From a virus: 51,309 nt of DNA. The notes below the pieces were generated by a model. The model saw only the letters and a list, made by a program, of their open reading frames with translations. It was not told the DNA's origin and searched no databases. Below, piece by piece: positions 1 through 51,309 of this stretch (positions are counted from its first letter, which is position 1; each line of letters opens with the position of its first letter). A program made the translations under genes and the position numbers. Where the stretch lies: the IMG/VR virus record IMGVR_UViG_3300021356_000029, positions 1 to 51,309 of that record, one strand, 5' to 3'.

Positions 1-35
1 AAGATAATGGCGAAGACGATGATACTGACTTTTAG
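1..35 (+). CDS. 20: 3' end of an upstream gene, probably portal protein gp20 (partial)
   Basis: Only the last ten codons and a TAG stop at 33-35 are visible, reading DNGEDDDTDF. Identity rests on synteny: in T4-like phages the portal gene 20 directly precedes the prohead core genes 67/68 and the protease gene 21, which follow here. The acidic tail gives no independent support. A second open frame in the same bases ends at the TAA of the promoter element, so the frame choice is itself tentative. Confidence 0.35.
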   Translation, partial: DNGEDDDTDF

Positions 36-36
36 T

Positions 37-44
37 TATAAATA
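37..44 (+). promoter_or_regulatory. T4-type late promoter (TATAAATA)
   Basis: Exact match to the octamer recognised by gp55-containing RNA polymerase, just after the stop of the upstream gene and 17 bases before the start of the gp67-like gene. Confidence 0.75.
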
Positions 45-60
45 ATATTTGGAGATTATT

Positions 61-267
61 ATGAGCGAGCAAGAAGAAGTTACTGTTACATCTATGGATG
101 CTGTTAATCTGGCTGCTGATGGAGATGTTAATGGTTTCAAAAGTGCTATCAATGATTTGTTAATGGATAAAGTAAGAGATGCTGTAGACGTAAAGCGGTT
201 TGACGTTCAAGCTAGTTTTATGTCTCAAGATGAACCAGAAGAAGTAGAAACTACGACAGAGGAATAG
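61..267 (+). CDS. 67: Prohead core protein, gp67-like
   Basis: A 68-residue acidic protein (T4 gp67 is 80 residues). The middle reads like gp67: a short helix with DVNGFKSAINDLLMDKV, then a hydrophobic segment and a Glu-rich tail (EEVETTTEE). It would be a minor component of the internal scaffold around which the capsid assembles and is expected to be cleaved by gp21. The ATG at 61 is chosen over an in-frame TTG at 49 because GGAG at 51-54 lies at good spacing before it. A late promoter lies immediately upstream and the core/protease/scaffold/capsid block follows. Identification is by size, composition and synteny. Confidence 0.7.
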   Translation: MSEQEEVTVTSMDAVNLAADGDVNGFKSAINDLLMDKVRDAVDVKRFDVQASFMSQDEPEEVETTTEE

Positions 268-269
268 CA

Positions 270-806
270 ATGGCTATCAAAAGATTTAAAGCATTCGTTG
301 CCGAAGAAAACACTGCTGCTGATTTGAGCAAAGTCGCTGGAGAAACTCCAGAAAAAGAACTAGCGCCTAAAGCTAAAGGCGAAAAAGATTTTGTTGAGAA
401 GCATAAGATGACTGTAACTAAGCACCCTGTAGCTGGCGACCACCAGTTTGATGGTGACCGTGCTGAAATTACTGAAGGCAAAGCTAAGAAAGAAGAAACT
501 TGCCCAGAGTGTGAGGGTAAGGATGAAGATTGCGAATGCCCTGAAGATGACGACGAGGATGAGGAGTCCGAGTTATCTGAGGGTAAAGTAGTTGACCAGC
601 TTACTGCTATTTCTAAGGGCAAGGCTGCGAAAAAAGTTAAGTTTGGTAACGGTAAAAGCGAAGAGATCGATATGACCACTGCTTCAGCGTTGCTAAATAT
701 GTTAAAGAAACTCAAGCCTGCTAATAAATCAAAGGCTGAGAAAATGTTGGAGAAATCGCCTGAGGGTATGTTCCAACTATTAGATGTTGCGTTTGGAGGC
801 AAATAA
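270..806 (+). CDS. Prohead core protein, gp68-like position
   Basis: A 178-residue, very charged protein between the gp67-like gene and gp21, the place of gene 68 in T4. The N-terminus MAIKRFKAFVAEEN has the look of a T4 capsid-targeting peptide (aromatic residues, then V-A-E, a gp21-type cleavage site after E12). A Cys cluster (C78, C81, C88, C90) sits in an acidic segment and could bind metal, which is unusual for a scaffold protein. The C-terminal 50 residues are Lys-rich and helical. It starts 2 bases after the preceding stop and its stop overlaps the next ATG (TAATG), so it is translationally coupled. Most likely an internal prohead or packaged protein; the gp68 name is by position only. 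Confidence 0.55.
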   Translation: MAIKRFKAFVAEENTAADLSKVAGETPEKELAPKAKGEKDFVEKHKMTVTKHPVAGDHQFDGDRAEITEGKAKKEETCPECEGKDEDCECPEDDDEDEESELSEGKVVDQLTAISKGKAAKKVKFGNGKSEEIDMTTASALLNMLKKLKPANKSKAEKMLEKSPEGMFQLLDVAFGGK

Positions 807-1051
807 TGAAAGTACTCGGTGCTACAGTTGCGCTTGCTACTGGCGAAACCAAAGTTAAAGACGATCAAGCAGTTCGTTTAGTTGCTGGTGCTGCGGGTGA
901 TGTAACTATCAGAAATGCTGCTGACTCTGGTGACTTTGCTGTTCTTACTATGGTAGCAAACGAAGTTATAACTTTGACTTTGGAACCTGGACAGGGTTTA
1001 CGTGGGGCAAATACTTTTAAAGCTACCCCGATCGCTAGAACTGGATTTTAA
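806..1051 (+). CDS. Small hypothetical virion-type protein
   Basis: An 81-residue protein that I do not recognise. It is rich in Ala, Gly, Thr and Val with alternating hydrophobics (VRLVAGAAGDVTIRNAAD), suggesting a small all-beta domain. No signal peptide, membrane segment or Cys is present. It overlaps the preceding stop by one base and is flanked by capsid assembly genes, so a head decoration, head-tail or fibre-associated role is possible. It shares its general beta-rich look and the neighbourhood with the next 99-residue gene, but I cannot align them convincingly. Confidence 0.6.
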   Translation: MKVLGATVALATGETKVKDDQAVRLVAGAAGDVTIRNAADSGDFAVLTMVANEVITLTLEPGQGLRGANTFKATPIARTGF

Positions 1052-1066
1052 ATTTAGGGTTATATA

Positions 1067-1366
1067 ATGAGTTGGTCTCCTGGGGAACCGTTTGAGTATT
1101 GTACTGACGTTATAAATTTAACAACCACAGCTAATGATGTTGAATTATCTCAAGCTGTTGAAGTATGGAATACAAATACAGAATCTGATTGTTGGATGGT
1201 AGCAGAAACTAACGCTGATGGAAATATTGACGTTTGGCTTAGACCAAATGATAAGATTTATTTTAAATTTGATCAGTTTGATTCTGTAAGGTTGGGCAGT
1301 AGCTCTCCTGACCACACTGGGCTACAAGTTAGGGGCATTAGAGAAGTAACGCCACCTGCTGAATAA
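1067..1366 (+). CDS. Small hypothetical virion-type protein
   Basis: A 99-residue acidic protein with several Trp and Asn/Thr-rich stretches, likely all-beta (NIDVWLRPNDKIYFKF, then SVRLGSSS). I do not recognise a family. It lies 15 bases after the previous gene and 23 before the gp21 protease gene, in a late head-gene block, so a structural or decoration role is the best guess. No catalytic motif or targeting signal is visible. The ATG follows an AT-rich stretch with a weak GGG ribosome site. Confidence 0.6.
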   Translation: MSWSPGEPFEYCTDVINLTTTANDVELSQAVEVWNTNTESDCWMVAETNADGNIDVWLRPNDKIYFKFDQFDSVRLGSSSPDHTGLQVRGIREVTPPAE

Positions 1367-1389
1367 AAAAAAGAAATAAGGAAACTAAG

Positions 1390-2046
1390 ATGAAACTAAT
1401 CTGCGAAGTAAATGAAGATATTAATTATCTGACTGAAGCGAAAGACGAAAAGGGCGGTAAGTCCTATTTCATCGAGGGCGTTTTCCTGCAAGGCGATATC
1501 AAGAATAGAAATGGTCGAGTATATCCCGCAGAAGTTCTTGATAAAGAAATCGCTAGATATAATAAAGAATATGTAGAAAAGAACCGTGCGTATGGTGAGC
1601 TTGGTCACCCGCAAGGTCCAACTATTAATTTAGAGCGTGTATCTCATATGATTACAGATTTGAAGCGTGATGGCTCAAACTTTATGGGACGTGCTAAGAT
1701 TATGACTGAAACACCATACGGTGCGATTGTTAAGTCGCTAATGGATGAGGGTGCGCAATTAGGTGTATCTTCACGTGGTATGGGTACAGTTAAACCGAAT
1801 GGGAAAGGCGTAGCAGAAGTGCAAAACGACTTTTACCTTGCGACTGCAGCTGATATTGTAGCAGACCCATCTGCTCCAGATGCATTTGTTCAAGGTATCA
1901 TGGAAGGCAAAGAGTGGGTATGGGAAAATGGAATTATCCGTGAAGCTACCATAGCCGATTATCAGAGCGAAATTAAAAAAGCCTCGTCGAAAGATCTTGA
2001 AGAAGCTAAACTGCGAGTTTTTGAAGATTTCGTTTCTAAATTGTAA
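1390..2046 (+). CDS. 21: Prohead core protease gp21
   Basis: A 218-residue member of the T4 gp21 / herpesvirus-like prohead serine protease family, which cleaves scaffold, capsid and internal proteins after (L/I)xE during head maturation. The family blocks are visible: RNGRVYP around residues 40-46, GELGHP with the catalytic His at 73, and GVSSRG at 125-130 carrying the nucleophile Ser. Length matches T4 gp21 (212). RBS AAGGAA precedes the ATG. It is followed by a late promoter and its substrates gp22 and gp23. Confidence 0.93.
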   Translation: MKLICEVNEDINYLTEAKDEKGGKSYFIEGVFLQGDIKNRNGRVYPAEVLDKEIARYNKEYVEKNRAYGELGHPQGPTINLERVSHMITDLKRDGSNFMGRAKIMTETPYGAIVKSLMDEGAQLGVSSRGMGTVKPNGKGVAEVQNDFYLATAADIVADPSAPDAFVQGIMEGKEWVWENGIIREATIADYQSEIKKASSKDLEEAKLRVFEDFVSKL

Positions 2047-2051
2047 GTTTT

Positions 2052-2059
2052 TATAAATA
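2052..2059 (+). promoter_or_regulatory. T4-type late promoter for gene 22
   Basis: Exact TATAAATA six bases after the gp21 stop and 37 bases before the gene 22 start, giving the scaffold gene its own late transcript. Confidence 0.85.
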
Positions 2060-2096
2060 CACGTGTTAACCAATTAATTTGTACAGGAGATATCCG

Positions 2097-3167
2097 ATGT
2101 CTGATCAAGACTTAAAAGAGCTAGACGAAACTATTGCTGAAGAGCAAGAAGTCGTTGAAGCTACTGCGGAGAAAGAAGTTGATGGTGATGCTGCAGCTGA
2201 TGAAGTTGCTTCTACTGTCAAGAAATCCGCACCAAAACAAGCACCTGTACCCAAGACTAAGTCTGGCATGATCAACGCTATGCTCGACGCAGTTAAGGGT
2301 AAGAAGAAAGACGAACTTGCTGCATCATACGGTGACGTTATGAGCGCATTAGCTGTTGAAGGGTTCGAGCCTGCTGAAGAAGTTGCTGAAGAAACTCAGT
2401 CAATTAAGGAAATTCGTCAGATCTCTTCTGAAGACGTTTCTGTTGCTGAAGATGTTCAAGCAATGTTTAGCGGTGAGGAACTTTCTGAAGAGTTCACTTC
2501 TAAAGCCACTACTATTTTTGAAGCTGCTATAGTTTCAAAAGTAAACGAAATCCTAGAAACAGTTACTGTTGACTTTGAAAGCGAACTTGAAGCTGAGAAA
2601 GTTCAAATCGCTGAGAAACTCTCTGAGCAAGTAGACTCATATCTTGAGTACGTTGCTGAAGAGTGGATGAAAGAAAACGAATTAGCTGTTGAGCAAGGTA
2701 TCCGTTCTGAGATTGTTGAGAACTTCATGACTGGACTACGTGGTCTGTTTGAAGAAAACTATATCGACATCCCAGAAGAGAAAGTTGACTTGGTAGACGA
2801 GTTAGCTTCTAAGGTGACCGAGCTTGAATCTTCAATCAATGAAGAAATGGAAAGAAACATCGAGCTTCGTAAGGAGTTGGTAGAGTCTAAGCAATCTGCT
2901 ATTCTATCTGCTGCTTGTGAAGGTATTACTGAGTCTCAAGCTGCAAAGTTGCAGTCACTAGCTGAAGGCGTTGAGTTTGAAGACGCTGATTCTTATGCTG
3001 CTAAACTTGAAACTCTAAAGGAAAGCTACTTCCCTAAGGAAGAAGTTGTTTCTGAAGAAGTAGTAATCGATGAAGATGAACCTCTTGAGTTAGCTGAAGA
3101 GGCTACTGCTGTTGATCCCAGCATGAATGCATACTTGAATGCCATTTCGAAAAGCATTAAAAAGTAA
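2097..3167 (+). CDS. 22: Prohead core scaffold protein gp22
   Basis: A 356-residue, strongly acidic, almost wholly helical protein in the scaffold position between 21 and 23. It has a Glu-rich start, a Lys/Pro segment around residues 45-70, long coiled-coil-like stretches (VDELASKVTELESSINEE) and a C-terminus ending in AISKSIKK, as in gp22 relatives. It forms the internal prohead core and is degraded by gp21; many (L/V/I)xE sites are present. The ATG at 2097 has a good AGGAGA site; an in-frame TTG at 2079 would add six unlikely residues and lose the ribosome site. T4 gp22 is 269 residues, so this version is longer. Confidence 0.88.
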   Translation: MSDQDLKELDETIAEEQEVVEATAEKEVDGDAAADEVASTVKKSAPKQAPVPKTKSGMINAMLDAVKGKKKDELAASYGDVMSALAVEGFEPAEEVAEETQSIKEIRQISSEDVSVAEDVQAMFSGEELSEEFTSKATTIFEAAIVSKVNEILETVTVDFESELEAEKVQIAEKLSEQVDSYLEYVAEEWMKENELAVEQGIRSEIVENFMTGLRGLFEENYIDIPEEKVDLVDELASKVTELESSINEEMERNIELRKELVESKQSAILSAACEGITESQAAKLQSLAEGVEFEDADSYAAKLETLKESYFPKEEVVSEEVVIDEDEPLELAEEATAVDPSMNAYLNAISKSIKK

Positions 3168-3172
3168 CATAT

Positions 3173-3180
3173 TATAAATA
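3173..3180 (+). promoter_or_regulatory. T4-type late promoter for gene 23
   Basis: Exact TATAAATA between the stop of gene 22 and the strong AAGGAGA ribosome site of gene 23. Confidence 0.88.
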
Positions 3181-3221
3181 AACTGTAATAATAAAAAGGT
3201 CTTATTTAAGGAGAACCTAAA

Positions 3222-4562
3222 ATGTATCAAACTGACGAACTTCAAAAGAAGTGGCAACCTGTATTGGAGCACGCTGATCTCCCTGAGATTACTGATGCTC
3301 ATAAGCGTTCAACAGTAGCCACATTGTTAGAAAACCAAGAACGTAATGCAGCTGAGCAAGCATCACAAAGCGGTGGCGCATTCCGTCCATCACTTCTAGG
3401 TGAGGCAGCTCCAGCTAACGCAACTGGCGATAACGTAGACAATTTTGATCCAGTATTGATCAGCCTTGTACGTCGTTCTATGCCAAACCTTATCGCATAT
3501 GATGTATGTGGCGTTCAGCCAATGACTGGTCCAACTGGTCTTATCTTTGCGATGAAATCACGCTATGATAGCCAAACTGGTGACGAAGCTCTATTCGACA
3601 CTATCAATACTACTTTCTCTGGTAGTGCAGCTGGTAACACTGCTTCTGAATTAACAATCGGAAACGGTGCTGACGGTCGTGCATCTGGTGAAGCTAGTGG
3701 TACTGATCCTTCTGGTACTTACACAGTATCTACTGGTATGGACACTGGTGCTGCTGAAGCTCTAGGCGATGCTTCTACTAATGGCTTCAACGAAATGGCA
3801 TTCTCAATTGATAAAGTTTCTGTAACTGCTGTAAGCCGTGCGCTGAAAGCTGAGTACACTATGGAACTTGCTCAAGACTTGAAAGCTATCCACGGCTTAG
3901 ACGCTGAACAAGAACTAAGCAATATCTTGTCTTCAGAAATCCTTGCTGAAATCAACCGTGAAGTAATTCGTACTATCAACATCACTGCTACCGCTGGTGC
4001 TGCTACTGATACTACTACTGCTGGTACTTTCGATCTAGACACTGACTCAAACGGTCGCTGGTCTGTTGAGAAGTTCAAAGGTTTGATTTTCCAAATCGAG
4101 CGTGATGCTAACAAGATCGCTAAAGACACTCGTCGTGGTAAAGGTAACGTGATGATCTGTTCATCTGACGTTGCTTCTGCTTTGAACATGGCTGGCGTAC
4201 TTGATTACACTCCTGCTCTTAGCAATAACCTACAAGTAGATGATGCTGGTAACACTTTTGCTGGCGTACTGAACGGTCGTATCAAAGTATACATCGATCC
4301 TTACACTACTGGCAACTACTACACTCTTGGCTACAAAGGTACTTCTGCCTTTGACGCTGGCTTGTTCTACTGCCCATATGTGCCTCTACAAATGGTACGT
4401 GCTGTTGGTGAGAATACTTTCCAGCCAAAAATTGGCTTTAAGACTCGCTACGGTATGGTTGCTAACCCATTCGCTACTAGCGAAGGTGCTGGTATTGTTG
4501 GTACTGCTGCTAACGACAAGAACATCTACTACCGTCGTGTGACAGTTGCTAACCTTATGTAA
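3222..4562 (+). CDS. 23: Major capsid protein gp23
   Basis: A 446-residue T4-type major head protein. Hallmarks include RRSMPNLIAYDVCGVQPM around residues 87-104, the E-loop region with MKSRYDSQTG, and a C-terminal block with KIGFKTRYGMVANPF. The N-terminal delta domain ends in SLLGE61/A62, a good gp21 cleavage site at almost the T4 position (E65). The gene has very regular, GCT/GGT-rich codon use unlike many neighbours, as expected for the most abundant virion protein. It has its own late promoter and a strong Rho-independent terminator, so it is a one-gene late unit. Confidence 0.97.
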   Translation: MYQTDELQKKWQPVLEHADLPEITDAHKRSTVATLLENQERNAAEQASQSGGAFRPSLLGEAAPANATGDNVDNFDPVLISLVRRSMPNLIAYDVCGVQPMTGPTGLIFAMKSRYDSQTGDEALFDTINTTFSGSAAGNTASELTIGNGADGRASGEASGTDPSGTYTVSTGMDTGAAEALGDASTNGFNEMAFSIDKVSVTAVSRALKAEYTMELAQDLKAIHGLDAEQELSNILSSEILAEINREVIRTINITATAGAATDTTTAGTFDLDTDSNGRWSVEKFKGLIFQIERDANKIAKDTRRGKGNVMICSSDVASALNMAGVLDYTPALSNNLQVDDAGNTFAGVLNGRIKVYIDPYTTGNYYTLGYKGTSAFDAGLFYCPYVPLQMVRAVGENTFQPKIGFKTRYGMVANPFATSEGAGIVGTAANDKNIYYRRVTVANLM

Positions 4563-4599
4563 GCAATAAAAACAAGATCTGTTTTAACAGACGTTTTGA

Positions 4600-4627
4600 A
4601 GAGGCTCCTAGTGAGCCTCTTTTTTTT
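4600..4627 (+). terminator. Rho-independent terminator after gene 23
   Basis: Perfect 8-bp stem AGAGGCTC / GAGCCTCT (4600-4607 with 4613-4620), 5-base loop, followed directly by a run of T to 4627. This is the only textbook U-tract terminator in the window. Confidence 0.93.
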
Positions 4628-4630
4628 GCT

Positions 4631-4638
4631 TATAAATA
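4631..4638 (+). promoter_or_regulatory. T4-type late promoter
   Basis: Exact TATAAATA three bases after the gene 23 terminator, upstream of the small lipoprotein gene and the tail gene. Confidence 0.8.
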
Positions 4639-4642
4639 GAAC

Positions 4643-4662
4643 GGCTGACAATAATGTTAGCC
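4643..4662 (+). other. 5'-leader hairpin next to a late start site
   Basis: GGCTGACA / TGTTAGCC form an 8-bp stem (one G-U pair) with loop ATAA. Transcripts from the late element at 4631 should begin within a few bases of 4644, so this hairpin would sit at or near the very 5' end of the RNA and may protect it. Confidence 0.5.
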
Positions 4663-4762
4663 GAGTTAAATGTCGATCGACGTCATAGCGATGCGGTGGT
4701 GCTATGCTGGTTAATGTATTGGCCATGACTTTCTTTAATATATTTCAATAAGGGGAAGGATT

Positions 4763-4957
4763 ATGCGCATACTAAGCATTTTATTCATTATGACATCTAT
4801 GGTCGCATGTGCGTCAATAGATACTGTTTACGAAAGCGGAAAGGCAATTGTAGGCGGTGTGACTAAAGATGTCACTGATATTACCACTGGTGCTCTCGAT
4901 ACAGTATCTGGTGTAGTAAAAGATGTTAGTGAAAAGGCAACATCAGCTAACGAATAA
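4763..4957 (+). CDS. Small secreted lipoprotein
   Basis: A 64-residue protein with a signal peptide (hydrophobic residues 3-14) and a lipobox ending SMVAC16, so a lipid-anchored periplasmic product about 49 residues long is predicted. The mature part is a Gly/Val/Thr-rich amphipathic stretch (GGVTKDVTDITTGALDTV) with no Cys. It resembles small entericidin-like lipoproteins in layout only. A good RBS (AGGGGAAGGA) and the late promoter at 4631 indicate late expression. Roles to consider are lysis (spanin-like or membrane-destabilising), superinfection exclusion or envelope signalling; none is shown by sequence. Confidence 0.75.
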   Translation: MRILSILFIMTSMVACASIDTVYESGKAIVGGVTKDVTDITTGALDTVSGVVKDVSEKATSANE

Positions 4958-4969
4958 ATAGTAGTATCA

Positions 4970-4987
4970 TCGAGCAAGGATGCTCGA
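4970..4987 (+). other. Intergenic hairpin before tail gene
   Basis: Perfect 6-bp palindromic stem TCGAGC / GCTCGA with loop AAGGAT in the gap between the lipoprotein gene and the tail gene. There is no U-tract, so it is not a simple terminator; it may be an RNA processing or stability element. Confidence 0.4.
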
Positions 4988-5004
4988 ATTAATAGGATAA
5001 ACAT

Positions 5005-5523
5005 ATGGCGATACAACCTGACAATAAAAGTTTCTTATCCCCTATTGGGTTTAGATTTTCGTGTAAGCGTTTACCGCATGTAAACTACTTCTGCACGTCA
5101 GCAACTATACCCGATATTACATTGGGCGAAACATCTTCGGTAGATAACCCATTTATCAAGTTACCTGTTCCTGGAGATAAGTTGACGTTTGGTCGTTTAG
5201 ATTTGACGTTTCGTGTTGATGAAGACATGAAGAACTTTGAGGAAATATATAACTGGCTAATCGCTCTGGGTTATCCTGATAATTTTCAACAGCGTGGCGC
5301 TATAGAACGAAGAACACAATCATCGGTAAGCGAAATATATACTGATGGTTCTCTTATGGTTATGACTGGTAATATGACACCAAACATTGAGATATCTTTT
5401 GTGGATTTATATCCAGCATCACTTTCATCGTTGGAGTTTGATATTGAAAATACTGACGTTGAATATCTTAAAGCAACTGTATCATTCGCATATAGGAAGT
5501 ATGAATTAAAAACTTTGTCATAG
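5005..5523 (+). CDS. 3: Tail tube-fold protein, probable tail completion protein gp3
   Basis: A 172-residue protein with the beta-rich look of the T4 tail-tube superfamily (gp19/gp54 type): FRFSCKRLPHVNYFC near residues 14-28, IPDITLGE at 33-40 and LTFRVDEDMKNFEEIYNWL at 73-91. In marine T4-like phages the gene between 23 and uvsY is usually annotated gp3, the tail completion and sheath stabiliser protein, and length fits T4 gp3 (176). It could instead be a gp19-type tube subunit; I favour gp3 by position. RBS AGGA precedes the ATG. Confidence 0.6.
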   Translation: MAIQPDNKSFLSPIGFRFSCKRLPHVNYFCTSATIPDITLGETSSVDNPFIKLPVPGDKLTFGRLDLTFRVDEDMKNFEEIYNWLIALGYPDNFQQRGAIERRTQSSVSEIYTDGSLMVMTGNMTPNIEISFVDLYPASLSSLEFDIENTDVEYLKATVSFAYRKYELKTLS

Positions 5524-5547
5524 TATATTATTTTTTGGAGAAGTATT

Positions 5548-5979
5548 TTGAATATTGAAAGTATTGTTAAAGAGTGGGACAAAGACTGTAAGATTGACGA
5601 AACAGAACTTGGTCGCGAAAGTACAAAGATCCCTGTAATACATAACAAATACATTAAAATTTTTATGGGTGAGCGGATTACTCTGTTCAAACTCAGAGCA
5701 GAATCGAAAAAGGTTCGCAAAACTTTAATGGAGTATTATCTTGGCGAACTCGATGATGAAGAGTTAAAGGAACTTGGTCGTGATCAATTCTACAAAAAAT
5801 TAATGAAGAGTGAAGTCGATGCCTACATAGAGGCTGATGACTTGTTGATTGAAACAAACTTAAAACTTGGGATGCAGGAAGAAAAGATATCGTATCTCGA
5901 GGCGGTCATTAAAAATATCAATAATCGTGGTTTCCAAATTAAGTCGGCAGTTGATTGGGCTAAGTTTACTACAGGATAA
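5548..5979 (+). CDS. uvsY: Recombination mediator UvsY
   Basis: A 143-residue UvsY: it loads UvsX recombinase onto gp32-coated single-stranded DNA. The fold-defining basic helix segment (KLRAESKKVRKTLMEYYLGE, residues 51-70) and the C-terminal IKNINNRGFQIKSAVDW align with T4 UvsY (137 residues). The start is a TTG at 5548 with TGGAGAAG eight bases upstream; no ATG occurs near the family N-terminus, so this is a true non-ATG start. It lies two bases before uvsW, as in other T4-like phages. Confidence 0.93.
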   Translation: MNIESIVKEWDKDCKIDETELGRESTKIPVIHNKYIKIFMGERITLFKLRAESKKVRKTLMEYYLGELDDEELKELGRDQFYKKLMKSEVDAYIEADDLLIETNLKLGMQEEKISYLEAVIKNINNRGFQIKSAVDWAKFTTG

Positions 5980-5981
5980 TA

Positions 5982-7466
5982 ATGGAAGAAATCCATATTC
6001 ATAAAAAGAACGAAGTATATCTCAAGGTAGAATGCGACCGTGGGATAGCAATGGAACTATCAGGCTATTTTGAGTTTGAAGTTCCAGGAGCATCGTTCAT
6101 GCCATCTGTCCGAAATAAAATGTGGGATGGTAAGATACGTTTATTCAACGTAAATACAATGCAGATCTACGTTGGTTTAATACAAAAGATTAAGAAGTTT
6201 GCTGAGGATAGAGACTATAAGGTAGTTGTTCATGGCGACCTTGAGCATACAATAGACATACCTTTAAACGGACTAAATAAGTTTTTAAGTGACGGTAAGT
6301 TTGAACCACGTGACTATCAGCTTCGAGCGGTTGCTCACGCTGTTCGCAATCACCGAGCGTTGATCCTGTCACCTACCGCTTCGGGTAAGTCGTTTATTAT
6401 CTACTGCCTTTTGAAGTATTATTTACGGAAGGAATGTCAGAAAGCGCTTGTAATCGTACCAACCACTTCATTGGTGAGTCAACTAAACTCAGACTTTATA
6501 GACTATTCAGAAAACCTACAGTTTTATTATACCCACTTAGTCGTTGCAGGTCAAGAAAAAAATAACGATGAAGCGAAAATAATTATCAGTACTTGGCAGT
6601 CGATTTACAAACAGCCTAAAAAGTATTTTGATCAGTTCGATATTATTATTGGTGACGAAGCTCATCTCTTCAAAGCCAACTCCCTGACTAAGATTATGGA
6701 AAAAATGACTGACTGTAAATATAGATTCGGGTTTACAGGTACTCTTGATGAGTCTGTTACAAACAAGCTAGTGTTAGAGGGTTTGTTTGGTCCAGTGATG
6801 AGGGTTATTACCACTAAAGAACTGATAGATAATAAGACGCTATCAGAGTTTAGAATTAAGTGTTTGGTGCTAAAGTATTCTGATGAGACTAAGAAGTTGA
6901 ATTCAAAGTCAACGTATCAAGCTGAGATGGACTTCTTAGTCTCGCACGAAAAGCGGAACGCTTTTATAAAGAACTTGACTTTGACACGAAAAGGGAATAC
7001 ACTAGTATTATTCCAATATGTTAAAAAGCACGGTGAGCCTCTTTATGAGCAGATATTAAAAGAGGCTGAAGAAGGAAGAAAGGTATTCTTTGTATATGGT
7101 GGCGTCGATGCCGATACAAGGGAAGAAGTTAGAGCAATAACGGAGAAAGAAAATGACGCAATTATCATCGCCTCTTATGGTACTTTTTCAACTGGGATTA
7201 ACATTAGAAACCTACATAATGTTATCTTTGCCAGCCCTAGTAAATCTAGGATCCGCAATCTCCAATCTATAGGTCGTGGTCTTAGAAAAGGTGATAACAA
7301 AGAGATTGCTACTCTGTATGATATAGCAGATGACCTTTGTTGGAAGTCCTGGAAAAATCATACACTAAAACATTTTGCCGTTAGAGTTAAAATGTATAAT
7401 GAAGAAAATTTTGAGTACAAGTTGTACAATATAGGAATTGAAGATGGAAATAAACTTACAAGTTAA
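5982..7466 (+). CDS. uvsW: UvsW RNA/DNA and branched-DNA helicase
   Basis: A 494-residue superfamily 2 helicase that in T4 unwinds R-loops and branch-migrates recombination intermediates, switching replication from origin- to recombination-dependent mode. Visible motifs: an N-terminal UvsW-specific domain (1-110), Walker A SPTASGKS at 130-137, DEAH at 225-228, GFTGT near 245, and the motif VI block QSIGRGLRK in the second RecA domain. The 3' end overlaps a 38-codon ORF starting at 7444. Confidence 0.95.
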   Translation: MEEIHIHKKNEVYLKVECDRGIAMELSGYFEFEVPGASFMPSVRNKMWDGKIRLFNVNTMQIYVGLIQKIKKFAEDRDYKVVVHGDLEHTIDIPLNGLNKFLSDGKFEPRDYQLRAVAHAVRNHRALILSPTASGKSFIIYCLLKYYLRKECQKALVIVPTTSLVSQLNSDFIDYSENLQFYYTHLVVAGQEKNNDEAKIIISTWQSIYKQPKKYFDQFDIIIGDEAHLFKANSLTKIMEKMTDCKYRFGFTGTLDESVTNKLVLEGLFGPVMRVITTKELIDNKTLSEFRIKCLVLKYSDETKKLNSKSTYQAEMDFLVSHEKRNAFIKNLTLTRKGNTLVLFQYVKKHGEPLYEQILKEAEEGRKVFFVYGGVDADTREEVRAITEKENDAIIIASYGTFSTGINIRNLHNVIFASPSKSRIRNLQSIGRGLRKGDNKEIATLYDIADDLCWKSWKNHTLKHFAVRVKMYNEENFEYKLYNIGIEDGNKLTS

Positions 7467-7560
7467 GTTAGACACGGATAATCATTCAGATATCCAAACT
7501 ATTGAAGAGTTGATGGAGTTGTTAAAGAATATAGCTGATAAGGTCAACGATGACGATTAG
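7444..7560 (+). CDS. 38-residue acidic small protein overlapping uvsW
   Basis: ATG at 7444 opens a 38-codon frame overlapping the last 23 bases of uvsW and reaching into the next gene by 11 bases. The product (MEINLQVKLDTDNHSD start, then an amphipathic helix IEELMELLKNIADKV) is acidic and helical with no membrane segment. It fills an otherwise empty 83-base gap between uvsW and the Sm-like gene, with overlaps on both sides, the pattern of translationally coupled phage genes. Some T4 relatives also carry a small ORF after uvsW, but I cannot show homology. Confidence 0.5.
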   Translation: MEINLQVKLDTDNHSDIQTIEELMELLKNIADKVNDDD

Positions 7561-7945
7561 TATGATTAAACTAGTCAGCGGTGAGACATTGCTAGCTGAA
7601 ATTGTTGATAATACTACATCGCATTTAACTATAAACAATCCCATATCAATTATAGTAAAGGTGAGGCATGCTCCTGTAATGATGTCGCATATATGGATGC
7701 CTTTCGATGACTTTGATAATCATTATAATATTGATAGTGATCACATTATAGCCGATAAAGAAGTTGACGAGGAGATGGTTTTATATTATAATAATTGTAT
7801 AGATACCATACATGACAATATGACGTCATCGGAATCATCTTCATTACTCTCACCTACAATTAGGAGCGATGAAGAACGGTTTGAGGAACTGAGGAAAAAA
7901 CTTGAAGAGCAGTATCATTATTCTGCGAATACTGTGTTACACTAA
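7550..7945 (+). CDS. Sm/Hfq-like small-domain protein
   Basis: A 131-residue protein. The first 75 residues read like an Sm-type barrel: MIKLVSGETLLAEIV, then HLTINNPISIIV, then VMMSHIWMPF and a later IIADKEVDEEM strand. This pattern (L.SGE..IAEI... L.NP..I) is common in marine T4-like phages upstream of gene 55. The rest is a Ser-rich linker and a charged helix (EERFEELRKKLEEQYH). Such a protein could bind RNA or form part of a transcription complex, but function is inferred from fold only. RBS AAGG precedes the ATG, which overlaps the 38-codon ORF. Confidence 0.6.
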   Translation: MTISMIKLVSGETLLAEIVDNTTSHLTINNPISIIVKVRHAPVMMSHIWMPFDDFDNHYNIDSDHIIADKEVDEEMVLYYNNCIDTIHDNMTSSESSSLLSPTIRSDEERFEELRKKLEEQYHYSANTVLH

Positions 7946-7954
7946 GGTGGATAT

Positions 7955-8518
7955 ATGGCTAGACTGAGTAAAGAAGAAAGGAAGAAAAGACCTTATTATG
8001 TGGATAATAAGAAGTTCTTTGAAGCGATGTGTGAATTTAAGAAAAGCGTCAATGAAGCTGCAGAAAATGGTAGCAAAAGACCTATGGTTCCAGATTATAT
8101 TGCTGAGTGTATCATGAAGATTGCCACGCATTTATCATATAAGCCAAACTTCATCAACTATACATTTCGCGAAGAGATGATATGTGATGGGATTGAGAAT
8201 AGTTTACAGTATATTGACAACTTCAATCCAGAAAAGTCTAAGAATCCTTTTGCTTATTTTACTCAAATCATTTACTATGCGTTCCTGCGTAGAATACAGA
8301 AAGAAAAGAAGCATCTGTACGTTAAGATGAAATACTCAGAACATACTAATGTTCTTGGCGATACTGCTGATACCCAAGACCATGATAATGGTAAGAACTT
8401 TAATGATGATGTAAAGTATAGTGAGTGGACTGAAGAATATATGAAAGGGTTTGTTCAAGATTTTGAAGAAAATAAAAGACGTAAAGTTAAAAAGCGCAGA
8501 ACCATTGAGGACAAATAA
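7955..8518 (+). CDS. 55: Late-transcription sigma factor gp55
   Basis: A 187-residue T4 gp55 (185 in T4), the divergent sigma70-family factor that directs host RNA polymerase to TATAAATA late promoters. The conserved core includes YYVDNKKFFEAM at 15-26, the sigma region 2-like FREEMICDGIENSLQYIDNF (residues 69-88) and NPFAYFTQIIYYAFLRRIQK. Its presence explains the TATAAATA elements in this window. T4 gp55 ends in a hydrophobic-acidic clamp-binding tail; this one ends in a basic tail (KVKKRRTIEDK) with no SLExFF-type motif visible, so clamp coupling of late transcription may differ here. Confidence 0.93.
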   Translation: MARLSKEERKKRPYYVDNKKFFEAMCEFKKSVNEAAENGSKRPMVPDYIAECIMKIATHLSYKPNFINYTFREEMICDGIENSLQYIDNFNPEKSKNPFAYFTQIIYYAFLRRIQKEKKHLYVKMKYSEHTNVLGDTADTQDHDNGKNFNDDVKYSEWTEEYMKGFVQDFEENKRRKVKKRRTIEDK

Positions 8519-8519
8519 T

Positions 8520-8930
8520 ATGAGAGTTGGGTTTACTTGCTCAACCTTCGACTTGCTTCACGCAGGTCATGTTCAGATGTTGAGAGATGCTAAAGAGCAA
8601 TGTGATTACTTAATTTGCGCATTACAACTTGATCCTAGCGTTGACCGCAGGGAAAAGAATGCGCCAATCCAAACTATAGTCGAAAGATATACTCAACTCA
8701 AAGCGGTTGGATATGTCGATGAGATTATACCATATCAAACTGAGTGCGACCTGATGGATATACTGTCATTATATCATATTGATGTTCGTATTTTGGGTGA
8801 AGAATATCGCGATAAAGAATTTACTGGTAAGGATATCTGCCGTAAGCGTGATATAGAATTACACTTTAATAAACGTGATCACAGATTTAGTTCTAGCGAT
8901 TTAAGAAATCGTGTATGCGAGGTTGATTAA
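8520..8930 (+). CDS. Cytidylyltransferase-like nucleotidyltransferase
   Basis: A 136-residue protein of the HxGH nucleotidyltransferase superfamily, most like glycerol-3-phosphate cytidylyltransferase (TagD) or the RfaE adenylyl domain. It has GFTCSTFDLLHAGH with HAGH at 14-17, RREKNAP, and the C-terminal signature RFSSSDLRNR near 121-130. The family activates a small phosphorylated substrate with CTP or ATP. It sits between 55 and 47 with overlap TAATG into gene 47. The start at 8520 is the first codon of the family fold; a longer frame through gene 55 is an artefact. Possible role: making an activated sugar or alcohol for envelope or DNA modification. Confidence 0.85.
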   Translation: MRVGFTCSTFDLLHAGHVQMLRDAKEQCDYLICALQLDPSVDRREKNAPIQTIVERYTQLKAVGYVDEIIPYQTECDLMDILSLYHIDVRILGEEYRDKEFTGKDICRKRDIELHFNKRDHRFSSSDLRNRVCEVD

Positions 8931-9988
8931 TGAAGATTGCTTTGATAACTGATACTCACTTTGGTGTTCGTAATGATAGCGCTAAGTTCTTAGACTACTT
9001 TGATAAATTCTACACCAAGCACTTTTTTCCTGAGATAGAAAAGCGTGGAGTGAATACAATCATTCACCTCGGAGATATTGTTGACCGAAGAAAGTATATC
9101 AACTATGTAACTCTCCGCAGAATGAAGACTATGTTTATTGAACCCTGTAAACAAAAGGGTATGGATTTACATGTTATCGTTGGTAACCACGATGTTCCTT
9201 ATAAGAACACCAACGAAGTCAACTCTATGCGTGAGTTATTTGATGAGAATGAGTTCAATTATTATTCTGAGCCAACCGATATTAGCATCGATGGTCATGA
9301 TATTTTAATCATGCCTTGGATTAATAATGAGAACTATGCTCAAGCTATTAAGGCGATGGAAGATACGCCTGCTCAGGTTCTCTTTGGTCATTTAGAAGTT
9401 GCTGGTTGTTTAATGGATCGTGGTAATGTGAATGAGCACGGTATGAAGATTAGCGACTTCTCCAAGTTTGACCTTGTTTGTTCAGGTCATTTCCATCATA
9501 AATCTACAACTAAAAATATTGAATATCTTGGATGCCCATACGAACTAACGTGGGCTGACTATGGCGACCCGAAAGGTTTCCACATTTACGATACTGAAAC
9601 ACGGGAACTTGAGTTTGTCCGTAATCCGTACTCGATGTTCCATAAAATATTTTACAATGAAACTGATAAAACTATGGACGAAGTTCTTGATGTTGACTTC
9701 GATGGTTTCGCTGACACATACATAAAGGTAGTAAGGCAGAACTGTAATAATCCATATTGGTTTGATATGTTTATTGACAAACTGTATAAAGCTAATCCGA
9801 ATCACATACAGATTGTTGATGACCATATGAATCTAAATCTTGAAGAAGATGATGATATTGTAAATGAAGCCGAAGATACCCTGACAATTCTATCTAAGTA
9901 TATCAACACTTTGTCAGATCAAGTTCCTAAAAAGAAACTTGACAATTTGGTACGTTCGTTATATAATGAAGCATTGACTATAGAATGA
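8930..9988 (+). CDS. 47: Recombination nuclease subunit gp47 (Mre11-like)
   Basis: A 352-residue calcineurin-like phosphoesterase, the Mre11 homologue that pairs with gp46 to resect double-strand ends. The metal-binding motifs are all present: D8-T-H10, HLGDIVDRR near 47, VGNHDVPY near 84 and GHFHHK near 185. T4 gp47 is 339 residues. The ATG overlaps the previous stop by one base. Its own stop (TGA 9986-9988) overlaps an ATG at 9985 that is out of frame with gene 46; see the gene 46 entry. Confidence 0.96.
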   Translation: MKIALITDTHFGVRNDSAKFLDYFDKFYTKHFFPEIEKRGVNTIIHLGDIVDRRKYINYVTLRRMKTMFIEPCKQKGMDLHVIVGNHDVPYKNTNEVNSMRELFDENEFNYYSEPTDISIDGHDILIMPWINNENYAQAIKAMEDTPAQVLFGHLEVAGCLMDRGNVNEHGMKISDFSKFDLVCSGHFHHKSTTKNIEYLGCPYELTWADYGDPKGFHIYDTETRELEFVRNPYSMFHKIFYNETDKTMDEVLDVDFDGFADTYIKVVRQNCNNPYWFDMFIDKLYKANPNHIQIVDDHMNLNLEEDDDIVNEAEDTLTILSKYINTLSDQVPKKKLDNLVRSLYNEALTIE

Positions 9989-9998
9989 GGATATTCCC

Positions 9999-11714
9999 AT
10001 CGTTAAGTTCACGGAAGTTTCTTGGAAGAATTTTCTATCCACGGGAAACGTCAAAACAGTTATACAACTTGATAGATCACCCAGTACAGTAATTACTGGA
10101 GAAAATGGCGCAGGTAAGTCAACGATCCTTGATGCTTTATGCTTGGGTTTGTTTGGCAAGCCGTTTCGTAACATCAAGAAACAGCAGTTGATCAACTCAA
10201 TCAATAATAAGGGATTAGAGGTTGAGGTCAAGTTTACTATCGGTTCTACTGATTATGTTGTTCGTAGAGGCATGAAGCCACACCTGTTCGAGATACATAA
10301 AAACGGAAAGATGATTGATCAGCCTGGATCGGTTCGAGAATATCAGCTACAGCTTGAGAACCAGATACTCAAACTCAACTTCAAGTCATTTACTCAAATC
10401 GTTATACTGGGCAACGCATCGTTTACTCCATTTATGCAGTTGAGTACTCGAGATCGTCGAGAGGTGATTGAGGATTTACTCGATATTCAAATATTCTCAA
10501 CTATGAACACTTTACTTCGTGATCGAGTTTCTGATAACAAGCGTTCGCTGACTGATATTAGCTATAATATTGACTTGACTAATGAAAAGATAGAAGTACA
10601 GGAGCAGTATCTCCTAAAAGTTAAATCAGATATAGAAAAGCAGATAAAAGACTTAAAATCTGATATTACTACTTATACCGAGTCATACGGATCCGCTGAA
10701 TCGCTTTACAGCTCGTTAACTGCTGAGGTTGATAAGTTACTAGAGTCTATTTCTACTAAAGATAAGTCCTCAGCGAAAATGGATAAAATGAAAAGTATTC
10801 TGAGTAAGCTAAGAGAAAAGAACAAGAAAGCAGAAAAGCGTATCGAGTTTTATGAGCAGAATGATAACTGCCCAACCTGTGAGCAGGCTCTATCGCTTGA
10901 GTTAAAAACTGACAAGATAGAAAAGACTCAAGGTATAATTGATACCACAACTAAAGCTATCAATGATCTAAACTCTGAGCGTGATGAATTACAAACAGAA
11001 CTTGAGAGAATTACTTCGGTACAGACTGAGATATCTAATACGCAAAACAAACTGCGTGATTGTCAAACTGAAATGAGAATGTACCAAACCAACATCAAAG
11101 ATGTTGAGAAAAAGATAAAGGATATTGAGAGTGGGGAAACTGGTGGCGGTGACACGTCAGGTAAGTTGAAAGAACTGAGGAAAGATCTCGGCATCTATAC
11201 AACTAAGAAGAAAGAGCTGGTTGAGCAAAAAGAAGTATATGACGTTGCCTCAACTATGTTAAAGGATGGCGGTATCAAGGCTAAGATTATTAAGCAGTAT
11301 GTTCCTATTATTAATAAACTGGTGAACAAATATCTTGCTGCCCTCGATTTCTTCGTAAACTTTGAGCTTGATGAAGAATTTAATGAAGTTATTAAAAGCC
11401 GACACCGTGATGAGTTTTCGTATGCCAGTTTCTCTGAGGGTGAAAAGACTCGTATTGATATTGCGTTGCTACTTACTTGGCGAGCGGTTGCTAAGTTAAA
11501 GAACTCAACCAATACTAATCTTTTGATACTAGATGAAGTATTTGATAATTCTTTGGACGTTACTGGTACTGACGAACTGACGAAGCTGTTGAATGATATG
11601 TCTGGAACTAATACATTCATTATCACTCACACTAAGGGCGATGTCCTAATGGATAAGTTCCGCAGTCAGATACGGTTCGAGAAAGTAAAATCATTTAGTA
11701 GGATAGCAACTTAA
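9999..11714 (+). CDS. 46: Recombination nuclease subunit gp46 (Rad50-like), non-standard start
   Basis: A 571-residue SMC/Rad50 family ATPase (T4 gp46 is 560). From 9999 the frame gives the family N-terminus (VKFTEVSWKNFLSTGN), Walker A GENGAGKST at 34-42, coiled coils around a zinc hook CPTC (C291, C294), the signature SFSEGEKTRIDIAL and Walker B LLILDEVFDNSLD. There is no ATG, GTG or TTG upstream of Walker A in this frame; a stop lies at 9981-9983. The best-placed codon is ATC at 9999, eight bases after GAGG. A TTG at 10143 would delete Walker A and cannot be the real start. The alternative is one missing base in the CCC at 9996-9998, which would put the ATG at 9985 in frame. Confidence 0.92.
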   Translation: MVKFTEVSWKNFLSTGNVKTVIQLDRSPSTVITGENGAGKSTILDALCLGLFGKPFRNIKKQQLINSINNKGLEVEVKFTIGSTDYVVRRGMKPHLFEIHKNGKMIDQPGSVREYQLQLENQILKLNFKSFTQIVILGNASFTPFMQLSTRDRREVIEDLLDIQIFSTMNTLLRDRVSDNKRSLTDISYNIDLTNEKIEVQEQYLLKVKSDIEKQIKDLKSDITTYTESYGSAESLYSSLTAEVDKLLESISTKDKSSAKMDKMKSILSKLREKNKKAEKRIEFYEQNDNCPTCEQALSLELKTDKIEKTQGIIDTTTKAINDLNSERDELQTELERITSVQTEISNTQNKLRDCQTEMRMYQTNIKDVEKKIKDIESGETGGGDTSGKLKELRKDLGIYTTKKKELVEQKEVYDVASTMLKDGGIKAKIIKQYVPIINKLVNKYLAALDFFVNFELDEEFNEVIKSRHRDEFSYASFSEGEKTRIDIALLLTWRAVAKLKNSTNTNLLILDEVFDNSLDVTGTDELTKLLNDMSGTNTFIITHTKGDVLMDKFRSQIRFEKVKSFSRIAT

Positions 11715-11719
11715 AAAAG

Positions 11720-11748
11720 TTGACAAACGCAAATTTATGAGTTATAAT
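11720..11748 (+). promoter_or_regulatory. Early sigma70-type promoter (P1)
   Basis: TTGACA at 11720-11725, 17-base spacer, TATAAT at 11743-11748: both boxes match consensus. It lies just after gene 46 and would transcribe the APS-kinase-like/dioxygenase/epimerase/glycosyltransferase operon. Confidence 0.88.
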
Positions 11749-11769
11749 AAAAGAATCTTACAGGTTTTT

Positions 11770-11904
11770 ATGATCGCATGCCTTTCAGGTATGGTCGAGG
11801 GTCATGATGACATGTGGGGTATTCGTAATGGTTTAAGGAATGCTCAAAAGTTTTGGGAGTATGTTGATGAAAATCTTGGTGATGGGACTTCCTGGTTCGG
11901 GTAA
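11770..11904 (+). CDS. 44-residue small protein overlapping the kinase gene
   Basis: An ATG at 11770, about 15 bases after the predicted transcript start, opens 44 codons ending at TAA 11902-11904. The peptide (MIACLSGMVEGHDDMWGIRN start, later QKFWEYVDENLGDG) has a balanced composition and aromatic-rich helix, unlike random frames nearby. It overlaps the kinase start at 11867 by 38 bases in another frame. ACAGG is a weak ribosome site five bases upstream. It occupies the whole leader that would otherwise be empty. I do not recognise a family. Confidence 0.45.
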   Translation: MIACLSGMVEGHDDMWGIRNGLRNAQKFWEYVDENLGDGTSWFG

Positions 11905-12286
11905 AACGTATATATCCGAAAGGGTTGCTAAAAAGTTAGAATGCGCTTGGTATAATGCTGACAACGTCAGGCATATGGCTAAGGATTGGGACTTCAGCGA
12001 AGAAGGTAGAGTTCGTCAATCACAGCGTATGAGAACTTTTGCTGATTTTGAAAAGTCTCATAATAGAACTGTTATATGTGATTTTGTATGCCCGACTGAG
12101 GAAACGAGAAAAGAATTTGATGCCGATTTAGTTGTTTGGGTTAATACTATAAAGAAAGGCAGATTTGAAAATACAAACAAAGTTTTTGTTGCTCCTAAGA
12201 AATATGATTTTGAAGTTACAGAAAGATTAAGTAGTGATGAGATAAGCCAACTGGCTGAAGATATAATTGAGAAAGGTACTTTATAA
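11867..12286 (+). CDS. APS-kinase-like P-loop kinase
   Basis: A 139-residue P-loop kinase: Walker A GLPGSGKT at residues 7-14, then NADNVRHMAKDWDFSEEGR, which closely follows the adenylylsulfate kinase (CysC) pattern DGDNVRH...FSEEDR, and CDFVCPTEETRKEF, the strand that carries the CysC switch. It either makes PAPS from APS or phosphorylates another hydroxyl. The overlap with the dioxygenase start (TAATG) places it in the putative DNA-modification operon, where a kinase acting on a hydroxymethyl base is possible; a PAPS-using sulfotransferase at 23.4 kb is the other candidate partner. Start 11867 chosen for GGGAG seven bases upstream; in-frame ATGs at 11840 and 11861 are badly spaced. Confidence 0.8.
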   Translation: MKILVMGLPGSGKTYISERVAKKLECAWYNADNVRHMAKDWDFSEEGRVRQSQRMRTFADFEKSHNRTVICDFVCPTEETRKEFDADLVVWVNTIKKGRFENTNKVFVAPKKYDFEVTERLSSDEISQLAEDIIEKGTL

Positions 12287-13656
12287 TGACTGCTCCGACT
12301 AACATTGATGTGATTACAGCAAAAGAATGGTTAAACTGTGAACACCAACTTGGCGAGTATATGACTGACAATGATTATGATATACTTGTTGAAGATGATA
12401 TGGACTTTTACGCACCGCCCAAGTTTGGTGAAGAAAATGGTGAAGAGAATATTATCTTCAAGTATAGAAGAAATGTATTCAGCGCTGAAGAGCAAAAGGG
12501 TGCGTATGATGGTTTGCTTGAAGCAGCACAGCCAACCCAGAACCGTGGGCTTGCGGCAGGCGCTACTCGTGGTAAGCAAGGCGGTACTTCTGACGAAACT
12601 AAAGGTGGTCGAGACTGGGTAACTGAATGTCACCTTGAAGTTCTTGATTTTTATATGAACGAACGCCAGTCTTTATTTGATGATGGTGGCGTAGATGCTA
12701 TCCTCGAGAAGCATAAAAACAAAGAGAGCGAAGATACACGTGGCATGGTTTGGCTACGAAACAAGGTATCTGATGCTGGCTACAACTACTCGACTTTCTT
12801 TGACGCAAAGGTAAAAGAGTGGAAAGCAATGTCTTCAGCTGATGCTGCCAAAGATGCTACTGTAGTTCGTAAGACATATATCTCAGATACAACTTATGCT
12901 AACGCAGTTAACTCCGGCATCGCAGGTTTCTTTGACCGCTACCCTAGAATCCCATTCGGTCGAGCAACTTCATATACTGAACACCATCGCGAGCGTTATG
13001 AAAAATGCTATCCTTTCATGCGCAATCTTGCTAAGCAGTTTGAAGATCTACTCCCTCAGCGCTACGCTGTACAGAAAGCATGCGCTGATAAGATTGACTC
13101 ACGTTTCCTAGTCGCTGGTAATGATACACCATTCACTACGATTACCGTGAACAAGAACTTCCGTACTGCTGCTCATCGCGATGCTGGTGATTTACATGAA
13201 GGGTTCTCAAACTTGACTGTAGTTGCTAATGGTGATCAACAGTGGACTGGTGGTTATCTGGTTCTGCCTGAGTTTAGAGTTGCGATTAATATTCGTCCAG
13301 GTGATTTGTTACTTATTAATAACCATGCTGGTATTCATGGTAACACCGAACTACTACCGCCAGAGGGCAAAACACTAGCAGATATGGAGCGTATCTCACT
13401 TGTTTGCTATTTTAGAGAAAATATGCTAAAATTAGGCAGTTGGGAATATGAAGCGATTCGTAGACAGTTTGTTGACGATCGTAGAACCAATAAAGAACAC
13501 CAACTATGGAAGCCTTTGTGGAATGGCGTCAGTCCTAGTATGTGGGATTCTGACGAGTGGTATGTTTACCTTGAGGAGAAAGGTGGGCGTGATATGTTAC
13601 AAGAATATCACCCAGAGGCTCTTGAAGAGAAAACATCATTGGAGAACTTTTTTTGA
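12286..13656 (+). CDS. TET/JBP-like 2-oxoglutarate/Fe(II) dioxygenase
   Basis: A 456-residue protein. The C-terminal half carries a double-stranded beta-helix oxygenase core: TTITVNKNFRTAAHRDAG with the HxD iron pair H297/D299, GYLVLPEF, the RPGDLLLINNHAGIHGN segment with the distal His (H347 or H351), and ERISLVCYFR with the cosubstrate Arg (R369). The NKNFRTAAHRD and GGYLVLPE signatures are those of the TET/JBP family, which hydroxylates thymine or 5-methylcytosine in DNA. The N-terminal 200 residues are unassigned. The last residues KTSLENFF match the SLExFF C-terminus of the phage polymerase, a likely gp45 clamp-binding tail. It is coupled to the kinase and, via a TTGA overlap, to the epimerase. 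Confidence 0.8.
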   Translation: MTAPTNIDVITAKEWLNCEHQLGEYMTDNDYDILVEDDMDFYAPPKFGEENGEENIIFKYRRNVFSAEEQKGAYDGLLEAAQPTQNRGLAAGATRGKQGGTSDETKGGRDWVTECHLEVLDFYMNERQSLFDDGGVDAILEKHKNKESEDTRGMVWLRNKVSDAGYNYSTFFDAKVKEWKAMSSADAAKDATVVRKTYISDTTYANAVNSGIAGFFDRYPRIPFGRATSYTEHHRERYEKCYPFMRNLAKQFEDLLPQRYAVQKACADKIDSRFLVAGNDTPFTTITVNKNFRTAAHRDAGDLHEGFSNLTVVANGDQQWTGGYLVLPEFRVAINIRPGDLLLINNHAGIHGNTELLPPEGKTLADMERISLVCYFRENMLKLGSWEYEAIRRQFVDDRRTNKEHQLWKPLWNGVSPSMWDSDEWYVYLEEKGGRDMLQEYHPEALEEKTSLENFF

Positions 13657-14408
13657 TAGTAGTAACTGGATCGGCAGGGTATATTGGTAATGCCCTGACC
13701 AAAAAGCTAACTGCTCTTGGTTATGATATAGACACTTGGGATATTCGTCAACCGATGGATAAACCAATGGAAAATGTCAAGTGCGTTGTTCACTTGGCAG
13801 CACTGGTCAGAGTAGGGGAAAGCGTAAAACGCCCACTGGATTATTATGATACAAATGTGACTGGCACCTTGAATGTCATCCGTGCGTTTCCTAATGCTAA
13901 GATGGTGTTTGCATCCACGGGTGCAGCGTTTTCCCCAGACTCTCCTTATGGTCATTCTAAGGTAATGGCTGAGCAAATAGTTAAGGATAGTTGTAAGGAA
14001 TATACTATATTCCGATTCTATAATGTCGGTGGTGGTTCTCCGACCAATCCGGAAGGCTTGCCTCTTTGTATTGAAGAAGCTAAGAAGTCTAAGAAGTTTA
14101 CATTGTTCGGTGATGATTATGACACTAAAGATGGTACTTGTGTTCGTGATTATATTCACGTTGATGATATCACCGATGCGCTTATTCGTGCTGTTGAGCA
14201 ACCTGCTGCGATGACTGATTATGAGCCACTTGGTTCAGGTAAATCGTACACTGTAAAAGAATATATTGATGCTTACAAGTCTAAATATGGTGAGCATTTA
14301 TTTGATGTAGAAATAGGAGAAAGGCGAAAAGGCGACTTGCCTGTATCCGAAGTACCATTTGTATCAGAATTTATGACACCAACCAAAACACTTGAAGAGA
14401 TTGTATAA
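13653..14408 (+). CDS. NAD-dependent sugar epimerase/dehydratase (GalE-like)
   Basis: A 251-residue short-chain epimerase: Rossmann motif GSAGYIG (G6, G9, G12), the GalE-like substrate block with S88 and Y99xxxK103, and CVRDYIHVDDI near 160-170, typical of UDP-glucose 4-epimerases. It is shorter than bacterial GalE (about 338). The start is TTG at 13653 with GGAGAA 6 bases upstream; it overlaps the dioxygenase stop (TTGA). The next gene is a glycosyltransferase starting on its stop codon. The placement suggests it makes the nucleotide sugar used by that enzyme. An envelope-sugar role cannot be excluded. Confidence 0.88.
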   Translation: MIVVTGSAGYIGNALTKKLTALGYDIDTWDIRQPMDKPMENVKCVVHLAALVRVGESVKRPLDYYDTNVTGTLNVIRAFPNAKMVFASTGAAFSPDSPYGHSKVMAEQIVKDSCKEYTIFRFYNVGGGSPTNPEGLPLCIEEAKKSKKFTLFGDDYDTKDGTCVRDYIHVDDITDALIRAVEQPAAMTDYEPLGSGKSYTVKEYIDAYKSKYGEHLFDVEIGERRKGDLPVSEVPFVSEFMTPTKTLEEIV

Positions 14409-15217
14409 TGAAGATTAATATTGCTATTCCGTCATATAAAAGATCAGAGACTTTACGAGATAAAACTGCTGCTCTGCTCGAGTCATTTAATGTACCTGCC
14501 GAATATGTTACTGTATTTGTTGCGGATGATGAAGAAAAGGTCAAGTATCAAGAAGCGCTTAAAGATTCGCCATACAAAGGCAATATCGTAGTTGGCGTTG
14601 TTGGTATGGGTGCTATCCGAAACTTCATTCGAGATTACTATGCCGAGGGTGAGTTTATTGTAAACCTAGATGATGACTTGACCTCATTTAAAACTAAAGA
14701 CCCAAATAATGAGAAAAAGTTTGGTGAAGTTACTGATCCTGTCAAAGAAATATTTGAGCCAATGTATCATGCCATGATTGAGAATAACAACTCACTTTGC
14801 GGTGTATATGCTGCCTCAAACCCATTCTTCATGAGTTACAAAACTAAAGTTGGTTTGTATTATTGTATCGGCTCTTGCTGGGGCAATATCAACTCTCACG
14901 ATAAAGATTTATATGTACAGCTTGACGACAAGGAAGATTTTGAGCGTACTCTACAGCATTATGTCAAAGACGGTTCAGTATGTCGACTTGATAACATTAC
15001 TGTCATATCCAAGTATTATACTGAGGATGGCGGTATGCAGGTTGAGCGTACTGTTGAGCGCATCGATATTTCAGCTGATGCGTTGGTCGAGCGTTATCCT
15101 GACCTCTGTACAAAATATGTCAGAGAAACTACTGGTCATGCCGAACTAAGATTGAAAGATCGCTCGGGTGGTAAGTATGATAAATCAGGAAATTCATTAG
15201 AATCGTTCTTTGGTTAG
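14408..15217 (+). CDS. GT-A glycosyltransferase, candidate TET/JBP-associated DNA glycosyltransferase
   Basis: A 269-residue GT-A fold enzyme. The start IAIPSYKRSETLRDKT is a family 2-like nucleotide-binding strand, GMGAIRNFIRDYY follows, and the acidic metal-binding motif is LDDD at 87-90. The layout and its position in an operon with a TET/JBP-like oxygenase fit the TET/JBP-associated glycosyltransferases described by computational work on phages. The C-terminus GNSLESFFG is nearly the same as those of the phage polymerase (SSLEDFFG) and the dioxygenase (TSLENFF), suggesting recruitment to the gp45 clamp and hence to DNA. If the motif is coincidental, an O-antigen type enzyme remains possible. 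Confidence 0.75.
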   Translation: MKINIAIPSYKRSETLRDKTAALLESFNVPAEYVTVFVADDEEKVKYQEALKDSPYKGNIVVGVVGMGAIRNFIRDYYAEGEFIVNLDDDLTSFKTKDPNNEKKFGEVTDPVKEIFEPMYHAMIENNNSLCGVYAASNPFFMSYKTKVGLYYCIGSCWGNINSHDKDLYVQLDDKEDFERTLQHYVKDGSVCRLDNITVISKYYTEDGGMQVERTVERIDISADALVERYPDLCTKYVRETTGHAELRLKDRSGGKYDKSGNSLESFFG

Positions 15218-15249
15218 AAATTTGTAATAAAACTTTAATAATGTTTTGT

Positions 15250-15257
15250 TATAAATA
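15250..15257 (+). promoter_or_regulatory. T4-type late promoter for the Hsp20 gene
   Basis: Exact TATAAATA in the 100-base gap after the glycosyltransferase gene, 62 bases before the Hsp20 start. Confidence 0.8.
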
Positions 15258-15262
15258 AGTGC

Positions 15263-15283
15263 GGATGTCCGATAGCGGAATCC
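15263..15283 (+). other. 5'-leader hairpin next to a late start site
   Basis: GGAT / ATCC and TCCG / CGGA stack into one hairpin with a single G bulge and loop ATAG. It begins six bases after the late element, so it would form the 5' end of the Hsp20 transcript. Confidence 0.45.
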
Positions 15284-15318
15284 TACAATTACCTTGCTAA
15301 ATTTAATAGGAGGTCAAA

Positions 15319-15762
15319 ATGACTAAAAACGCAATAAAAGGTATGCATGTCCCACGCTCATTGTTTCTTGGATTTGAGCATTTATTTGATGATCTAGAAA
15401 GAATCCACGGTGCTGGGCGTTCACAAGATAATTATCCACCACACAACATTGTGAAGATCGATGATGACAACTTCAACATCGAGCTTGCTGTTGCTGGTTT
15501 TTCTATGGATGAATTAGAATTGACAATTAAGGATGGTATCTTGGTAGTTAAGGGCAACCCTCTTGACTCACTGGACAGGGAGTATATCCATAAAGGTATA
15601 TCGTCACGCAAATTCGAGAAGAGCTTCCGTATCTCAGAGTTTGTGGTAATCGATGGTGCCGACTTAAAGGATGGGATGCTCGTGGTGAATGCCAGAGTTG
15701 AAGTTCCTGAGGAGCGGAGACCCAGGAAGATCGAGATCAGATCTACTGGGCATCAGGAATAG
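15319..15762 (+). CDS. Small heat shock protein Hsp20
   Basis: A 147-residue Hsp20/alpha-crystallin family chaperone. The beta-sandwich runs from PPHNIVKIDDDNFNIELAVA to the C-terminal VNARVEVPEE, with the family signature around AGFSMDELELTIKDGILVV. Hsp20 genes are a frequent feature of marine T4-like phages, where they are thought to help virion assembly or protect host proteins late in infection. It has its own late promoter, AGGAGG ribosome site and a micro-ORF downstream. The C-terminus RRPRKIEIRS contains the IxI motif used for oligomerisation. Confidence 0.92.
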   Translation: MTKNAIKGMHVPRSLFLGFEHLFDDLERIHGAGRSQDNYPPHNIVKIDDDNFNIELAVAGFSMDELELTIKDGILVVKGNPLDSLDREYIHKGISSRKFEKSFRISEFVVIDGADLKDGMLVVNARVEVPEERRPRKIEIRSTGHQE

Positions 15763-15781
15763 TAAAATATTCCGAAGTGAA

Positions 15782-15809
15782 CCAGTAGGTTGTTAATTCA
15801 ATTTACTGG
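15782..15809 (+). promoter_or_regulatory. Ribosome-site-masking hairpin
   Basis: An 11-bp stem (15782-15792 with 15799-15809, two G-U pairs) and a 6-base loop TTAATT. Its 3' arm contains the first two G of the GGAG ribosome site (15808-15811) of the 38-codon membrane protein gene at 15819, so folding should reduce its translation. Confidence 0.55.
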
Positions 15810-15818
15810 AGACAAATC

Positions 15819-15935
15819 ATGAAAAACCATGAAAAACGTCAAAAGATCGGACTCGCATTTGAAGCATTTATCGTATTGAGCGCAATTCACCTTGTTGCTC
15901 CTATTGTGATTTATTCTTCAGGCTTGTCTGTGTAA
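15819..15935 (+). CDS. 38-residue membrane micro-protein
   Basis: ATG at 15819 with GGAG eight bases upstream opens 38 codons. The peptide begins with a charged stretch (MKNHEKRQKIG) followed by one membrane helix (LAFEAFIVLSAIHLVAPIVI) and a short tail. It lies between Hsp20 and a G-C rich hairpin and is probably expressed from the Hsp20 late promoter. The shape is that of a small inner-membrane protein such as a holin, antiholin or regulator; there is no motif to decide. Confidence 0.7.
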   Translation: MKNHEKRQKIGLAFEAFIVLSAIHLVAPIVIYSSGLSV

Positions 15936-15942
15936 CAAAATC

Positions 15943-15964
15943 GGGGGTGGCGTTCGCTGCCCCC
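15943..15964 (+). terminator. Strong G5/C5 hairpin, possible terminator or RNA 3' end
   Basis: Nine paired bases starting GGGGG and ending CCCCC with loop GTTC, eight bases after the micro-protein stop. No U-tract follows, so it is not a classical terminator; it may block exonucleases or define a processed 3' end. A similar element follows the other micro-ORF at 46156. Confidence 0.5.
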
Positions 15965-15998
15965 ACCTCATACCGTTTGGTTATGACCTTTTGGTTTT

Positions 15999-16015
15999 TC
16001 ATAACGAAATATAAT
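15999..16015 (+). repeat. 17-bp direct repeat upstream of early promoter P2 (copy 1)
   Basis: TCATAACGAAATATAAT is identical to the copy at 18376-18392. In both places it forms the right arm of a small hairpin (GTTAT...ATAAC) and sits 10-20 bases upstream of an early promoter. It may be an UP-like or regulatory element, or a terminator for upstream transcription. Confidence 0.7.
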
Positions 16016-16035
16016 AAAAAAAGTTAAAAAAGTGC

Positions 16036-16064
16036 TTGACAATTGACACGAACTGCTCCATAAT
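16036..16064 (+). promoter_or_regulatory. Early sigma70-type promoter (P2)
   Basis: TTGACA at 16036-16041, 17-base spacer, CATAAT at 16059-16064, followed by the shared leader GCGGTATAAATTGAT. It serves the VWA/zincin gene at 16091. Confidence 0.85.
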
Positions 16065-16090
16065 AGCGGTATAAATTGATAGGTACTTAT

Positions 16091-18349
16091 ATGACTAATG
16101 TTGCTTCTAAAGAAATTCTCGCTCGTCTCCTAGCTACGGAGAACATTACCGTTTCCCACGAGCGTGTTCCTACAGCTTCTTTCAACGTTCGTGACCGTGT
16201 ACTAACCCTGCCTCAATGGGATGATATGGCGAATGACACTTATGATCACTTTGTAGGTCATGAAGTTGGTCATGCTCTTTATACTCCTGAGGAAGGATGG
16301 CATGAGAGCGTATCTGATAAGGGCGAAGCCTATCGCTCCTTTCTAAATGTAGTTGAAGATGCTCGCATCGAGCGAATGATCCAGACTCGTTATCCTGGAC
16401 TTCGTCGTTCGTTTATCTCGTCATATAAGCGTCTACTTGCTGATGGGTTCTTCGGTGCCGATATCGAGCGTATTAATCAGTATGGTCTTATTGACCGATT
16501 GAATACATACTTCAAGTGTGGTTCTTTGGCTGGCGTTCGTATCGAGAAGTCAGAAATGACTTGGGTTAAGCAGATCGAGAAGCTAGAAACTTGGGAAGAC
16601 GTTGTCGAGTTGACTGATCGCCTGTATGAGTTTGTTCACGGTGAGCAAGCCAAGCGTGATGAAGAAATCGCTAACCTGCTAGCTGATGATCCTGAGACCC
16701 AAGACGGTGATGGCGATGATGACATGAGTGACGTTGATATGCCAGAAGCGTCTGATGAAGAATTAGAAGAGTTGTTTGGTGAAAAGATTGAGTCGTCTGA
16801 CGGTGAAGATGGTGATGAAGATGCCGATGAAGAGGGCGAGGGTGCTGGAACTCCAGATGGCGATGCCGACGAGGGCGATAGTGGTGATGAAGAATCGGAA
16901 GATGATGCCCAAGCTAATGTTGGTGCTGGTGAAGCAGGTGATGGTCAGTTGACTTCTAAAACTGACTCGTCTCTAAGAAAGCAAATCGAGAATCACTTCG
17001 GCGACCGTAGTGACATTGCTTATACTAACATAACCCTGAACAACAACCCTGTTGATGAGTTGATCGTTGGCTACAAAGAAATATATGATAAGTATCTTTA
17101 CTTGACTGTTACAGGTGATAATGCGCTTGAGGAAGAAAAGTACCAAGCTGCTGAGAATCGTCGAGGTCGCGAGAAAGGTAAAAGAATGTACAAGAAGTTC
17201 TTGGTAAATAACAAGAAGTCAATCAACTACATGGTCAAAGAGTTTGAGATGAAGAAGTCTGCTTCGGCTTACTCTCGTCAGTCGGTATCTAAGACTGGTG
17301 TCATTGATCCCCTGAAAATGAATTCTTACAAGTTTAGTGACGATATCTTCCGCAAGGTTACAACTACTCAGGATGGTCAAAGTCACGGGATGATTATGTA
17401 CGTTGACTGGTCAGGTTCTATGTGTGGAGACCTGAAGAATACAGTTGAGCAGTTGCTTAATCTTGTTCACTTCTGTCGTCAAGTTAGTATTCCTTTCCGT
17501 GTGTTTGCGTTTACTGATCGTGGCGACCTTATTCCTGACCGTGCTGTTGATAAGGTTGCTGGTGATACTACCTTATACACCGAATCGTTTAGACTGCTCG
17601 AGTTCTTTAACAGTGACATGAAGAAAATTGATTTTGTGAGAGCTTCTGAGTGGATGCTATCAATCGCTGATTCTATTTCTTATGGTTGGTATGGTCGTGG
17701 TTGGAATGCTCCTCGCAACTTACAGCTTGGCGGTACTCCTTTGGATGATGCTATCATTGCTGCGATTAAGGTTCATGAATCATTCCAGAAGAAGTATCGT
17801 GTTGATATTGTAAACACTATCTTCTTGACTGATGGCGATAGCCATTCTGCTAACTCTAGAGTGAAGCAAGGTGGATACCAGCGTATCTCTGGTATGTTTG
17901 ATAGTAAAGGTGATTGGAGAGTTCTACATCTAAATGACCCTGTGACCAAAAAGCGTTACAGATGTGTTGGTTATCGTGGTCACCAAACTTCGGTTCTGTT
18001 GAAGATGTACCGTGAGCGAACTGGCTCAACTACTATCGGTTACAGGATTGTTCCTACTGCTCTTAGATCTTTCCAGAGCGAGATGCCTTCATCGATTGGT
18101 TACTATGAGACGATGGATCTTCATAAAGTATTGAAGAAAGATAAGTTCGTAATCCTGCCTGCGTGTTTGGGCTACGATAGAGCCTATGCGATTGCTGGCG
18201 GTAAAAACCTTGAGACCTCTAACGGTGCTATCGTGGTTGAAGATGGTGAGACTTCAAAAGCCAAGATCCGAACTGCCTTTAAGAAAGCAAATGGTGCTAG
18301 GAAAGGTTCTCGTAAAATGTTGAGCGACCTGATTGATACGGTCGCATAA
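16091..18349 (+). CDS. VWA-domain protein with zincin-like HExxH (CobT-like)
   Basis: A 752-residue protein. An N-terminal metalloprotease-like helix has HEVGH at 57-61 with VVEDARIERM downstream, the arrangement of zincin-type peptidases. Residues about 200-290 are a long Asp/Glu linker. A C-terminal von Willebrand A domain has a MIDAS motif DWSGS (D439, S441, S443) and later TDGDSHS. Marine T4-like phages carry this gene, often called cobT-like, next to an AAA+ cobS-like gene, as here. By analogy with MoxR/VWA and CobST pairs, the two may form a chaperone or chelatase complex. The start is ATG 16091; an in-frame TTG lies within the leader. Confidence 0.8.
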   Translation: MTNVASKEILARLLATENITVSHERVPTASFNVRDRVLTLPQWDDMANDTYDHFVGHEVGHALYTPEEGWHESVSDKGEAYRSFLNVVEDARIERMIQTRYPGLRRSFISSYKRLLADGFFGADIERINQYGLIDRLNTYFKCGSLAGVRIEKSEMTWVKQIEKLETWEDVVELTDRLYEFVHGEQAKRDEEIANLLADDPETQDGDGDDDMSDVDMPEASDEELEELFGEKIESSDGEDGDEDADEEGEGAGTPDGDADEGDSGDEESEDDAQANVGAGEAGDGQLTSKTDSSLRKQIENHFGDRSDIAYTNITLNNNPVDELIVGYKEIYDKYLYLTVTGDNALEEEKYQAAENRRGREKGKRMYKKFLVNNKKSINYMVKEFEMKKSASAYSRQSVSKTGVIDPLKMNSYKFSDDIFRKVTTTQDGQSHGMIMYVDWSGSMCGDLKNTVEQLLNLVHFCRQVSIPFRVFAFTDRGDLIPDRAVDKVAGDTTLYTESFRLLEFFNSDMKKIDFVRASEWMLSIADSISYGWYGRGWNAPRNLQLGGTPLDDAIIAAIKVHESFQKKYRVDIVNTIFLTDGDSHSANSRVKQGGYQRISGMFDSKGDWRVLHLNDPVTKKRYRCVGYRGHQTSVLLKMYRERTGSTTIGYRIVPTALRSFQSEMPSSIGYYETMDLHKVLKKDKFVILPACLGYDRAYAIAGGKNLETSNGAIVVEDGETSKAKIRTAFKKANGARKGSRKMLSDLIDTVA

Positions 18350-18375
18350 CTCTTGGTAATGTTTTGGTTATATGG

Positions 18376-18392
18376 TCATAACGAAATATAAT
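18376..18392 (+). repeat. 17-bp direct repeat upstream of early promoter P3 (copy 2)
   Basis: Identical to 15999-16015; ends ten bases before the -35 box of P3. Confidence 0.7.
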
Positions 18393-18402
18393 GAAAAAAT
18401 GC

Positions 18403-18431
18403 TTTACATTCGTGGATAGTTCTAGTATAAT
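18403..18431 (+). promoter_or_regulatory. Early sigma70-type promoter (P3)
   Basis: TTTACA at 18403-18408, 17-base spacer, TATAAT at 18426-18431, then GCGGTATAAATTGA as at P2. It serves the AAA+ gene. Confidence 0.88.
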
Positions 18432-18462
18432 AGCGGTATAAATTGAGAAGAGAGAGATTAAT

Positions 18463-19623
18463 ATGTCTGATGTTATTACTTTGAAGAATGCTCTGGTTGA
18501 GCGATACGGTAACACTGCCCTTCGCCCTGCTCAGATTAAAGAAGTTGCTCGTGAGCTCGGCATGGCTGATGCTCCTAATGCGTTTTTTAAGAAAGACCTT
18601 AAAGTAGGATATGGTCTTTACAACCTGCCAGGATCTGCTCCTGTTGCTCCTGCTCCTGTGGCTGAAGAACCTGCCCCAGTTGCTGCTCTTCAACCTAATG
18701 CGTTGGTCAAAGACCTCAACGTTGTAACTGATGGATTTACTGAGAACTTGGTTCCAGCCAAAGATCCTCTGTTTGTTCCTTTCGGAAACTTCGCTACGTT
18801 GAAGAAAGTTATCGGGTCGCGACTTTTCTACCCAACTTTCATTACTGGTCTTTCTGGTAATGGTAAGACGTTCTCGGTTGAGCAAGCGTGTGCTCAGTTG
18901 AAGCGTGAAGTTATCCGAATCAACTTTACTATCGAGACTGACGAAGATGACCTGATCGGTGGTTTCCGTTTGATCGATGGCGATACTCGATTCTTCAAAG
19001 GTCCAGTTATCAAAGCCATGGAGCGTGGTGCGGTTCTGCTTCTTGACGAGATTGACTTGGGCAACCCTGCTAAGATAATGTGTCTACAGTCGATTCTTGA
19101 GGGTAAAGGTTACTTCATCAAAAAGACTGGTGAGTTTATCAAACCTGCTGCTGGCTTCACGGTTGTTGCTACTGCTAACACCAAAGGTAAAGGATCTGAG
19201 GATGGTCGCTTTATCGGTACTAACGTGTTGAATGAGGCATTCCTTGAGCGCTTCCCTGTGACTGCTGAGCAGGAATATCCTACTCCTGCTGTCGAGAAAC
19301 GTATCCTAAAAGCTGTGTTCGCTGACTTGGGTCTAACTGATGTTGAGTTTATCGACAAGCTGACCGACTGGGCTGATATCATTCGCCGAACTTTCTTTGA
19401 CGGTGGTATTGATGAGTTGATCTCGACTCGTCGACTGGTTCATATCGCCAAAGCCCATAAGATTTTCGGTGACCGTATGCAGGCTATCGACTTATGTATC
19501 AACCGCTTTGATGAAGATACTAAGACTTCCTTCCGTGATCTGTATGCTAAGATCGATGAGGAAGTCAGTACTTCGGATGAAGATGTTCCAGCTCCAAACT
19601 ATGATGATGCTGCTGGGTTTTAA
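18463..19623 (+). CDS. AAA+ ATPase, CobS/MoxR-like
   Basis: A 386-residue AAA+ protein: a small N-terminal helical domain (1-55), an Ala/Pro linker (56-80), Walker A GLSGNGKT at 129-136, Walker B LLLDEID with D196/E197, and TANTKGKG as sensor region. It resembles CobS and other MoxR-class ATPases that remodel partners through VWA proteins; the VWA gene lies directly upstream with its own promoter of the same design. In marine T4-like phages it is annotated cobS. Cobaltochelatase activity is doubtful here because no other cobalamin genes are seen; a joint chaperone role is more likely. Confidence 0.85.
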   Translation: MSDVITLKNALVERYGNTALRPAQIKEVARELGMADAPNAFFKKDLKVGYGLYNLPGSAPVAPAPVAEEPAPVAALQPNALVKDLNVVTDGFTENLVPAKDPLFVPFGNFATLKKVIGSRLFYPTFITGLSGNGKTFSVEQACAQLKREVIRINFTIETDEDDLIGGFRLIDGDTRFFKGPVIKAMERGAVLLLDEIDLGNPAKIMCLQSILEGKGYFIKKTGEFIKPAAGFTVVATANTKGKGSEDGRFIGTNVLNEAFLERFPVTAEQEYPTPAVEKRILKAVFADLGLTDVEFIDKLTDWADIIRRTFFDGGIDELISTRRLVHIAKAHKIFGDRMQAIDLCINRFDEDTKTSFRDLYAKIDEEVSTSDEDVPAPNYDDAAGF

Positions 19624-19626
19624 AAG

Positions 19627-19655
19627 TTGACTTTTTGTAGCTTTGGTGGTATAAT
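19627..19655 (+). promoter_or_regulatory. Early sigma70-type promoter (P4)
   Basis: TTGACT at 19627-19632, 17-base spacer, TATAAT at 19650-19655, four bases after the AAA+ gene stop. It lacks the GCGGTATAAATTGA leader of P2, P3 and P5. It should drive the glycosyltransferase and the 45-44-62-regA replisome operon. Confidence 0.87.
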
Positions 19656-19685
19656 TAATAAAACACTAACTAACAGGAAATACGC

Positions 19686-20576
19686 ATGGAGATGGAAGTA
19701 AGTATCGAAAATTTACGGAAGCGTGGCATTTTCTTTGCCACGCCAATGTATGGTGGAGTATGTGGTGGTATGTTTACCAAATCTTGTACTGACCTTGCGA
19801 CATTATGCGCACAGTATGAGATTCCACTACAGTTCTTTTACCTATTCAACGAGTCATTAATTACTCGTGCTAGAAATTATTGCGCTGACGCATTCCTTCG
19901 CAGTGAGATGAGTCACTTGATGTTTGTTGATTCGGATATTGGCTTTAATCCTCATGATGTATTGGCTCTCCTTGCTCAAATGGATCCAGATGCTGGCGAC
20001 GATAAAAAAGAAATTATGTGCGGTCCATATCCTAAGAAAACTATTGCTTGGGAAAAGATACATCAAGCTGCCAAGCGTGGATTCGGTGATGAGAATCCTA
20101 ACAAGCTTGAGAAATATATGGGCGATTATGTGTTCAACCCAGCAGAAGGTCAAGGTGATATATTCATACATGAACCATGTAAAGTTCTTGAGGGTGGTAC
20201 TGGGTTTATGATGATACAAAGGTCAGCTTTTGCGAAGTTTGATGAAGCGTATCCCGAGTATAGTTATTTGCCTGACCATGTTAGAACTGAACATTTTGAT
20301 GGGACACGTGAGATCATGATGTATTTCCAAGCGCTGATTGATCCAAAGAGTAAGCGTTACTTGTCCGAAGATTATATGTTCTGTCAATGGATGCGCGATG
20401 TTGGTGTAGATACTTGGATGTGTCCTTGGATTGAGTTGACTCATACTGGTAGTTATACTTTCGGTGGCTCTTTAAAGGATATTGCTCAACTAGGTGCTTC
20501 TGCTACAGCTGATCCTAGACAAGTTTCCAAAATGAAATACAATGGCAAAAAGAAAAAAGGTAAGAAAAAGAGATGA
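19686..20576 (+). CDS. GT-A fold glycosyltransferase-like protein
   Basis: A 296-residue protein with a GT-A nucleotide-sugar fold: FFATPMYGGVCGGMF near the N-terminus, NESLITRARNYCADAFL, and the DxD-type motif FVDSDIGF around residues 79-86. The second half has LSEDYMFCQWMRDVGVDTW, typical of an acceptor-site block, and the last residues are a Lys-rich tail (KKKKGKKKR) that could bind DNA or RNA. It begins the P4 operon and overlaps the next gene (ATGA). Relatives occur in marine T4-like phages. Whether it modifies DNA, virion proteins or surface glycans is not shown. Confidence 0.75.
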   Translation: MEMEVSIENLRKRGIFFATPMYGGVCGGMFTKSCTDLATLCAQYEIPLQFFYLFNESLITRARNYCADAFLRSEMSHLMFVDSDIGFNPHDVLALLAQMDPDAGDDKKEIMCGPYPKKTIAWEKIHQAAKRGFGDENPNKLEKYMGDYVFNPAEGQGDIFIHEPCKVLEGGTGFMMIQRSAFAKFDEAYPEYSYLPDHVRTEHFDGTREIMMYFQALIDPKSKRYLSEDYMFCQWMRDVGVDTWMCPWIELTHTGSYTFGGSLKDIAQLGASATADPRQVSKMKYNGKKKKGKKKR

Positions 20577-20929
20577 GTGAATACATAAATTATTGGCTGA
20601 GGAAGCCACCCGAAGATGGGATTGATTACAAGTTTCGCGAGGATGAGTTGATTGCTGAGTTTGCTGATTATATCGACTCGACTTACAATGGTCACTATGG
20701 TCAAGGTGGCTTGCAATCTTCGGAAGTTATAGTTGACCGTGGTCATGGTATTGGCTTCTTTTTAGGTAATGTGGATAAGTATAATGGAAGATACGGCAAG
20801 AAAGGAACTCCTGCTGATCACCGAAAGGATTTGATGAAGATTATCCACTATGGTTTTCTTGCTCTTTATGAGCATGATCGTTTAAATGAAATTGATGATA
20901 TTGAGGACTTTTATAATGAAGTTAAGTGA
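20573..20929 (+). CDS. DUF3310-like small protein
   Basis: A 118-residue protein whose centre (FFLGNVDKYNGRYGKKGTP then DHRKDLMKIIHY) matches the phage family called DUF3310, sometimes mislabelled nucleotide kinase. No P-loop is present. It is mostly helical and acidic. It sits between the glycosyltransferase and the sliding clamp, overlapping both, so it is co-expressed with the replisome. Confidence 0.65.
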   Translation: MSEYINYWLRKPPEDGIDYKFREDELIAEFADYIDSTYNGHYGQGGLQSSEVIVDRGHGIGFFLGNVDKYNGRYGKKGTPADHRKDLMKIIHYGFLALYEHDRLNEIDDIEDFYNEVK

Positions 20930-21575
20930 AAGCACTGTTGAAGTATTGAAAAACTTTTCAACAATTAATCCATCCCTTGTGTTTAAAGAGGGCAACCTGC
21001 TCAGGACTGTTTCTCCGCAAAAGAACATCCTAGCATCTTCTGTAGTTGCTGAGTCATTTCCTTCTGACTTCGCTATCTATGAGTTAAACCAGTTCTTGGG
21101 TTTGAACAGTTTGTTCGACAATGGCTCTATCGCTTTTGGTGAGAAGTCGCTTGAGATTTCGCAAGGTTCAACTAAGTGTAGTTATACTTACACTGATCCT
21201 TCGATGGTAACTGCCCCACCTGAAAAAGATTTGTCTTTGCCCAGCGTTGATGTTTCTTTTGATATGTCGGCTGATACCCTGCGAAGTGTTGTGAATGCAG
21301 CCAATCAACTTGGTCTGCCTGAGATTGCTGTTCGTGGTGATGGTAGTACAGTTTCGCTAGTCGCAACTGATAGTAAGAACCCATCTTCTAATGAGTTTTC
21401 TGTAGCGGTTGGTGTCACTGAAGCAACCTTCAAGTTTATCTTTAAAACTGAGAACTTCAAGTTTATCCCTGATGACTACAAGGTTGAAGTCTCGGCAAAA
21501 GGTATCTCGCACTTTGCGGGTGATCGTGTTGAATACTGGGTTGCCACTGAGGCTGGTAGTTCCTATGGCGAGTAA
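20916..21575 (+). CDS. 45: Sliding clamp gp45
   Basis: A 219-residue T4-type processivity clamp (T4 228). It follows the gp45 pattern: MKLSESTVEVLKNFSTINPS at the start, FAIYELNQFLGLNSLF near 50, and YKVEVSAKGISHF near the end. The trimeric ring tethers gp43 and, in T4, activates late transcription. Start 20916 is chosen for GAGGA eight bases upstream and the family N-terminus. Several proteins in this window end in SLExFF(G), a plausible ligand for its hydrophobic pocket. The 3' end overlaps the methyltransferase gene by 11 bases. Confidence 0.95.
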   Translation: MKLSESTVEVLKNFSTINPSLVFKEGNLLRTVSPQKNILASSVVAESFPSDFAIYELNQFLGLNSLFDNGSIAFGEKSLEISQGSTKCSYTYTDPSMVTAPPEKDLSLPSVDVSFDMSADTLRSVVNAANQLGLPEIAVRGDGSTVSLVATDSKNPSSNEFSVAVGVTEATFKFIFKTENFKFIPDDYKVEVSAKGISHFAGDRVEYWVATEAGSSYGE

Positions 21576-22143
21576 AGTTTTCGTTGACATTGGTACTTGT
21601 GATTTTGATTCAAGTATTCCTTTGGCAGATTCGGGTTGGCATGGCTATATGATTGAAGCCGACCCGAAGTATGCTGAGGCTATGGAACTCAAGACCAGTT
21701 CATATGAAAATGTAAAAGTATTCAATATGGCTATTTCAGATGTAGATGGGAGAGTTCCTTTCATTACAGCTGACCCTGACGAAAATGATCCTGGCAATCA
21801 TTGGAAGCGTGGTATGGGTCATGTTACTTCTGAATCTCACGCAGGTCATAGGATGATGGAAGTTGAAGCCAACCATCATTTTATTGGTAAGCGTATATCT
21901 GTTGAATCTTGCACTCTTGATACTTTTATTTCTGAGCAAAAAATAACATCTGTTGACTTTATGAAGATAGATGTTGAAGGTCATGAGATGAACATTATTA
22001 AGGATTACTCTTGGTCTGTCAAGCCGAAACTAATTAAGATTGAACATGGGCACAGCGATAAAGAAGCTATGCAAAATATTCTGCAAGACAATGGATATTT
22101 AATTTATACTGAAAGATATGATATATATGGGATTTTAAAATGA
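21565..22143 (+). CDS. FkbM-family methyltransferase (copy 1)
   Basis: A 192-residue SAM-dependent methyltransferase: SAM strand VFVDIGTCDF at 5-14, acidic YMIEADPKY, and the FkbM hallmark DFMKIDVEGHEMNIIKDY. FkbM enzymes usually O-methylate sugars or small molecules. It starts inside gene 45 and overlaps the next gene by ATGA, so it is embedded in the replisome operon. That context, plus two glycosyltransferases and a second FkbM gene at 26149, suggests decoration of a sugar on DNA or on the cell or virion surface; the substrate is unknown. Confidence 0.83.
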   Translation: MASKVFVDIGTCDFDSSIPLADSGWHGYMIEADPKYAEAMELKTSSYENVKVFNMAISDVDGRVPFITADPDENDPGNHWKRGMGHVTSESHAGHRMMEVEANHHFIGKRISVESCTLDTFISEQKITSVDFMKIDVEGHEMNIIKDYSWSVKPKLIKIEHGHSDKEAMQNILQDNGYLIYTERYDIYGILK

Positions 22144-22436
22144 ATATTGGTGAGTTGATAAAAAGTCTACAATCAGGTATAGTAGAAGTTACATTCGAGA
22201 AGATTAATGGTGGGGGTACACGGATTATGCCATGTACTTTGAATTCTAAAACCATTGCCGAGGAAACTGGTAATAATATTGATGTAAGTTCTGTTGATGC
22301 TAAATCCTCAAACATTGCCGTTTGGGGTTGTGATGTGAGGGCATGGCGTTCTTTCCGTGTTGATACTGTGACGGGATGGAGACCTCTGCCTGATTTCGTA
22401 ATGGGCGAACATCATGAAGCGAACTTGTCCGCATAA
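22140..22436 (+). CDS. WYL_2/Sm-like SH3-barrel small protein
   Basis: A 98-residue protein matching the phage family known as WYL_2 (Sm-like SH3 barrel): GIVEVTFEKINGGGTRIMPC then a strand VWGCDVRAWRSFRVDTV near 63-79. The family fold is linked to nucleic acid or ligand binding, but no activity is known. It lies directly upstream of gene 44 with its stop 12 bases from the next ATG. Confidence 0.72.
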   Translation: MNIGELIKSLQSGIVEVTFEKINGGGTRIMPCTLNSKTIAEETGNNIDVSSVDAKSSNIAVWGCDVRAWRSFRVDTVTGWRPLPDFVMGEHHEANLSA

Positions 22437-22448
22437 CTGGAGATTATA

Positions 22449-23390
22449 ATGCTTGAAGAGTTTCTATGGGTTGAGAAGTATAGACCCAAAACTGTTGCTA
22501 CCACGATTCTTCCTGATTCGTTGAAGCAAACATTCCAGACATTTGTTAATCAAAACAATGTCCCGAACTTACTCTTGACTGGCACGGCTGGCGTTGGTAA
22601 AACAACCATCGCCAAAGCCATGCTTGAGGAACTTGGTTGTGATTATATTGTAATCAATGGTTCTGACGAGGGTCGGTTGATTGATACTCTACGAACTAAA
22701 ATTAAAGGATTCGCATCCTCAATGTCACTTGCTGGCGGTAGGAAATATGTCATCCTAGATGAGGCTGATTACCTGAACGCAGAAACTGTACAGCCTGCTC
22801 TCCGCAACTTCATGGAAGAATATAGTGCAAACTGCGGGTTTATTATGACATGTAACTTCGCTAACAAGATAATCGAGCCTCTGCGTTCAAGATGCTCGGT
22901 TGTTGAGTTCAAGATGAGTGTTGACGATAAACCCAAACTTGCGCAGCAATTATTCAAAACAGTTTGTGGCATATTGACCAGCGAGGGTGTTGAGTTCGAT
23001 AAGTCTACAGTTGCTGAAGTTGTTAAGAAGCACTTCCCTGATAACCGCAGGGTGTTAAACGAACTACAGCGATATGCTGCCACAGGAAAGATTGATGCTG
23101 GGATTCTGGTCAACTTCTCCGAGCTTGGGATGAAAGAACTCATGGCTTCGATGAAAGCAAAAGAGTTTACCAAAGTTCGTAAGTGGGTTGCTCAAAACTG
23201 TGATGGCGATACAACTGCTATTTTCCGTAAGATCTACGACTCTGCGAATGATTATGTAAAGCCGAACAGCGTTCCTCAACTGGTGGTTACTCTTGCTGAT
23301 TATCAATACAAAGCTGCTTTCGCTGCTGACCCTGAGATAAATATGATGGCAATGATGACTGAAATTATGATTGACTGCGAGTGGGTGTAG
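22449..23390 (+). CDS. 44: Clamp loader large subunit gp44
   Basis: A 313-residue AAA+ clamp loader ATPase (T4 319). Motifs: EKYRPKTV at 9-16, Walker A GTAGVGKT at 45-52, Walker B ILDEADYL with D104/E105, and the arginine-finger SRC at 147-149. With gp62 it opens and loads the gp45 ring. In T4 gene 62 is adjacent; here gp62 is 1.6 kb downstream, separated by a sulfotransferase, an exonuclease and two small ORFs. Confidence 0.96.
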   Translation: MLEEFLWVEKYRPKTVATTILPDSLKQTFQTFVNQNNVPNLLLTGTAGVGKTTIAKAMLEELGCDYIVINGSDEGRLIDTLRTKIKGFASSMSLAGGRKYVILDEADYLNAETVQPALRNFMEEYSANCGFIMTCNFANKIIEPLRSRCSVVEFKMSVDDKPKLAQQLFKTVCGILTSEGVEFDKSTVAEVVKKHFPDNRRVLNELQRYAATGKIDAGILVNFSELGMKELMASMKAKEFTKVRKWVAQNCDGDTTAIFRKIYDSANDYVKPNSVPQLVVTLADYQYKAAFAADPEINMMAMMTEIMIDCEWV

Positions 23391-24074
23391 ATGAGTATAG
23401 TATCTGACAAATATAAATGTATTTTTATAAGAATACCAAAAACAGCAACAACATCGATAGAACATGCGTTTAATTTAAATGACCCAGGATCTGTACTTCC
23501 TAGTGATGGCGTTCCTCATGGTCATGATGGTTGGGAAGAAGTTAAGCGTTTGGCTGGAGATGAGCGCTGGGAATCGTACTTTAAATTTTGTGTTTTCCGC
23601 GATCCTCTTGATTGGTTGGTATCAGGTTTAGTTGACCAAGCATCTTTCTGGTGGGAATATGATAATTATTATAGAATGATGAAGGTTGCTCTTGATAGTT
23701 ACTTGATAGAACATCCAACTAAACCAAACAGCGTTGGACTCAGGGCGATGCAGACTATCATGGTTGATGGTATAGTTACCAAAGAAGATGTTGATGGGTT
23801 TATAAATCTCAGGAAATATTGGTATCTTCCTCGTAACCATATATTCCAAAGTGACTGGATACCTGATGACATTGATATGGTTATTGACTTTGCCGATATG
23901 AATGGTGGGTGGGAAAAGTTCAAGGAAAGAACTGGAGTTGATTTTGATATCCCTTGGCACAATAGATCAAAATATAATGATGGTGTGAAATATGAGTACA
24001 CCTATCCTGCTCTAGAATATGCTAATGAATATTTTAAAAAAGATATTGATTTTTATAAGGAATTGTCTAAGTAA
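23391..24074 (+). CDS. Sulfotransferase family protein
   Basis: A 227-residue PAPS-dependent sulfotransferase-like protein: the 5'-phosphosulfate loop IFIRIPKTATTSIE (about residues 11-24) and the 3'-phosphate strand FCVFRDPLDWLVSG at 67-79 are both intact. The family transfers sulfate to sugar or protein hydroxyls. It is inserted between genes 44 and 62, an accessory cargo site. An APS-kinase-like gene at 11.9 kb could supply PAPS. Targets might be a surface glycan or a modified base. Confidence 0.85.
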   Translation: MSIVSDKYKCIFIRIPKTATTSIEHAFNLNDPGSVLPSDGVPHGHDGWEEVKRLAGDERWESYFKFCVFRDPLDWLVSGLVDQASFWWEYDNYYRMMKVALDSYLIEHPTKPNSVGLRAMQTIMVDGIVTKEDVDGFINLRKYWYLPRNHIFQSDWIPDDIDMVIDFADMNGGWEKFKERTGVDFDIPWHNRSKYNDGVKYEYTYPALEYANEYFKKDIDFYKELSK

Positions 24075-24658
24075 TGAAAAGTATCATTTATGATTTTGAA
24101 ACTCTGAGTCAAAACATGCTAACAGGGGCAGCAGTAAGTCTTGCTGCCTTGGAGTTTGATACCGAAAGGTTCCATGATGATGGGTACTCATATGAAGAAC
24201 TGCTTGGTAATGTTAAGTCGGTTAAGTTTGACGTTCAAGAGCAAGTTAAAAAGTATGGGCGAAACATACAAAAGAGTACGCTAGATTGGTGGAAAAAGCA
24301 GGGAGCTGCAGCTCAGAAACAACTACAGCCATCTGACGAAGATATCTCTATCGCTGAGTTGTATGACTGGTTGACGAATGAGTTTGACATTCCATCATAT
24401 AAAGCTGTATGGACTCGAGGAAATACTTTTGACCCAATATTCCTCAGAACTATTTTAGAATCTGCGGGAGATAAAGATCCATTCGATCAGTGGTGGGCGA
24501 TACGTGATACAAGGTCATTTATTGATGGTATGGTTTATGGTTCTGACATTAGAAATACATTTATTCCCCCAGGACTTGAAGAGAAGTTTATAGCGCACGA
24601 CCCGAAACACGATGTGGTTATGGATGTCATGCGTATGCAATATCTGGCGCAACTATGA
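24074..24658 (+). CDS. dexA: 3'-5' exonuclease, DexA-like
   Basis: A 194-residue DEDD-type exonuclease: ExoI D7-F-E9, a middle block WTRGNTFDPIFL with the second Asp, and the C-terminal HDPKHDVVMDVMRM with the DEDDh His/Asp pair. T4 DexA is 227 residues, and the pattern also fits the Rv2179c-like exoribonuclease group, so the substrate (DNA or RNA) is open. It overlaps the sulfotransferase stop by one base and shares its last four bases with the next ORF. Confidence 0.75.
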   Translation: MKSIIYDFETLSQNMLTGAAVSLAALEFDTERFHDDGYSYEELLGNVKSVKFDVQEQVKKYGRNIQKSTLDWWKKQGAAAQKQLQPSDEDISIAELYDWLTNEFDIPSYKAVWTRGNTFDPIFLRTILESAGDKDPFDQWWAIRDTRSFIDGMVYGSDIRNTFIPPGLEEKFIAHDPKHDVVMDVMRMQYLAQL

Positions 24659-24828
24659 AAAAGAGTCCTAAGATACCGCTAAAAGGCGGTGATGAATATG
24701 ATGCTTTGACTTCTGCTAGAAAGTTTTACTGTTATCTGACAAACTCTGGCGTTGCTAAAAAGATCAAAAGAAAGTATAATAAAAGGTTCCGAAAGGTTGG
24801 TAAGGATGAAGCGAAAAGGGTTGAGTAA
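24655..24828 (+). CDS. 57-residue basic small protein
   Basis: ATG at 24655 overlaps the DexA-like stop (ATGA). The product (KIPLKGGDEYDALTSARKFY, then a very basic tail KKIKRKYNKRFRKVGK) is compact and Lys/Arg-rich, suggesting nucleic acid binding. Its 3' end overlaps the next ORF. I recall similar short basic proteins with the KIPLKGGDEYDALT start in marine T4-like phages, but not a function. Confidence 0.7.
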   Translation: MKKSPKIPLKGGDEYDALTSARKFYCYLTNSGVAKKIKRKYNKRFRKVGKDEAKRVE

Positions 24829-24988
24829 GTGGTGGCGCATCTGGGCTAAGTCCCTCGGCGAAAAGGTCGGGGAAACTGACCGACAAGCCAATGCTATCGC
24901 TGCAATTAGAACCTTTTGGTGGGTAGTACATATCGTGACTTGCTTTTTTATCATAGCAGGTAATGCTAAAATGTTAGGACTCTGGTAA
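24806..24988 (+). CDS. 60-residue single-TM small protein
   Basis: A basic N-terminus with Trp (MKRKGLSKWWRIWAKSLGEK), a conserved-looking ETDRQANAIA helix and one C-terminal membrane helix (FWWVVHIVTCFFIIAG). It overlaps the preceding ORF by 23 bases and gene 62 by one base (TAATG). AAGG lies directly before the ATG. Likely an inner-membrane protein, possibly linking the replisome operon to the envelope; function unknown. Confidence 0.7.
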   Translation: MKRKGLSKWWRIWAKSLGEKVGETDRQANAIAAIRTFWWVVHIVTCFFIIAGNAKMLGLW

Positions 24989-25410
24989 TGAATCCATTTG
25001 ATTATGTAAATGCAATTAATACGACCAAGAAGAACTTGATGGTCGGAACTGATAACGATCGGTTGGCTGAGAAAGGGTATGATCCGTTCTTGACTAATCG
25101 GTCACTTTCATATCACAATGACACTATTGGTCTCGCCAACGAGATGAATACTCGTCACTATCTAGATAAGAAACCGCAGTTTGAGTTTTTTATAAATACA
25201 GTTAGACCCAAAAAGAGATTTGCGAAATGGGTGAAGAAACAGAAAGATAGTGACGTGGCAGTTGTAAAAGAGTATTATGGCTATAATGATGTAAAAGCAA
25301 GGCAAGCTCTCACTATTCTGTCTGACGAACAGATAACTGAAATAAGAACAAGAATAGATAAGGGCGGTCGAGATGCTAGAAAGCATGATAGAGGTCAATC
25401 TGAAAAATGA
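24988..25410 (+). CDS. 62: Clamp loader small subunit gp62
   Basis: A 140-residue gp62-like protein (T4 187, so short). It has MNPFDYVNAINTTKKNLM at the start and KKRFAKWVKKQKDSDVAVVK in the centre, as in marine T4-like gp62. It completes the 4:1 gp44/gp62 clamp loader. Position directly before regA matches T4. It overlaps regA by 26 bases. A TATAAATA at 25191 lies inside the coding region and is probably chance. Confidence 0.85.
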   Translation: MNPFDYVNAINTTKKNLMVGTDNDRLAEKGYDPFLTNRSLSYHNDTIGLANEMNTRHYLDKKPQFEFFINTVRPKKRFAKWVKKQKDSDVAVVKEYYGYNDVKARQALTILSDEQITEIRTRIDKGGRDARKHDRGQSEK

Positions 25411-25762
25411 TGACGACTTCTTAAAAATTAGGGAAACTCTTACCCGAATCGGTGTGGCTTCGCACAAAAACAAAACCATTTATCAATCCTGTCATATCTT
25501 GCATAAGCAAGGTCGGTATTACATTGTACACTTCAAAGAGTTGTTTGCTCTAGATGGAAAGCCGAGTAATTTTGGCGAGGATGATATTTCTAGGCGAAAT
25601 ACAATTGTCAACCTGCTATCTGAGTGGGGATTAGTATCTCCAGTAGATTCTAATAAAAGCAAAGATCCTGTTGCGCCACTAAATCAAATTAAAGTTCTTC
25701 CATTCAAAGAAAAGAACGAATGGAATCTTGAAGCTAAGTATAATATAGGAAAGAAAATTTAA
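25385..25762 (+). CDS. regA: Translational repressor RegA
   Basis: A 125-residue RegA: MIEVNLKNDDDFLKIRETLT, then YQSCHILHKQGRYYIVHFKE and the C-terminal FKEKNEWNLEAKYNIGKK closely follow T4 RegA (122). RegA binds early mRNAs near their start codons and turns off replication and early proteins. The ATG at 25385 lies inside gene 62; an upstream in-frame ATG at 25373 would add four residues not in the family. Confidence 0.96.
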   Translation: MIEVNLKNDDDFLKIRETLTRIGVASHKNKTIYQSCHILHKQGRYYIVHFKELFALDGKPSNFGEDDISRRNTIVNLLSEWGLVSPVDSNKSKDPVAPLNQIKVLPFKEKNEWNLEAKYNIGKKI

Positions 25763-25780
25763 ATTATTGAGGAATTGAGT

Positions 25781-26149
25781 ATGTCCAATTTTATGAAAGT
25801 GAAAGAATTTATGGATACGTTTGGTCAGGAAGTAAAGACAGACCCAGAGTATGCTGGCGATGATGTTGCTGTCTTGCGATATGAATTGATCAAAGAAGAA
25901 TTACAAGAACTGTATGATGCGTTTACTTACAAGGATATGCCAGAAATCGCTGATGCTTTAACAGACTTGTTGTATGTTGTTTATGGCGCAGGGCATTCTT
26001 TTGGTATTGACCTTGATGCTTGTTTTGATCATGTTCACGCTTCTAACATGAGTAAGTTGGGTGAAGATGGTAAGCCTATATATCGTGGCGACGGGAAGGT
26101 TTTGAAGGGTCCAAATTATTGGGAACCCGACATGAAGCAGTTCGTATAA
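25781..26149 (+). CDS. mazG: MazG-like NTP pyrophosphohydrolase
   Basis: A 122-residue all-alpha pyrophosphohydrolase: E39-E40-x-x-E43 and E55-x-x-D58 form the metal site, with YVVYGAGHSFGIDLDAC following. Phage MazG proteins hydrolyse nucleoside triphosphates or alarmones and are common in marine phages. GAGGAATTGAGT supplies the ribosome site for ATG 25781. Its stop overlaps the next ATG. Confidence 0.88.
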   Translation: MSNFMKVKEFMDTFGQEVKTDPEYAGDDVAVLRYELIKEELQELYDAFTYKDMPEIADALTDLLYVVYGAGHSFGIDLDACFDHVHASNMSKLGEDGKPIYRGDGKVLKGPNYWEPDMKQFV

Positions 26150-26838
26150 TGAAGATGTACATGGGCTTTTGGTGCCCAGATCATGAGAGTCAAGGCGTTA
26201 ATGACATTCGAGTAGAATGGGCATATAAATGGATGGACGCTATGGACCTCATCGAAAAGACTGGTCGTGGGACTAAGCGTGTAATACAAGCTGGCGGTAA
26301 TGTTGGTATATTCCCTGTTGGTTTATCGCAACATTTTGAGGAAGTGGTTACGTTTGAACCTGTACCAGATATATATAAATGCTTGTTGAAAAATATCGAG
26401 CCATACGAAAATATAAAATCATTCAACCATGGGTTGGGTGAAGATAAGTATTCCGCTAGAGTTGATTGGACTCAAAAGGGTAATTCTGGAGGAACGCAGA
26501 TAAAAGGTTCTGAGTCTGGCTCGTTGAGCGTTGTTAGGTTAGACGACTTCGAATATGATCAGGTTGATATGCTCTGGCTTGATATCGAGGGGTTTGAGTA
26601 TAAGGCGCTTCTCGGGGCAAAGGAATTAATAAGGAAACATTCTCCAATAATAATATTGGAAAACAAAGGACTTATTCCTGGATATCCATCAGATCGTGAT
26701 GGTTCTGATGATTTTAGGAGATGGGTTGAAAATACATTTGGGTATAAACATATCCTTCGTAATATGAGGGATGACTTTTTTGTAAAGGCAGAGGAATATG
26801 AAACTATCAAAAAATTTTACATTGGCAGAGTTCACTAA
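26149..26838 (+). CDS. FkbM-family methyltransferase (copy 2)
   Basis: A 229-residue SAM methyltransferase: VIQAGGNVGIFPVGL around 45-59, VVTFEPVPDIY, and the FkbM signature DMLWLDIEGFEYKAL. It is distinct from copy 1 at 21565 (different SAM loop and C-terminus). It overlaps the MazG stop by one base and the M15 peptidase gene by 41 bases. Probably modifies a sugar; the two copies in one replisome region suggest a shared modification pathway, which is inference. Confidence 0.82.
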   Translation: MKMYMGFWCPDHESQGVNDIRVEWAYKWMDAMDLIEKTGRGTKRVIQAGGNVGIFPVGLSQHFEEVVTFEPVPDIYKCLLKNIEPYENIKSFNHGLGEDKYSARVDWTQKGNSGGTQIKGSESGSLSVVRLDDFEYDQVDMLWLDIEGFEYKALLGAKELIRKHSPIIILENKGLIPGYPSDRDGSDDFRRWVENTFGYKHILRNMRDDFFVKAEEYETIKKFYIGRVH

Positions 26839-27262
26839 AAGCCAAACAGCTGAGCGCAAAGGTTTAGATAACACACCAACTGATGAGCATTTAGTTCGTG
26901 CGAAACTGTTGTTTGAAAATGTAGTACAGAAAGTTAGGGACAATTTTGGACCAACTGTTATAAATAGCGGTTATAGGGGAGCTGAATTGAACGCTGCAGT
27001 AGGCGGTAGTTCTAAGTCGCAGCACTGTAAAGGTCAGGCTGCAGATATTGAAGTTCCTGGAGTTGCTAATGCTGAAGTTGCTCAGTGGATTGTTGATAAC
27101 TGCGACTTTGATCAACTGATCCTTGAGTTCTATACTCCAGGCATTCCCGATAGCGGTTGGGTTCATGTATCGTATGTTGGACCTGAGGAAAACAGAAAAA
27201 GTATTCTGACCGCAAGTCGTGTGGACGGCAAGACAAAATATAGTGTTGGATTAAACGCATAA
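26798..27262 (+). CDS. Peptidase M15 family endolysin
   Basis: A 154-residue zinc peptidase of the M15A/VanY-like group. Zinc ligands are visible in SQHCKGQAADIEV (H76, D83) and GWVHVSY (H123), with E110 as likely catalytic base. Such proteins cut peptidoglycan cross-bridges and act as phage lysins. No signal peptide is present. It starts within the methyltransferase gene and is followed by two single-TM proteins and then the curli-like block, so this looks like the lysis region. Confidence 0.9.
   Translation: MKLSKNFTLAEFTKSQTAERKGLDNTPTDEHLVRAKLLFENVVQKVRDNFGPTVINSGYRGAELNAAVGGSSKSQHCKGQAADIEVPGVANAEVAQWIVDNCDFDQLILEFYTPGIPDSGWVHVSYVGPEENRKSILTASRVDGKTKYSVGLNA
26959..26966 (+). promoter_or_regulatory. 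Possible late promoter inside the M15 gene
   Basis: Exact TATAAATA within coding sequence, about 300 bases before the two TM genes and the curli-like block. No other promoter is visible upstream of that block, so this is the best candidate, but coding chance is not excluded. Confidence 0.4.
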
Positions 27263-27263
27263 T

Positions 27264-27542
27264 ATGGAAGCATTCTTAGAGTTATTAGATGCAGGATTCC
27301 CGATTGCTGCTGCGATGGCAGGTGGGTTCTTTGTATTTTTAACTTTACGATTTATTCTAGAGGGTGTGTTGAGTGATATCAAAACGCAACGTGGGTTTGT
27401 AAAGGCGTTAGATAATCGCATCAAAACTATGAATAATGAATTGATACGCATCGATCTTTTGATCACGCATGCGTTTGGCATTGAGCCAGACTTAGACAGG
27501 ATTTCACGTGCTGACGGTCAAAAGGATGCTAGGAAAGACTGA
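27264..27542 (+). CDS. Single-TM protein with coiled coil, holin candidate (copy 1)
   Basis: A 92-residue protein: one N-terminal membrane helix (GFPIAAAMAGGFFVFLTLRF), then a charged amphipathic helix (FVKALDNRIKTMNNELIRID). The next gene has the same plan, with GFPI before the membrane helix and a matching (L)DN...LIRI segment, so the pair is a tandem duplication. Position right after the lysin suggests holin or holin-regulator roles; alternatively they belong to the curli-like secretion block. Confidence 0.72.
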   Translation: MEAFLELLDAGFPIAAAMAGGFFVFLTLRFILEGVLSDIKTQRGFVKALDNRIKTMNNELIRIDLLITHAFGIEPDLDRISRADGQKDARKD

Positions 27543-27817
27543 TGGAATTAAATATTGTTGAGTTAGTCAACACATATGGATTCCCAATCATAGCATGTAT
27601 AGGACTCGGGTACTTTATTTACTATGTTTGGATGTGGGTTACTGAAGAAGTTGATCCAGTTATTGAAGAATCGCATATGACTTTGATACAGTTGATTGAC
27701 AGAGTTAGAATGTTAGATAACGATTTAATTAGAATCAAAACTAAGCTAGATATGATTCTACAACAACAGAAACAACAGGAGAGCAAAGATGAAGATAGTT
27801 CTGAAAGCATCCATTAG
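27542..27817 (+). CDS. Single-TM protein with coiled coil, holin candidate (copy 2)
   Basis: A 91-residue relative of the preceding protein: GFPIIACIGLGYFIYYVWMW membrane helix, then RVRMLDNDLIRIKTKLDMIL and a Gln-rich tail. It overlaps copy 1 by one base and the CsgF-like gene by 29 bases, so all are co-translated. A pair of related membrane proteins could form a holin/antiholin set. Confidence 0.7.
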   Translation: MELNIVELVNTYGFPIIACIGLGYFIYYVWMWVTEEVDPVIEESHMTLIQLIDRVRMLDNDLIRIKTKLDMILQQQKQQESKDEDSSESIH

Positions 27818-28286
27818 TTTTCTGTTTCTGAGTTCGTTAGCATTCGGTGACATTGTACATACGTTTAAGAATCCATCATTCAGTGGCGTTGGTACAGGTG
27901 CTCATTACTTGACTATCGAGAATCAAGAATCAAGTAGAAAGCAACAAATTAAAGATGCTCTTGAAGCAGCAGAAAAAGCTGCAGAAAGGGAAGCAGAAAA
28001 TACAACTCTGGCTAAGTTCATTAGAAACTTAGAAAGTAGAATTTATGCCCAGCTTTCTAAGCAGTTGGTTGACAATATGTTTAGTAACGAAGACGCTGTA
28101 ACATTTGGGTCATTCACGTTAGAAGGATCTATTGTAACTTATGAAGTATTGACCGCAGCAAGCGGTGAAGATTACATTCAGATGCGTATTGTAGATAACG
28201 AAGGAACGGAAACTGTAATAGAGATACCGATCGGGACAGGAAACTTTGGTACAACTGATACTGGAGATACCGATGCGGGCATTTAA
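27789..28286 (+). CDS. csgF: CsgF-like curli assembly protein
   Basis: A 165-residue secreted protein. Signal peptide of about 20 residues (LKASISFLFLSSLAFG), then the CsgF hallmark TFKNPSFSGVGTGAHYL at 25-41, which in CsgF inserts into the CsgG pore. A helical middle and a beta C-terminus (GSIVTYEVLT) complete it; E. coli CsgF is 138 residues. It caps the outer-membrane curli channel. It overlaps the downstream CsgG-like gene by 14 bases and is preceded by AGGAG. Confidence 0.85.
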   Translation: MKIVLKASISFLFLSSLAFGDIVHTFKNPSFSGVGTGAHYLTIENQESSRKQQIKDALEAAEKAAEREAENTTLAKFIRNLESRIYAQLSKQLVDNMFSNEDAVTFGSFTLEGSIVTYEVLTAASGEDYIQMRIVDNEGTETVIEIPIGTGNFGTTDTGDTDAGI

Positions 28287-29169
28287 GTTACTGCCGTTTT
28301 TGTTTTTGGTAGGTTGCGCACAGATACCACAGTGGTCGGATAAACCGCAGGACTGTTCGCAGAAAGTAAACGCAAGAGATTATATTTGCGTTGATCACCC
28401 AGAGGTGGTGGATTTACCAGCATACATTAATTTGTTGAATGTGCCACCAGCAAAGAGTAAGCCAATCGTAGCGGTTTATGGATTTGCTGATAAAACTGGG
28501 CAACGTAAGGCAAGGGATGGTATAGCAGATTTTAGTACGGCTGTCACACAAGGTGGCACCGAGATGTTAATTGATGCGCTCAAGACAGCAGGTGGCGGAA
28601 CGTGGTTCCGTGTTGTTGAGAGGCAGGGTATTGATAATCTAGTCAGAGAAAGGCAGATTATTCGCAGTACCAGAAAAGAATACGCTGATGAGAAATCACA
28701 AGGCGTTGGTCCACTTCTATTTGCTGGTATGATAATAGAGGGTGGAATTATTGGTTATGATACCAATATTTTGACAGGAGGTCGTGGAGCAAGAACCTTA
28801 GGGATAGGATTTAGTAGGAAATACAGAAAAGATGTAGTGACAGTCTCAATTAGAGCTGTATCAGTTTTGACTGGCGAAGTGTTATTAAACGTCCAGGCAA
28901 AGAAATCGATACTAAGCTATGGTTCTGGCGGTGATCTATTCAGATATTATGAAGAAGGAACGCAATTAGTTGAGTATGAGGATGGCGTGGGAAACAACGA
29001 ATCTGTAACATACGCAGTACGAACAGCGATCGAAGCTGCCGTGCTAGAACTAATATATCAGGGACATGACAGAAGTCTCTGGAATGTTGAGGATGGGCAT
29101 CGACACCCGCACCAAAGTGATGGGACAAACGATAAACATTCTCTAGGAGAAAGTAAAGAAGATGAATAG
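28273..29169 (+). CDS. csgG: CsgG-like curli secretion channel lipoprotein
   Basis: A 298-residue outer-membrane pore subunit: lipobox LVGC15, then the CsgG core with VVDLPAYINLLNVPPAKSKP, VAVYGFADKTGQRK, FRVVERQGIDNLVRERQIIR and GIIGYDTNILTGGRGAR. E. coli CsgG is 277 residues and forms a nonamer that exports curlin. Conservation of the lipobox and constriction region argues for a working pore. The ATG at 28273 gives the lipoprotein signal directly and has GGAGA upstream. Next comes a curlin-repeat gene overlapping by 8 bases. Confidence 0.93.
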   Translation: MRAFKLLPFLFLVGCAQIPQWSDKPQDCSQKVNARDYICVDHPEVVDLPAYINLLNVPPAKSKPIVAVYGFADKTGQRKARDGIADFSTAVTQGGTEMLIDALKTAGGGTWFRVVERQGIDNLVRERQIIRSTRKEYADEKSQGVGPLLFAGMIIEGGIIGYDTNILTGGRGARTLGIGFSRKYRKDVVTVSIRAVSVLTGEVLLNVQAKKSILSYGSGGDLFRYYEEGTQLVEYEDGVGNNESVTYAVRTAIEAAVLELIYQGHDRSLWNVEDGHRHPHQSDGTNDKHSLGESKEDE

Positions 29170-29890
29170 GTACTTACTAGGACTTGCAAGTTTAGCGCTT
29201 TCAAGTTTCGTGATAAGTGGAGCATCTGACGACAACGAAATCAACATTGAACAATCTGGTGACACGCTGTCGATTTATATCGACCAAGTTGGTTACGGTA
29301 ACAAGATTGGGCTTGACGACTTCTCAACATCATCAAGTGCTACACCAATCACTGGTTCATCGTTGACTTTTGATATTGACCAAATCGGTAACGAAAACTT
29401 ATTGTTTGGTGAATTGACTTCGGATAGCTCGACATACAATTTAATCTGGACTGGGGATAGTAACTCTTGGGACTGGAAAATTGGTGATGTAGGATCGTCA
29501 GATAGTACAACTATTGACGTGAGCATTACTGGCGACTCAAACACTATGGACTTTGATCAAGGTTCTGTGGCAAGTGCGGAAAGACTTGACTTAGATTTAA
29601 CTTTGGTTGGTTCAAGCAATGCGTTTGACGTTGACGTAGAAACTGATGATGTTACTTGGAACTTCGATATTTTGGGTAGTTCTAATGACATTAACACTCT
29701 ACAGAATGATGGATATTATCAATCGCTCACAGTTGAATTAGAGGGTGACAGTGCTGATATTGACATCAATCAAATCAGTGGTACTTGCCCAGAAGGAATT
29801 ACTAGCTGTAAAGGTATTGTAACTCTAGACGTGACTTCTGATAATGCTACTATCCAGATCAACCAGAAAGATACTGCTGGCGACAGCTAG
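29162..29890 (+). CDS. Curlin-like repeat protein (copy 1)
   Basis: A 242-residue secreted protein: signal peptide (RYLLGLASLALSSFVISG), then imperfect 20-22 residue repeats with the curlin pattern of N/Q ladder, such as NEINIEQSGDTLSIYIDQVG, and recurring turns GDSN, GSSN and GSSND with DFDQ or DINQ. This fits a beta-solenoid amyloid subunit such as CsgA/CsgB. Two Cys (TCPEGITSC) near the end could form a small loop. It follows the CsgG gene, whose product could export it. Repeats are degenerate, so a structural phage protein is an alternative. Confidence 0.78.
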   Translation: MNRYLLGLASLALSSFVISGASDDNEINIEQSGDTLSIYIDQVGYGNKIGLDDFSTSSSATPITGSSLTFDIDQIGNENLLFGELTSDSSTYNLIWTGDSNSWDWKIGDVGSSDSTTIDVSITGDSNTMDFDQGSVASAERLDLDLTLVGSSNAFDVDVETDDVTWNFDILGSSNDINTLQNDGYYQSLTVELEGDSADIDINQISGTCPEGITSCKGIVTLDVTSDNATIQINQKDTAGDS

Positions 29891-30980
29891 TTCTATATTT
29901 GCTATAGGTTCTGTTGCGGCAGATACTATTGGAGATATAGTTGAATCGAAAGGAATCGGTTCGCTGTTACGAGAAACGGATGTCATTGAGTCAGACGTAG
30001 GTGTGGCAATTGAATTGAACGATACTGCCCAAACAGCAAAGGGCAGGATGTTGATTAAATTTAAAGATGAGGCTGAGTTAAGCCTCATCGAACACACTAA
30101 GGTTTACATAGACAAAGTCTACTACGACCCAGATCCGAGTAAGTCCAAGATGGTCATGAAAATGGCACTTGGAACTGCTCGGTTCGCATCTGGGCGTTTG
30201 GGCATGGTTGATAAAAAGAATATTGACATAACTACTCCAACTGCGCAGATAGCAGTTCGGGGTACAGATTTTACAACTACGATCGACGAACTCGGCAGGT
30301 CTCTGGTCATACTTTTGCCTGATGAGTTTGGCGACCCAAGCGGAGAGATCGTAGTTTCCAACGAAGCAGGTTCGGTAACTCTAACCGAAGCATATGCTGC
30401 CACTATGGTATCGAGCGTAGCATCCCCACCAGTTCAAAAGGTAGTAATACAAAATATAACTCCTGCTCTCATCGACAATATGTTTATTGTCAACCCACCG
30501 AAAGAAGTTCGCGAAGCCATAGAAGAAACTCTACAGGATGAACGAAATGTCGATATGGGTACGCTTGATATTGACTACCTTCAATATGATGGACTTGATG
30601 GCACGCTAGAGGATTATATTGATGAGGGCGAGACGACAAGATTGGATTATGACTTTTTGGAATCTGACCTGTTAGTCGATTTGCTTGATGTCATTGACGA
30701 ATTGATTAGAACCATGGGAGATCTGGAGGATAGGCAGGCTGATAATGCCTCAGGCGATATAATCCTAAAAGGTGCGACATGGGGAAGAAATGACGACAGT
30801 CAGTACACTATATACAGGGAAGACGGTGGGATAGTTTTTTATAGAGATGTGAATGGGGTAATTAGTTTGAAGTTTGCGAACGGTGGCTCAATCAGAGTTG
30901 AGACCGAGGTGGACGGATATGGAGGCATAATTACCGCTGACGGTGGTGATGATATTGGGGTCTTCATAAAGCAAGACTAA
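29844..30980 (+). CDS. FecR-domain periplasmic protein
   Basis: A 378-residue protein with a signal peptide (RKILLATASSIFAIGSVAA) and a FecR-type beta domain (about residues 45-165: GVAIELNDTAQTAKGRMLIK, then TPTAQIAVRGTDFTT). A helical, acidic middle and a beta C-terminus (ITADGGDDIGVFIK) follow. FecR domains sense envelope or surface signals and commonly sit beside CHASE2 cyclases in bacteria, as here. It overlaps the curlin-like gene by 47 bases, with a weak ribosome site. Host-type regulatory genes are unusual for a phage. Confidence 0.85.
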   Translation: MLLSRSTRKILLATASSIFAIGSVAADTIGDIVESKGIGSLLRETDVIESDVGVAIELNDTAQTAKGRMLIKFKDEAELSLIEHTKVYIDKVYYDPDPSKSKMVMKMALGTARFASGRLGMVDKKNIDITTPTAQIAVRGTDFTTTIDELGRSLVILLPDEFGDPSGEIVVSNEAGSVTLTEAYAATMVSSVASPPVQKVVIQNITPALIDNMFIVNPPKEVREAIEETLQDERNVDMGTLDIDYLQYDGLDGTLEDYIDEGETTRLDYDFLESDLLVDLLDVIDELIRTMGDLEDRQADNASGDIILKGATWGRNDDSQYTIYREDGGIVFYRDVNGVISLKFANGGSIRVETEVDGYGGIITADGGDDIGVFIKQD

Positions 30981-30982
30981 AT

Positions 30983-31711
30983 ATGGCTATGGATGATATA
31001 GAAGAAATCATACTTTACTTTTTCAGCGCATGTCTTTTGGCGTTTTACATAACGGCATCAGTGAAAGCCAACGCAGATAATGAAATTACTATTGATCAAT
31101 CGGGAGCAAACTTCAATCTCAATGTAGAACAGATCGGGTATTCTAATGTCGTCAAGAAGTGGAACTGGGAAGGCATCGATGGGGTTGATAATACTGTTGA
31201 TATAAGGCAGAAAAAAGACTCTGGTAGTTCTAGCAATAAGAACGTTCTTGAGATTAGGAGAGTGTGGGGTGATGGGAATAATTTAGCACTCGGTCAAGGT
31301 TGGTTGGTGGATAGTAGTGGCAATTTTACGGAAGAAACTGGTGGAGAGTATGGCGGTACATTCGCACATATCAATGTGACTGGCGACAATAATAATATCT
31401 CCATGCAACAAACAACTAATCAAAACAACACTGGGCACGAATACTGGTTACATGTTGAAGGTGATGATAATGACATCTACACCAAACAACAAGGTAATGG
31501 GCAGTATATAAACTTGGACATATTTAATGATGGCAACGATGTGAGTATTATTCAGAAGAATAGCGGGAGTCATGATGCGACTGTTAAATTATATGGATCT
31601 GAGCCCACATCGATATCAGTTCTTCAAAATAGTTGGTCTGATCAATCATATAGCATAACTCAAACTTGCGTTACGGTTGGCGGTTGTTCCGTATCGGTGA
31701 CACAAGAATGA
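30983..31711 (+). CDS. Curlin-like repeat protein (copy 2)
   Basis: Also 242 residues. A hydrophobic N-terminus (IILYFFSACLLAFYITASV) acts as signal peptide or anchor, then DNEITIDQSGANFNLNVEQI, parallel to copy 1's NEINIEQSG block. Curlin-type turns and Q ladders follow: GDNNNISMQQ, GDDNDIYTKQQGNG and GNDVSIIQKN. A C-terminal Cys pair (TCVTVGGC) mirrors copy 1. A major/minor subunit or nucleator pair is likely. It overlaps the cyclase start (ATGA). Confidence 0.78.
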   Translation: MAMDDIEEIILYFFSACLLAFYITASVKANADNEITIDQSGANFNLNVEQIGYSNVVKKWNWEGIDGVDNTVDIRQKKDSGSSSNKNVLEIRRVWGDGNNLALGQGWLVDSSGNFTEETGGEYGGTFAHINVTGDNNNISMQQTTNQNNTGHEYWLHVEGDDNDIYTKQQGNGQYINLDIFNDGNDVSIIQKNSGSHDATVKLYGSEPTSISVLQNSWSDQSYSITQTCVTVGGCSVSVTQE

Positions 31712-33531
31712 CTAAGTGGTGGTCAGTTCTTCCTGCGATTTTTTTACTTGCTTTTTTAAAGGTATCGCAGTATGATATAGTAAAATCAGTAGAATATGTG
31801 TACTACGATTTTTTACAGCGCAATCATGACATCGTTGAGGTCGACGATATCGTGCTTGTTAACATTGATGAAAGAGCTATAGAAAAGGAGGGGCAATACC
31901 CTTGGCCAAGACAGACAGTCGCAAAGTATATAAACCAAGCACCAAACAATTCTCTACTTGTGTCAACAATGATATGGTCAGAGAAAGACCGATTTGCGGG
32001 GGATCGGGAACTATCAATCTCACTAAGCCAGAAGGCAGTAATCCTAGCAAGCGCTCCCACACGCCAAACTACTACGGATGATCTGGGAATCTATGCCAAT
32101 GTATCCACGTTTGGCAAGCCCAAAGAAACATTAATAGACTACACAGGTTTACTCGCACCTATCCCCGAACTGGCTCAATATTCCATGGGGGTGGGTGCGG
32201 TATCCGCTGAGGTCGACCAACCAACTGGAGTCCTACGAAGAATGCCACTTATGGTCGGCATCAATGGACAGCCATACCCATCTCTGGGTCTTGATGCGGT
32301 GAGAGTATTTCTGGGAGAACCGTCTTACACGGTCAAGTACAATGAGTTAGGTGTTGAGTGGATAAGGTTAGGGAGGCAAGCACCGCTGATCACCCAACCC
32401 ACCTCCGAGTTACCAATAACATTCTGGAATAAATTTAAATCGCAGTCAATATTGGATCCGATACCCGAAGGAAAGGTTGTGATACTTGGGGTGACAGCTG
32501 AGGGTGTTTCTAATCCAGTACCAACCCCAGTGGGTGCAATGTATCCCCACGAAGTTCAAGGTCAGCAAATTCAGACCTTGATCTCAGGCGTTCAAATACT
32601 TCGACCCGACTGGTCTGTAATAGCCGAGCTTGCGATGATTCTGGTAGTGTCTCTAGGAATTCTTCTAGCGGTCTACAAACTTCCCACAATTGCTGCGGTG
32701 ATAGTTTCGCTTGGCGTTCTAGGCGCTTCGCCGATATTTGGGTTCTACGTTTGGAGGGAATATTACTTTTTCTTAGACGTGGTTTGGGCATCGCTTGCGG
32801 GTCTCCTTGTATTCGCGCAAAGTTCATTCAACAAGTATTATAGTACATACAAGCTGAAAGAGCAAATTAAAAAACAGTTCGGGACTTATTTATCTCCCGA
32901 CATGGTAGCAGCACTTCAGAAAGATCCTTCGCTACTCAGGCTCGGTGGCGAAAGGAAAGAAATGACGTTCCTATTTATGGATATCTGTGGATTCACTCCG
33001 ATCTCAGAACACTATAAAAATAATAATGATCCCGAAGGATTGGTAAATTTGATCAATAATTATTTAAATGAGATGACGAAAATAATTCTAAACAACGGTG
33101 GCACAATAGATAAATACATGGGCGATTGTATTATGGCATTCTGGAATGCGCCACTAGCCTGCGATAACCACGCAGAAATGGCTGTTAAGTCAGCGATAGA
33201 AATAGAGGCAAAAACAAATGAAATCAAAAGAATATACTCTGACGCAGGGTTGCCTGATATTAATGTCGGCACTGGTATTAATTCCGGCACTGCTATTGTC
33301 GGTAACATGGGTTCTGATGCCAGATTCGATTACTCCGTCATCGGAGATTCCGTCAACCTCGCAGCAAGATTAGAAGCTACTGCTGCTCGAGGTGAGTACA
33401 AGGAATACAAAACTATCATCTCATCATTCACTCGAGACTTACTGCCATCGGACTATATGTGCGAGGAGATCGGTCAAATCAAGGTTAAAGGCAAGGAAGA
33501 GCTTATAACCATATATTCCCCAAAGTTATAA
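31708..33531 (+). CDS. CHASE2-domain class III adenylate/guanylate cyclase
   Basis: A 607-residue membrane receptor cyclase. One TM near the start, a periplasmic CHASE2 sensor (about 30-310, ERAIEKEGQYPWPRQ), three TM helices (about 310-375), then a class III cyclase: FLFMDICGF with the first metal Asp, TIDKYMGDCIMAFWNAP with the second, and SVIGDSVNLAARLEATA. All key residues are present, so it is probably active and makes cAMP or cGMP. CHASE2 cyclases paired with FecR proteins are typical of bacterial chromosomes, so a host-derived cassette is likely. It ends the curli-like operon. Confidence 0.92.
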   Translation: MTKWWSVLPAIFLLAFLKVSQYDIVKSVEYVYYDFLQRNHDIVEVDDIVLVNIDERAIEKEGQYPWPRQTVAKYINQAPNNSLLVSTMIWSEKDRFAGDRELSISLSQKAVILASAPTRQTTTDDLGIYANVSTFGKPKETLIDYTGLLAPIPELAQYSMGVGAVSAEVDQPTGVLRRMPLMVGINGQPYPSLGLDAVRVFLGEPSYTVKYNELGVEWIRLGRQAPLITQPTSELPITFWNKFKSQSILDPIPEGKVVILGVTAEGVSNPVPTPVGAMYPHEVQGQQIQTLISGVQILRPDWSVIAELAMILVVSLGILLAVYKLPTIAAVIVSLGVLGASPIFGFYVWREYYFFLDVVWASLAGLLVFAQSSFNKYYSTYKLKEQIKKQFGTYLSPDMVAALQKDPSLLRLGGERKEMTFLFMDICGFTPISEHYKNNNDPEGLVNLINNYLNEMTKIILNNGGTIDKYMGDCIMAFWNAPLACDNHAEMAVKSAIEIEAKTNEIKRIYSDAGLPDINVGTGINSGTAIVGNMGSDARFDYSVIGDSVNLAARLEATAARGEYKEYKTIISSFTRDLLPSDYMCEEIGQIKVKGKEELITIYSPKL

Positions 33532-33570
33532 GCATATACTAAAAAAGTATAAAAAAAGTTAAAAAAAGAC

Positions 33571-33599
33571 TTTACTTTTCCGCACGGATCCAGTATAAT
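33571..33599 (+). promoter_or_regulatory. Early sigma70-type promoter (P5)
   Basis: TTTACT at 33571-33576, 17-base spacer, TATAAT at 33594-33599, then GCGGTATAAATTGA as at P2 and P3. It starts the early small-gene cluster. Confidence 0.88.
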
Positions 33600-33635
33600 A
33601 GCGGTATAAATTGATAGATAAGAGAGAGTTTTGAT

Positions 33636-33932
33636 ATGACTAGGTTTGATAAAGAAGCGTTTGCGTTTGACGGAATGTACTTGATGTATAATGGTCCATA
33701 TGAGGGTTCTCAAACTATGGATGAAGTTAATCCTGATTGTCACCCATCTTGGGTTGGTAAACAAAAGCCTGCTTTTATCGCACGATTCAAGTATGGTTCA
33801 AAACCTTGGAAATCGTGGGTTAATTACCTAGTCAAAAATGCCCATGTTGAAATTTACTTGAAGCTGGCTGAAGAGTTTACTCCGCTTGAAGCGATGAAGA
33901 TGCTCGGCTTTAAACCTAGAAAGAAATCTTAA
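33636..33932 (+). CDS. Early hypothetical protein
   Basis: A 98-residue basic, aromatic-rich protein (MTRFDKEAFAFDGMYLMYNG, HPSWVGKQKPAFIARFKYG, C-terminal KPRKKS). I do not recognise it. Its consensus promoter and purine-rich leader (AGAGAGAG) point to high early expression, as for host-takeover proteins. No membrane segment or motif. Confidence 0.7.
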   Translation: MTRFDKEAFAFDGMYLMYNGPYEGSQTMDEVNPDCHPSWVGKQKPAFIARFKYGSKPWKSWVNYLVKNAHVEIYLKLAEEFTPLEAMKMLGFKPRKKS

Positions 33933-33950
33933 TTGAGAGAGGAATATACC

Positions 33951-34358
33951 ATGACTGCATTTACTAACAAAATCGTTATTGATACTCAGTATATGGAGAA
34001 CTACTCCGATGACCCAAAGACTCCTTACTGGAAGTCAAAGGGAGGGTCGACTTATACGATCTACGGCAACTGGGACGCTTCGGTTGAGGAGTGGCACAAG
34101 GTTGAGGAAGTTGTTGCTGAGGTGAGCAAACTCATCGAGTACAGCAACCCTGCTTCTGAGGAGTACGTTATCGGTACTCGTGTTGTTGCTGCCGACAAGT
34201 CGGTTGTCGAAGAGTGGGAAACTGAGTATGTTATTGCCAAGAACTTCTATGGCAACTATGTTGTTTCTCATGAAACCTATTATGGCTCTAATGAGTCGTG
34301 GGTTATGTTGCCTGAGGGTGATCGCGAGAACTACATTAATTTGAAAAAAAGCGCATAA
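33951..34358 (+). CDS. Early hypothetical protein
   Basis: A 135-residue acidic protein, rich in Tyr, Trp and Ser (NKIVIDTQYMENYSDDP, then NFYGNYVVSHETYYGS), probably mixed alpha/beta. Not recognised. The ATG has GAGAGAGGAA upstream and is chosen over an in-frame TTG at 33933. Co-transcribed from P5. Confidence 0.7.
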   Translation: MTAFTNKIVIDTQYMENYSDDPKTPYWKSKGGSTYTIYGNWDASVEEWHKVEEVVAEVSKLIEYSNPASEEYVIGTRVVAADKSVVEEWETEYVIAKNFYGNYVVSHETYYGSNESWVMLPEGDRENYINLKKSA

Positions 34359-34363
34359 AGTGC

Positions 34364-34392
34364 TTTACTTTCTTGTTTGAGTGTAGTATAAT
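34364..34392 (+). promoter_or_regulatory. Early sigma70-type promoter (P6)
   Basis: TTTACT at 34364-34369, 17-base spacer, TATAAT at 34387-34392, then a variant leader CCTATATAAATTGA. It serves the 34.4-35.6 kb cluster. Confidence 0.87.
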
Positions 34393-34425
34393 ACCTATAT
34401 AAATTGATAATTGAGAGAGAAATTT

Positions 34426-34635
34426 ATGCCTAATCCTAATGTAAGAGAGAAAGCCATATCGCTTCTTGCTGATATTCAAGAAGCGCATTCTAAAAGAAAC
34501 GATAGTCCTCACTACCATATCGGTGCGCTTCATGAGTTGATTGCTCACCTTGCTGTAAAAGAAGAAATGTTTCACTCTAACTCTATATTGAATGAGTTGG
34601 CTGATACTTTGGATTGGGTGGAGAATGCTGCCTAA
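34426..34635 (+). CDS. Early hypothetical protein, helical
   Basis: A 69-residue helical protein (VREKAISLLADIQEAHSKRN, then ALHELIAHLAVKEEMF). Not recognised. Strong promoter 34 bases upstream and a GAGAGAG ribosome site. The stop overlaps the next ATG (TAATG). A small adaptor or host-binding protein is plausible. Confidence 0.68.
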   Translation: MPNPNVREKAISLLADIQEAHSKRNDSPHYHIGALHELIAHLAVKEEMFHSNSILNELADTLDWVENAA

Positions 34636-34790
34636 TGGATTGTGTAGTTTGGTGTGTAAGTTGGTATGACGAAAAGAATGATCGGCACATCGAGTGGGGT
34701 GTTCCCGACCCTTGGTATTTAAAAAAGAAGTTAATCGAGAGGGGTGTTGACCCTGAAACAATTGACATTTATGAGAAGGATGTATCATGA
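34635..34790 (+). CDS. 51-residue small protein
   Basis: ATG at 34635 overlaps the previous stop. The peptide is MDCVVWCVSWYDEKNDRHIE at the start, then WYLKKKLIERGVDPETIDIY, with two N-terminal Cys and many Trp/Tyr. Its end overlaps the next ORF (ATGA). The unbroken coupling on both sides supports a real gene. No family recognised. Confidence 0.65.
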   Translation: MDCVVWCVSWYDEKNDRHIEWGVPDPWYLKKKLIERGVDPETIDIYEKDVS

Positions 34791-34963
34791 TTCCAATTAA
34801 TCCAGTGTTGTGTGCCGTTATCGGTATATTTTTAATGATGGGTGGAGTTGGTGCTATCGAACAAGAAACCATGCCTTTCTGGAAAGGTTTTGGTTTTGCT
34901 TTGATTGGTTCAGTTCTTGCCCTTGATGCTGCTGTTCGAATGAACAAGGATTCCGATGTATAG
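34787..34963 (+). CDS. 58-residue membrane protein
   Basis: Two hydrophobic helices (CAVIGIFLMMGGVGAI and FWKGFGFALIGSVLALDAAV) joined by a short acidic turn. It overlaps the gene before (ATGA) and the HAD-like gene after (8 bases). Likely a small inner-membrane hairpin protein; role unknown. Confidence 0.68.
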   Translation: MIPINPVLCAVIGIFLMMGGVGAIEQETMPFWKGFGFALIGSVLALDAAVRMNKDSDV

Positions 34964-35552
34964 TAAATATTCTAAAGATAAAGTAATTTTAACAGATTGT
35001 GACGGTGTCCTCCTTGATTGGGGGCATTCGTTTTTTCAGTGGATGCTTGCCCGTGGTCATAAGCCAGTCGAGGGTGCTGAGAAACTTTATAAGATTGACG
35101 AAGTGTTTGGTATGTCCCAAAATATCACTAAGCCACTTGTCCGTCAGTTTAATGAAAGTGCTTGGATGAAAGACCTGACTCCGTTTCGTGATGCCGTCAA
35201 GTATGTTCGTAAACTGCATGAAGAGCATGGCTTCGTTTTCCATTGTATCACTTCTATGTCTAATGACGTGAAAGCCTGTCAGTTGCGTAAAGAGAATCTT
35301 GAAAAGATTTTCGGTAAGGGTGTGTTTGAGGTTGTAAACTGCCTAGACTGTGGTGCCGATAAAGATGATGCGCTTGAGCCATATCGTGACAGTGAGTTGT
35401 GGTGGATTGAAGATAAACCTGCTAATGCTGATCTTGGTATTGAGTTGGGTTTGAATTCGATATTACTTGCTCATGGTCACAATGTAGGTTATAATGGTAG
35501 TGCGGTTCGAGCAATGAATTGGCGTGAAGTTTACGAAACTATTACAGGTTAG
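34956..35552 (+). CDS. HAD-like phosphatase
   Basis: A 198-residue HAD superfamily protein: catalytic ILTDCDGVLLDWG with D14 and D16, a helical cap (QWMLARGHKPVEG), FHCITSMS as motif II, and WWIEDKPANAD as motif IV. It resembles phage 5'-nucleotidase or polynucleotide phosphatase-like proteins. The substrate could be a nucleotide or a 3'/5' nucleic acid phosphate. It is part of the P6 operon. Confidence 0.8.
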   Translation: MYSKYSKDKVILTDCDGVLLDWGHSFFQWMLARGHKPVEGAEKLYKIDEVFGMSQNITKPLVRQFNESAWMKDLTPFRDAVKYVRKLHEEHGFVFHCITSMSNDVKACQLRKENLEKIFGKGVFEVVNCLDCGADKDDALEPYRDSELWWIEDKPANADLGIELGLNSILLAHGHNVGYNGSAVRAMNWREVYETITG

Positions 35553-35557
35553 ATCAT

Positions 35558-35995
35558 ATGATTATTGAGATTGGTAAAGAGTATGCTGTATCTCCTCGAT
35601 ACAAGAAGTCATTTGAGGAAAGCGAATATTGGGTTAATGGTAAAGGACAGCGCATCACAATCACCACGTTGTGGCGTGGCGGTACAATTAATATCACTCC
35701 GCAGAATGATGATGAATCTGCATGGTTAGGGCAAGCTGTTGCTCAAAAAGATGATGAGATATTTGAACCATATTCGTTTGAAGAATATGAATATCAGTCA
35801 GCTTGGGATGGCGTATCGGTAGATGTATATTTCTATGGGTTTGATGGAAATACTGATGATGAGTTATCTGAAGAGTGCCAAAGGTTACAAGATGGATATG
35901 ATGGGGAAGGCACTATGTTCCTTGAAGAAGAAGGATTTGATGTTGATGATTCTGAAGTGTTTATGTATGGCGAACTTGAAGTAGAAGAAGTTTAA
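35558..35995 (+). CDS. Acidic hypothetical protein before gene 43
   Basis: A 145-residue, very acidic protein with many Tyr, Glu and Asp (EEYEYQSAWDGVSVDVYFYG, C-terminal YGELEVEEV). Its acidity suggests a DNA mimic or protein-binding role, but this is inference. It overlaps gene 43A by one base (TAATG). Confidence 0.65.
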   Translation: MIIEIGKEYAVSPRYKKSFEESEYWVNGKGQRITITTLWRGGTINITPQNDDESAWLGQAVAQKDDEIFEPYSFEEYEYQSAWDGVSVDVYFYGFDGNTDDELSEECQRLQDGYDGEGTMFLEEEGFDVDDSEVFMYGELEVEEV

Positions 35996-37443
35996 TGAAG
36001 TTTTATACTCACACCCACGTGCGTGGCAATACAGTCTGCGTTCGTGGGTACAAGAACGGAAAGCGATTCGTAGAAAAGGTTGAGTACAATCCAACCTTAT
36101 ATGTCCCATCTCGTAAGACTACCGATTATCAAACACTGACTGGTGAATATGTTGAACCCATGCCGATGGGCGATATTAAAGAAGCCAGTAATTTCGCTAG
36201 GAAATATGAGGGCGTTGACAACTTTAAAATCTATGGCTCAACTAAATGGGCGTATGTCTATCTAAATGAAAAGTATGGCAACGATTATGATGTTGATCAA
36301 ATCAAGGTAGCAAATATTGATATTGAGGTTGCTTCTGAGGATGGATTCCCCAACCCCGAACTGGCTAATCAGCCTGTCACTGCTATCTGTATTTCCTACA
36401 CCCACAATGGTAAGAAAAGATATTATGTAATCGGCAATGGTAAGTATGAGCGCAGTCGCGACGATGTGCATTATATTGACGCTAAAGACGAGATGCGTTT
36501 ACTTGCTGTATTCTTATCCTTCTGGGAGAAACTAGACCCTGATATTATCACTGGCTGGAACATCGAGGGGTTTGATATTCCTTATCTAGTTAATCGTATC
36601 TCTAAGTTACTTGGCGAAAAAGAAGTAAGGCGACTATCGCCATTCAGGTGGATTAAGAAAAGAGAACTGACCAAGTTCAACCGCATCGAGACTTTGTATG
36701 AGTTGGTTGGTATCGCGACACTTGATTATCTACACCTGTACAAAAAGTTTACATATTCTCAGCAGGAGTCGTATCGCCTTGATCATATTGCGTTCGTCGA
36801 GCTGGGTGAGCGAAAGTTAGATTACTCTGAGATGGAAAATCTACACCAGCTGTATAAACTTGACTATCAGAAGTTTATCGACTATAATATAAAAGACGTT
36901 GAGCTTGTCGATAAAATTGAAGACAAGATGAAACTGATTGAAATGGCTTTGGCGATTGCGTATGATGCTAAGGTTAATTACAACGATACGTTTACTCAGG
37001 TTACGATGTGGGATGTGCTTATACATAATTATCTCATGAGTAAGAATATCGTGATACCACCGAAAGAAGAAACGATAAAGAACTCTGCTTTTGCTGGGGC
37101 ATACGTGAAGGAACCGCAAGTGGGAATGCATGATTGGGTTATGAGTTTTGACCTTAATTCTCTGTATCCTCACTTGATTATGCAATATAACATCTCTCCC
37201 GAAACTATGGTTGAAGATGACTTTATGGTAGATGTCGATGTTGATGATATCATTGACAGGAAAGTTGAAACTCACCCGCATCATGCTATGGCTGCGAGTG
37301 GTCGGTACTTCCGAAAAGACAAGCAAGGATTTCTACCTGAGATGATGGAAAGGATGTACACTGAACGTAAAAGCTACAAGAAGAAAATGCTTGAAGCTGA
37401 AGCGGAACTTGAATTGATAAACAAAAGGCTGGCACAATTATGA
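35995..37443 (+). CDS. 43A: DNA polymerase gp43, N-terminal half (split gene)
   Basis: A 482-residue piece of the family B polymerase: N-terminal domain, 3'-5' exonuclease with NIDIEVASEDG (Exo I), GWNIEGFDIPYL (Exo II) and YNIKDVELVDK (Exo III), then palm motif A SFDLNSLYPH with catalytic D386. It stops after KSYKKKMLEAEAELELINKR, inside the fingers coiled coil, before motif B. The rest of the enzyme is encoded by the gene at 37712. The two halves total 849 residues, close to intact marine gp43, so little sequence is lost. The stop overlaps the next ATG (ATGA). Confidence 0.94.
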   Translation: MKFYTHTHVRGNTVCVRGYKNGKRFVEKVEYNPTLYVPSRKTTDYQTLTGEYVEPMPMGDIKEASNFARKYEGVDNFKIYGSTKWAYVYLNEKYGNDYDVDQIKVANIDIEVASEDGFPNPELANQPVTAICISYTHNGKKRYYVIGNGKYERSRDDVHYIDAKDEMRLLAVFLSFWEKLDPDIITGWNIEGFDIPYLVNRISKLLGEKEVRRLSPFRWIKKRELTKFNRIETLYELVGIATLDYLHLYKKFTYSQQESYRLDHIAFVELGERKLDYSEMENLHQLYKLDYQKFIDYNIKDVELVDKIEDKMKLIEMALAIAYDAKVNYNDTFTQVTMWDVLIHNYLMSKNIVIPPKEETIKNSAFAGAYVKEPQVGMHDWVMSFDLNSLYPHLIMQYNISPETMVEDDFMVDVDVDDIIDRKVETHPHHAMAASGRYFRKDKQGFLPEMMERMYTERKSYKKKMLEAEAELELINKRLAQL

Positions 37444-37712
37444 AGAAAGGTGACGTAGTATCTCTGGTTACATTGACTGGGGAGTATGTTGGTAAGTATG
37501 AAGACGAGAGTCCTAACGGTGTTGTTTTGAAAGATCCTCGTTGGGTTATTCATGGCGAACAAGGTATGGGGTTTGCTCATGGTCTTTGTTCAACTGGTAG
37601 ACACAACCCAGATAAAGTTGAGTTTGCCAGAGGCGGTATGGTTTTTGTTACCGAAAGTAACGAAGATATTGAAAAAGCGTATCGTCAAGCTGTGAGTGGA
37701 TTGATCGTTTAA
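37440..37712 (+). CDS. 90-residue ORF inserted between the polymerase halves
   Basis: A small beta-rich protein (MKKGDVVSLVTLTGEYVGKY, then VVLKDPRWVIHGEQGMGF) with the look of an SH3/Sm-like domain and a helical tail. It has no homing-endonuclease motif (no GIY-YIG, HNH or LAGLIDADG). It overlaps both polymerase pieces (ATGA and TAATG), so all three are translated in sequence. It could be a subunit or clamp-like factor of the split polymerase, or a passenger at the break. Confidence 0.75.
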   Translation: MKKGDVVSLVTLTGEYVGKYEDESPNGVVLKDPRWVIHGEQGMGFAHGLCSTGRHNPDKVEFARGGMVFVTESNEDIEKAYRQAVSGLIV

Positions 37713-38815
37713 TGATTGAAAATATGAGCAAAGCTGACCTTCTCGAACGCAAGAAACAGGTCATCAAAGATATTAGTAAGTACAAGAATCTACAGCTTGC
37801 TAAGAAAGTTCAGCTAAACTCAGCCTATGGTGCGGTTGGTAACAAATACTTCCGATTCTTCGATGTGAGGAAAGCGGAATCAATCACACTATCTGGTCAG
37901 TTGTCTATTCGTTGGATTGAGAGGAGAGTTAATGAATACCTTAATAAGTTACTTCAAACATCCGAAGCTGATTATGTTATTGCATCGGATACGGATTCTA
38001 TCTATGTCAATTTCGATGCACTTGTACGCAAGTGCTTTGAAGAGGGAAGTGACCCTGTCAAAATCGTCAATTTCCTGGACAAAGTTGCAACTGAGAAGTT
38101 GGAACCTTTTATTGATAAAAGTTATGAGGAACTGGCACGAATAACAAACTCGTATGACCAAAAGATGTTTATGAAACGAGAGGTTATTGCGGATAAAGCT
38201 ATCTGGACTGCTAAGAAAAGATACATGATGAATGTGTATGATAACGAAGGAGTCCGATACGCCAAGCCAAAACTCAAGATGATGGGTATCGAAACTGTAA
38301 AATCATCGACACCGCAATCGTGTCGCGATGCCCTTGAGGAAGCAATTAATATTATTATGAACAAGGATGAGCAATCTGCGCAACAATACATATCTGACTT
38401 CAGGAAGAAGTTTGAGCAGTTGCCCTTTGAAGACGTTGCCTTTCCTCGATCTGTATCAGACTTCAGCAAATATGATGATGGTAAGAAAGACTTGACTATA
38501 CCGAAAAGTACACCGATTCATGTTCGGGGTGGTCTAGTTTACAATCATCTGATCAAAAAGCACGGTCTTGAGAAAAAGTATGAATTGGTAAAAGACGGTG
38601 AGAAGCTAAAGTTCTGTTACCTAAATAGTCCTAATCCTGCTCAACATAATGTGATCAGCGTAATGAATACGTTGCCTAGAGAGTTTGACTTGAGCAGTTA
38701 TATAGACTACGAAACGCAGTTTAACAAAGCGTTTCTCGACCCACTAAAGATAATCCTAGAGTCGGTTGGTTGGAGTGATGAAAAGAAATCCAGCCTTGAA
38801 GACTTTTTTGGATAG
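37712..38815 (+). CDS. 43B: DNA polymerase gp43, C-terminal half (split gene)
   Basis: A 367-residue piece starting in the fingers helix (MIENMSKADLLERKKQVIKD): motif B KKVQLNSAYGAVGN at 31-44, motif C SDTDSIYV with D93/D95, KKRYMM and the thumb. The last residues KKSSLEDFFG are the expected gp45-binding tail, as in other T4-type polymerases. Together with 43A all catalytic residues are present, so a functional heterodimer is likely. Confidence 0.94.
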   Translation: MIENMSKADLLERKKQVIKDISKYKNLQLAKKVQLNSAYGAVGNKYFRFFDVRKAESITLSGQLSIRWIERRVNEYLNKLLQTSEADYVIASDTDSIYVNFDALVRKCFEEGSDPVKIVNFLDKVATEKLEPFIDKSYEELARITNSYDQKMFMKREVIADKAIWTAKKRYMMNVYDNEGVRYAKPKLKMMGIETVKSSTPQSCRDALEEAINIIMNKDEQSAQQYISDFRKKFEQLPFEDVAFPRSVSDFSKYDDGKKDLTIPKSTPIHVRGGLVYNHLIKKHGLEKKYELVKDGEKLKFCYLNSPNPAQHNVISVMNTLPREFDLSSYIDYETQFNKAFLDPLKIILESVGWSDEKKSSLEDFFG

Positions 38816-38825
38816 GAGAAGAAAG

Positions 38826-39089
38826 ATGAGCGACTTCGATTTTGACTTTGGATTTACGGCTGTCACTGAAGACGAACTTGACGTTGTACAGAAAGCCAGC
38901 ACTGCTGCTGAAACTGCAGCTGCAGCTGTTGATTCTTGGGAAGCTAAGTGCGCTGACTTGTACAATACGTTTAAGCCACTTCTTAATAACTTGGCTAAGA
39001 ATCCTGAAAAAGATTATATCTATTGGCCAAATCGTATGGATAAGTTGGAACAGTTCAGCGACCTAATTGATAAGATATACAAAAGTTGA
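38826..39089 (+). CDS. Small hypothetical protein between 43 and uvsX
   Basis: An 87-residue protein with a Phe/Asp-rich start (MSDFDFDFGFTAV) and an Ala-rich helix (AETAAAAVDSWEAK). I recall a short protein with the FDFDFGF start before uvsX in other marine T4-like phages; function unknown. The ATG at 38826 has AGGAGAAG upstream. The aromatic N-terminus could be a docking peptide. Confidence 0.68.
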   Translation: MSDFDFDFGFTAVTEDELDVVQKASTAAETAAAAVDSWEAKCADLYNTFKPLLNNLAKNPEKDYIYWPNRMDKLEQFSDLIDKIYKS

Positions 39090-39114
39090 CATTAAGATTG
39101 TTTTATAGTATAAT
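39086..39114 (+). promoter_or_regulatory. Early sigma70-type promoter (P7) for uvsX
   Basis: TTGACA at 39086-39091, 17-base spacer, TATAAT at 39109-39114, 30 bases before uvsX; the -35 box overlaps the stop of the preceding gene. Confidence 0.87.
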
Positions 39115-39143
39115 TGACTAAGTTCAATATGGAGTAAAATGTA

Positions 39144-40190
39144 ATGAGTTTTTTGACTGATATGGTAAAGGGCATCGATAATACTTCGCTCCTTGCCGAT
39201 GGCGGTAATAGTTCTGAGTTTTCAGGAACGGTTGATACAGGATCTTATATCCTAAACGCAGCCATTTCTGGAAGTTTGTATGGCGGTGTGCCGAACAATA
39301 AAATCACTGCCTTTGCTGGTGAGTCTGCTACTGGTAAAACATTTTTTGTACTTGGGGTACTCAAGCAGTTCCTTGAGGATAATAAAGACGGTGGCGTTAT
39401 CTACTTTGATACAGAGGCTGCAGTTACTAAGCAGATGATGGAAGATCGAGGCATCGACACCAAGCGTGTAGTTATCTCTGAGCCAGCATCGATTGAAGAG
39501 TTCCGAACTAACGCAACTCGTATCTTGACAACTTATATTGATCAGGGTAAGGATGCGCCACCTATGATGATGGTGTTAGATTCACTTGGTATGTTATCTT
39601 CTAACAAAGAACTGGCTGATACTGAGGCTGGTACTGACAAGCGAGATATGACCAAAGCGCAACTGCTTCGTGGTACTTTCCGTGTACTTTCTCTGAAGCT
39701 GGCTAAAGCTAATGTTCCTTTGCTAGTTACTAATCACGTGTATGATGTGGTCGGTGCTTATATTCCTACCAAAGAAATCAGTGGCGGTAGTGGCTTGAAG
39801 TATGCTGCTTCGTCAATCGCTATGCTTGGTAAGAAGAAAGATAAAGATGGCACTGACGTTATTGGTAACATTATCAAGGTAACAATGCATAAGTCTCGAT
39901 TTACTAAAGAGCAGAAAAAGGTTGAGGTGAAGTTGTCATACGACAGCGGTCTTGATCGTTACTATGGGTTGCTTGACCTTGCTGAAAAATATAACATCAT
40001 TAAGAAAGTGTCGACTCGATATGAGTTGCCTGATGGGCGTAAGGTATTTGGTAAAGCAATCAACGCTAATCCTGAAGAATATTTTACTGCCGATATTATG
40101 GATCAACTTGAAGTTGCTGCGAACAAAGAGTTCAAGTATGGTCAGGTCGGTATTGATGAGCCGACTGAGGAAGTTGAAAATGCCAGTTAA
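39144..40190 (+). CDS. uvsX: RecA-like recombinase UvsX
   Basis: A 348-residue RecA family strand-exchange protein (T4 391): Walker A GESATGKT at 59-66, Walker B MMMVLDSLGML, and a DNA-binding loop region with KEISGGSGLKYAAS. It works with UvsY and gp41 in recombination-dependent replication. It has its own promoter and GGAG site, and its end overlaps the next ORF by 11 bases. Confidence 0.97.
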   Translation: MSFLTDMVKGIDNTSLLADGGNSSEFSGTVDTGSYILNAAISGSLYGGVPNNKITAFAGESATGKTFFVLGVLKQFLEDNKDGGVIYFDTEAAVTKQMMEDRGIDTKRVVISEPASIEEFRTNATRILTTYIDQGKDAPPMMMVLDSLGMLSSNKELADTEAGTDKRDMTKAQLLRGTFRVLSLKLAKANVPLLVTNHVYDVVGAYIPTKEISGGSGLKYAASSIAMLGKKKDKDGTDVIGNIIKVTMHKSRFTKEQKKVEVKLSYDSGLDRYYGLLDLAEKYNIIKKVSTRYELPDGRKVFGKAINANPEEYFTADIMDQLEVAANKEFKYGQVGIDEPTEEVENAS

Positions 40191-40485
40191 ATATGAATTG
40201 GTTGAACATCCCGATGCGTATCATGATAAGCATTGGGCGATTAAAGTGCTGGAAGGCGATCTAGAGGGTGTCGTCTTCCAATATGATACTGTTAGGTTTG
40301 AAGAGGTAGATGGTCAGGGTATTCTAAACTTTGACGTTCTGAATGTTGAGAATGGTCAAAAAGTTGATACTGATGATCAAGTTACTTCTGATGTTCTTGG
40401 TGGTATTCTTGTAGATATTATTGAACAACAAATGAGAGAGATGGAAAATGGCGACGGAAACACTGATACTGAGGCATCTGCTTAA
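40180..40485 (+). CDS. Hypothetical protein between uvsX and gene 41
   Basis: A 101-residue acidic protein (MPVKYELVEHPDAYHDKHWA, then VVFQYDTVRFEEVDGQG), probably a small beta domain with an acidic tail. Position between uvsX and 41 and overlaps on both sides suggest a replisome accessory protein. Not recognised by motif. Confidence 0.68.
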   Translation: MPVKYELVEHPDAYHDKHWAIKVLEGDLEGVVFQYDTVRFEEVDGQGILNFDVLNVENGQKVDTDDQVTSDVLGGILVDIIEQQMREMENGDGNTDTEASA

Positions 40486-41869
40486 TGATGAGGGATATGC
40501 GAGAAGAACACTCCCATATCTGAAGCCAGAGTATTTTTCAGACCGTATTGAGAAAACGGTCTATGAACAAATTGATGCGTTTATACAAAACTACAACTCA
40601 CTACCAACGAAAGAAGCGTTGACGATTGAGTTAGATAAGGTCAAGAATTTATCTGACACTGAGTTTGAGCAATGCGGTGAGTATATATCCCAGCTTGATG
40701 TTGAACAGCCTGAAGACCCAGACTGGTTGATACAGACAACCGAAAAGTTTTGTCAGGAGAAAGCTGTATACAACGCCATCATGGAAAGCATCAGCATCCT
40801 AGAACCAAGCGGTAAAGAATCGAGAGATAAGGGTGCTATACCTTCACTTCTTTCCGATGCGCTTGCTGTCTCGTTTGATCCTAACATTGGACACGACTTC
40901 GTTGAAGATGCCGAAGATCGCTATGACTTTTATCACCGCAAAGAAGAGCGCATTCCTTTTGATCTTGAGTATATGAATAAGATCACTCAGGGTGGTTTGC
41001 CTCGTAAGACCCTAAACATTCTGATGGCTGGTACTGGCGCAGGTAAATCGTTGGCTATGTGTCATATGGCTTCGGCTAACCTGATGGACGGTAAGAACGT
41101 ATTATACATTACAATGGAGATGGCTGAGGAAAAGATTGCAGAGCGTATCGATGCTAATCTACTCAACGTAACACTCGACGACCTGAAGAGTTTGTCTAAG
41201 GCGATGTATGATAAAAAGATTGCTAGAGTAAAAGGTAAGACAACTGGTAAGTTAATCGTCAAAGAATATCCGACTGCTTCGGCTGGGGTTGGTCACTTCC
41301 GTCACCTAATTAATGAGTTGAAACTCAAGAAGTCATTTACACCTGATATCATCTATATCGACTATCTGAATATTTGTATGTCGTCTCGGCTTCGTAATGG
41401 CGGTAATCATAATTCCTACACTTTGGTCAAGGCTATCGCTGAAGAGATTCGTGGTCTTGCGGGTGAGCAGAATGTGCCTATCGTATCTGCTACGCAAACA
41501 ACTCGTAGCGGTTATGGTAGCAGTGATATTGACCTGACTGATACTTCCGAGTCGTTTGGCTTGCCAGCTACAGCTGACTTCATGGCAGCACTGATTGTGA
41601 CTGAAGAACTTGATGAAATTAATCAGATTATGATCAAGCAGTTGAAGAATCGATATGGCGATCCAGGATTATACAAAAGGTTTATGGTTGGTATTGACCG
41701 AGCTAAGATGCGATTGTATGACGTTGAACAGCAAGCGCAAGAAGATGTAGTTGATAATGGACCAGTGTTTGATAACACAACATACGGAAAGCGTATGAAG
41801 GAAGATGATCAAATGCAGTGGATGACTAAAAAAGCTGGACGAAAAGATTTCGGTGGATTTAAAATGTAA
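40448..41869 (+). CDS. 41: Replicative DNA helicase gp41
   Basis: A 473-residue DnaB-family hexameric helicase (T4 gp41 475): an N-terminal helical domain, Walker A GTGAGKS at 195-201, VLYITMEMAEEKIAERIDAN, the Walker B block DIIYIDYLNICM and SATQTTRSGY. It unwinds DNA 5'-3' ahead of gp43. A long CU-loop hairpin follows the stop. Confidence 0.97.
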   Translation: MATETLILRHLLNDEGYARRTLPYLKPEYFSDRIEKTVYEQIDAFIQNYNSLPTKEALTIELDKVKNLSDTEFEQCGEYISQLDVEQPEDPDWLIQTTEKFCQEKAVYNAIMESISILEPSGKESRDKGAIPSLLSDALAVSFDPNIGHDFVEDAEDRYDFYHRKEERIPFDLEYMNKITQGGLPRKTLNILMAGTGAGKSLAMCHMASANLMDGKNVLYITMEMAEEKIAERIDANLLNVTLDDLKSLSKAMYDKKIARVKGKTTGKLIVKEYPTASAGVGHFRHLINELKLKKSFTPDIIYIDYLNICMSSRLRNGGNHNSYTLVKAIAEEIRGLAGEQNVPIVSATQTTRSGYGSSDIDLTDTSESFGLPATADFMAALIVTEELDEINQIMIKQLKNRYGDPGLYKRFMVGIDRAKMRLYDVEQQAQEDVVDNGPVFDNTTYGKRMKEDDQMQWMTKKAGRKDFGGFKM

Positions 41870-41872
41870 CAC

Positions 41873-41921
41873 GATGGTATCGAGTGACTCTCTCTCACTC
41901 TCTCTCACACTCGATACCATC
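41873..41921 (+). other. Hairpin with 14-bp perfect stem and CU-repeat loop
   Basis: GATGGTATCGAGTG (41873-41886) pairs fully with CACTCGATACCATC (41908-41921). The 21-base loop is only C, T and two internal A at repeat joints (two CTCTCTCA-type units). It begins four bases after the gene 41 stop and is not followed by a U-tract. The exposed pyrimidine loop is unusual and could bind a protein or purine-rich RBS sequences. Confidence 0.8.
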
Positions 41922-41962
41922 CACCCTGACCTGAGTATGTCGCATAAACTGCTCTTTTTCTA

Positions 41963-41991
41963 TTTACTTTTTCTTATAAATAGGGTATAAT
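41963..41991 (+). promoter_or_regulatory. Overlapping early (P8) and late promoter
   Basis: TTTACT at 41963-41968, exact 17-base spacer, TATAAT at 41986-41991. Inside the spacer lies a full late element TATAAATA at 41975-41982. The gene at 42016 could thus be transcribed by both host sigma70 and gp55 polymerase. Confidence 0.65.
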
Positions 41992-42015
41992 TTTACTTTA
42001 CGATTAAGGCTCAGT

Positions 42016-43347
42016 ATGCATAATTTCAATGAATATTTGACAGAAGCGACAAAACAATGGCTAGGATTTGAGCACCTACCATCTAGCATGAACCCAGAGT
42101 TAAAGAGGTTCTTCCGCAGACTACAAAAAGTTGCTGACGCAGAAGTCATTTATATCGAACCGAAATATGATTTTAGAAAAGCTAAAAGTCAGCTTGTCAT
42201 TAAGATCACAGATAAACCATCTATCGCTAAGATGGCTGCAAACAAAGATTTACTTGGCTATGGTTTCACTCCAAAGGGCGATAAATTTGTTTCCTCAAAG
42301 TTAGTGAATGTTGCGCTGACTCCTTCGGGTGGCATTCGCGGAACTGGGAAACTCCCTCGCAAGGGTGAAGCTGTTACCATCCCTTCAACGGCTGAACAAG
42401 AAAAAGGCACTATCGCTTATTTCGAAGCAGCATTTAAAAACAAGAAGCCGACTCTGAAGCAAATATCAGAAAAGGTTGGCTACGACTTTGCCCCAGAGTG
42501 GATGCATAACTTTGAGCAACAATACTCAGCATTTACTAAAAACATGGGCGTATTATCTAGACACAAAATATACTTAGATTCAGATAAGAACGACTCTAAC
42601 GTATTATTTGCTCTAGCAAAGAAGTTCGGCTTGAAGGATTTAAAGGATAACTGGAACCCTGCTGACATATGGATTATGTCACTGAATAAAAGTCAGATTA
42701 TAGGACAAACCAAAGACATTACATCTCTGCTTGAATACAATGCTTGGTTGGCAGATAAATATGAAAGTAAAGAGATTATCGGTGTATCTCTGAAGAAGAT
42801 ATCGAAAGGTAAGACAGCTAAGTTTAGTACAGTATCATCAATAGATTTACCTGACGTTGACGTAAAGGTGAGTCGAGTATTATTTGATCCTTTCCAGAAA
42901 AACTTTATTCTAGAAACCGATGGCAATATCAAAGGATTTAATTTGCGTGTTGGTTACAAAGCGTCAACCGTATCGAAGGAATCAGATATAAGAATTTACT
43001 TAGAGGGCAGACAAAGAGGTTCTCAAGTTCAGCTTGGTGCGGTATCGTCACAACTATTCCCAGCTTTGGCTGCTGAGAATGGGTATGATATTCCCTCCGA
43101 TAAAAAGAGAATTATGAACGACCCAATGAAATATTTGAACACCACGTTACCTCGACTGCTAAAAGATTCGGCAGTGGTAGATAAGGTGTCACCATTTCCT
43201 GAGTCGGAAATACAACTAAAGGCTGGTGCGTTTCTAACATACTATCTTGAGATTTTACTAGAAAGTAACCCTGATATACTGAAGAGCTGTTATTATTCAA
43301 GCACCAAAACTAACGATTTTTCATCAATTCATTGTAAGCTATCTTAG
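42016..43347 (+). CDS. Putative internal or structural virion protein with capsid-targeting N-terminus
   Basis: A 443-residue protein that I do not recognise overall. Residues 1-11, MHNFNEYLTEA, match the T4 internal-protein targeting peptide (aromatic-E-aromatic, then LTE10/A11 as gp21 cut site). The rest is a mixed alpha/beta protein (FRRLQKVADAEVIYIEPKYD, later IRIYLEGRQRGSQVQLGA) without clear enzyme motifs. It would be packed in the head and possibly injected. The overlapping promoter upstream and the next gene, a P-loop protein of the same N-terminal type, support an effector cluster. Confidence 0.7.
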   Translation: MHNFNEYLTEATKQWLGFEHLPSSMNPELKRFFRRLQKVADAEVIYIEPKYDFRKAKSQLVIKITDKPSIAKMAANKDLLGYGFTPKGDKFVSSKLVNVALTPSGGIRGTGKLPRKGEAVTIPSTAEQEKGTIAYFEAAFKNKKPTLKQISEKVGYDFAPEWMHNFEQQYSAFTKNMGVLSRHKIYLDSDKNDSNVLFALAKKFGLKDLKDNWNPADIWIMSLNKSQIIGQTKDITSLLEYNAWLADKYESKEIIGVSLKKISKGKTAKFSTVSSIDLPDVDVKVSRVLFDPFQKNFILETDGNIKGFNLRVGYKASTVSKESDIRIYLEGRQRGSQVQLGAVSSQLFPALAAENGYDIPSDKKRIMNDPMKYLNTTLPRLLKDSAVVDKVSPFPESEIQLKAGAFLTYYLEILLESNPDILKSCYYSSTKTNDFSSIHCKLS

Positions 43348-43355
43348 GAATATAG

Positions 43356-44045
43356 ATGTACTCATTTAAAGAATTTAAAGAGCAAGCGCAACTTGACGAA
43401 GGCGTAAATGATCCAGGAATTTTTAAGGCTGTGTTCTTAGCAGGCGGTCCAGGTTCAGGTAAGTCTTTTGTTGTGGGTAAGACTGCGTTGCAAGCGTTAG
43501 GACTCAAGCTAATCAACTCCGACCCAGCATTTGAGCAAGGTCTCAAGAAAGCTGGCTTGACTACTGATCCTGACGATATCGCTTCGGCTCAAGGTCAAGC
43601 AGTTCGTGCTGGCGCAAAAGCTATTACTGGTAAGAAAATGCAACTAGCATTGAAAGGTCGTTTGGGTCTAGTGATTGATGGAACTGGTAAAGATTTTAAA
43701 AAGATTAAAAATCAGGTTGACGAGATCCGCAAATTAGGTTATGATGTGGCTATGATATTTGTTAACACTGACTTAGAAACTGCCAAAGAGCGTAATCAAA
43801 AGCGTGATCGTTCTCTACCTGACGATATGGTTGAGAAGATGTGGAAAGATGTTCAAAAGAATATCGGTAAATTTCAGAATCTGTTCCGGCAACAAATGAT
43901 TATTGTTGATAATTCTACAGGTTCAAATATTGAGGGCGCAACTCTCGAAGCGTATAAGGATATACAGAAGTGGGTAGGGAAGGATCCTAAGAGTGCGGTT
44001 GCGCAAAAGTGGATAAAAGGCGAAAAGGCAAAAGCGAAGAGGTAA
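43356..44045 (+). CDS. P-loop kinase (zeta-toxin-like), possibly head-packaged
   Basis: A 229-residue P-loop kinase: Walker A GGPGSGKS at 30-37, LINSDPAFEQGL, VIDGTGKDFKKI and IFVNTDLETAKERNQKRDRS, the pattern of zeta-toxin and related polynucleotide or metabolite kinases. The N-terminus MYSFKEFKEQAQLDEG resembles a T4 capsid-targeting peptide with LDE15/G16 as gp21 site. If processed, the kinase is delivered with the DNA. RBS TTAGGAA precedes the ATG. Confidence 0.8.
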   Translation: MYSFKEFKEQAQLDEGVNDPGIFKAVFLAGGPGSGKSFVVGKTALQALGLKLINSDPAFEQGLKKAGLTTDPDDIASAQGQAVRAGAKAITGKKMQLALKGRLGLVIDGTGKDFKKIKNQVDEIRKLGYDVAMIFVNTDLETAKERNQKRDRSLPDDMVEKMWKDVQKNIGKFQNLFRQQMIIVDNSTGSNIEGATLEAYKDIQKWVGKDPKSAVAQKWIKGEKAKAKR

Positions 44046-44047
44046 TC

Positions 44048-44389
44048 ATGTACAAATCAGAGCATATGGATTGGGACCCATTTACTTGGAAAGTAGAAAT
44101 AGATCCTGAATGGCATAATAATTCAACGAAAATAGATAATCCAAAGCGCAAGCTGGTTGAAGTTGGCGGTAACTGGGAGATTCGAGAAATCATAGAACCC
44201 TATACTGGTCAATTGGCATTGTGCCTCAAGGATGTAAGTGACCGAAGACCCCACAGAGGAACTGAGATTTTCACATATCTGCATCAAGCTAAAGAAGCTG
44301 CAGCCATGTGGGACTGTGAGAGGTTTAATCTGGGTTGCGAGCCACCAAGAGATTGGGAAACAGAAGAAGAAGGATCAGAAGAAGAATGA
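44048..44389 (+). CDS. Small acidic hypothetical protein
   Basis: A 113-residue Trp-rich, acidic protein (EHMDWDPFTWKVEIDPEWHN, ending EEEGSEEE). No targeting peptide or family signature visible. It overlaps the next gene (ATGA) and lies in the packaged-protein cluster. A partner or inhibitor of a neighbouring enzyme is possible. Confidence 0.6.
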   Translation: MYKSEHMDWDPFTWKVEIDPEWHNNSTKIDNPKRKLVEVGGNWEIREIIEPYTGQLALCLKDVSDRRPHRGTEIFTYLHQAKEAAAMWDCERFNLGCEPPRDWETEEEGSEEE

Positions 44390-44676
44390 AACCATTCCGC
44401 GAGTATGTAGCCGAATCAAAGATCAAATGGGTAAAGAAACCCGATGGTCGTCAAGGTGAAAAGAAAGTATTCAAACATGTTTCTTCAGATGGTAAGTGGG
44501 AAATAAGTTTGTCTGGCATGGACAGTACTCGTAAGAATAAAGACGGTAGTCAGAAAGTGATGCCGACATTGTTTGATAAGAGCGGTAATCAACCAAGACA
44601 TCCAGTTACAGCATACAAGAATGTAGGTCAAGCAAAGAAAGATGCCCAACAATGGGCAGATAGGCACTGGAAATGA
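44386..44676 (+). CDS. Small basic protein with capsid-targeting N-terminus
   Basis: A 96-residue basic protein. MKPFREYVAES has the VAE10/S11 gp21 site at the same place as T4 internal proteins. The rest is Lys/Arg-rich beta (WVKKPDGRQGEKKVFKHVSS, ending WADRHWK) and could bind DNA, as expected for a head-internal protein. It overlaps both neighbours by ATGA. Confidence 0.68.
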   Translation: MKPFREYVAESKIKWVKKPDGRQGEKKVFKHVSSDGKWEISLSGMDSTRKNKDGSQKVMPTLFDKSGNQPRHPVTAYKNVGQAKKDAQQWADRHWK

Positions 44677-45896
44677 AAAAATTAAGTTCGTTCATTATTG
44701 AACAGAAAAATACACATATGACGCATCTGGAAGATGCAGTACTTTATGGAGGTGTAACTGGTGCGAGACAAGCTATTAATCTGCTTCGATCTATGCGTGA
44801 CATGTTGTCTGGTCATTCTAGCCGTGGTGTTTCTACTACTGTTAAATGGGATGGTGCTCCTGCTATCTTTGCTGGTCAAGATCCGAGGGATGGTCAATTC
44901 TTTGTGGCTAAGAAAGGTGTTTTCAACAAGAATCCAAAAATCTATAAAACAGCTGAAGAAGTAGATGCCGATACTAGCGGTGATCTAGCAGTCAAACTCA
45001 AGCTGGCTCTGAAGCATTTACCTGCCCTTGGAATTACTGGCGTGTTGCAAGGCGACTTCCTGTTCAGTAAAAGCGACCTGAAGAGCGAAACGATTGATGG
45101 CGAGAAAGTTACTACATTCCACCCTAATACAATTGTATACTCTGTTCCTACTAATTCTGAAATGGGTAAAGCGATTCGGTCAGCTAAGATCGGTATTGTT
45201 TGGCATACTGTTTATAGCGGTTCATCGTTTGAAACTATGAAAGCGTCTTTCGGTCAAAAGATATCTGAGAAGCTAAGACCGAACAAAGATGTTTGGTTTG
45301 TTGATCCTGAGTTTACTGATGTTTCTGGTAAAGCTACATTTACTGACAAAGAAAACAAAGCGGTGACCAAGTTTATTAGTAATGCTGGTAAGATATTCCG
45401 TAAGCTAGATTCTAAGACGATGAATGCTATCGCTGGCAATCCAGAGTTGATTCGTCAGATTACAGTTCACTTTAACACTAAGGTGAGAGCAGGGCAAAAG
45501 GTTACTAATGTCAAGTCTCATGTTCGTGACCTTGTTAATCATATTACTGGGTTTTATGCTAAGGAAGCTGACAAGCGTAAGACTGCGAAAGGTAAGAAAG
45601 TTCAAACTGATAAGCGTGACGAAATACTAAAGTTCTTTTCTAACGCTAATGTCAAAAACCTTGAGAATATCTTCCTGCTGATGAATGAGCTGATTGATGC
45701 TAAAGAAATGATTATTAGTAAAATGGATCAGGCGAGTAATATCGATACGTTACTCAGAACCAAAGATGGATTCCAAGTAACTGCCCCAGAGGGTTATGTT
45801 GCTATTGATAATGATGGTAGTGCGCTCAAGCTAGTGAATAGAATGCAGTTCAGCCATGCCAACTTTTCAAACGAATTTATAAAAGGTTGGAGTTAA
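44673..45896 (+). CDS. Ligase-like nucleotidyltransferase, possibly head-packaged
   Basis: A 407-residue protein. MKKLSSFIIEQ has a IIE10/Q11 site. The catalytic core looks like the covalent nucleotidyltransferase superfamily: TTVKWDGAPAIF with motif I K58-x-D-G, GVLQGDFLF as the motif III/IIIa strand, and the C-terminal APEGYVAIDNDGSALKLVNR with motif IV E373-G and motif V K386. It resembles a marine phage family I know only as a DUF. Activity could be RNA or DNA ligation, or capping-like nucleotidyl transfer. It is the last gene before a structured leader. Confidence 0.75.
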   Translation: MKKLSSFIIEQKNTHMTHLEDAVLYGGVTGARQAINLLRSMRDMLSGHSSRGVSTTVKWDGAPAIFAGQDPRDGQFFVAKKGVFNKNPKIYKTAEEVDADTSGDLAVKLKLALKHLPALGITGVLQGDFLFSKSDLKSETIDGEKVTTFHPNTIVYSVPTNSEMGKAIRSAKIGIVWHTVYSGSSFETMKASFGQKISEKLRPNKDVWFVDPEFTDVSGKATFTDKENKAVTKFISNAGKIFRKLDSKTMNAIAGNPELIRQITVHFNTKVRAGQKVTNVKSHVRDLVNHITGFYAKEADKRKTAKGKKVQTDKRDEILKFFSNANVKNLENIFLLMNELIDAKEMIISKMDQASNIDTLLRTKDGFQVTAPEGYVAIDNDGSALKLVNRMQFSHANFSNEFIKGWS

Positions 45897-45902
45897 AACT
45901 TT

Positions 45903-45910
45903 TATAAATA
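45903..45910 (+). promoter_or_regulatory. T4-type late promoter
   Basis: Exact TATAAATA seven bases after the preceding stop, starting a 150-base leader to the micro-ORF at 46062. Confidence 0.85.
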
Positions 45911-45914
45911 GCAT

Positions 45915-45984
45915 GTAAGTAGAGTGATATGGGGCGTATCACTTAATATAGACCACCCTATAAAGTCGGTTATAGTCTACTTAT
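45915..45984 (+). ncRNA. Three-way-junction RNA leader (riboswitch-like candidate)
   Basis: P1: GTAAGTAGA (45915-45923) pairs with TCTACTTAT (45976-45984), 9 bp with one G-U. P2: GTGATAT / GTATCAC (45924-45942), 7 bp, loop GGGGC. P3: CTATAA / TTATAG (45958-45975), 6 bp. P2 and P3 abut P1 directly, and the 15-base joining strand carries GACCA (45951-45955), complementary to TGGTC at 45991-45995, a possible pseudoknot that competes with a GGTC/GACC hairpin at 45992-46008. It starts within five bases of the late element, and a 27-codon ORF lies downstream. Confidence 0.6.
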
Positions 45985-46061
45985 TAAGTTTGGTCCACTA
46001 TAGAGACCCGCATTGGTTCATGCGTTAAAAGAATCGTAGAGATCCGAATAGGAGAAATACG

Positions 46062-46145
46062 ATGAGTTACGAACTAACTTACAGAGGTGTAAAATACACC
46101 AAAACAGTTAAAGCATCTTCAGGCGTAAAGAAAGCGTCTAAGTAA
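46062..46145 (+). CDS. 27-residue micro-protein with YRGVKY motif
   Basis: ATG at 46062 after a good GGAGAA site opens 27 codons: MSYELTYRGVKYTKTVKASS and a Lys/Ser tail. The start resembles DUF4278-type proteins of cyanobacteria (xLTYRGxxY). It lies between the three-way-junction leader and a G5/C5 hairpin. A short ORF behind a structured leader is the arrangement of downstream-peptide regulatory RNAs; that link is inference. Confidence 0.7.
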   Translation: MSYELTYRGVKYTKTVKASSGVKKASK

Positions 46146-46155
46146 TTTAACACTG

Positions 46156-46175
46156 GGGGGCATTGAGTTGCCCCC
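46156..46175 (+). terminator. G5/C5 hairpin after micro-ORF
   Basis: GGGGGC / GCCCCC, 6 bp all G-C with an 8-base loop, ten bases after the 27-codon ORF. No U-tract. It parallels the hairpin at 15943 after the other micro-ORF and may define an RNA 3' end or processing point. Confidence 0.5.
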
Positions 46176-46213
46176 ATTTAGGTAAGTGTACGCAAAACCC
46201 TAAAAGGACAATA

Positions 46214-48577
46214 ATGAAAAAGATAGTATTTACATTTGGGCGAATGAACCCACCTACGATTGGTCACCAGAAACTAGTCGATAAAATAATTTCTACTGCT
46301 AAGAAAGAAAAGGCTGATGCTAAAGTCTTTCTCTCTCACAGTCAAAATAATAAGAAAGACCCACTCAACTATGCCGAGAAGATTCGTTTTGCTCGCAAAG
46401 CGTTTGGTAGAGTTATCCAACAATCAAACTCTAAGACTATTATCCAGATCTTAAAAGAATTAGAAAAGGGCGGTTACACTGATATTGTATTGGTGGTTGG
46501 TTCTGACCGTGTCGGTGAGTTTAGTGGTCTACTTAATAAGTATAACGGAAAGGATTACAACTTTGACTCGATCGATGTGGTATCAGCTGGTGCTAGAGAC
46601 CCAGACGCTGTTGGCGTTGAGGGTATGTCAGCATCAAAGTTAAGAGCATTGGCGATTCAAGGTGATTTTGATACATTTAAGACTGGCTTGCCTAAAAAGC
46701 TAAACGATCGTGACGCGAAAGATGCTTACGACACTATCCGTGCGGTAATCAAAGAAGATTTAGATGAGCAGAAGAAACCGCTATCTATATCTCAGCGTAA
46801 GGCTATCGGTCGTAGAATGAAGCGCCTTGCTCCCAAGTTACAGCGTATTAAGAAAATGAAAGCCAAAAAGATGGCTGATGCTAAGACTATTCAGAAGCGA
46901 GCGCAAAAGGCAGCAATTAAACTGATTAGAAAGAAAGTTGCTGGTCAGAAAGGTCAGAATTATGCTAATCTAAGTCCTGGCGATAAAATGAATGTCGACA
47001 GACTAGTGGCTAAGAAATCAGCAATTATTCAAAAATTAGCTAAGAAACTAATTCCTGCTACACGCAAGAAGGAGATAGCGAGATTGAAATCGTTAAGAGG
47101 TGGTCCAAAGAACGAGAATTATGATGCGTTGTTTGAGTCAGTAATTCTTGAACGCCAAGACCCAGATATTAAAGATAGAGAAGGCAGTCAACCTGCGAAG
47201 TACCATAGCGGTCTGGCGAAGTCAACTAAAACTAAGCGTGATGCGCAGTTCCAAAAAGGCGCAGAGAAAGATTCGGGCGATCCAAGCGCATATCCTGATA
47301 AGCATGTGGGCGATACTGGCGCTAAGACACGTACTTCCAAGCATACTAAAAAGTATCGTCAAATGTTTGGCGAGAAAGAAGTTGACCAAGTAAAGGCTAG
47401 AATCGAAAGAGAAAAGGCTTCCGATAAGAAAAAGCATGATCGCATGATGGATCGTGCTAGAACTGCCGATACTAGAGAAAAGAATCAACAAACTGAAGAG
47501 TTTGAGATTACAGAAAATGCTAAGGCAGCACTTCAAAAGAAAGCTGATAAAACTGGTATCCCATACGGCATTCTGAAGAAAGTATATGACCGAGGTATGG
47601 CAGCATGGCGTACTGGTCATCGCCCAGGAGCTACTCAACAGCAGTGGGCTTTTGCTCGTGTTAATAGTTTTGCTACAAAAGGTAAGGGGACTTGGGGTAA
47701 GGCAGACGCTGACTTGGCTGCCAAGGTTCGAGGCGCTAAGAAAGAATCAATAGAAGAAGCTAAGAATGCTGCTCAGCAAGCTGCCATTGCTATATCTAAA
47801 AAGGAAAGAGCAAAAGAAAAAATGGATGACGAGATGGATCCTCGTGATCATGTTGTCAGTAAAGACGGCAAGTTCCAAGTAGTGAACAAAGACGGTGAAG
47901 TTGTAAAGACTTTTGATAACCGCAAAGACGCTAATGAGTTTGCTATCAGTAATCATGACAACCTGATGGAATCGAAGATGAGCGATGACATCGACAAACT
48001 CAAGTCTAAAACTGTACAGAAGAAGCGTTATGCAGCTGCAGCTAAAATCTTGAAGGATATTATTAAGAGAAAGAAAGCTGAAGCCAAGAAGAAAGGTGTT
48101 CCTGTTCGTCACGGTAATGAATACTATGCTGGCGTTGTTGCTAAGCAATACAGCGTAAATCCTAGAGTTTTGCGTACTATGGCTGAGCAGATGATAGTTG
48201 AAGATGATCGCGCAGGAGACTTCGGTTCTGATAAGCTACGCAAAAAGTATCAGAAAGATACTCCTTGCGAGTGTGCTGATATGTATGATGACCTAGTAGT
48301 TGAGGCTGCAGAGTATCAAGGAAGAAAGGTTGACCTAAATAATCCGTTCAGATTACCAACTGGATCAAAGAAGAAGTTTGGTGTTTATGTTAAGAACGAC
48401 AAAGGTAACGTGGTAAAGGTTACTTTTGGTGATCCTAATATGGAGATTAAGCGTGACGATCCAGAAAGAAGAAAGAATTTCAGAGCAAGACATAATTGCG
48501 ATGATAAAAAAGATAAAACCAAAGCAGGTTACTGGTCGTGCTACCAATGGCGAGCCAGTGCCAAAGTTGACAATTAA
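46214..48577 (+). CDS. Multidomain virion-type protein with N-terminal nucleotidyltransferase
   Basis: A 787-residue Lys-rich protein. Residues 1-190 are an HxGH-type nucleotidyltransferase (FGRMNPPTIGHQKLV, with GVEGMSASKLRALA near 150). Next is a basic helical region, then a conserved small domain (GIPYGILKKVYDRGMAAWRT, GKGTWGKADADLAAKVRG), a further helical part, and a C-terminal domain with DPNMEIKRDDPERRKNFRAR. Between domains lie repeated gp21-like sites (VILE, EITE, SIEE, MIVE, VVE). This suggests a head protein processed by gp21, with the transferase as one product. Start 46214 has AAAAGGA upstream. Confidence 0.78.
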   Translation: MKKIVFTFGRMNPPTIGHQKLVDKIISTAKKEKADAKVFLSHSQNNKKDPLNYAEKIRFARKAFGRVIQQSNSKTIIQILKELEKGGYTDIVLVVGSDRVGEFSGLLNKYNGKDYNFDSIDVVSAGARDPDAVGVEGMSASKLRALAIQGDFDTFKTGLPKKLNDRDAKDAYDTIRAVIKEDLDEQKKPLSISQRKAIGRRMKRLAPKLQRIKKMKAKKMADAKTIQKRAQKAAIKLIRKKVAGQKGQNYANLSPGDKMNVDRLVAKKSAIIQKLAKKLIPATRKKEIARLKSLRGGPKNENYDALFESVILERQDPDIKDREGSQPAKYHSGLAKSTKTKRDAQFQKGAEKDSGDPSAYPDKHVGDTGAKTRTSKHTKKYRQMFGEKEVDQVKARIEREKASDKKKHDRMMDRARTADTREKNQQTEEFEITENAKAALQKKADKTGIPYGILKKVYDRGMAAWRTGHRPGATQQQWAFARVNSFATKGKGTWGKADADLAAKVRGAKKESIEEAKNAAQQAAIAISKKERAKEKMDDEMDPRDHVVSKDGKFQVVNKDGEVVKTFDNRKDANEFAISNHDNLMESKMSDDIDKLKSKTVQKKRYAAAAKILKDIIKRKKAEAKKKGVPVRHGNEYYAGVVAKQYSVNPRVLRTMAEQMIVEDDRAGDFGSDKLRKKYQKDTPCECADMYDDLVVEAAEYQGRKVDLNNPFRLPTGSKKKFGVYVKNDKGNVVKVTFGDPNMEIKRDDPERRKNFRARHNCDDKKDKTKAGYWSCYQWRASAKVDN

Positions 48578-48587
48578 GGAAACTAAA

Positions 48588-50000
48588 ATGAAATCATTAA
48601 ATTCTGTCATCCGTGAGATGTACAATAAAGTAGAAGAATCGGTTGACCTTGAAGAGTCAACTAAAGCGTATGCTGCTTCATTAGAGAAAATGGCTAACGA
48701 TAAGAAGCTGAAGAATATCTCTAAGAAAGATCGCGATACACTTTCTAAATTAGCTGACTTGATGAAGAACGCTAATGAAGAAGTTGATTTTGATGAAGAC
48801 GCATTAAATGAAGCTATCGAAGCTATTGTTGAAGAAGATGAATTACTTGAAGATTACTTCAAAGTTCAGTACTTCGGCAAAGACGGTAAGCCAGAAGCTG
48901 GTAAAGAATCAAACTTCAAAGACGAAAAGTCTGCTAAGAGATATCTAGCTAGAGCGCAAAAAGCTGTCAAGGTTGGCGAATATAAGCTGAGCAAAGAAAA
49001 GGGTAAGCTAGAATCAGTTGAGAAACTTGACGAAAATGTAGGCAAGAAAGTCTATGAAAAGAAAGCTGGTCAAAGCGTAGTAAAAGTGTTCAAGTATTCT
49101 GACGGTAAAATGTTTGCGTTCTTTGACTCAAAAGGCTATGGCGAAACTAATATGCAAATCAAGAAGTTTGACAAAAATGTTCTTAATAAGGCTGTTAAGC
49201 ACTTCGACGATAATAAAGGTTTGATTGGTACCAGTATGGATTCTATCTATGAGTCTGCTAATTATTTCGGTCATAGCAAAAATCATGGGATTACCGACTC
49301 ACTACTTGCTGCTGTAAATAGAGTTGTTACTGGTGAAGATGATACTGTAGAGCCAGAAGTTGTTGACCAAAACGAAATCATCGAACAAGGCGCTGAAGAT
49401 GTATGCGAAGCGTTGGTTACTGGCGTACAAGGTAAAGACGGCAAGAAGTACTCTATTGAGTTACAGAAAAGTGGTCGTAAAGTAATGGTACGCACCAAGA
49501 ATCAATTCGGTGACATTGATACCATCGATCTGAAGAAAGCTGCCAAAATATTTGAACAAGATGTTCTAGACAAGCTGATTGAAGACAACACTAATGATAA
49601 GTCTGACGATGGCGAAGGTCTTGACAAGGTTCAACCAAAAGCTGTGAAGAAGAAGTTTAAGGATCGTAAAGATAAAGACATCGATAATGACGGTGATGTT
49701 GACGATTCTGACAAGTTCCTTCATAAGAAGCGTAAGGCTATTTCTAAGGCTATTGAGAAGGAAGAAACTGAAGAGCCTGAAGAAAAAGAAGATAAGAAAG
49801 ATAAAAAGAAAGGCGCTGAGCAGGTTGACACTGAACCTAAATTACAAGAAGAAATGACTCCTGAGCAAGAGAAGAAGCGTGAAGAAATCGTGATGAAGCT
49901 CAAGGAAAAGGAAGATGACTTTAAGAAAAAATATGGCGATCGTGCGAAAGAAGTGATGTATGCGACTGCCACGAAATTGGCTATGAAAAATACTAAATAA
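48588..50000 (+). CDS. Lys/Glu-rich virion-type protein with EF-hand-like loop
   Basis: A 470-residue charged protein. It starts MKSLNSVIREMYNKVEES, again a short peptide with gp21-like sites soon after. A beta domain lies around 200-250 (VVKVFKYSDGKMFAFFDSKG). Near 365 is KDKDIDNDGDVDDSDKF, an EF-hand/dockerin-like calcium loop. The C-terminus (MTPEQEKKREEIVMKLKEKE, then YGDRAKEVMYATATKLAMK) is a domain I have seen at the end of several marine T4-like structural proteins. Probably a prohead-core or internal head protein. RBS AAGGA precedes ATG 48588. Confidence 0.72.
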   Translation: MKSLNSVIREMYNKVEESVDLEESTKAYAASLEKMANDKKLKNISKKDRDTLSKLADLMKNANEEVDFDEDALNEAIEAIVEEDELLEDYFKVQYFGKDGKPEAGKESNFKDEKSAKRYLARAQKAVKVGEYKLSKEKGKLESVEKLDENVGKKVYEKKAGQSVVKVFKYSDGKMFAFFDSKGYGETNMQIKKFDKNVLNKAVKHFDDNKGLIGTSMDSIYESANYFGHSKNHGITDSLLAAVNRVVTGEDDTVEPEVVDQNEIIEQGAEDVCEALVTGVQGKDGKKYSIELQKSGRKVMVRTKNQFGDIDTIDLKKAAKIFEQDVLDKLIEDNTNDKSDDGEGLDKVQPKAVKKKFKDRKDKDIDNDGDVDDSDKFLHKKRKAISKAIEKEETEEPEEKEDKKDKKKGAEQVDTEPKLQEEMTPEQEKKREEIVMKLKEKEDDFKKKYGDRAKEVMYATATKLAMKNTK

Positions 50001-50036
50001 GAAGTAAAAATAACAATATCTCAAGGGGATAAAAAA

Positions 50037-50510
50037 ATGAGTTTATGGGGAATGAAAGATAGTAAGACGGTCTCTGCCACTACTATCGCAATCGATACTG
50101 CTGGTGCAGTAACTGGCGTTGACACTACGTTCACGTCACAACTTGCTGTTGGCGATTTTATTTTGGTTGCTGGCGCACACTTCCGAGTAACTGCTATTGC
50201 TAGCGATACTGCTGCTACAGTTGTGTCTGCTGACCTTGCCGACCCAATCGTTGCTGTATCTGCTACAGGTACATTTATTGTATCAGAAAAGCCAATATAT
50301 GTTAACACTGCTATGGGCGAATCTGTTGCTGAAATTTACGGTGCTGATACTGGCGAGGCTGGTGAAACTGATGGCGTTACTCACGCTGGTTGGGTTAAGC
50401 GTACTGTTGGTAGTGGTGGTCGTTCTGGTCGTGTACAGTTTGAAACATTAGTTGCTGCTGGTTCTATTACTGGCGATGCTGAAGATACAGTACTTCCTGA
50501 TCCATCATAA
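50037..50510 (+). CDS. Virion structural protein (small, beta-rich)
   Basis: A 157-residue Ala/Thr/Val-rich protein (MSLWGMKDSKTVSATTIAID, later GWVKRTVGSGGRSGRVQFET). The MSLWGxKDS start and the GxxFTSQLxVGD pattern recur in marine T4-like structural genes near neck and fibre genes. Probably a head or neck decoration or fibre-attachment protein. AAGGGG ribosome site. Confidence 0.75.
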   Translation: MSLWGMKDSKTVSATTIAIDTAGAVTGVDTTFTSQLAVGDFILVAGAHFRVTAIASDTAATVVSADLADPIVAVSATGTFIVSEKPIYVNTAMGESVAEIYGADTGEAGETDGVTHAGWVKRTVGSGGRSGRVQFETLVAAGSITGDAEDTVLPDPS

Positions 50511-50520
50511 GGAATAAGAT

Positions 50521-50832
50521 ATGGCTGATAAAAAGGTAACACAACTAGATGCTCTGACTTCTCTGTCAGGTGACGACCTTTTTATGGTTGTTGACGACCC
50601 TGCTGGAACACCAACTAGTAAGAAGATTACTGTAACGAATGCGTTTACTGGTATGACAGCTACTTTGACTGCAGGGTCAGTTTCAGGAACATTTGCGTTA
50701 AAAGCGAATACACCAGAATCTAGTACACAAGATGGGTCTTTTCCAACTGGATCAATATTTTATGATAATAATTTCATCTATATTGCGATAAGCCCAACAC
50801 TAATTAAACGAGCAGCACTAAGCGATTTCTAA
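50521..50832 (+). CDS. Small fibre- or virion-associated protein
   Basis: A 103-residue protein: MADKKVTQLDALTSLSGDDL and FMVVDDPAGTPTSKKIT form the typical start of phage tail-fibre N-terminal domains; the end (GSIFYDNNFIYIAIS) is beta-rich. It is too short for a fibre and may be a base or adaptor. It ends 3 bases before the next start. Confidence 0.72.
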   Translation: MADKKVTQLDALTSLSGDDLFMVVDDPAGTPTSKKITVTNAFTGMTATLTAGSVSGTFALKANTPESSTQDGSFPTGSIFYDNNFIYIAISPTLIKRAALSDF

Positions 50833-50835
50833 TTT

Positions 50836-51222
50836 ATGTTTGAAAATTTGACGGAAGACAACTTCCAACTTTTTGCTATGAAATGTTATACTAACCCGCA
50901 TTGTGCGGATTTATTAGAATTTCAGGATGACCTAAAACGCATTAGGTACATCAAGCGATTGTTTAAGAAGTACAGAGAAACAGGCGAATTAAAAGAAAGG
51001 TTGATATTAAACCACTTAATTGTGTTGTATAATATGTTCGAATCAAGACCAGCAACTAGGATGCTATTCTTGAAGCTCGATGGGTACTATGAGTATCTCA
51101 AACCTTTCTTAATATTCTTGGGTTATTACCCGACCGAGCTTGGGCTTGTTGATGGTAAGCGTGTTTTAGATTCAGAAATATCTTTAGATCCAAATATAGT
51201 TAAAGTTTTAAGGAATATCTAA
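50836..51222 (+). CDS. Helical hypothetical protein (virion region)
   Basis: A 128-residue mostly helical protein (LFAMKCYTNPHCADLLEFQD, then LILNHLIVLYNMFESRP). It resembles a conserved marine T4-like protein of unknown role near structural genes, by memory only. Its stop overlaps the next ATG (TAATG). Confidence 0.7.
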   Translation: MFENLTEDNFQLFAMKCYTNPHCADLLEFQDDLKRIRYIKRLFKKYRETGELKERLILNHLIVLYNMFESRPATRMLFLKLDGYYEYLKPFLIFLGYYPTELGLVDGKRVLDSEISLDPNIVKVLRNI

Positions 51223-51309
51223 TGGCAGGTAAAATTACAGATCTCATACTGGTCTATCAGTTTTTGAAGAGATTGACAACGCCATTTAATAAGACTGAAG
51301 CGTTTAAAC
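51222..51309 (+). CDS. Start of next gene (partial, runs off the window)
   Basis: ATG at 51222 overlaps the previous stop. The visible 29 codons give MAGKITDLILVYQFLKRLTT and PFNKTEAFK. This start (YQFxKRLxTPFxxxxAFK) is one I associate with a conserved T4-like structural-region protein, but identity needs the rest of the gene. Confidence 0.6.
   Translation, partial: MAGKITDLILVYQFLKRLTTPFNKTEAFK

Follow-up and report, generated by a model that had tools for sequence, protein, structure and literature searches.

Genomic Context and Gene Content

The window analysed here is the whole of the 51,309-bp virus record IMGVR_UViG_3300021356_000029 and is, judged from its gene content, a fragment of a T4-like marine phage. 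It encodes T4-like structural proteins (head scaffold, major head protein, and tail tube) together with a DNA helicase, a late sigma factor, SbcC/SbcD-type nuclease subunits, UvsX, a DnaB-like helicase, RegA, and a DNA polymerase, the N-terminal half of which is closest to those of cyanomyophages (~50% identity). This polymerase is distributed over two ORFs within the region 35995-38815, its N-terminal half at 35995-37443 and its C-terminal half at 37712-38815. The two are separated by a 90-aa ORF, and families for such halves are contained in PHROGs. A large cytidyltransferase-related protein (46163-50000) overlaps a second large ORF without known function. No tRNA was found in the window, nor any Rfam match to structured RNAs at gathering cut-offs.

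A curli-like block occupies the middle of the window (Table 1). The six genes from csgF to the cyclase lie on a single strand, their ends overlapping or almost touching. The original prediction had placed six ORFs at ~27789-33531 and described them as a complete, phage-borne curli-like type VIII secretion system (T8SS) that includes its own subunits and two signalling proteins. The six are found there, and five of the six named proteins (all except curlin2) are identified by Pfam matches over the cut-off, which supports the overall description. The limits of the block were drawn too narrowly, as two genes of the unit lying directly upstream (27264-27817) were left out. The term "complete" holds only in the sense that the pore, CsgF, and the subunits are all present, as CsgE was not found. 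The csgG ORF opens with a TTG codon at 28246, but the ATG at 28273 agrees better with the lipobox; for the cyclase, whose ORF opens with TTG at 31666, ATG 31708 is the probable start. Near the block, products resembling, by eye, an FkbM-type methyltransferase (26119-26838) and a sulfotransferase (23391-24074) are encoded.

Table 1. Features of the curli unit and of the region directly upstream of it.
Feature	Position	Strand	Evidence and remarks
T4-type late-promoter core TATAAATA	26959..26966	+	305 bp upstream of TM1, within the endolysin gene
M15 peptidase endolysin	26798..27262	+	PF08291 1.1e-21; phrog_894 (endolysin) 1.3e-45; neighbour, not a constant part of the unit
TM1, 92-aa one-helix membrane protein, first gene of the unit	27264..27542	+	phrog_18771 8.6e-28; hydropathy; in relatives' units
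TM2, 91-aa one-helix membrane protein, paralogue of TM1	27542..27817	+	phrog_18771 6.8e-30; hydropathy; in relatives' units
CsgF homologue with signal peptide	27789..28286	+	PF10614 7.6e-16
CsgG lipoprotein pore	28273..29169	+	PF03783 2.5e-52; solved E. coli CsgG 2.7e-43
curlin1, curlin-repeat secreted protein, constant subunit	29162..29890	+	PF07012 5.2e-5; repeats; beta-rich model, pLDDT 83.5
FecR-domain secreted protein	29844..30980	+	PF04773 9.7e-8; phrog_37870 7.8e-64
curlin2, second curlin-like protein, faster evolving	30983..31711	+	profile family shared with curlin1; repeats; beta-rich model, pLDDT 83.8
CHASE2 and class III adenylate cyclase, membrane helices	31708..33531	+	PF05226 3.6e-30; Guanylate_cyc PF00211 4.1e-19; catalytic residues

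Pore Proteins and Curlin Subunits

Residues 50-274 of the window CsgG align with the solved E. coli CsgG, and a lipobox (LVGC) is visible by eye. Signal peptides were likewise recognised by eye in CsgF, both curlins, and the FecR protein. A single-sequence search of CsgF against solved structures returned no match. The features by which a T8SS is recognised, namely an outer-membrane lipoprotein pore (CsgG), an accessory protein (CsgF), and curlin-repeat subunits, are therefore all encoded in the window. A profile search for CsgE, in which the E. coli control was detected, gave no match over the cut-off in the window and 20 related records, in agreement with the absence of a CsgE homologue noted earlier. 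CsgE is reported to be dispensable (PMC7029224), and the pelagiphage module has been termed a T8SS although it lacks CsgE (PMC9599517). The missing CsgE gate is what would be expected if the infected cell took up iron compounds or larger nutrients through an ungated CsgG pore, as proposed in both of these studies. Such an uptake channel, however, leaves the conserved curlins and CsgF unexplained and would be of little use late in infection, and it is regarded as highly improbable.

The original prediction also recognised two 242-residue curlin-repeat proteins, and this assignment is borne out for both. Only curlin1 exceeds the Pfam cut-off for Curlin_rpt; curlin2 has no Pfam curlin match, and the two proteins share a single profile family. 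QxGxxN repeats are enriched in both families, with 1.91 per protein in the curlin1 family (0.12 in shuffled sequence) and 1.43 in the curlin2 family (0.17 in shuffled sequence). The secretion signals expected of such proteins can be discerned by eye in both. Curlin2 is predicted to be all-beta downstream of its signal helix, and AlphaFold2 yields confident, beta-rich models of both proteins. The best Foldseek matches are mostly beta-helical proteins, all weak and none significant, and those of curlin2 include the CsgA and FapC fibrils, again below significance. Structure prediction, which had been suggested as a check, thus delivered the beta-rich folds but no significant match to known amyloids; a solenoid fold appears likely from these models. 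Matches of curlin1 to plant LRR kinases in the PDB cover one short repeat-like stretch only and were treated as chance. As the second curlin is missing in ~7 loci of the second viral scan described below, curlin1 is considered the constant subunit.

FecR Protein and CHASE2 Cyclase

The enzyme encoded last in the unit combines a CHASE2 sensor with a class III cyclase domain, as do CyaD1-type genes of Sinorhizobium and other Alphaproteobacteria. The motifs FMDICGFT, GTIDKYMGD, and GDSVNLAAR, aligned to CyaB, show that the class III residues are intact: the metal-binding Asp pair, the substrate Lys, and the transition-state Asn and Arg. The protein is hence a predicted adenylate cyclase with its catalytic residues kept. 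Removal of CHASE2 renders a Sinorhizobium cyclase constitutive (PMC5498481). Of 30 alphaproteobacterial CHASE2 genes, 4 have a FecR homologue nearby, a count made on flanks of only 1.5 kb. On account of this co-location and of the Sinorhizobium result, the phage pair resembles, by analogy, an imported periplasm-to-cAMP sensor. The phage records searched yielded no cAMP receptor; candidate matches belonged to a bacterial MAG.

An Eight-Gene Unit

Viral contigs were scanned starting from CsgG, with profiles built from the window proteins, and the best 80 of 560 relatives were kept. Among these, the order TM1-TM2-csgF-csgG-curlin-FecR-curlin-cyclase is found wherever the contig is long enough, and TM genes precede csgF in all 79 records that reach that place, one of them, a truncated contig, showing the second TM gene only. 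A second viral scan, started from TM1, added 80 further loci, in which the TM pair still accompanies the csg genes, although the block is at times inverted or TM1 and TM2 lie apart. The module is carried there by contigs of up to 338 kb (L257, 259 kb; L219, 285 kb; L255, 338 kb). In L219 and L255, the csg block stands on the strand opposite to TM1/TM2. Three loci (L180, L181, and L182) display a TM1-TM2 pair without csg genes on the available stretch, and several contigs stop too soon for a verdict. The neighbours of the L180 pair (11289-11860) include a porin-like secreted protein and a glutamine synthetase-like ORF. The gene upstream of TM1 is RegA, an endolysin, or another gene, varying by lineage, and a constant lysis cassette was rejected.

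Strong TM matches in 50,697 phage records are confined to curli-carrying phages, and among 385 alphaproteobacterial genomes TM2 occurs in only one MAG, which holds phage contigs. Window profiles detected neither the TM pair nor FecR or the cyclase in 69 bacterial loci from a CsgG scan of genomes and 5 alphaproteobacterial loci. This limited sample of bacterial csg loci does not contradict the alphaproteobacterial origin argued in PMC9599517. Ten MAG contigs (L085 to L091 and L093 to L095), labelled Sphingobacteriales, Rhodobacteraceae, Synechococcus, Flavobacteriales, Saprospirales, Pelagibacter, and others, also carry the phage module. Apparently, phage contigs were binned here with bacterial genomes, and such misbinned contigs are a trap for claims of bacterial origin. 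Bacterial curli operons share CsgG, CsgF, and curlin-repeat subunits with the phage block, which differs from them by the absence of CsgE and the presence of the TM pair, FecR, and the CHASE2 cyclase.

A histidine kinase, sometimes two, has been reported always upstream of the csg genes in podophages (PMC9599517). In the phages analysed here, this place holds one-helix proteins of 91-98 aa. They are too short to be histidine kinases and have no ATPase domain over the cut-off, and the TM2 His is not conserved in phages HTVC008M and Melnitz. HATPase_c was not found over the cut-off in 20 phage records (the window and 19 related), which gave one weak hit, whereas it was detected in all 14 control genomes. 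We infer that the published "histidine kinase" probably corresponds to these small TM proteins and that the label may have been misassigned. Holins of the BhlA type (PF10960) and the T4 type (PF11031) were also considered as identities for TM1/TM2, and neither family matched. The distribution of the pair suggests that the two small membrane proteins are an overlooked part of the unit.

Late-Promoter Motif and Selection

The window contains 9 copies of the T4-type late-promoter core (3.6 expected), all of them on the coding strand and among them one 27 bp before the scaffold gene (2079) and one 49 bp before the major head gene (3222). In 48 of 105 dereplicated loci, this motif is found within 100 bp upstream of TM1, as opposed to 108 of 2319 other genes (Fisher p ~5e-32, the related loci not being fully independent). 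In relatives it mostly lies within 80 bp of TM1, but about half of the loci have no motif near TM1, and the copy in the window is more distant. As the motif stands before TM1 and almost never before csgF, csgG, FecR, or the cyclase, a late operon appears to begin with TM1. The unit is thus probably expressed late in infection and as a whole, a statement about a motif rather than a mapped transcription start. No link to a late promoter was found in the text of the published accounts of the pelagiphage module cited here.

This timing bears on superinfection exclusion, in which fibres on the infected cell would block the receptors of competing phages. The idea was put forward in PMC9599517, and a fibre coat is physically plausible; exclusion is nevertheless required early, whereas the motif indicates late expression, and this role is considered improbable.

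The genes of the unit are under purifying selection. Among close relatives, using unsaturated dS only, dN/dS is ~0.05-0.14 for the pore, the TM pair, curlin1, FecR, and the cyclase. Curlin1 (0.05-0.12) matches the low value of the pore, so the subunits appear to be retained along with it. Curlin2 diverges faster, with dN ~0.57 versus 0.12-0.23 for curlin1 in three comparisons.

Proposed Roles: Lysis Pore or Fibre Export

The main alternative is a role in lysis and egress. CsgG/CsgF, possibly together with holin-like TM1/TM2, would open the envelope, the curlins gating or plugging the pore, a reading that builds on the gated pore proposed in the Melnitz study (PMC9004378). The late motif at TM1 fits such a role. 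In 16 of 101 loci, an endolysin from one of two unrelated families (M15 or GH24) is encoded no more than 3 kb upstream of TM1; these make up 16 of the 17 such genes seen there, although this adjacency is confined to some lineages. TM2 relatives are weakly similar to the holin family phrog_4898 in 12 of 18 cases (best 1.1e-4), and no T4-type holin was found in 21 records; against this stands the lack of a BhlA match for TM1/TM2. Where distant relatives have genes between TM1 and TM2, these vary, and none is recognised as a lysis gene; a pore alone needs no conserved curlins, CsgF, FecR, or cyclase. An envelope-opening function is held to be unlikely, though a serious competitor.

Early exclusion and uptake are disfavoured by the late timing and by the retention of the subunits, which speak rather for fibres exported as infection ends. 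The preferred reading, to which a probability of about 0.45 is given, is that of an eight-gene, virus-specific late type VIII system that exports fibres before lysis and serves aggregation. The genes from TM1 to the CHASE2 adenylate cyclase would be transcribed as a single late unit, with CsgG and CsgF building an outer-membrane channel. Guided by their signal peptides, curlin1 and the variable, sometimes absent curlin2 would pass the inner membrane; after exit via CsgG, they would assemble into amyloid-like fibres at the surface of the infected cell just ahead of lysis. In dilute water, these fibres might tie together debris, released virions, and neighbouring cells, so that a new host would be found sooner. 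The FecR protein and CHASE2 would read the state of the periplasm, which the cyclase would report to the host cytoplasm as cAMP, and TM1 and TM2 may act as inner-membrane partners dedicated to the module.

Fibre export agrees with the constant viral gene order, the CsgG match, the curlin repeats and beta-rich models, the late motif, and the retention of the subunits; its sensor side agrees with the conserved catalytic residues, the FecR genes near CHASE2 genes, and the Sinorhizobium result. Against it count the lack of clumping in Melnitz infections (PMC9004378), the failure to find CsgE or, in phage records, a cAMP receptor, the absence of a significant amyloid match in Foldseek, and promoter evidence that consists of a motif. 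The functions first suggested for the block, all of them published guesses or close to these, fare unequally: a role near lysis or egress is strengthened, and early superinfection exclusion is weakened by the late motif.

Known Relatives and Implications

Ocean phages with such a block have been reported before. In pelagimyophages, csgF and csgG were described by Zaragoza-Solas et al. 2020 (PMC7029224), who suggested sibling capture. Wittmers et al. 2022 (PMC9599517) reported csgF-csgG-csgA/B-FecR-csgA/B-cyclase in pelagiphages of two families, podo- and myophages, and also described the oceanic abundance of the module and a likely origin from Alphaproteobacteria. Buchholz et al. 2022 (PMC9004378) contributed the lysis-pore proposal and the Melnitz infections. 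The window follows the pelagiphage pattern, csgF-csgG-csgA/B-FecR, often followed by csgA/B and a cyclase, but has two small membrane proteins in place of the upstream histidine kinase. HTVC008M (KC465899, 7562-13807) presents the same csgF-csgG-curlin-FecR-curlin-cyclase order, and Melnitz (MZ577098, 50731-56876) does so with gene-for-gene annotation; both also have two small TM-family genes before csgF. The window proteins share 53% and 47% identity with those of HTVC008M and Melnitz, respectively, for CsgG, and 42% and 31% for the cyclase. The initial view that the set exceeds earlier reports therefore does not stand, as these phages and PMC9599517 already show it. The search for the same gene order succeeded in many independent viral contigs and two kinds of isolate, which excludes an assembly chimera. 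A 1499-bp record labelled Salmonella phage (OR851715.1) contains a CsgG match of 40% identity and is perhaps host DNA.

New here are the eight-gene unit, the late motif, the purifying selection with intact cyclase residues, and the module on contigs of up to 338 kb. It is tentatively proposed, at rather less than even odds, that the unit is a distinct late viral machine and not simply a borrowed curli operon with regulators. In it, a small inner-membrane pair, not found in the sampled bacteria, would work with CsgG/CsgF and the curlins in export or in envelope opening at lysis, in phages ranging from T4-like isolates to those on 338-kb contigs. This addresses the question, on which several guesses have been published, of why abundant ocean phages bear curli genes that their hosts lack. 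With control of the late type, strongly retained subunits, and a pair of membrane proteins dedicated to the module, attention shifts to the final phase of infection, and the genes for experiments are identified; with the isolates HTVC008M and Melnitz, the timing can be measured directly.

Follow-up and report, generated by a model that had tools for sequence, protein, structure and literature searches.

The replicative DNA polymerase of the phage studied here is encoded in two half-genes, 43A and 43B, and the junction between them is a slot whose cargo is exchanged among relatives. In our judgment it is likely that a break at the tip of the fingers, one that recurs and is sometimes reversed, has become a cargo slot, and that the small gene now lying in it, which we call gene I, is a passenger with a function of its own that the split enzyme does not need. 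Of all genes, that for a replicative polymerase might be expected to tolerate a break least, but here breaks have arisen repeatedly at one spot. The break is apparently healable, and unrelated genes come and go at the site.

RESULTS AND DISCUSSION

Genomic Setting and the Two Polymerase Halves

The window, by which we mean the whole stretch of DNA that was analyzed, is an IMG/VR virus record itself, 51,309 bases long. A nucleotidase/HAD-like gene lies upstream of the 43A-I-43B cluster, genes for UvsX and a gp41-type helicase lie downstream, and genes for the major head protein, a clamp loader, and SbcCD-type proteins are located elsewhere in the window. Judged by their sequences, these surroundings are those of a T4-like phage, and the nearest isolates to it are marine cyanophages at <60% identity. 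The gene directly 5′ of 43A (35558–35995) is without a clear family match. A homolog of this gene occurs ∼600 bp upstream of a free copy of gene I in L036 (L036:3977-4402 and 5001-5294), and likewise in L037–L040, with no polymerase half adjacent there; genes of this type and gene I may travel jointly. The features on which the analysis rests are as follows.

35995..37443, + strand: 43A, N-terminal half of a T4-type family B DNA polymerase (482 aa; phrog_262 E 4e-174, phrog_2062 E 5e-160), with the N-terminal domain, the 3′-5′ exonuclease, the palm with motif A, and the first fingers helix
37150..37170, + strand: motif A, DLNSLYP, 43A residues 386–392 (read from sequence)
37378..37440, + strand: C-terminal tail of 43A, KKKMLEAEAELELINKRLAQL, a first fingers helix that appears lengthened relative to unbroken relatives (fingers-tip segment lengths)
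37440..37443, + strand: ATGA, in which the start of gene I overlaps the stop of 43A
37440..37712, + strand: gene I, predicted Sm/LSm-like protein and likely passenger in the slot (90 aa; pLDDT 92.7; 3by7 Z 11.0; dN/dS <1)
37710..37714, + strand: TAATG, in which the stop of gene I overlaps the start of 43B
37712..38815, + strand: 43B, C-terminal half of the polymerase (367 aa; phrog_262 E 2e-149, phrog_1918 E 3e-144), with the second fingers helix, the palm with motifs B and C, and the thumb
37712..37792, + strand: N-terminal extension of 43B, MIENMSKADLLERKKQVIKDISKYKNL, predicted to be helical from residue 7 and presumed partner of the 43A tail (fingers-tip lengths; low-confidence model)
37802..37831, + strand: motif B, KKVQLNSAYG, in 43B (read from sequence; nearly all columns invariant across the split set)
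37988..37999, + strand: motif C, DTDS, in 43B (read from sequence; invariant across the split set)

The two halves cover consecutive positions of phrog_262, an 856-position DNA polymerase family, with 43A accounting for positions 7–496 and 43B for positions 497–852; therefore, no conserved part is missing between them. When aligned with the RB69 polymerase, 43A extends up to residue 503 and 43B begins from residue 555, and this alignment places the break at the fingers tip, in the stretch that separates motif A from motif B. A first-pass annotation of this DNA had placed the break in the fingers and had held that all catalytic motifs are kept. Both statements agree with these data, as motif A is in 43A and motifs B and C are in 43B. 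When 43B was modeled by itself with AlphaFold, the result was weak (pLDDT 68.5), and residues 7–40 form a single helix in it with low confidence; only this helical N-terminus was used, cautiously.

Gene I Encodes a Predicted Sm-like Protein

AlphaFold, run on gene I with 42 relatives, returned a model with pLDDT 92.7, in which a small, strongly bent beta barrel is followed by a C-terminal helix. By the model and by structure comparison, the barrel has the five strands of the Sm fold. The best solved structure found with VIA-align is 3by7 (Z 11.0 over 82 residues, 2.4 Å, 17% identity), the entry for which describes structural similarity to Sm/LSm-like RNA-binding proteins, and archaeal SmAP and eukaryotic LSm structures follow at Z about 8–8.8. 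Foldseek also ranks the Sm-like group high and recovers many uncharacterized phage proteins with the same fold, two of which are named Sm-like. The 3by7 structure is of a marine Sm-like protein, described as of putative cyanophage origin. It shares the fold of gene I, although a profile search between the two is not significant (E 0.09), and we infer from the fold that gene I is probably ring-forming and RNA-binding. The designed TIP60 particle, which is built on a putative Sm-like protein that assembles five-fold (PMC12389965), is also high in the structure-match list.

At the level of sequence families, the matches of gene I and its relatives to phrog_527, a group of small phage proteins without assigned function, are weak to moderate (E 9e-4 in the window, 6e-6 in L036, and 5e-8 in the Melnitz phage). 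Searches of Pfam, PHROGs, and NCBIfam returned no match of gene I to the GIY-YIG, HNH, LAGLIDADG, or Vsr nuclease families. We are confident in the prediction of an Sm/LSm-like fold, and because of this fold gene I is not an endonuclease. The first-pass annotation had also described the insert as a non-endonuclease, SH3/Sm-like protein, and both points agree with these results.

The Arrangement Recurs and Is under Purifying Selection

A scan of IMG/VR with gene I gave 40 loci, and a profile-based scan together with polymerase scans added further contigs. The 43A-I-43B order is present in >40 other contigs from different metagenomes, with gene I identities of 43–86%. This recurrence excludes assembly error and chance, and the split with its insert that was reported in the first-pass annotation is thus real. 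Locus L424 was left out, since further stops break its 43A frame despite its automatic classification as split, and we regarded it as an artefact of sequencing or decay.

In 43A, gene I, and 43B alike, there are more synonymous than nonsynonymous changes. For pairs in which dS could be estimated, dN/dS is about 0.035–0.10 for 43B, 0.03–0.09 for 43A, and 0.07–0.38 for gene I, the last being mostly several times that of 43B. On the basis of these values, all three genes are maintained, gene I least strictly. A sequencing or assembly error, or a polymerase pseudogene in decay, would have the broken frame itself in its favor and nothing more, and there is essentially no chance that it accounts for the data: the same structure stands in >40 contigs from different metagenomes, dN/dS of the two halves is about 0.03–0.10, and the motif C residues, with nearly all columns of motif B, are invariant in 43B across the split set. 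Recurrence and purifying selection together refute this explanation.

The ATGA and TAATG overlaps, which the first-pass annotation had read as coupling the insert to both halves, are indeed present at both joints. Overlaps of this type also occur at 15 of the 53 same-strand gene junctions in the window, however, and are ordinary for this genome; a special translational coupling at 43A/I/43B was therefore rejected.

The Contents of the Slot Change among Relatives

Inspection of the junction across relatives shows that it may be empty or filled, and that the cargo differs. The slot is empty in L049, L055–L057, L127, and L375, where 43A and 43B overlap by 8–14 nt, and it holds gene I alone at most loci. 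A HAD/PMM-like phosphatase occupies it in L054 and L122–L126, and a 2OG-Fe(II) oxygenase occupies it in L061 and L202–L204, as well as in L374, which belongs to a different lineage. Gene I can also be accompanied: by a 264-aa membrane protein in L131, by a tail-fibre-assembly-chaperone-like ORF ahead of it in L372 (L372:3244-3471; Pfam Phage_tail_APC E 2e-15), and by a GIY-YIG-like ORF upstream of it in L026 (L026:1786-2328), the best PHROG match of which is "homing endonuclease" (E 3e-7), with no match in Pfam. In nearly all filled slots, the passenger begins and ends in codons that overlap or abut those of the flanking genes; in L026, 43A is followed by a short untranslated segment. Relatives whose polymerase is unbroken also have genes of the HAD and oxygenase families close to the polymerase gene, though not in the slot, and the members found in slots are therefore ordinary phage genes at a convenient site.

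The L131 membrane protein (L131:3105-3899) follows gene I and has a helical, coiled-coil-like middle. In L329, a free gene I is directly preceded by a gene for a 310-aa protein whose start is similar in style.

Gene I and the Split Occur Independently

Gene I dissociates from the split in both directions. The 43A and 43B genes are adjacent in the L130 record (146,609 bases), which yields no gene I profile match at E 0.01; this is the single large contig of its kind, its completeness is unproven, and the other records are fragments. Conversely, in four records (144, 88, 67, and 60 kb) gene I is located elsewhere and the polymerase is unbroken, encoded by one open frame of 819–833 codons. The Melnitz phage has an unbroken polymerase as well, with a distant gene I homolog 4 kb downstream. 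Two further records (105 and 122 kb) contain gene I and no match to either polymerase half, though they are possibly incomplete. The neighbors of gene I homologs include thyX, mazG, glutaredoxin, and other genes. The first-pass annotation, which had suggested that the insert may be a third polymerase subunit, had itself named occurrence at unrelated sites, combined with no contact in models, as evidence against that suggestion, and of these two it is the unrelated sites, in phages with unbroken polymerases, that we observe.

The gene I tree gives a similar picture, with slot and non-slot copies interleaved and at least 6 changes between the two states, 3 of them forced by well-supported branches, on few columns and with weak resolution. 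Gene I is nevertheless retained in the slot of many lineages, and among slot members its divergence is correlated with polymerase divergence (Mantel r 0.70, a value attained in 0 of 2000 permutations). Because the two diverge in step, gene I would have been inherited vertically for long stretches once in the slot. This correlation fits mostly vertical inheritance and is also compatible with a partnership.

The Break Has Formed More Than Once

Trees were built from the combined 43A and 43B sequences after removal of the fingers tip. Split forms appear in several places: the main clade, which includes the window; the 2OG lineage L061/L202/L203; the L454/L464/L466/L482 group; L111; and Aeromonas 44RR. 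On the larger tree, parsimony demands at least 9 changes between split and unbroken. Some unbroken polymerases (L050, L052, and L074) are nested within the main split clade. AU tests on a reduced tree, for groups that were named after the tree had first been seen, reject the exclusion of these three from the main split clade (p 2e-9) and reject a union of that clade with the 2OG lineage (p 4e-4). A single origin of all splits is rejected, with the same qualification. The scatter of split forms on the trees and the AU tests thus indicate that the break formed more than once, and the tree positions suggest that it has probably healed at least one time.

The fingers-tip segment measures 73–77 aa in nearly all split forms versus 57–61 aa in unbroken relatives. 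The simplest reading of this difference is that the lengthened helices zip the halves together. Of the nested unbroken forms, L050 and L053 have a fingers tip in the short 57–61 aa class. L050, L052, and L074, and possibly L053, combine an unbroken gene nested in the split clade with a short 57-aa fingers tip; in the first three, the halves were probably re-fused, or a recombination event replaced the tip. The extended tip sequence of the 2OG lineage resembles that of the main clade, as judged by eye only, which suggests that a fingers tip was transferred between the two.

A Proposed Mechanism and Its Alternatives

These observations can be joined in the following proposal. The polymerase gene is broken where the fingers hairpin has its tip, and both halves would be made from one polycistronic mRNA. 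The halves would then probably re-associate into one enzyme via the lengthened fingers helices, by analogy with the phage 25 precedent discussed below. A slot between two essential, co-translated half-genes would allow small genes to enter harmlessly so long as the start/stop overlaps are kept. In most of the clade, the passenger at present would be gene I, with its own function and a long co-inheritance with the polymerase, while being dispensable to the split enzyme.

The idea of a third subunit, in which the halves would be held together or regulated by an Sm-like protein bound to the cut tip of the fingers, draws on the position of gene I and its overlaps, on its long retention and correlated divergence with the polymerase, and on the purifying selection that acts on it (dN/dS about 0.07–0.38). 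The same overlaps are commonplace in the genome, however, and the dN/dS of gene I, mostly several times that of 43B, is unlike that of an essential interface. Some split polymerases have no gene I, or have unrelated genes in its place, and gene I exists in phages with an unbroken polymerase. The empty slots, the other cargo, and the copies of gene I beside unbroken polymerases led us to reject a third subunit as the leading idea, and we now regard it as very unlikely. Also hard to credit is a partnership restricted to this clade, in which an Sm-like ring would dock on the free fingers tips or take part in primer RNA handover, and would be lost or replaced only where the tips changed.

A different role for the protein would be to regulate its own operon as an Sm-like RNA-binding factor, acting on the translation or stability of the 43A-I-43B mRNA. 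RegA and gp43 itself are somewhat comparable regulators in T4. The predicted Sm/LSm-like fold is in keeping with such a role, and at other sites gene I is frequently part of overlapping operons that include genes of nucleotide metabolism (such as thyX and mazG), so a regulatory effect on its neighbors is possible. Considering that the sequence match to 3by7 is not significant, that RNA binding is read from the fold, and that the neighbors of gene I vary with no common target evident, we hold this explanation to be unlikely. Removal of the insert by splicing, as an intron or intein, would yield a continuous polymerase, and an intein-type split of gene 43 in Aeromonas phages and the group I intron that gene 43 of these phages can carry (PMC2993671) lend the idea some precedent. 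The insert is only as long as gene I, however, and overlaps the halves by 4 and 1 nt; its product has an Sm-like fold and no intein domain match in Pfam, PHROGs, or NCBIfam; an Rfam scan of 35500–39200 found no intron match at E 1; and relatives with an empty slot keep two overlapping, out-of-frame ORFs. Splicing is therefore highly improbable, and we favor the passenger in a cargo slot.

The unbroken, empty-split, and filled-split forms make up a natural series that bears on how split enzymes persist, on whether homing endonucleases leave permanent points of insertion in essential genes, and on how lengthened fingers helices might restore an enzyme. A family of Sm-like phage proteins about which little is known is also brought to notice.

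Comparison with Known Split Polymerases

Aeromonas phages 25, 44RR2.8t, and Aes508 resemble the window in carrying a family B polymerase as two ORFs with the break in the fingers region. A GIY-YIG/seg-type endonuclease gene lies between 43A and 43B in phage 25 and Aes508, whereas 44RR2.8t has a short gap only. For phage 25, 43A and 43B co-purify with polymerase activity, and the seg endonuclease at the junction might have entered an already formed slot (PMC2988022). The clade of the window is a separate lineage, with an independent break on the tree and different end sequences. Neither a homing endonuclease nor an untranslated spacer is present between the halves in the window; the Sm-like gene is there instead, and across the clade the junction has changing passengers or none.

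The contrast that the first-pass annotation drew with endonuclease-associated splits thus holds for the insert in the window. It is weaker for the relatives as a whole, as endonuclease-type ORFs occupy the junction in two other members: the GIY-YIG-like ORF of L026, within the clade of the window, and an HNH endonuclease gene in L482, of the independently split L454 group (L482:1804-2445, gene 1860–2312; phrog_374 E 9e-60). Neither L026 nor L482 has an Rfam intron match. The 43B of L482 has no ATG, GTG, or TTG start at the usual place, where ATT GGG TAT is found. Since endonuclease ORFs lie at the junction in L026, L482, phage 25, and Aes508, it is plausible that homing endonucleases were the original cause of the break and its slots, though their entry into ready-formed slots is equally possible.

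The order of half polymerase, small ORF, and half polymerase also occurs in the OM43 phages MEP401 and MEP402, in which a family A polymerase is split (PMC10580990). The polymerase and phage families are unrelated to those of the window. In MEP401, an unrelated marine phage (L368:6111-8221), the ORF between the family A halves is 77 aa long, and a relationship of this protein, gp14, to gene I was rejected, as gp14 has no match to the gene I profile. A split gene 43 is itself of a known kind. Within the literature searched, what appears to be new is a slot in a T4-type polymerase gene with rotating non-endonuclease genes, one that may empty or close again.
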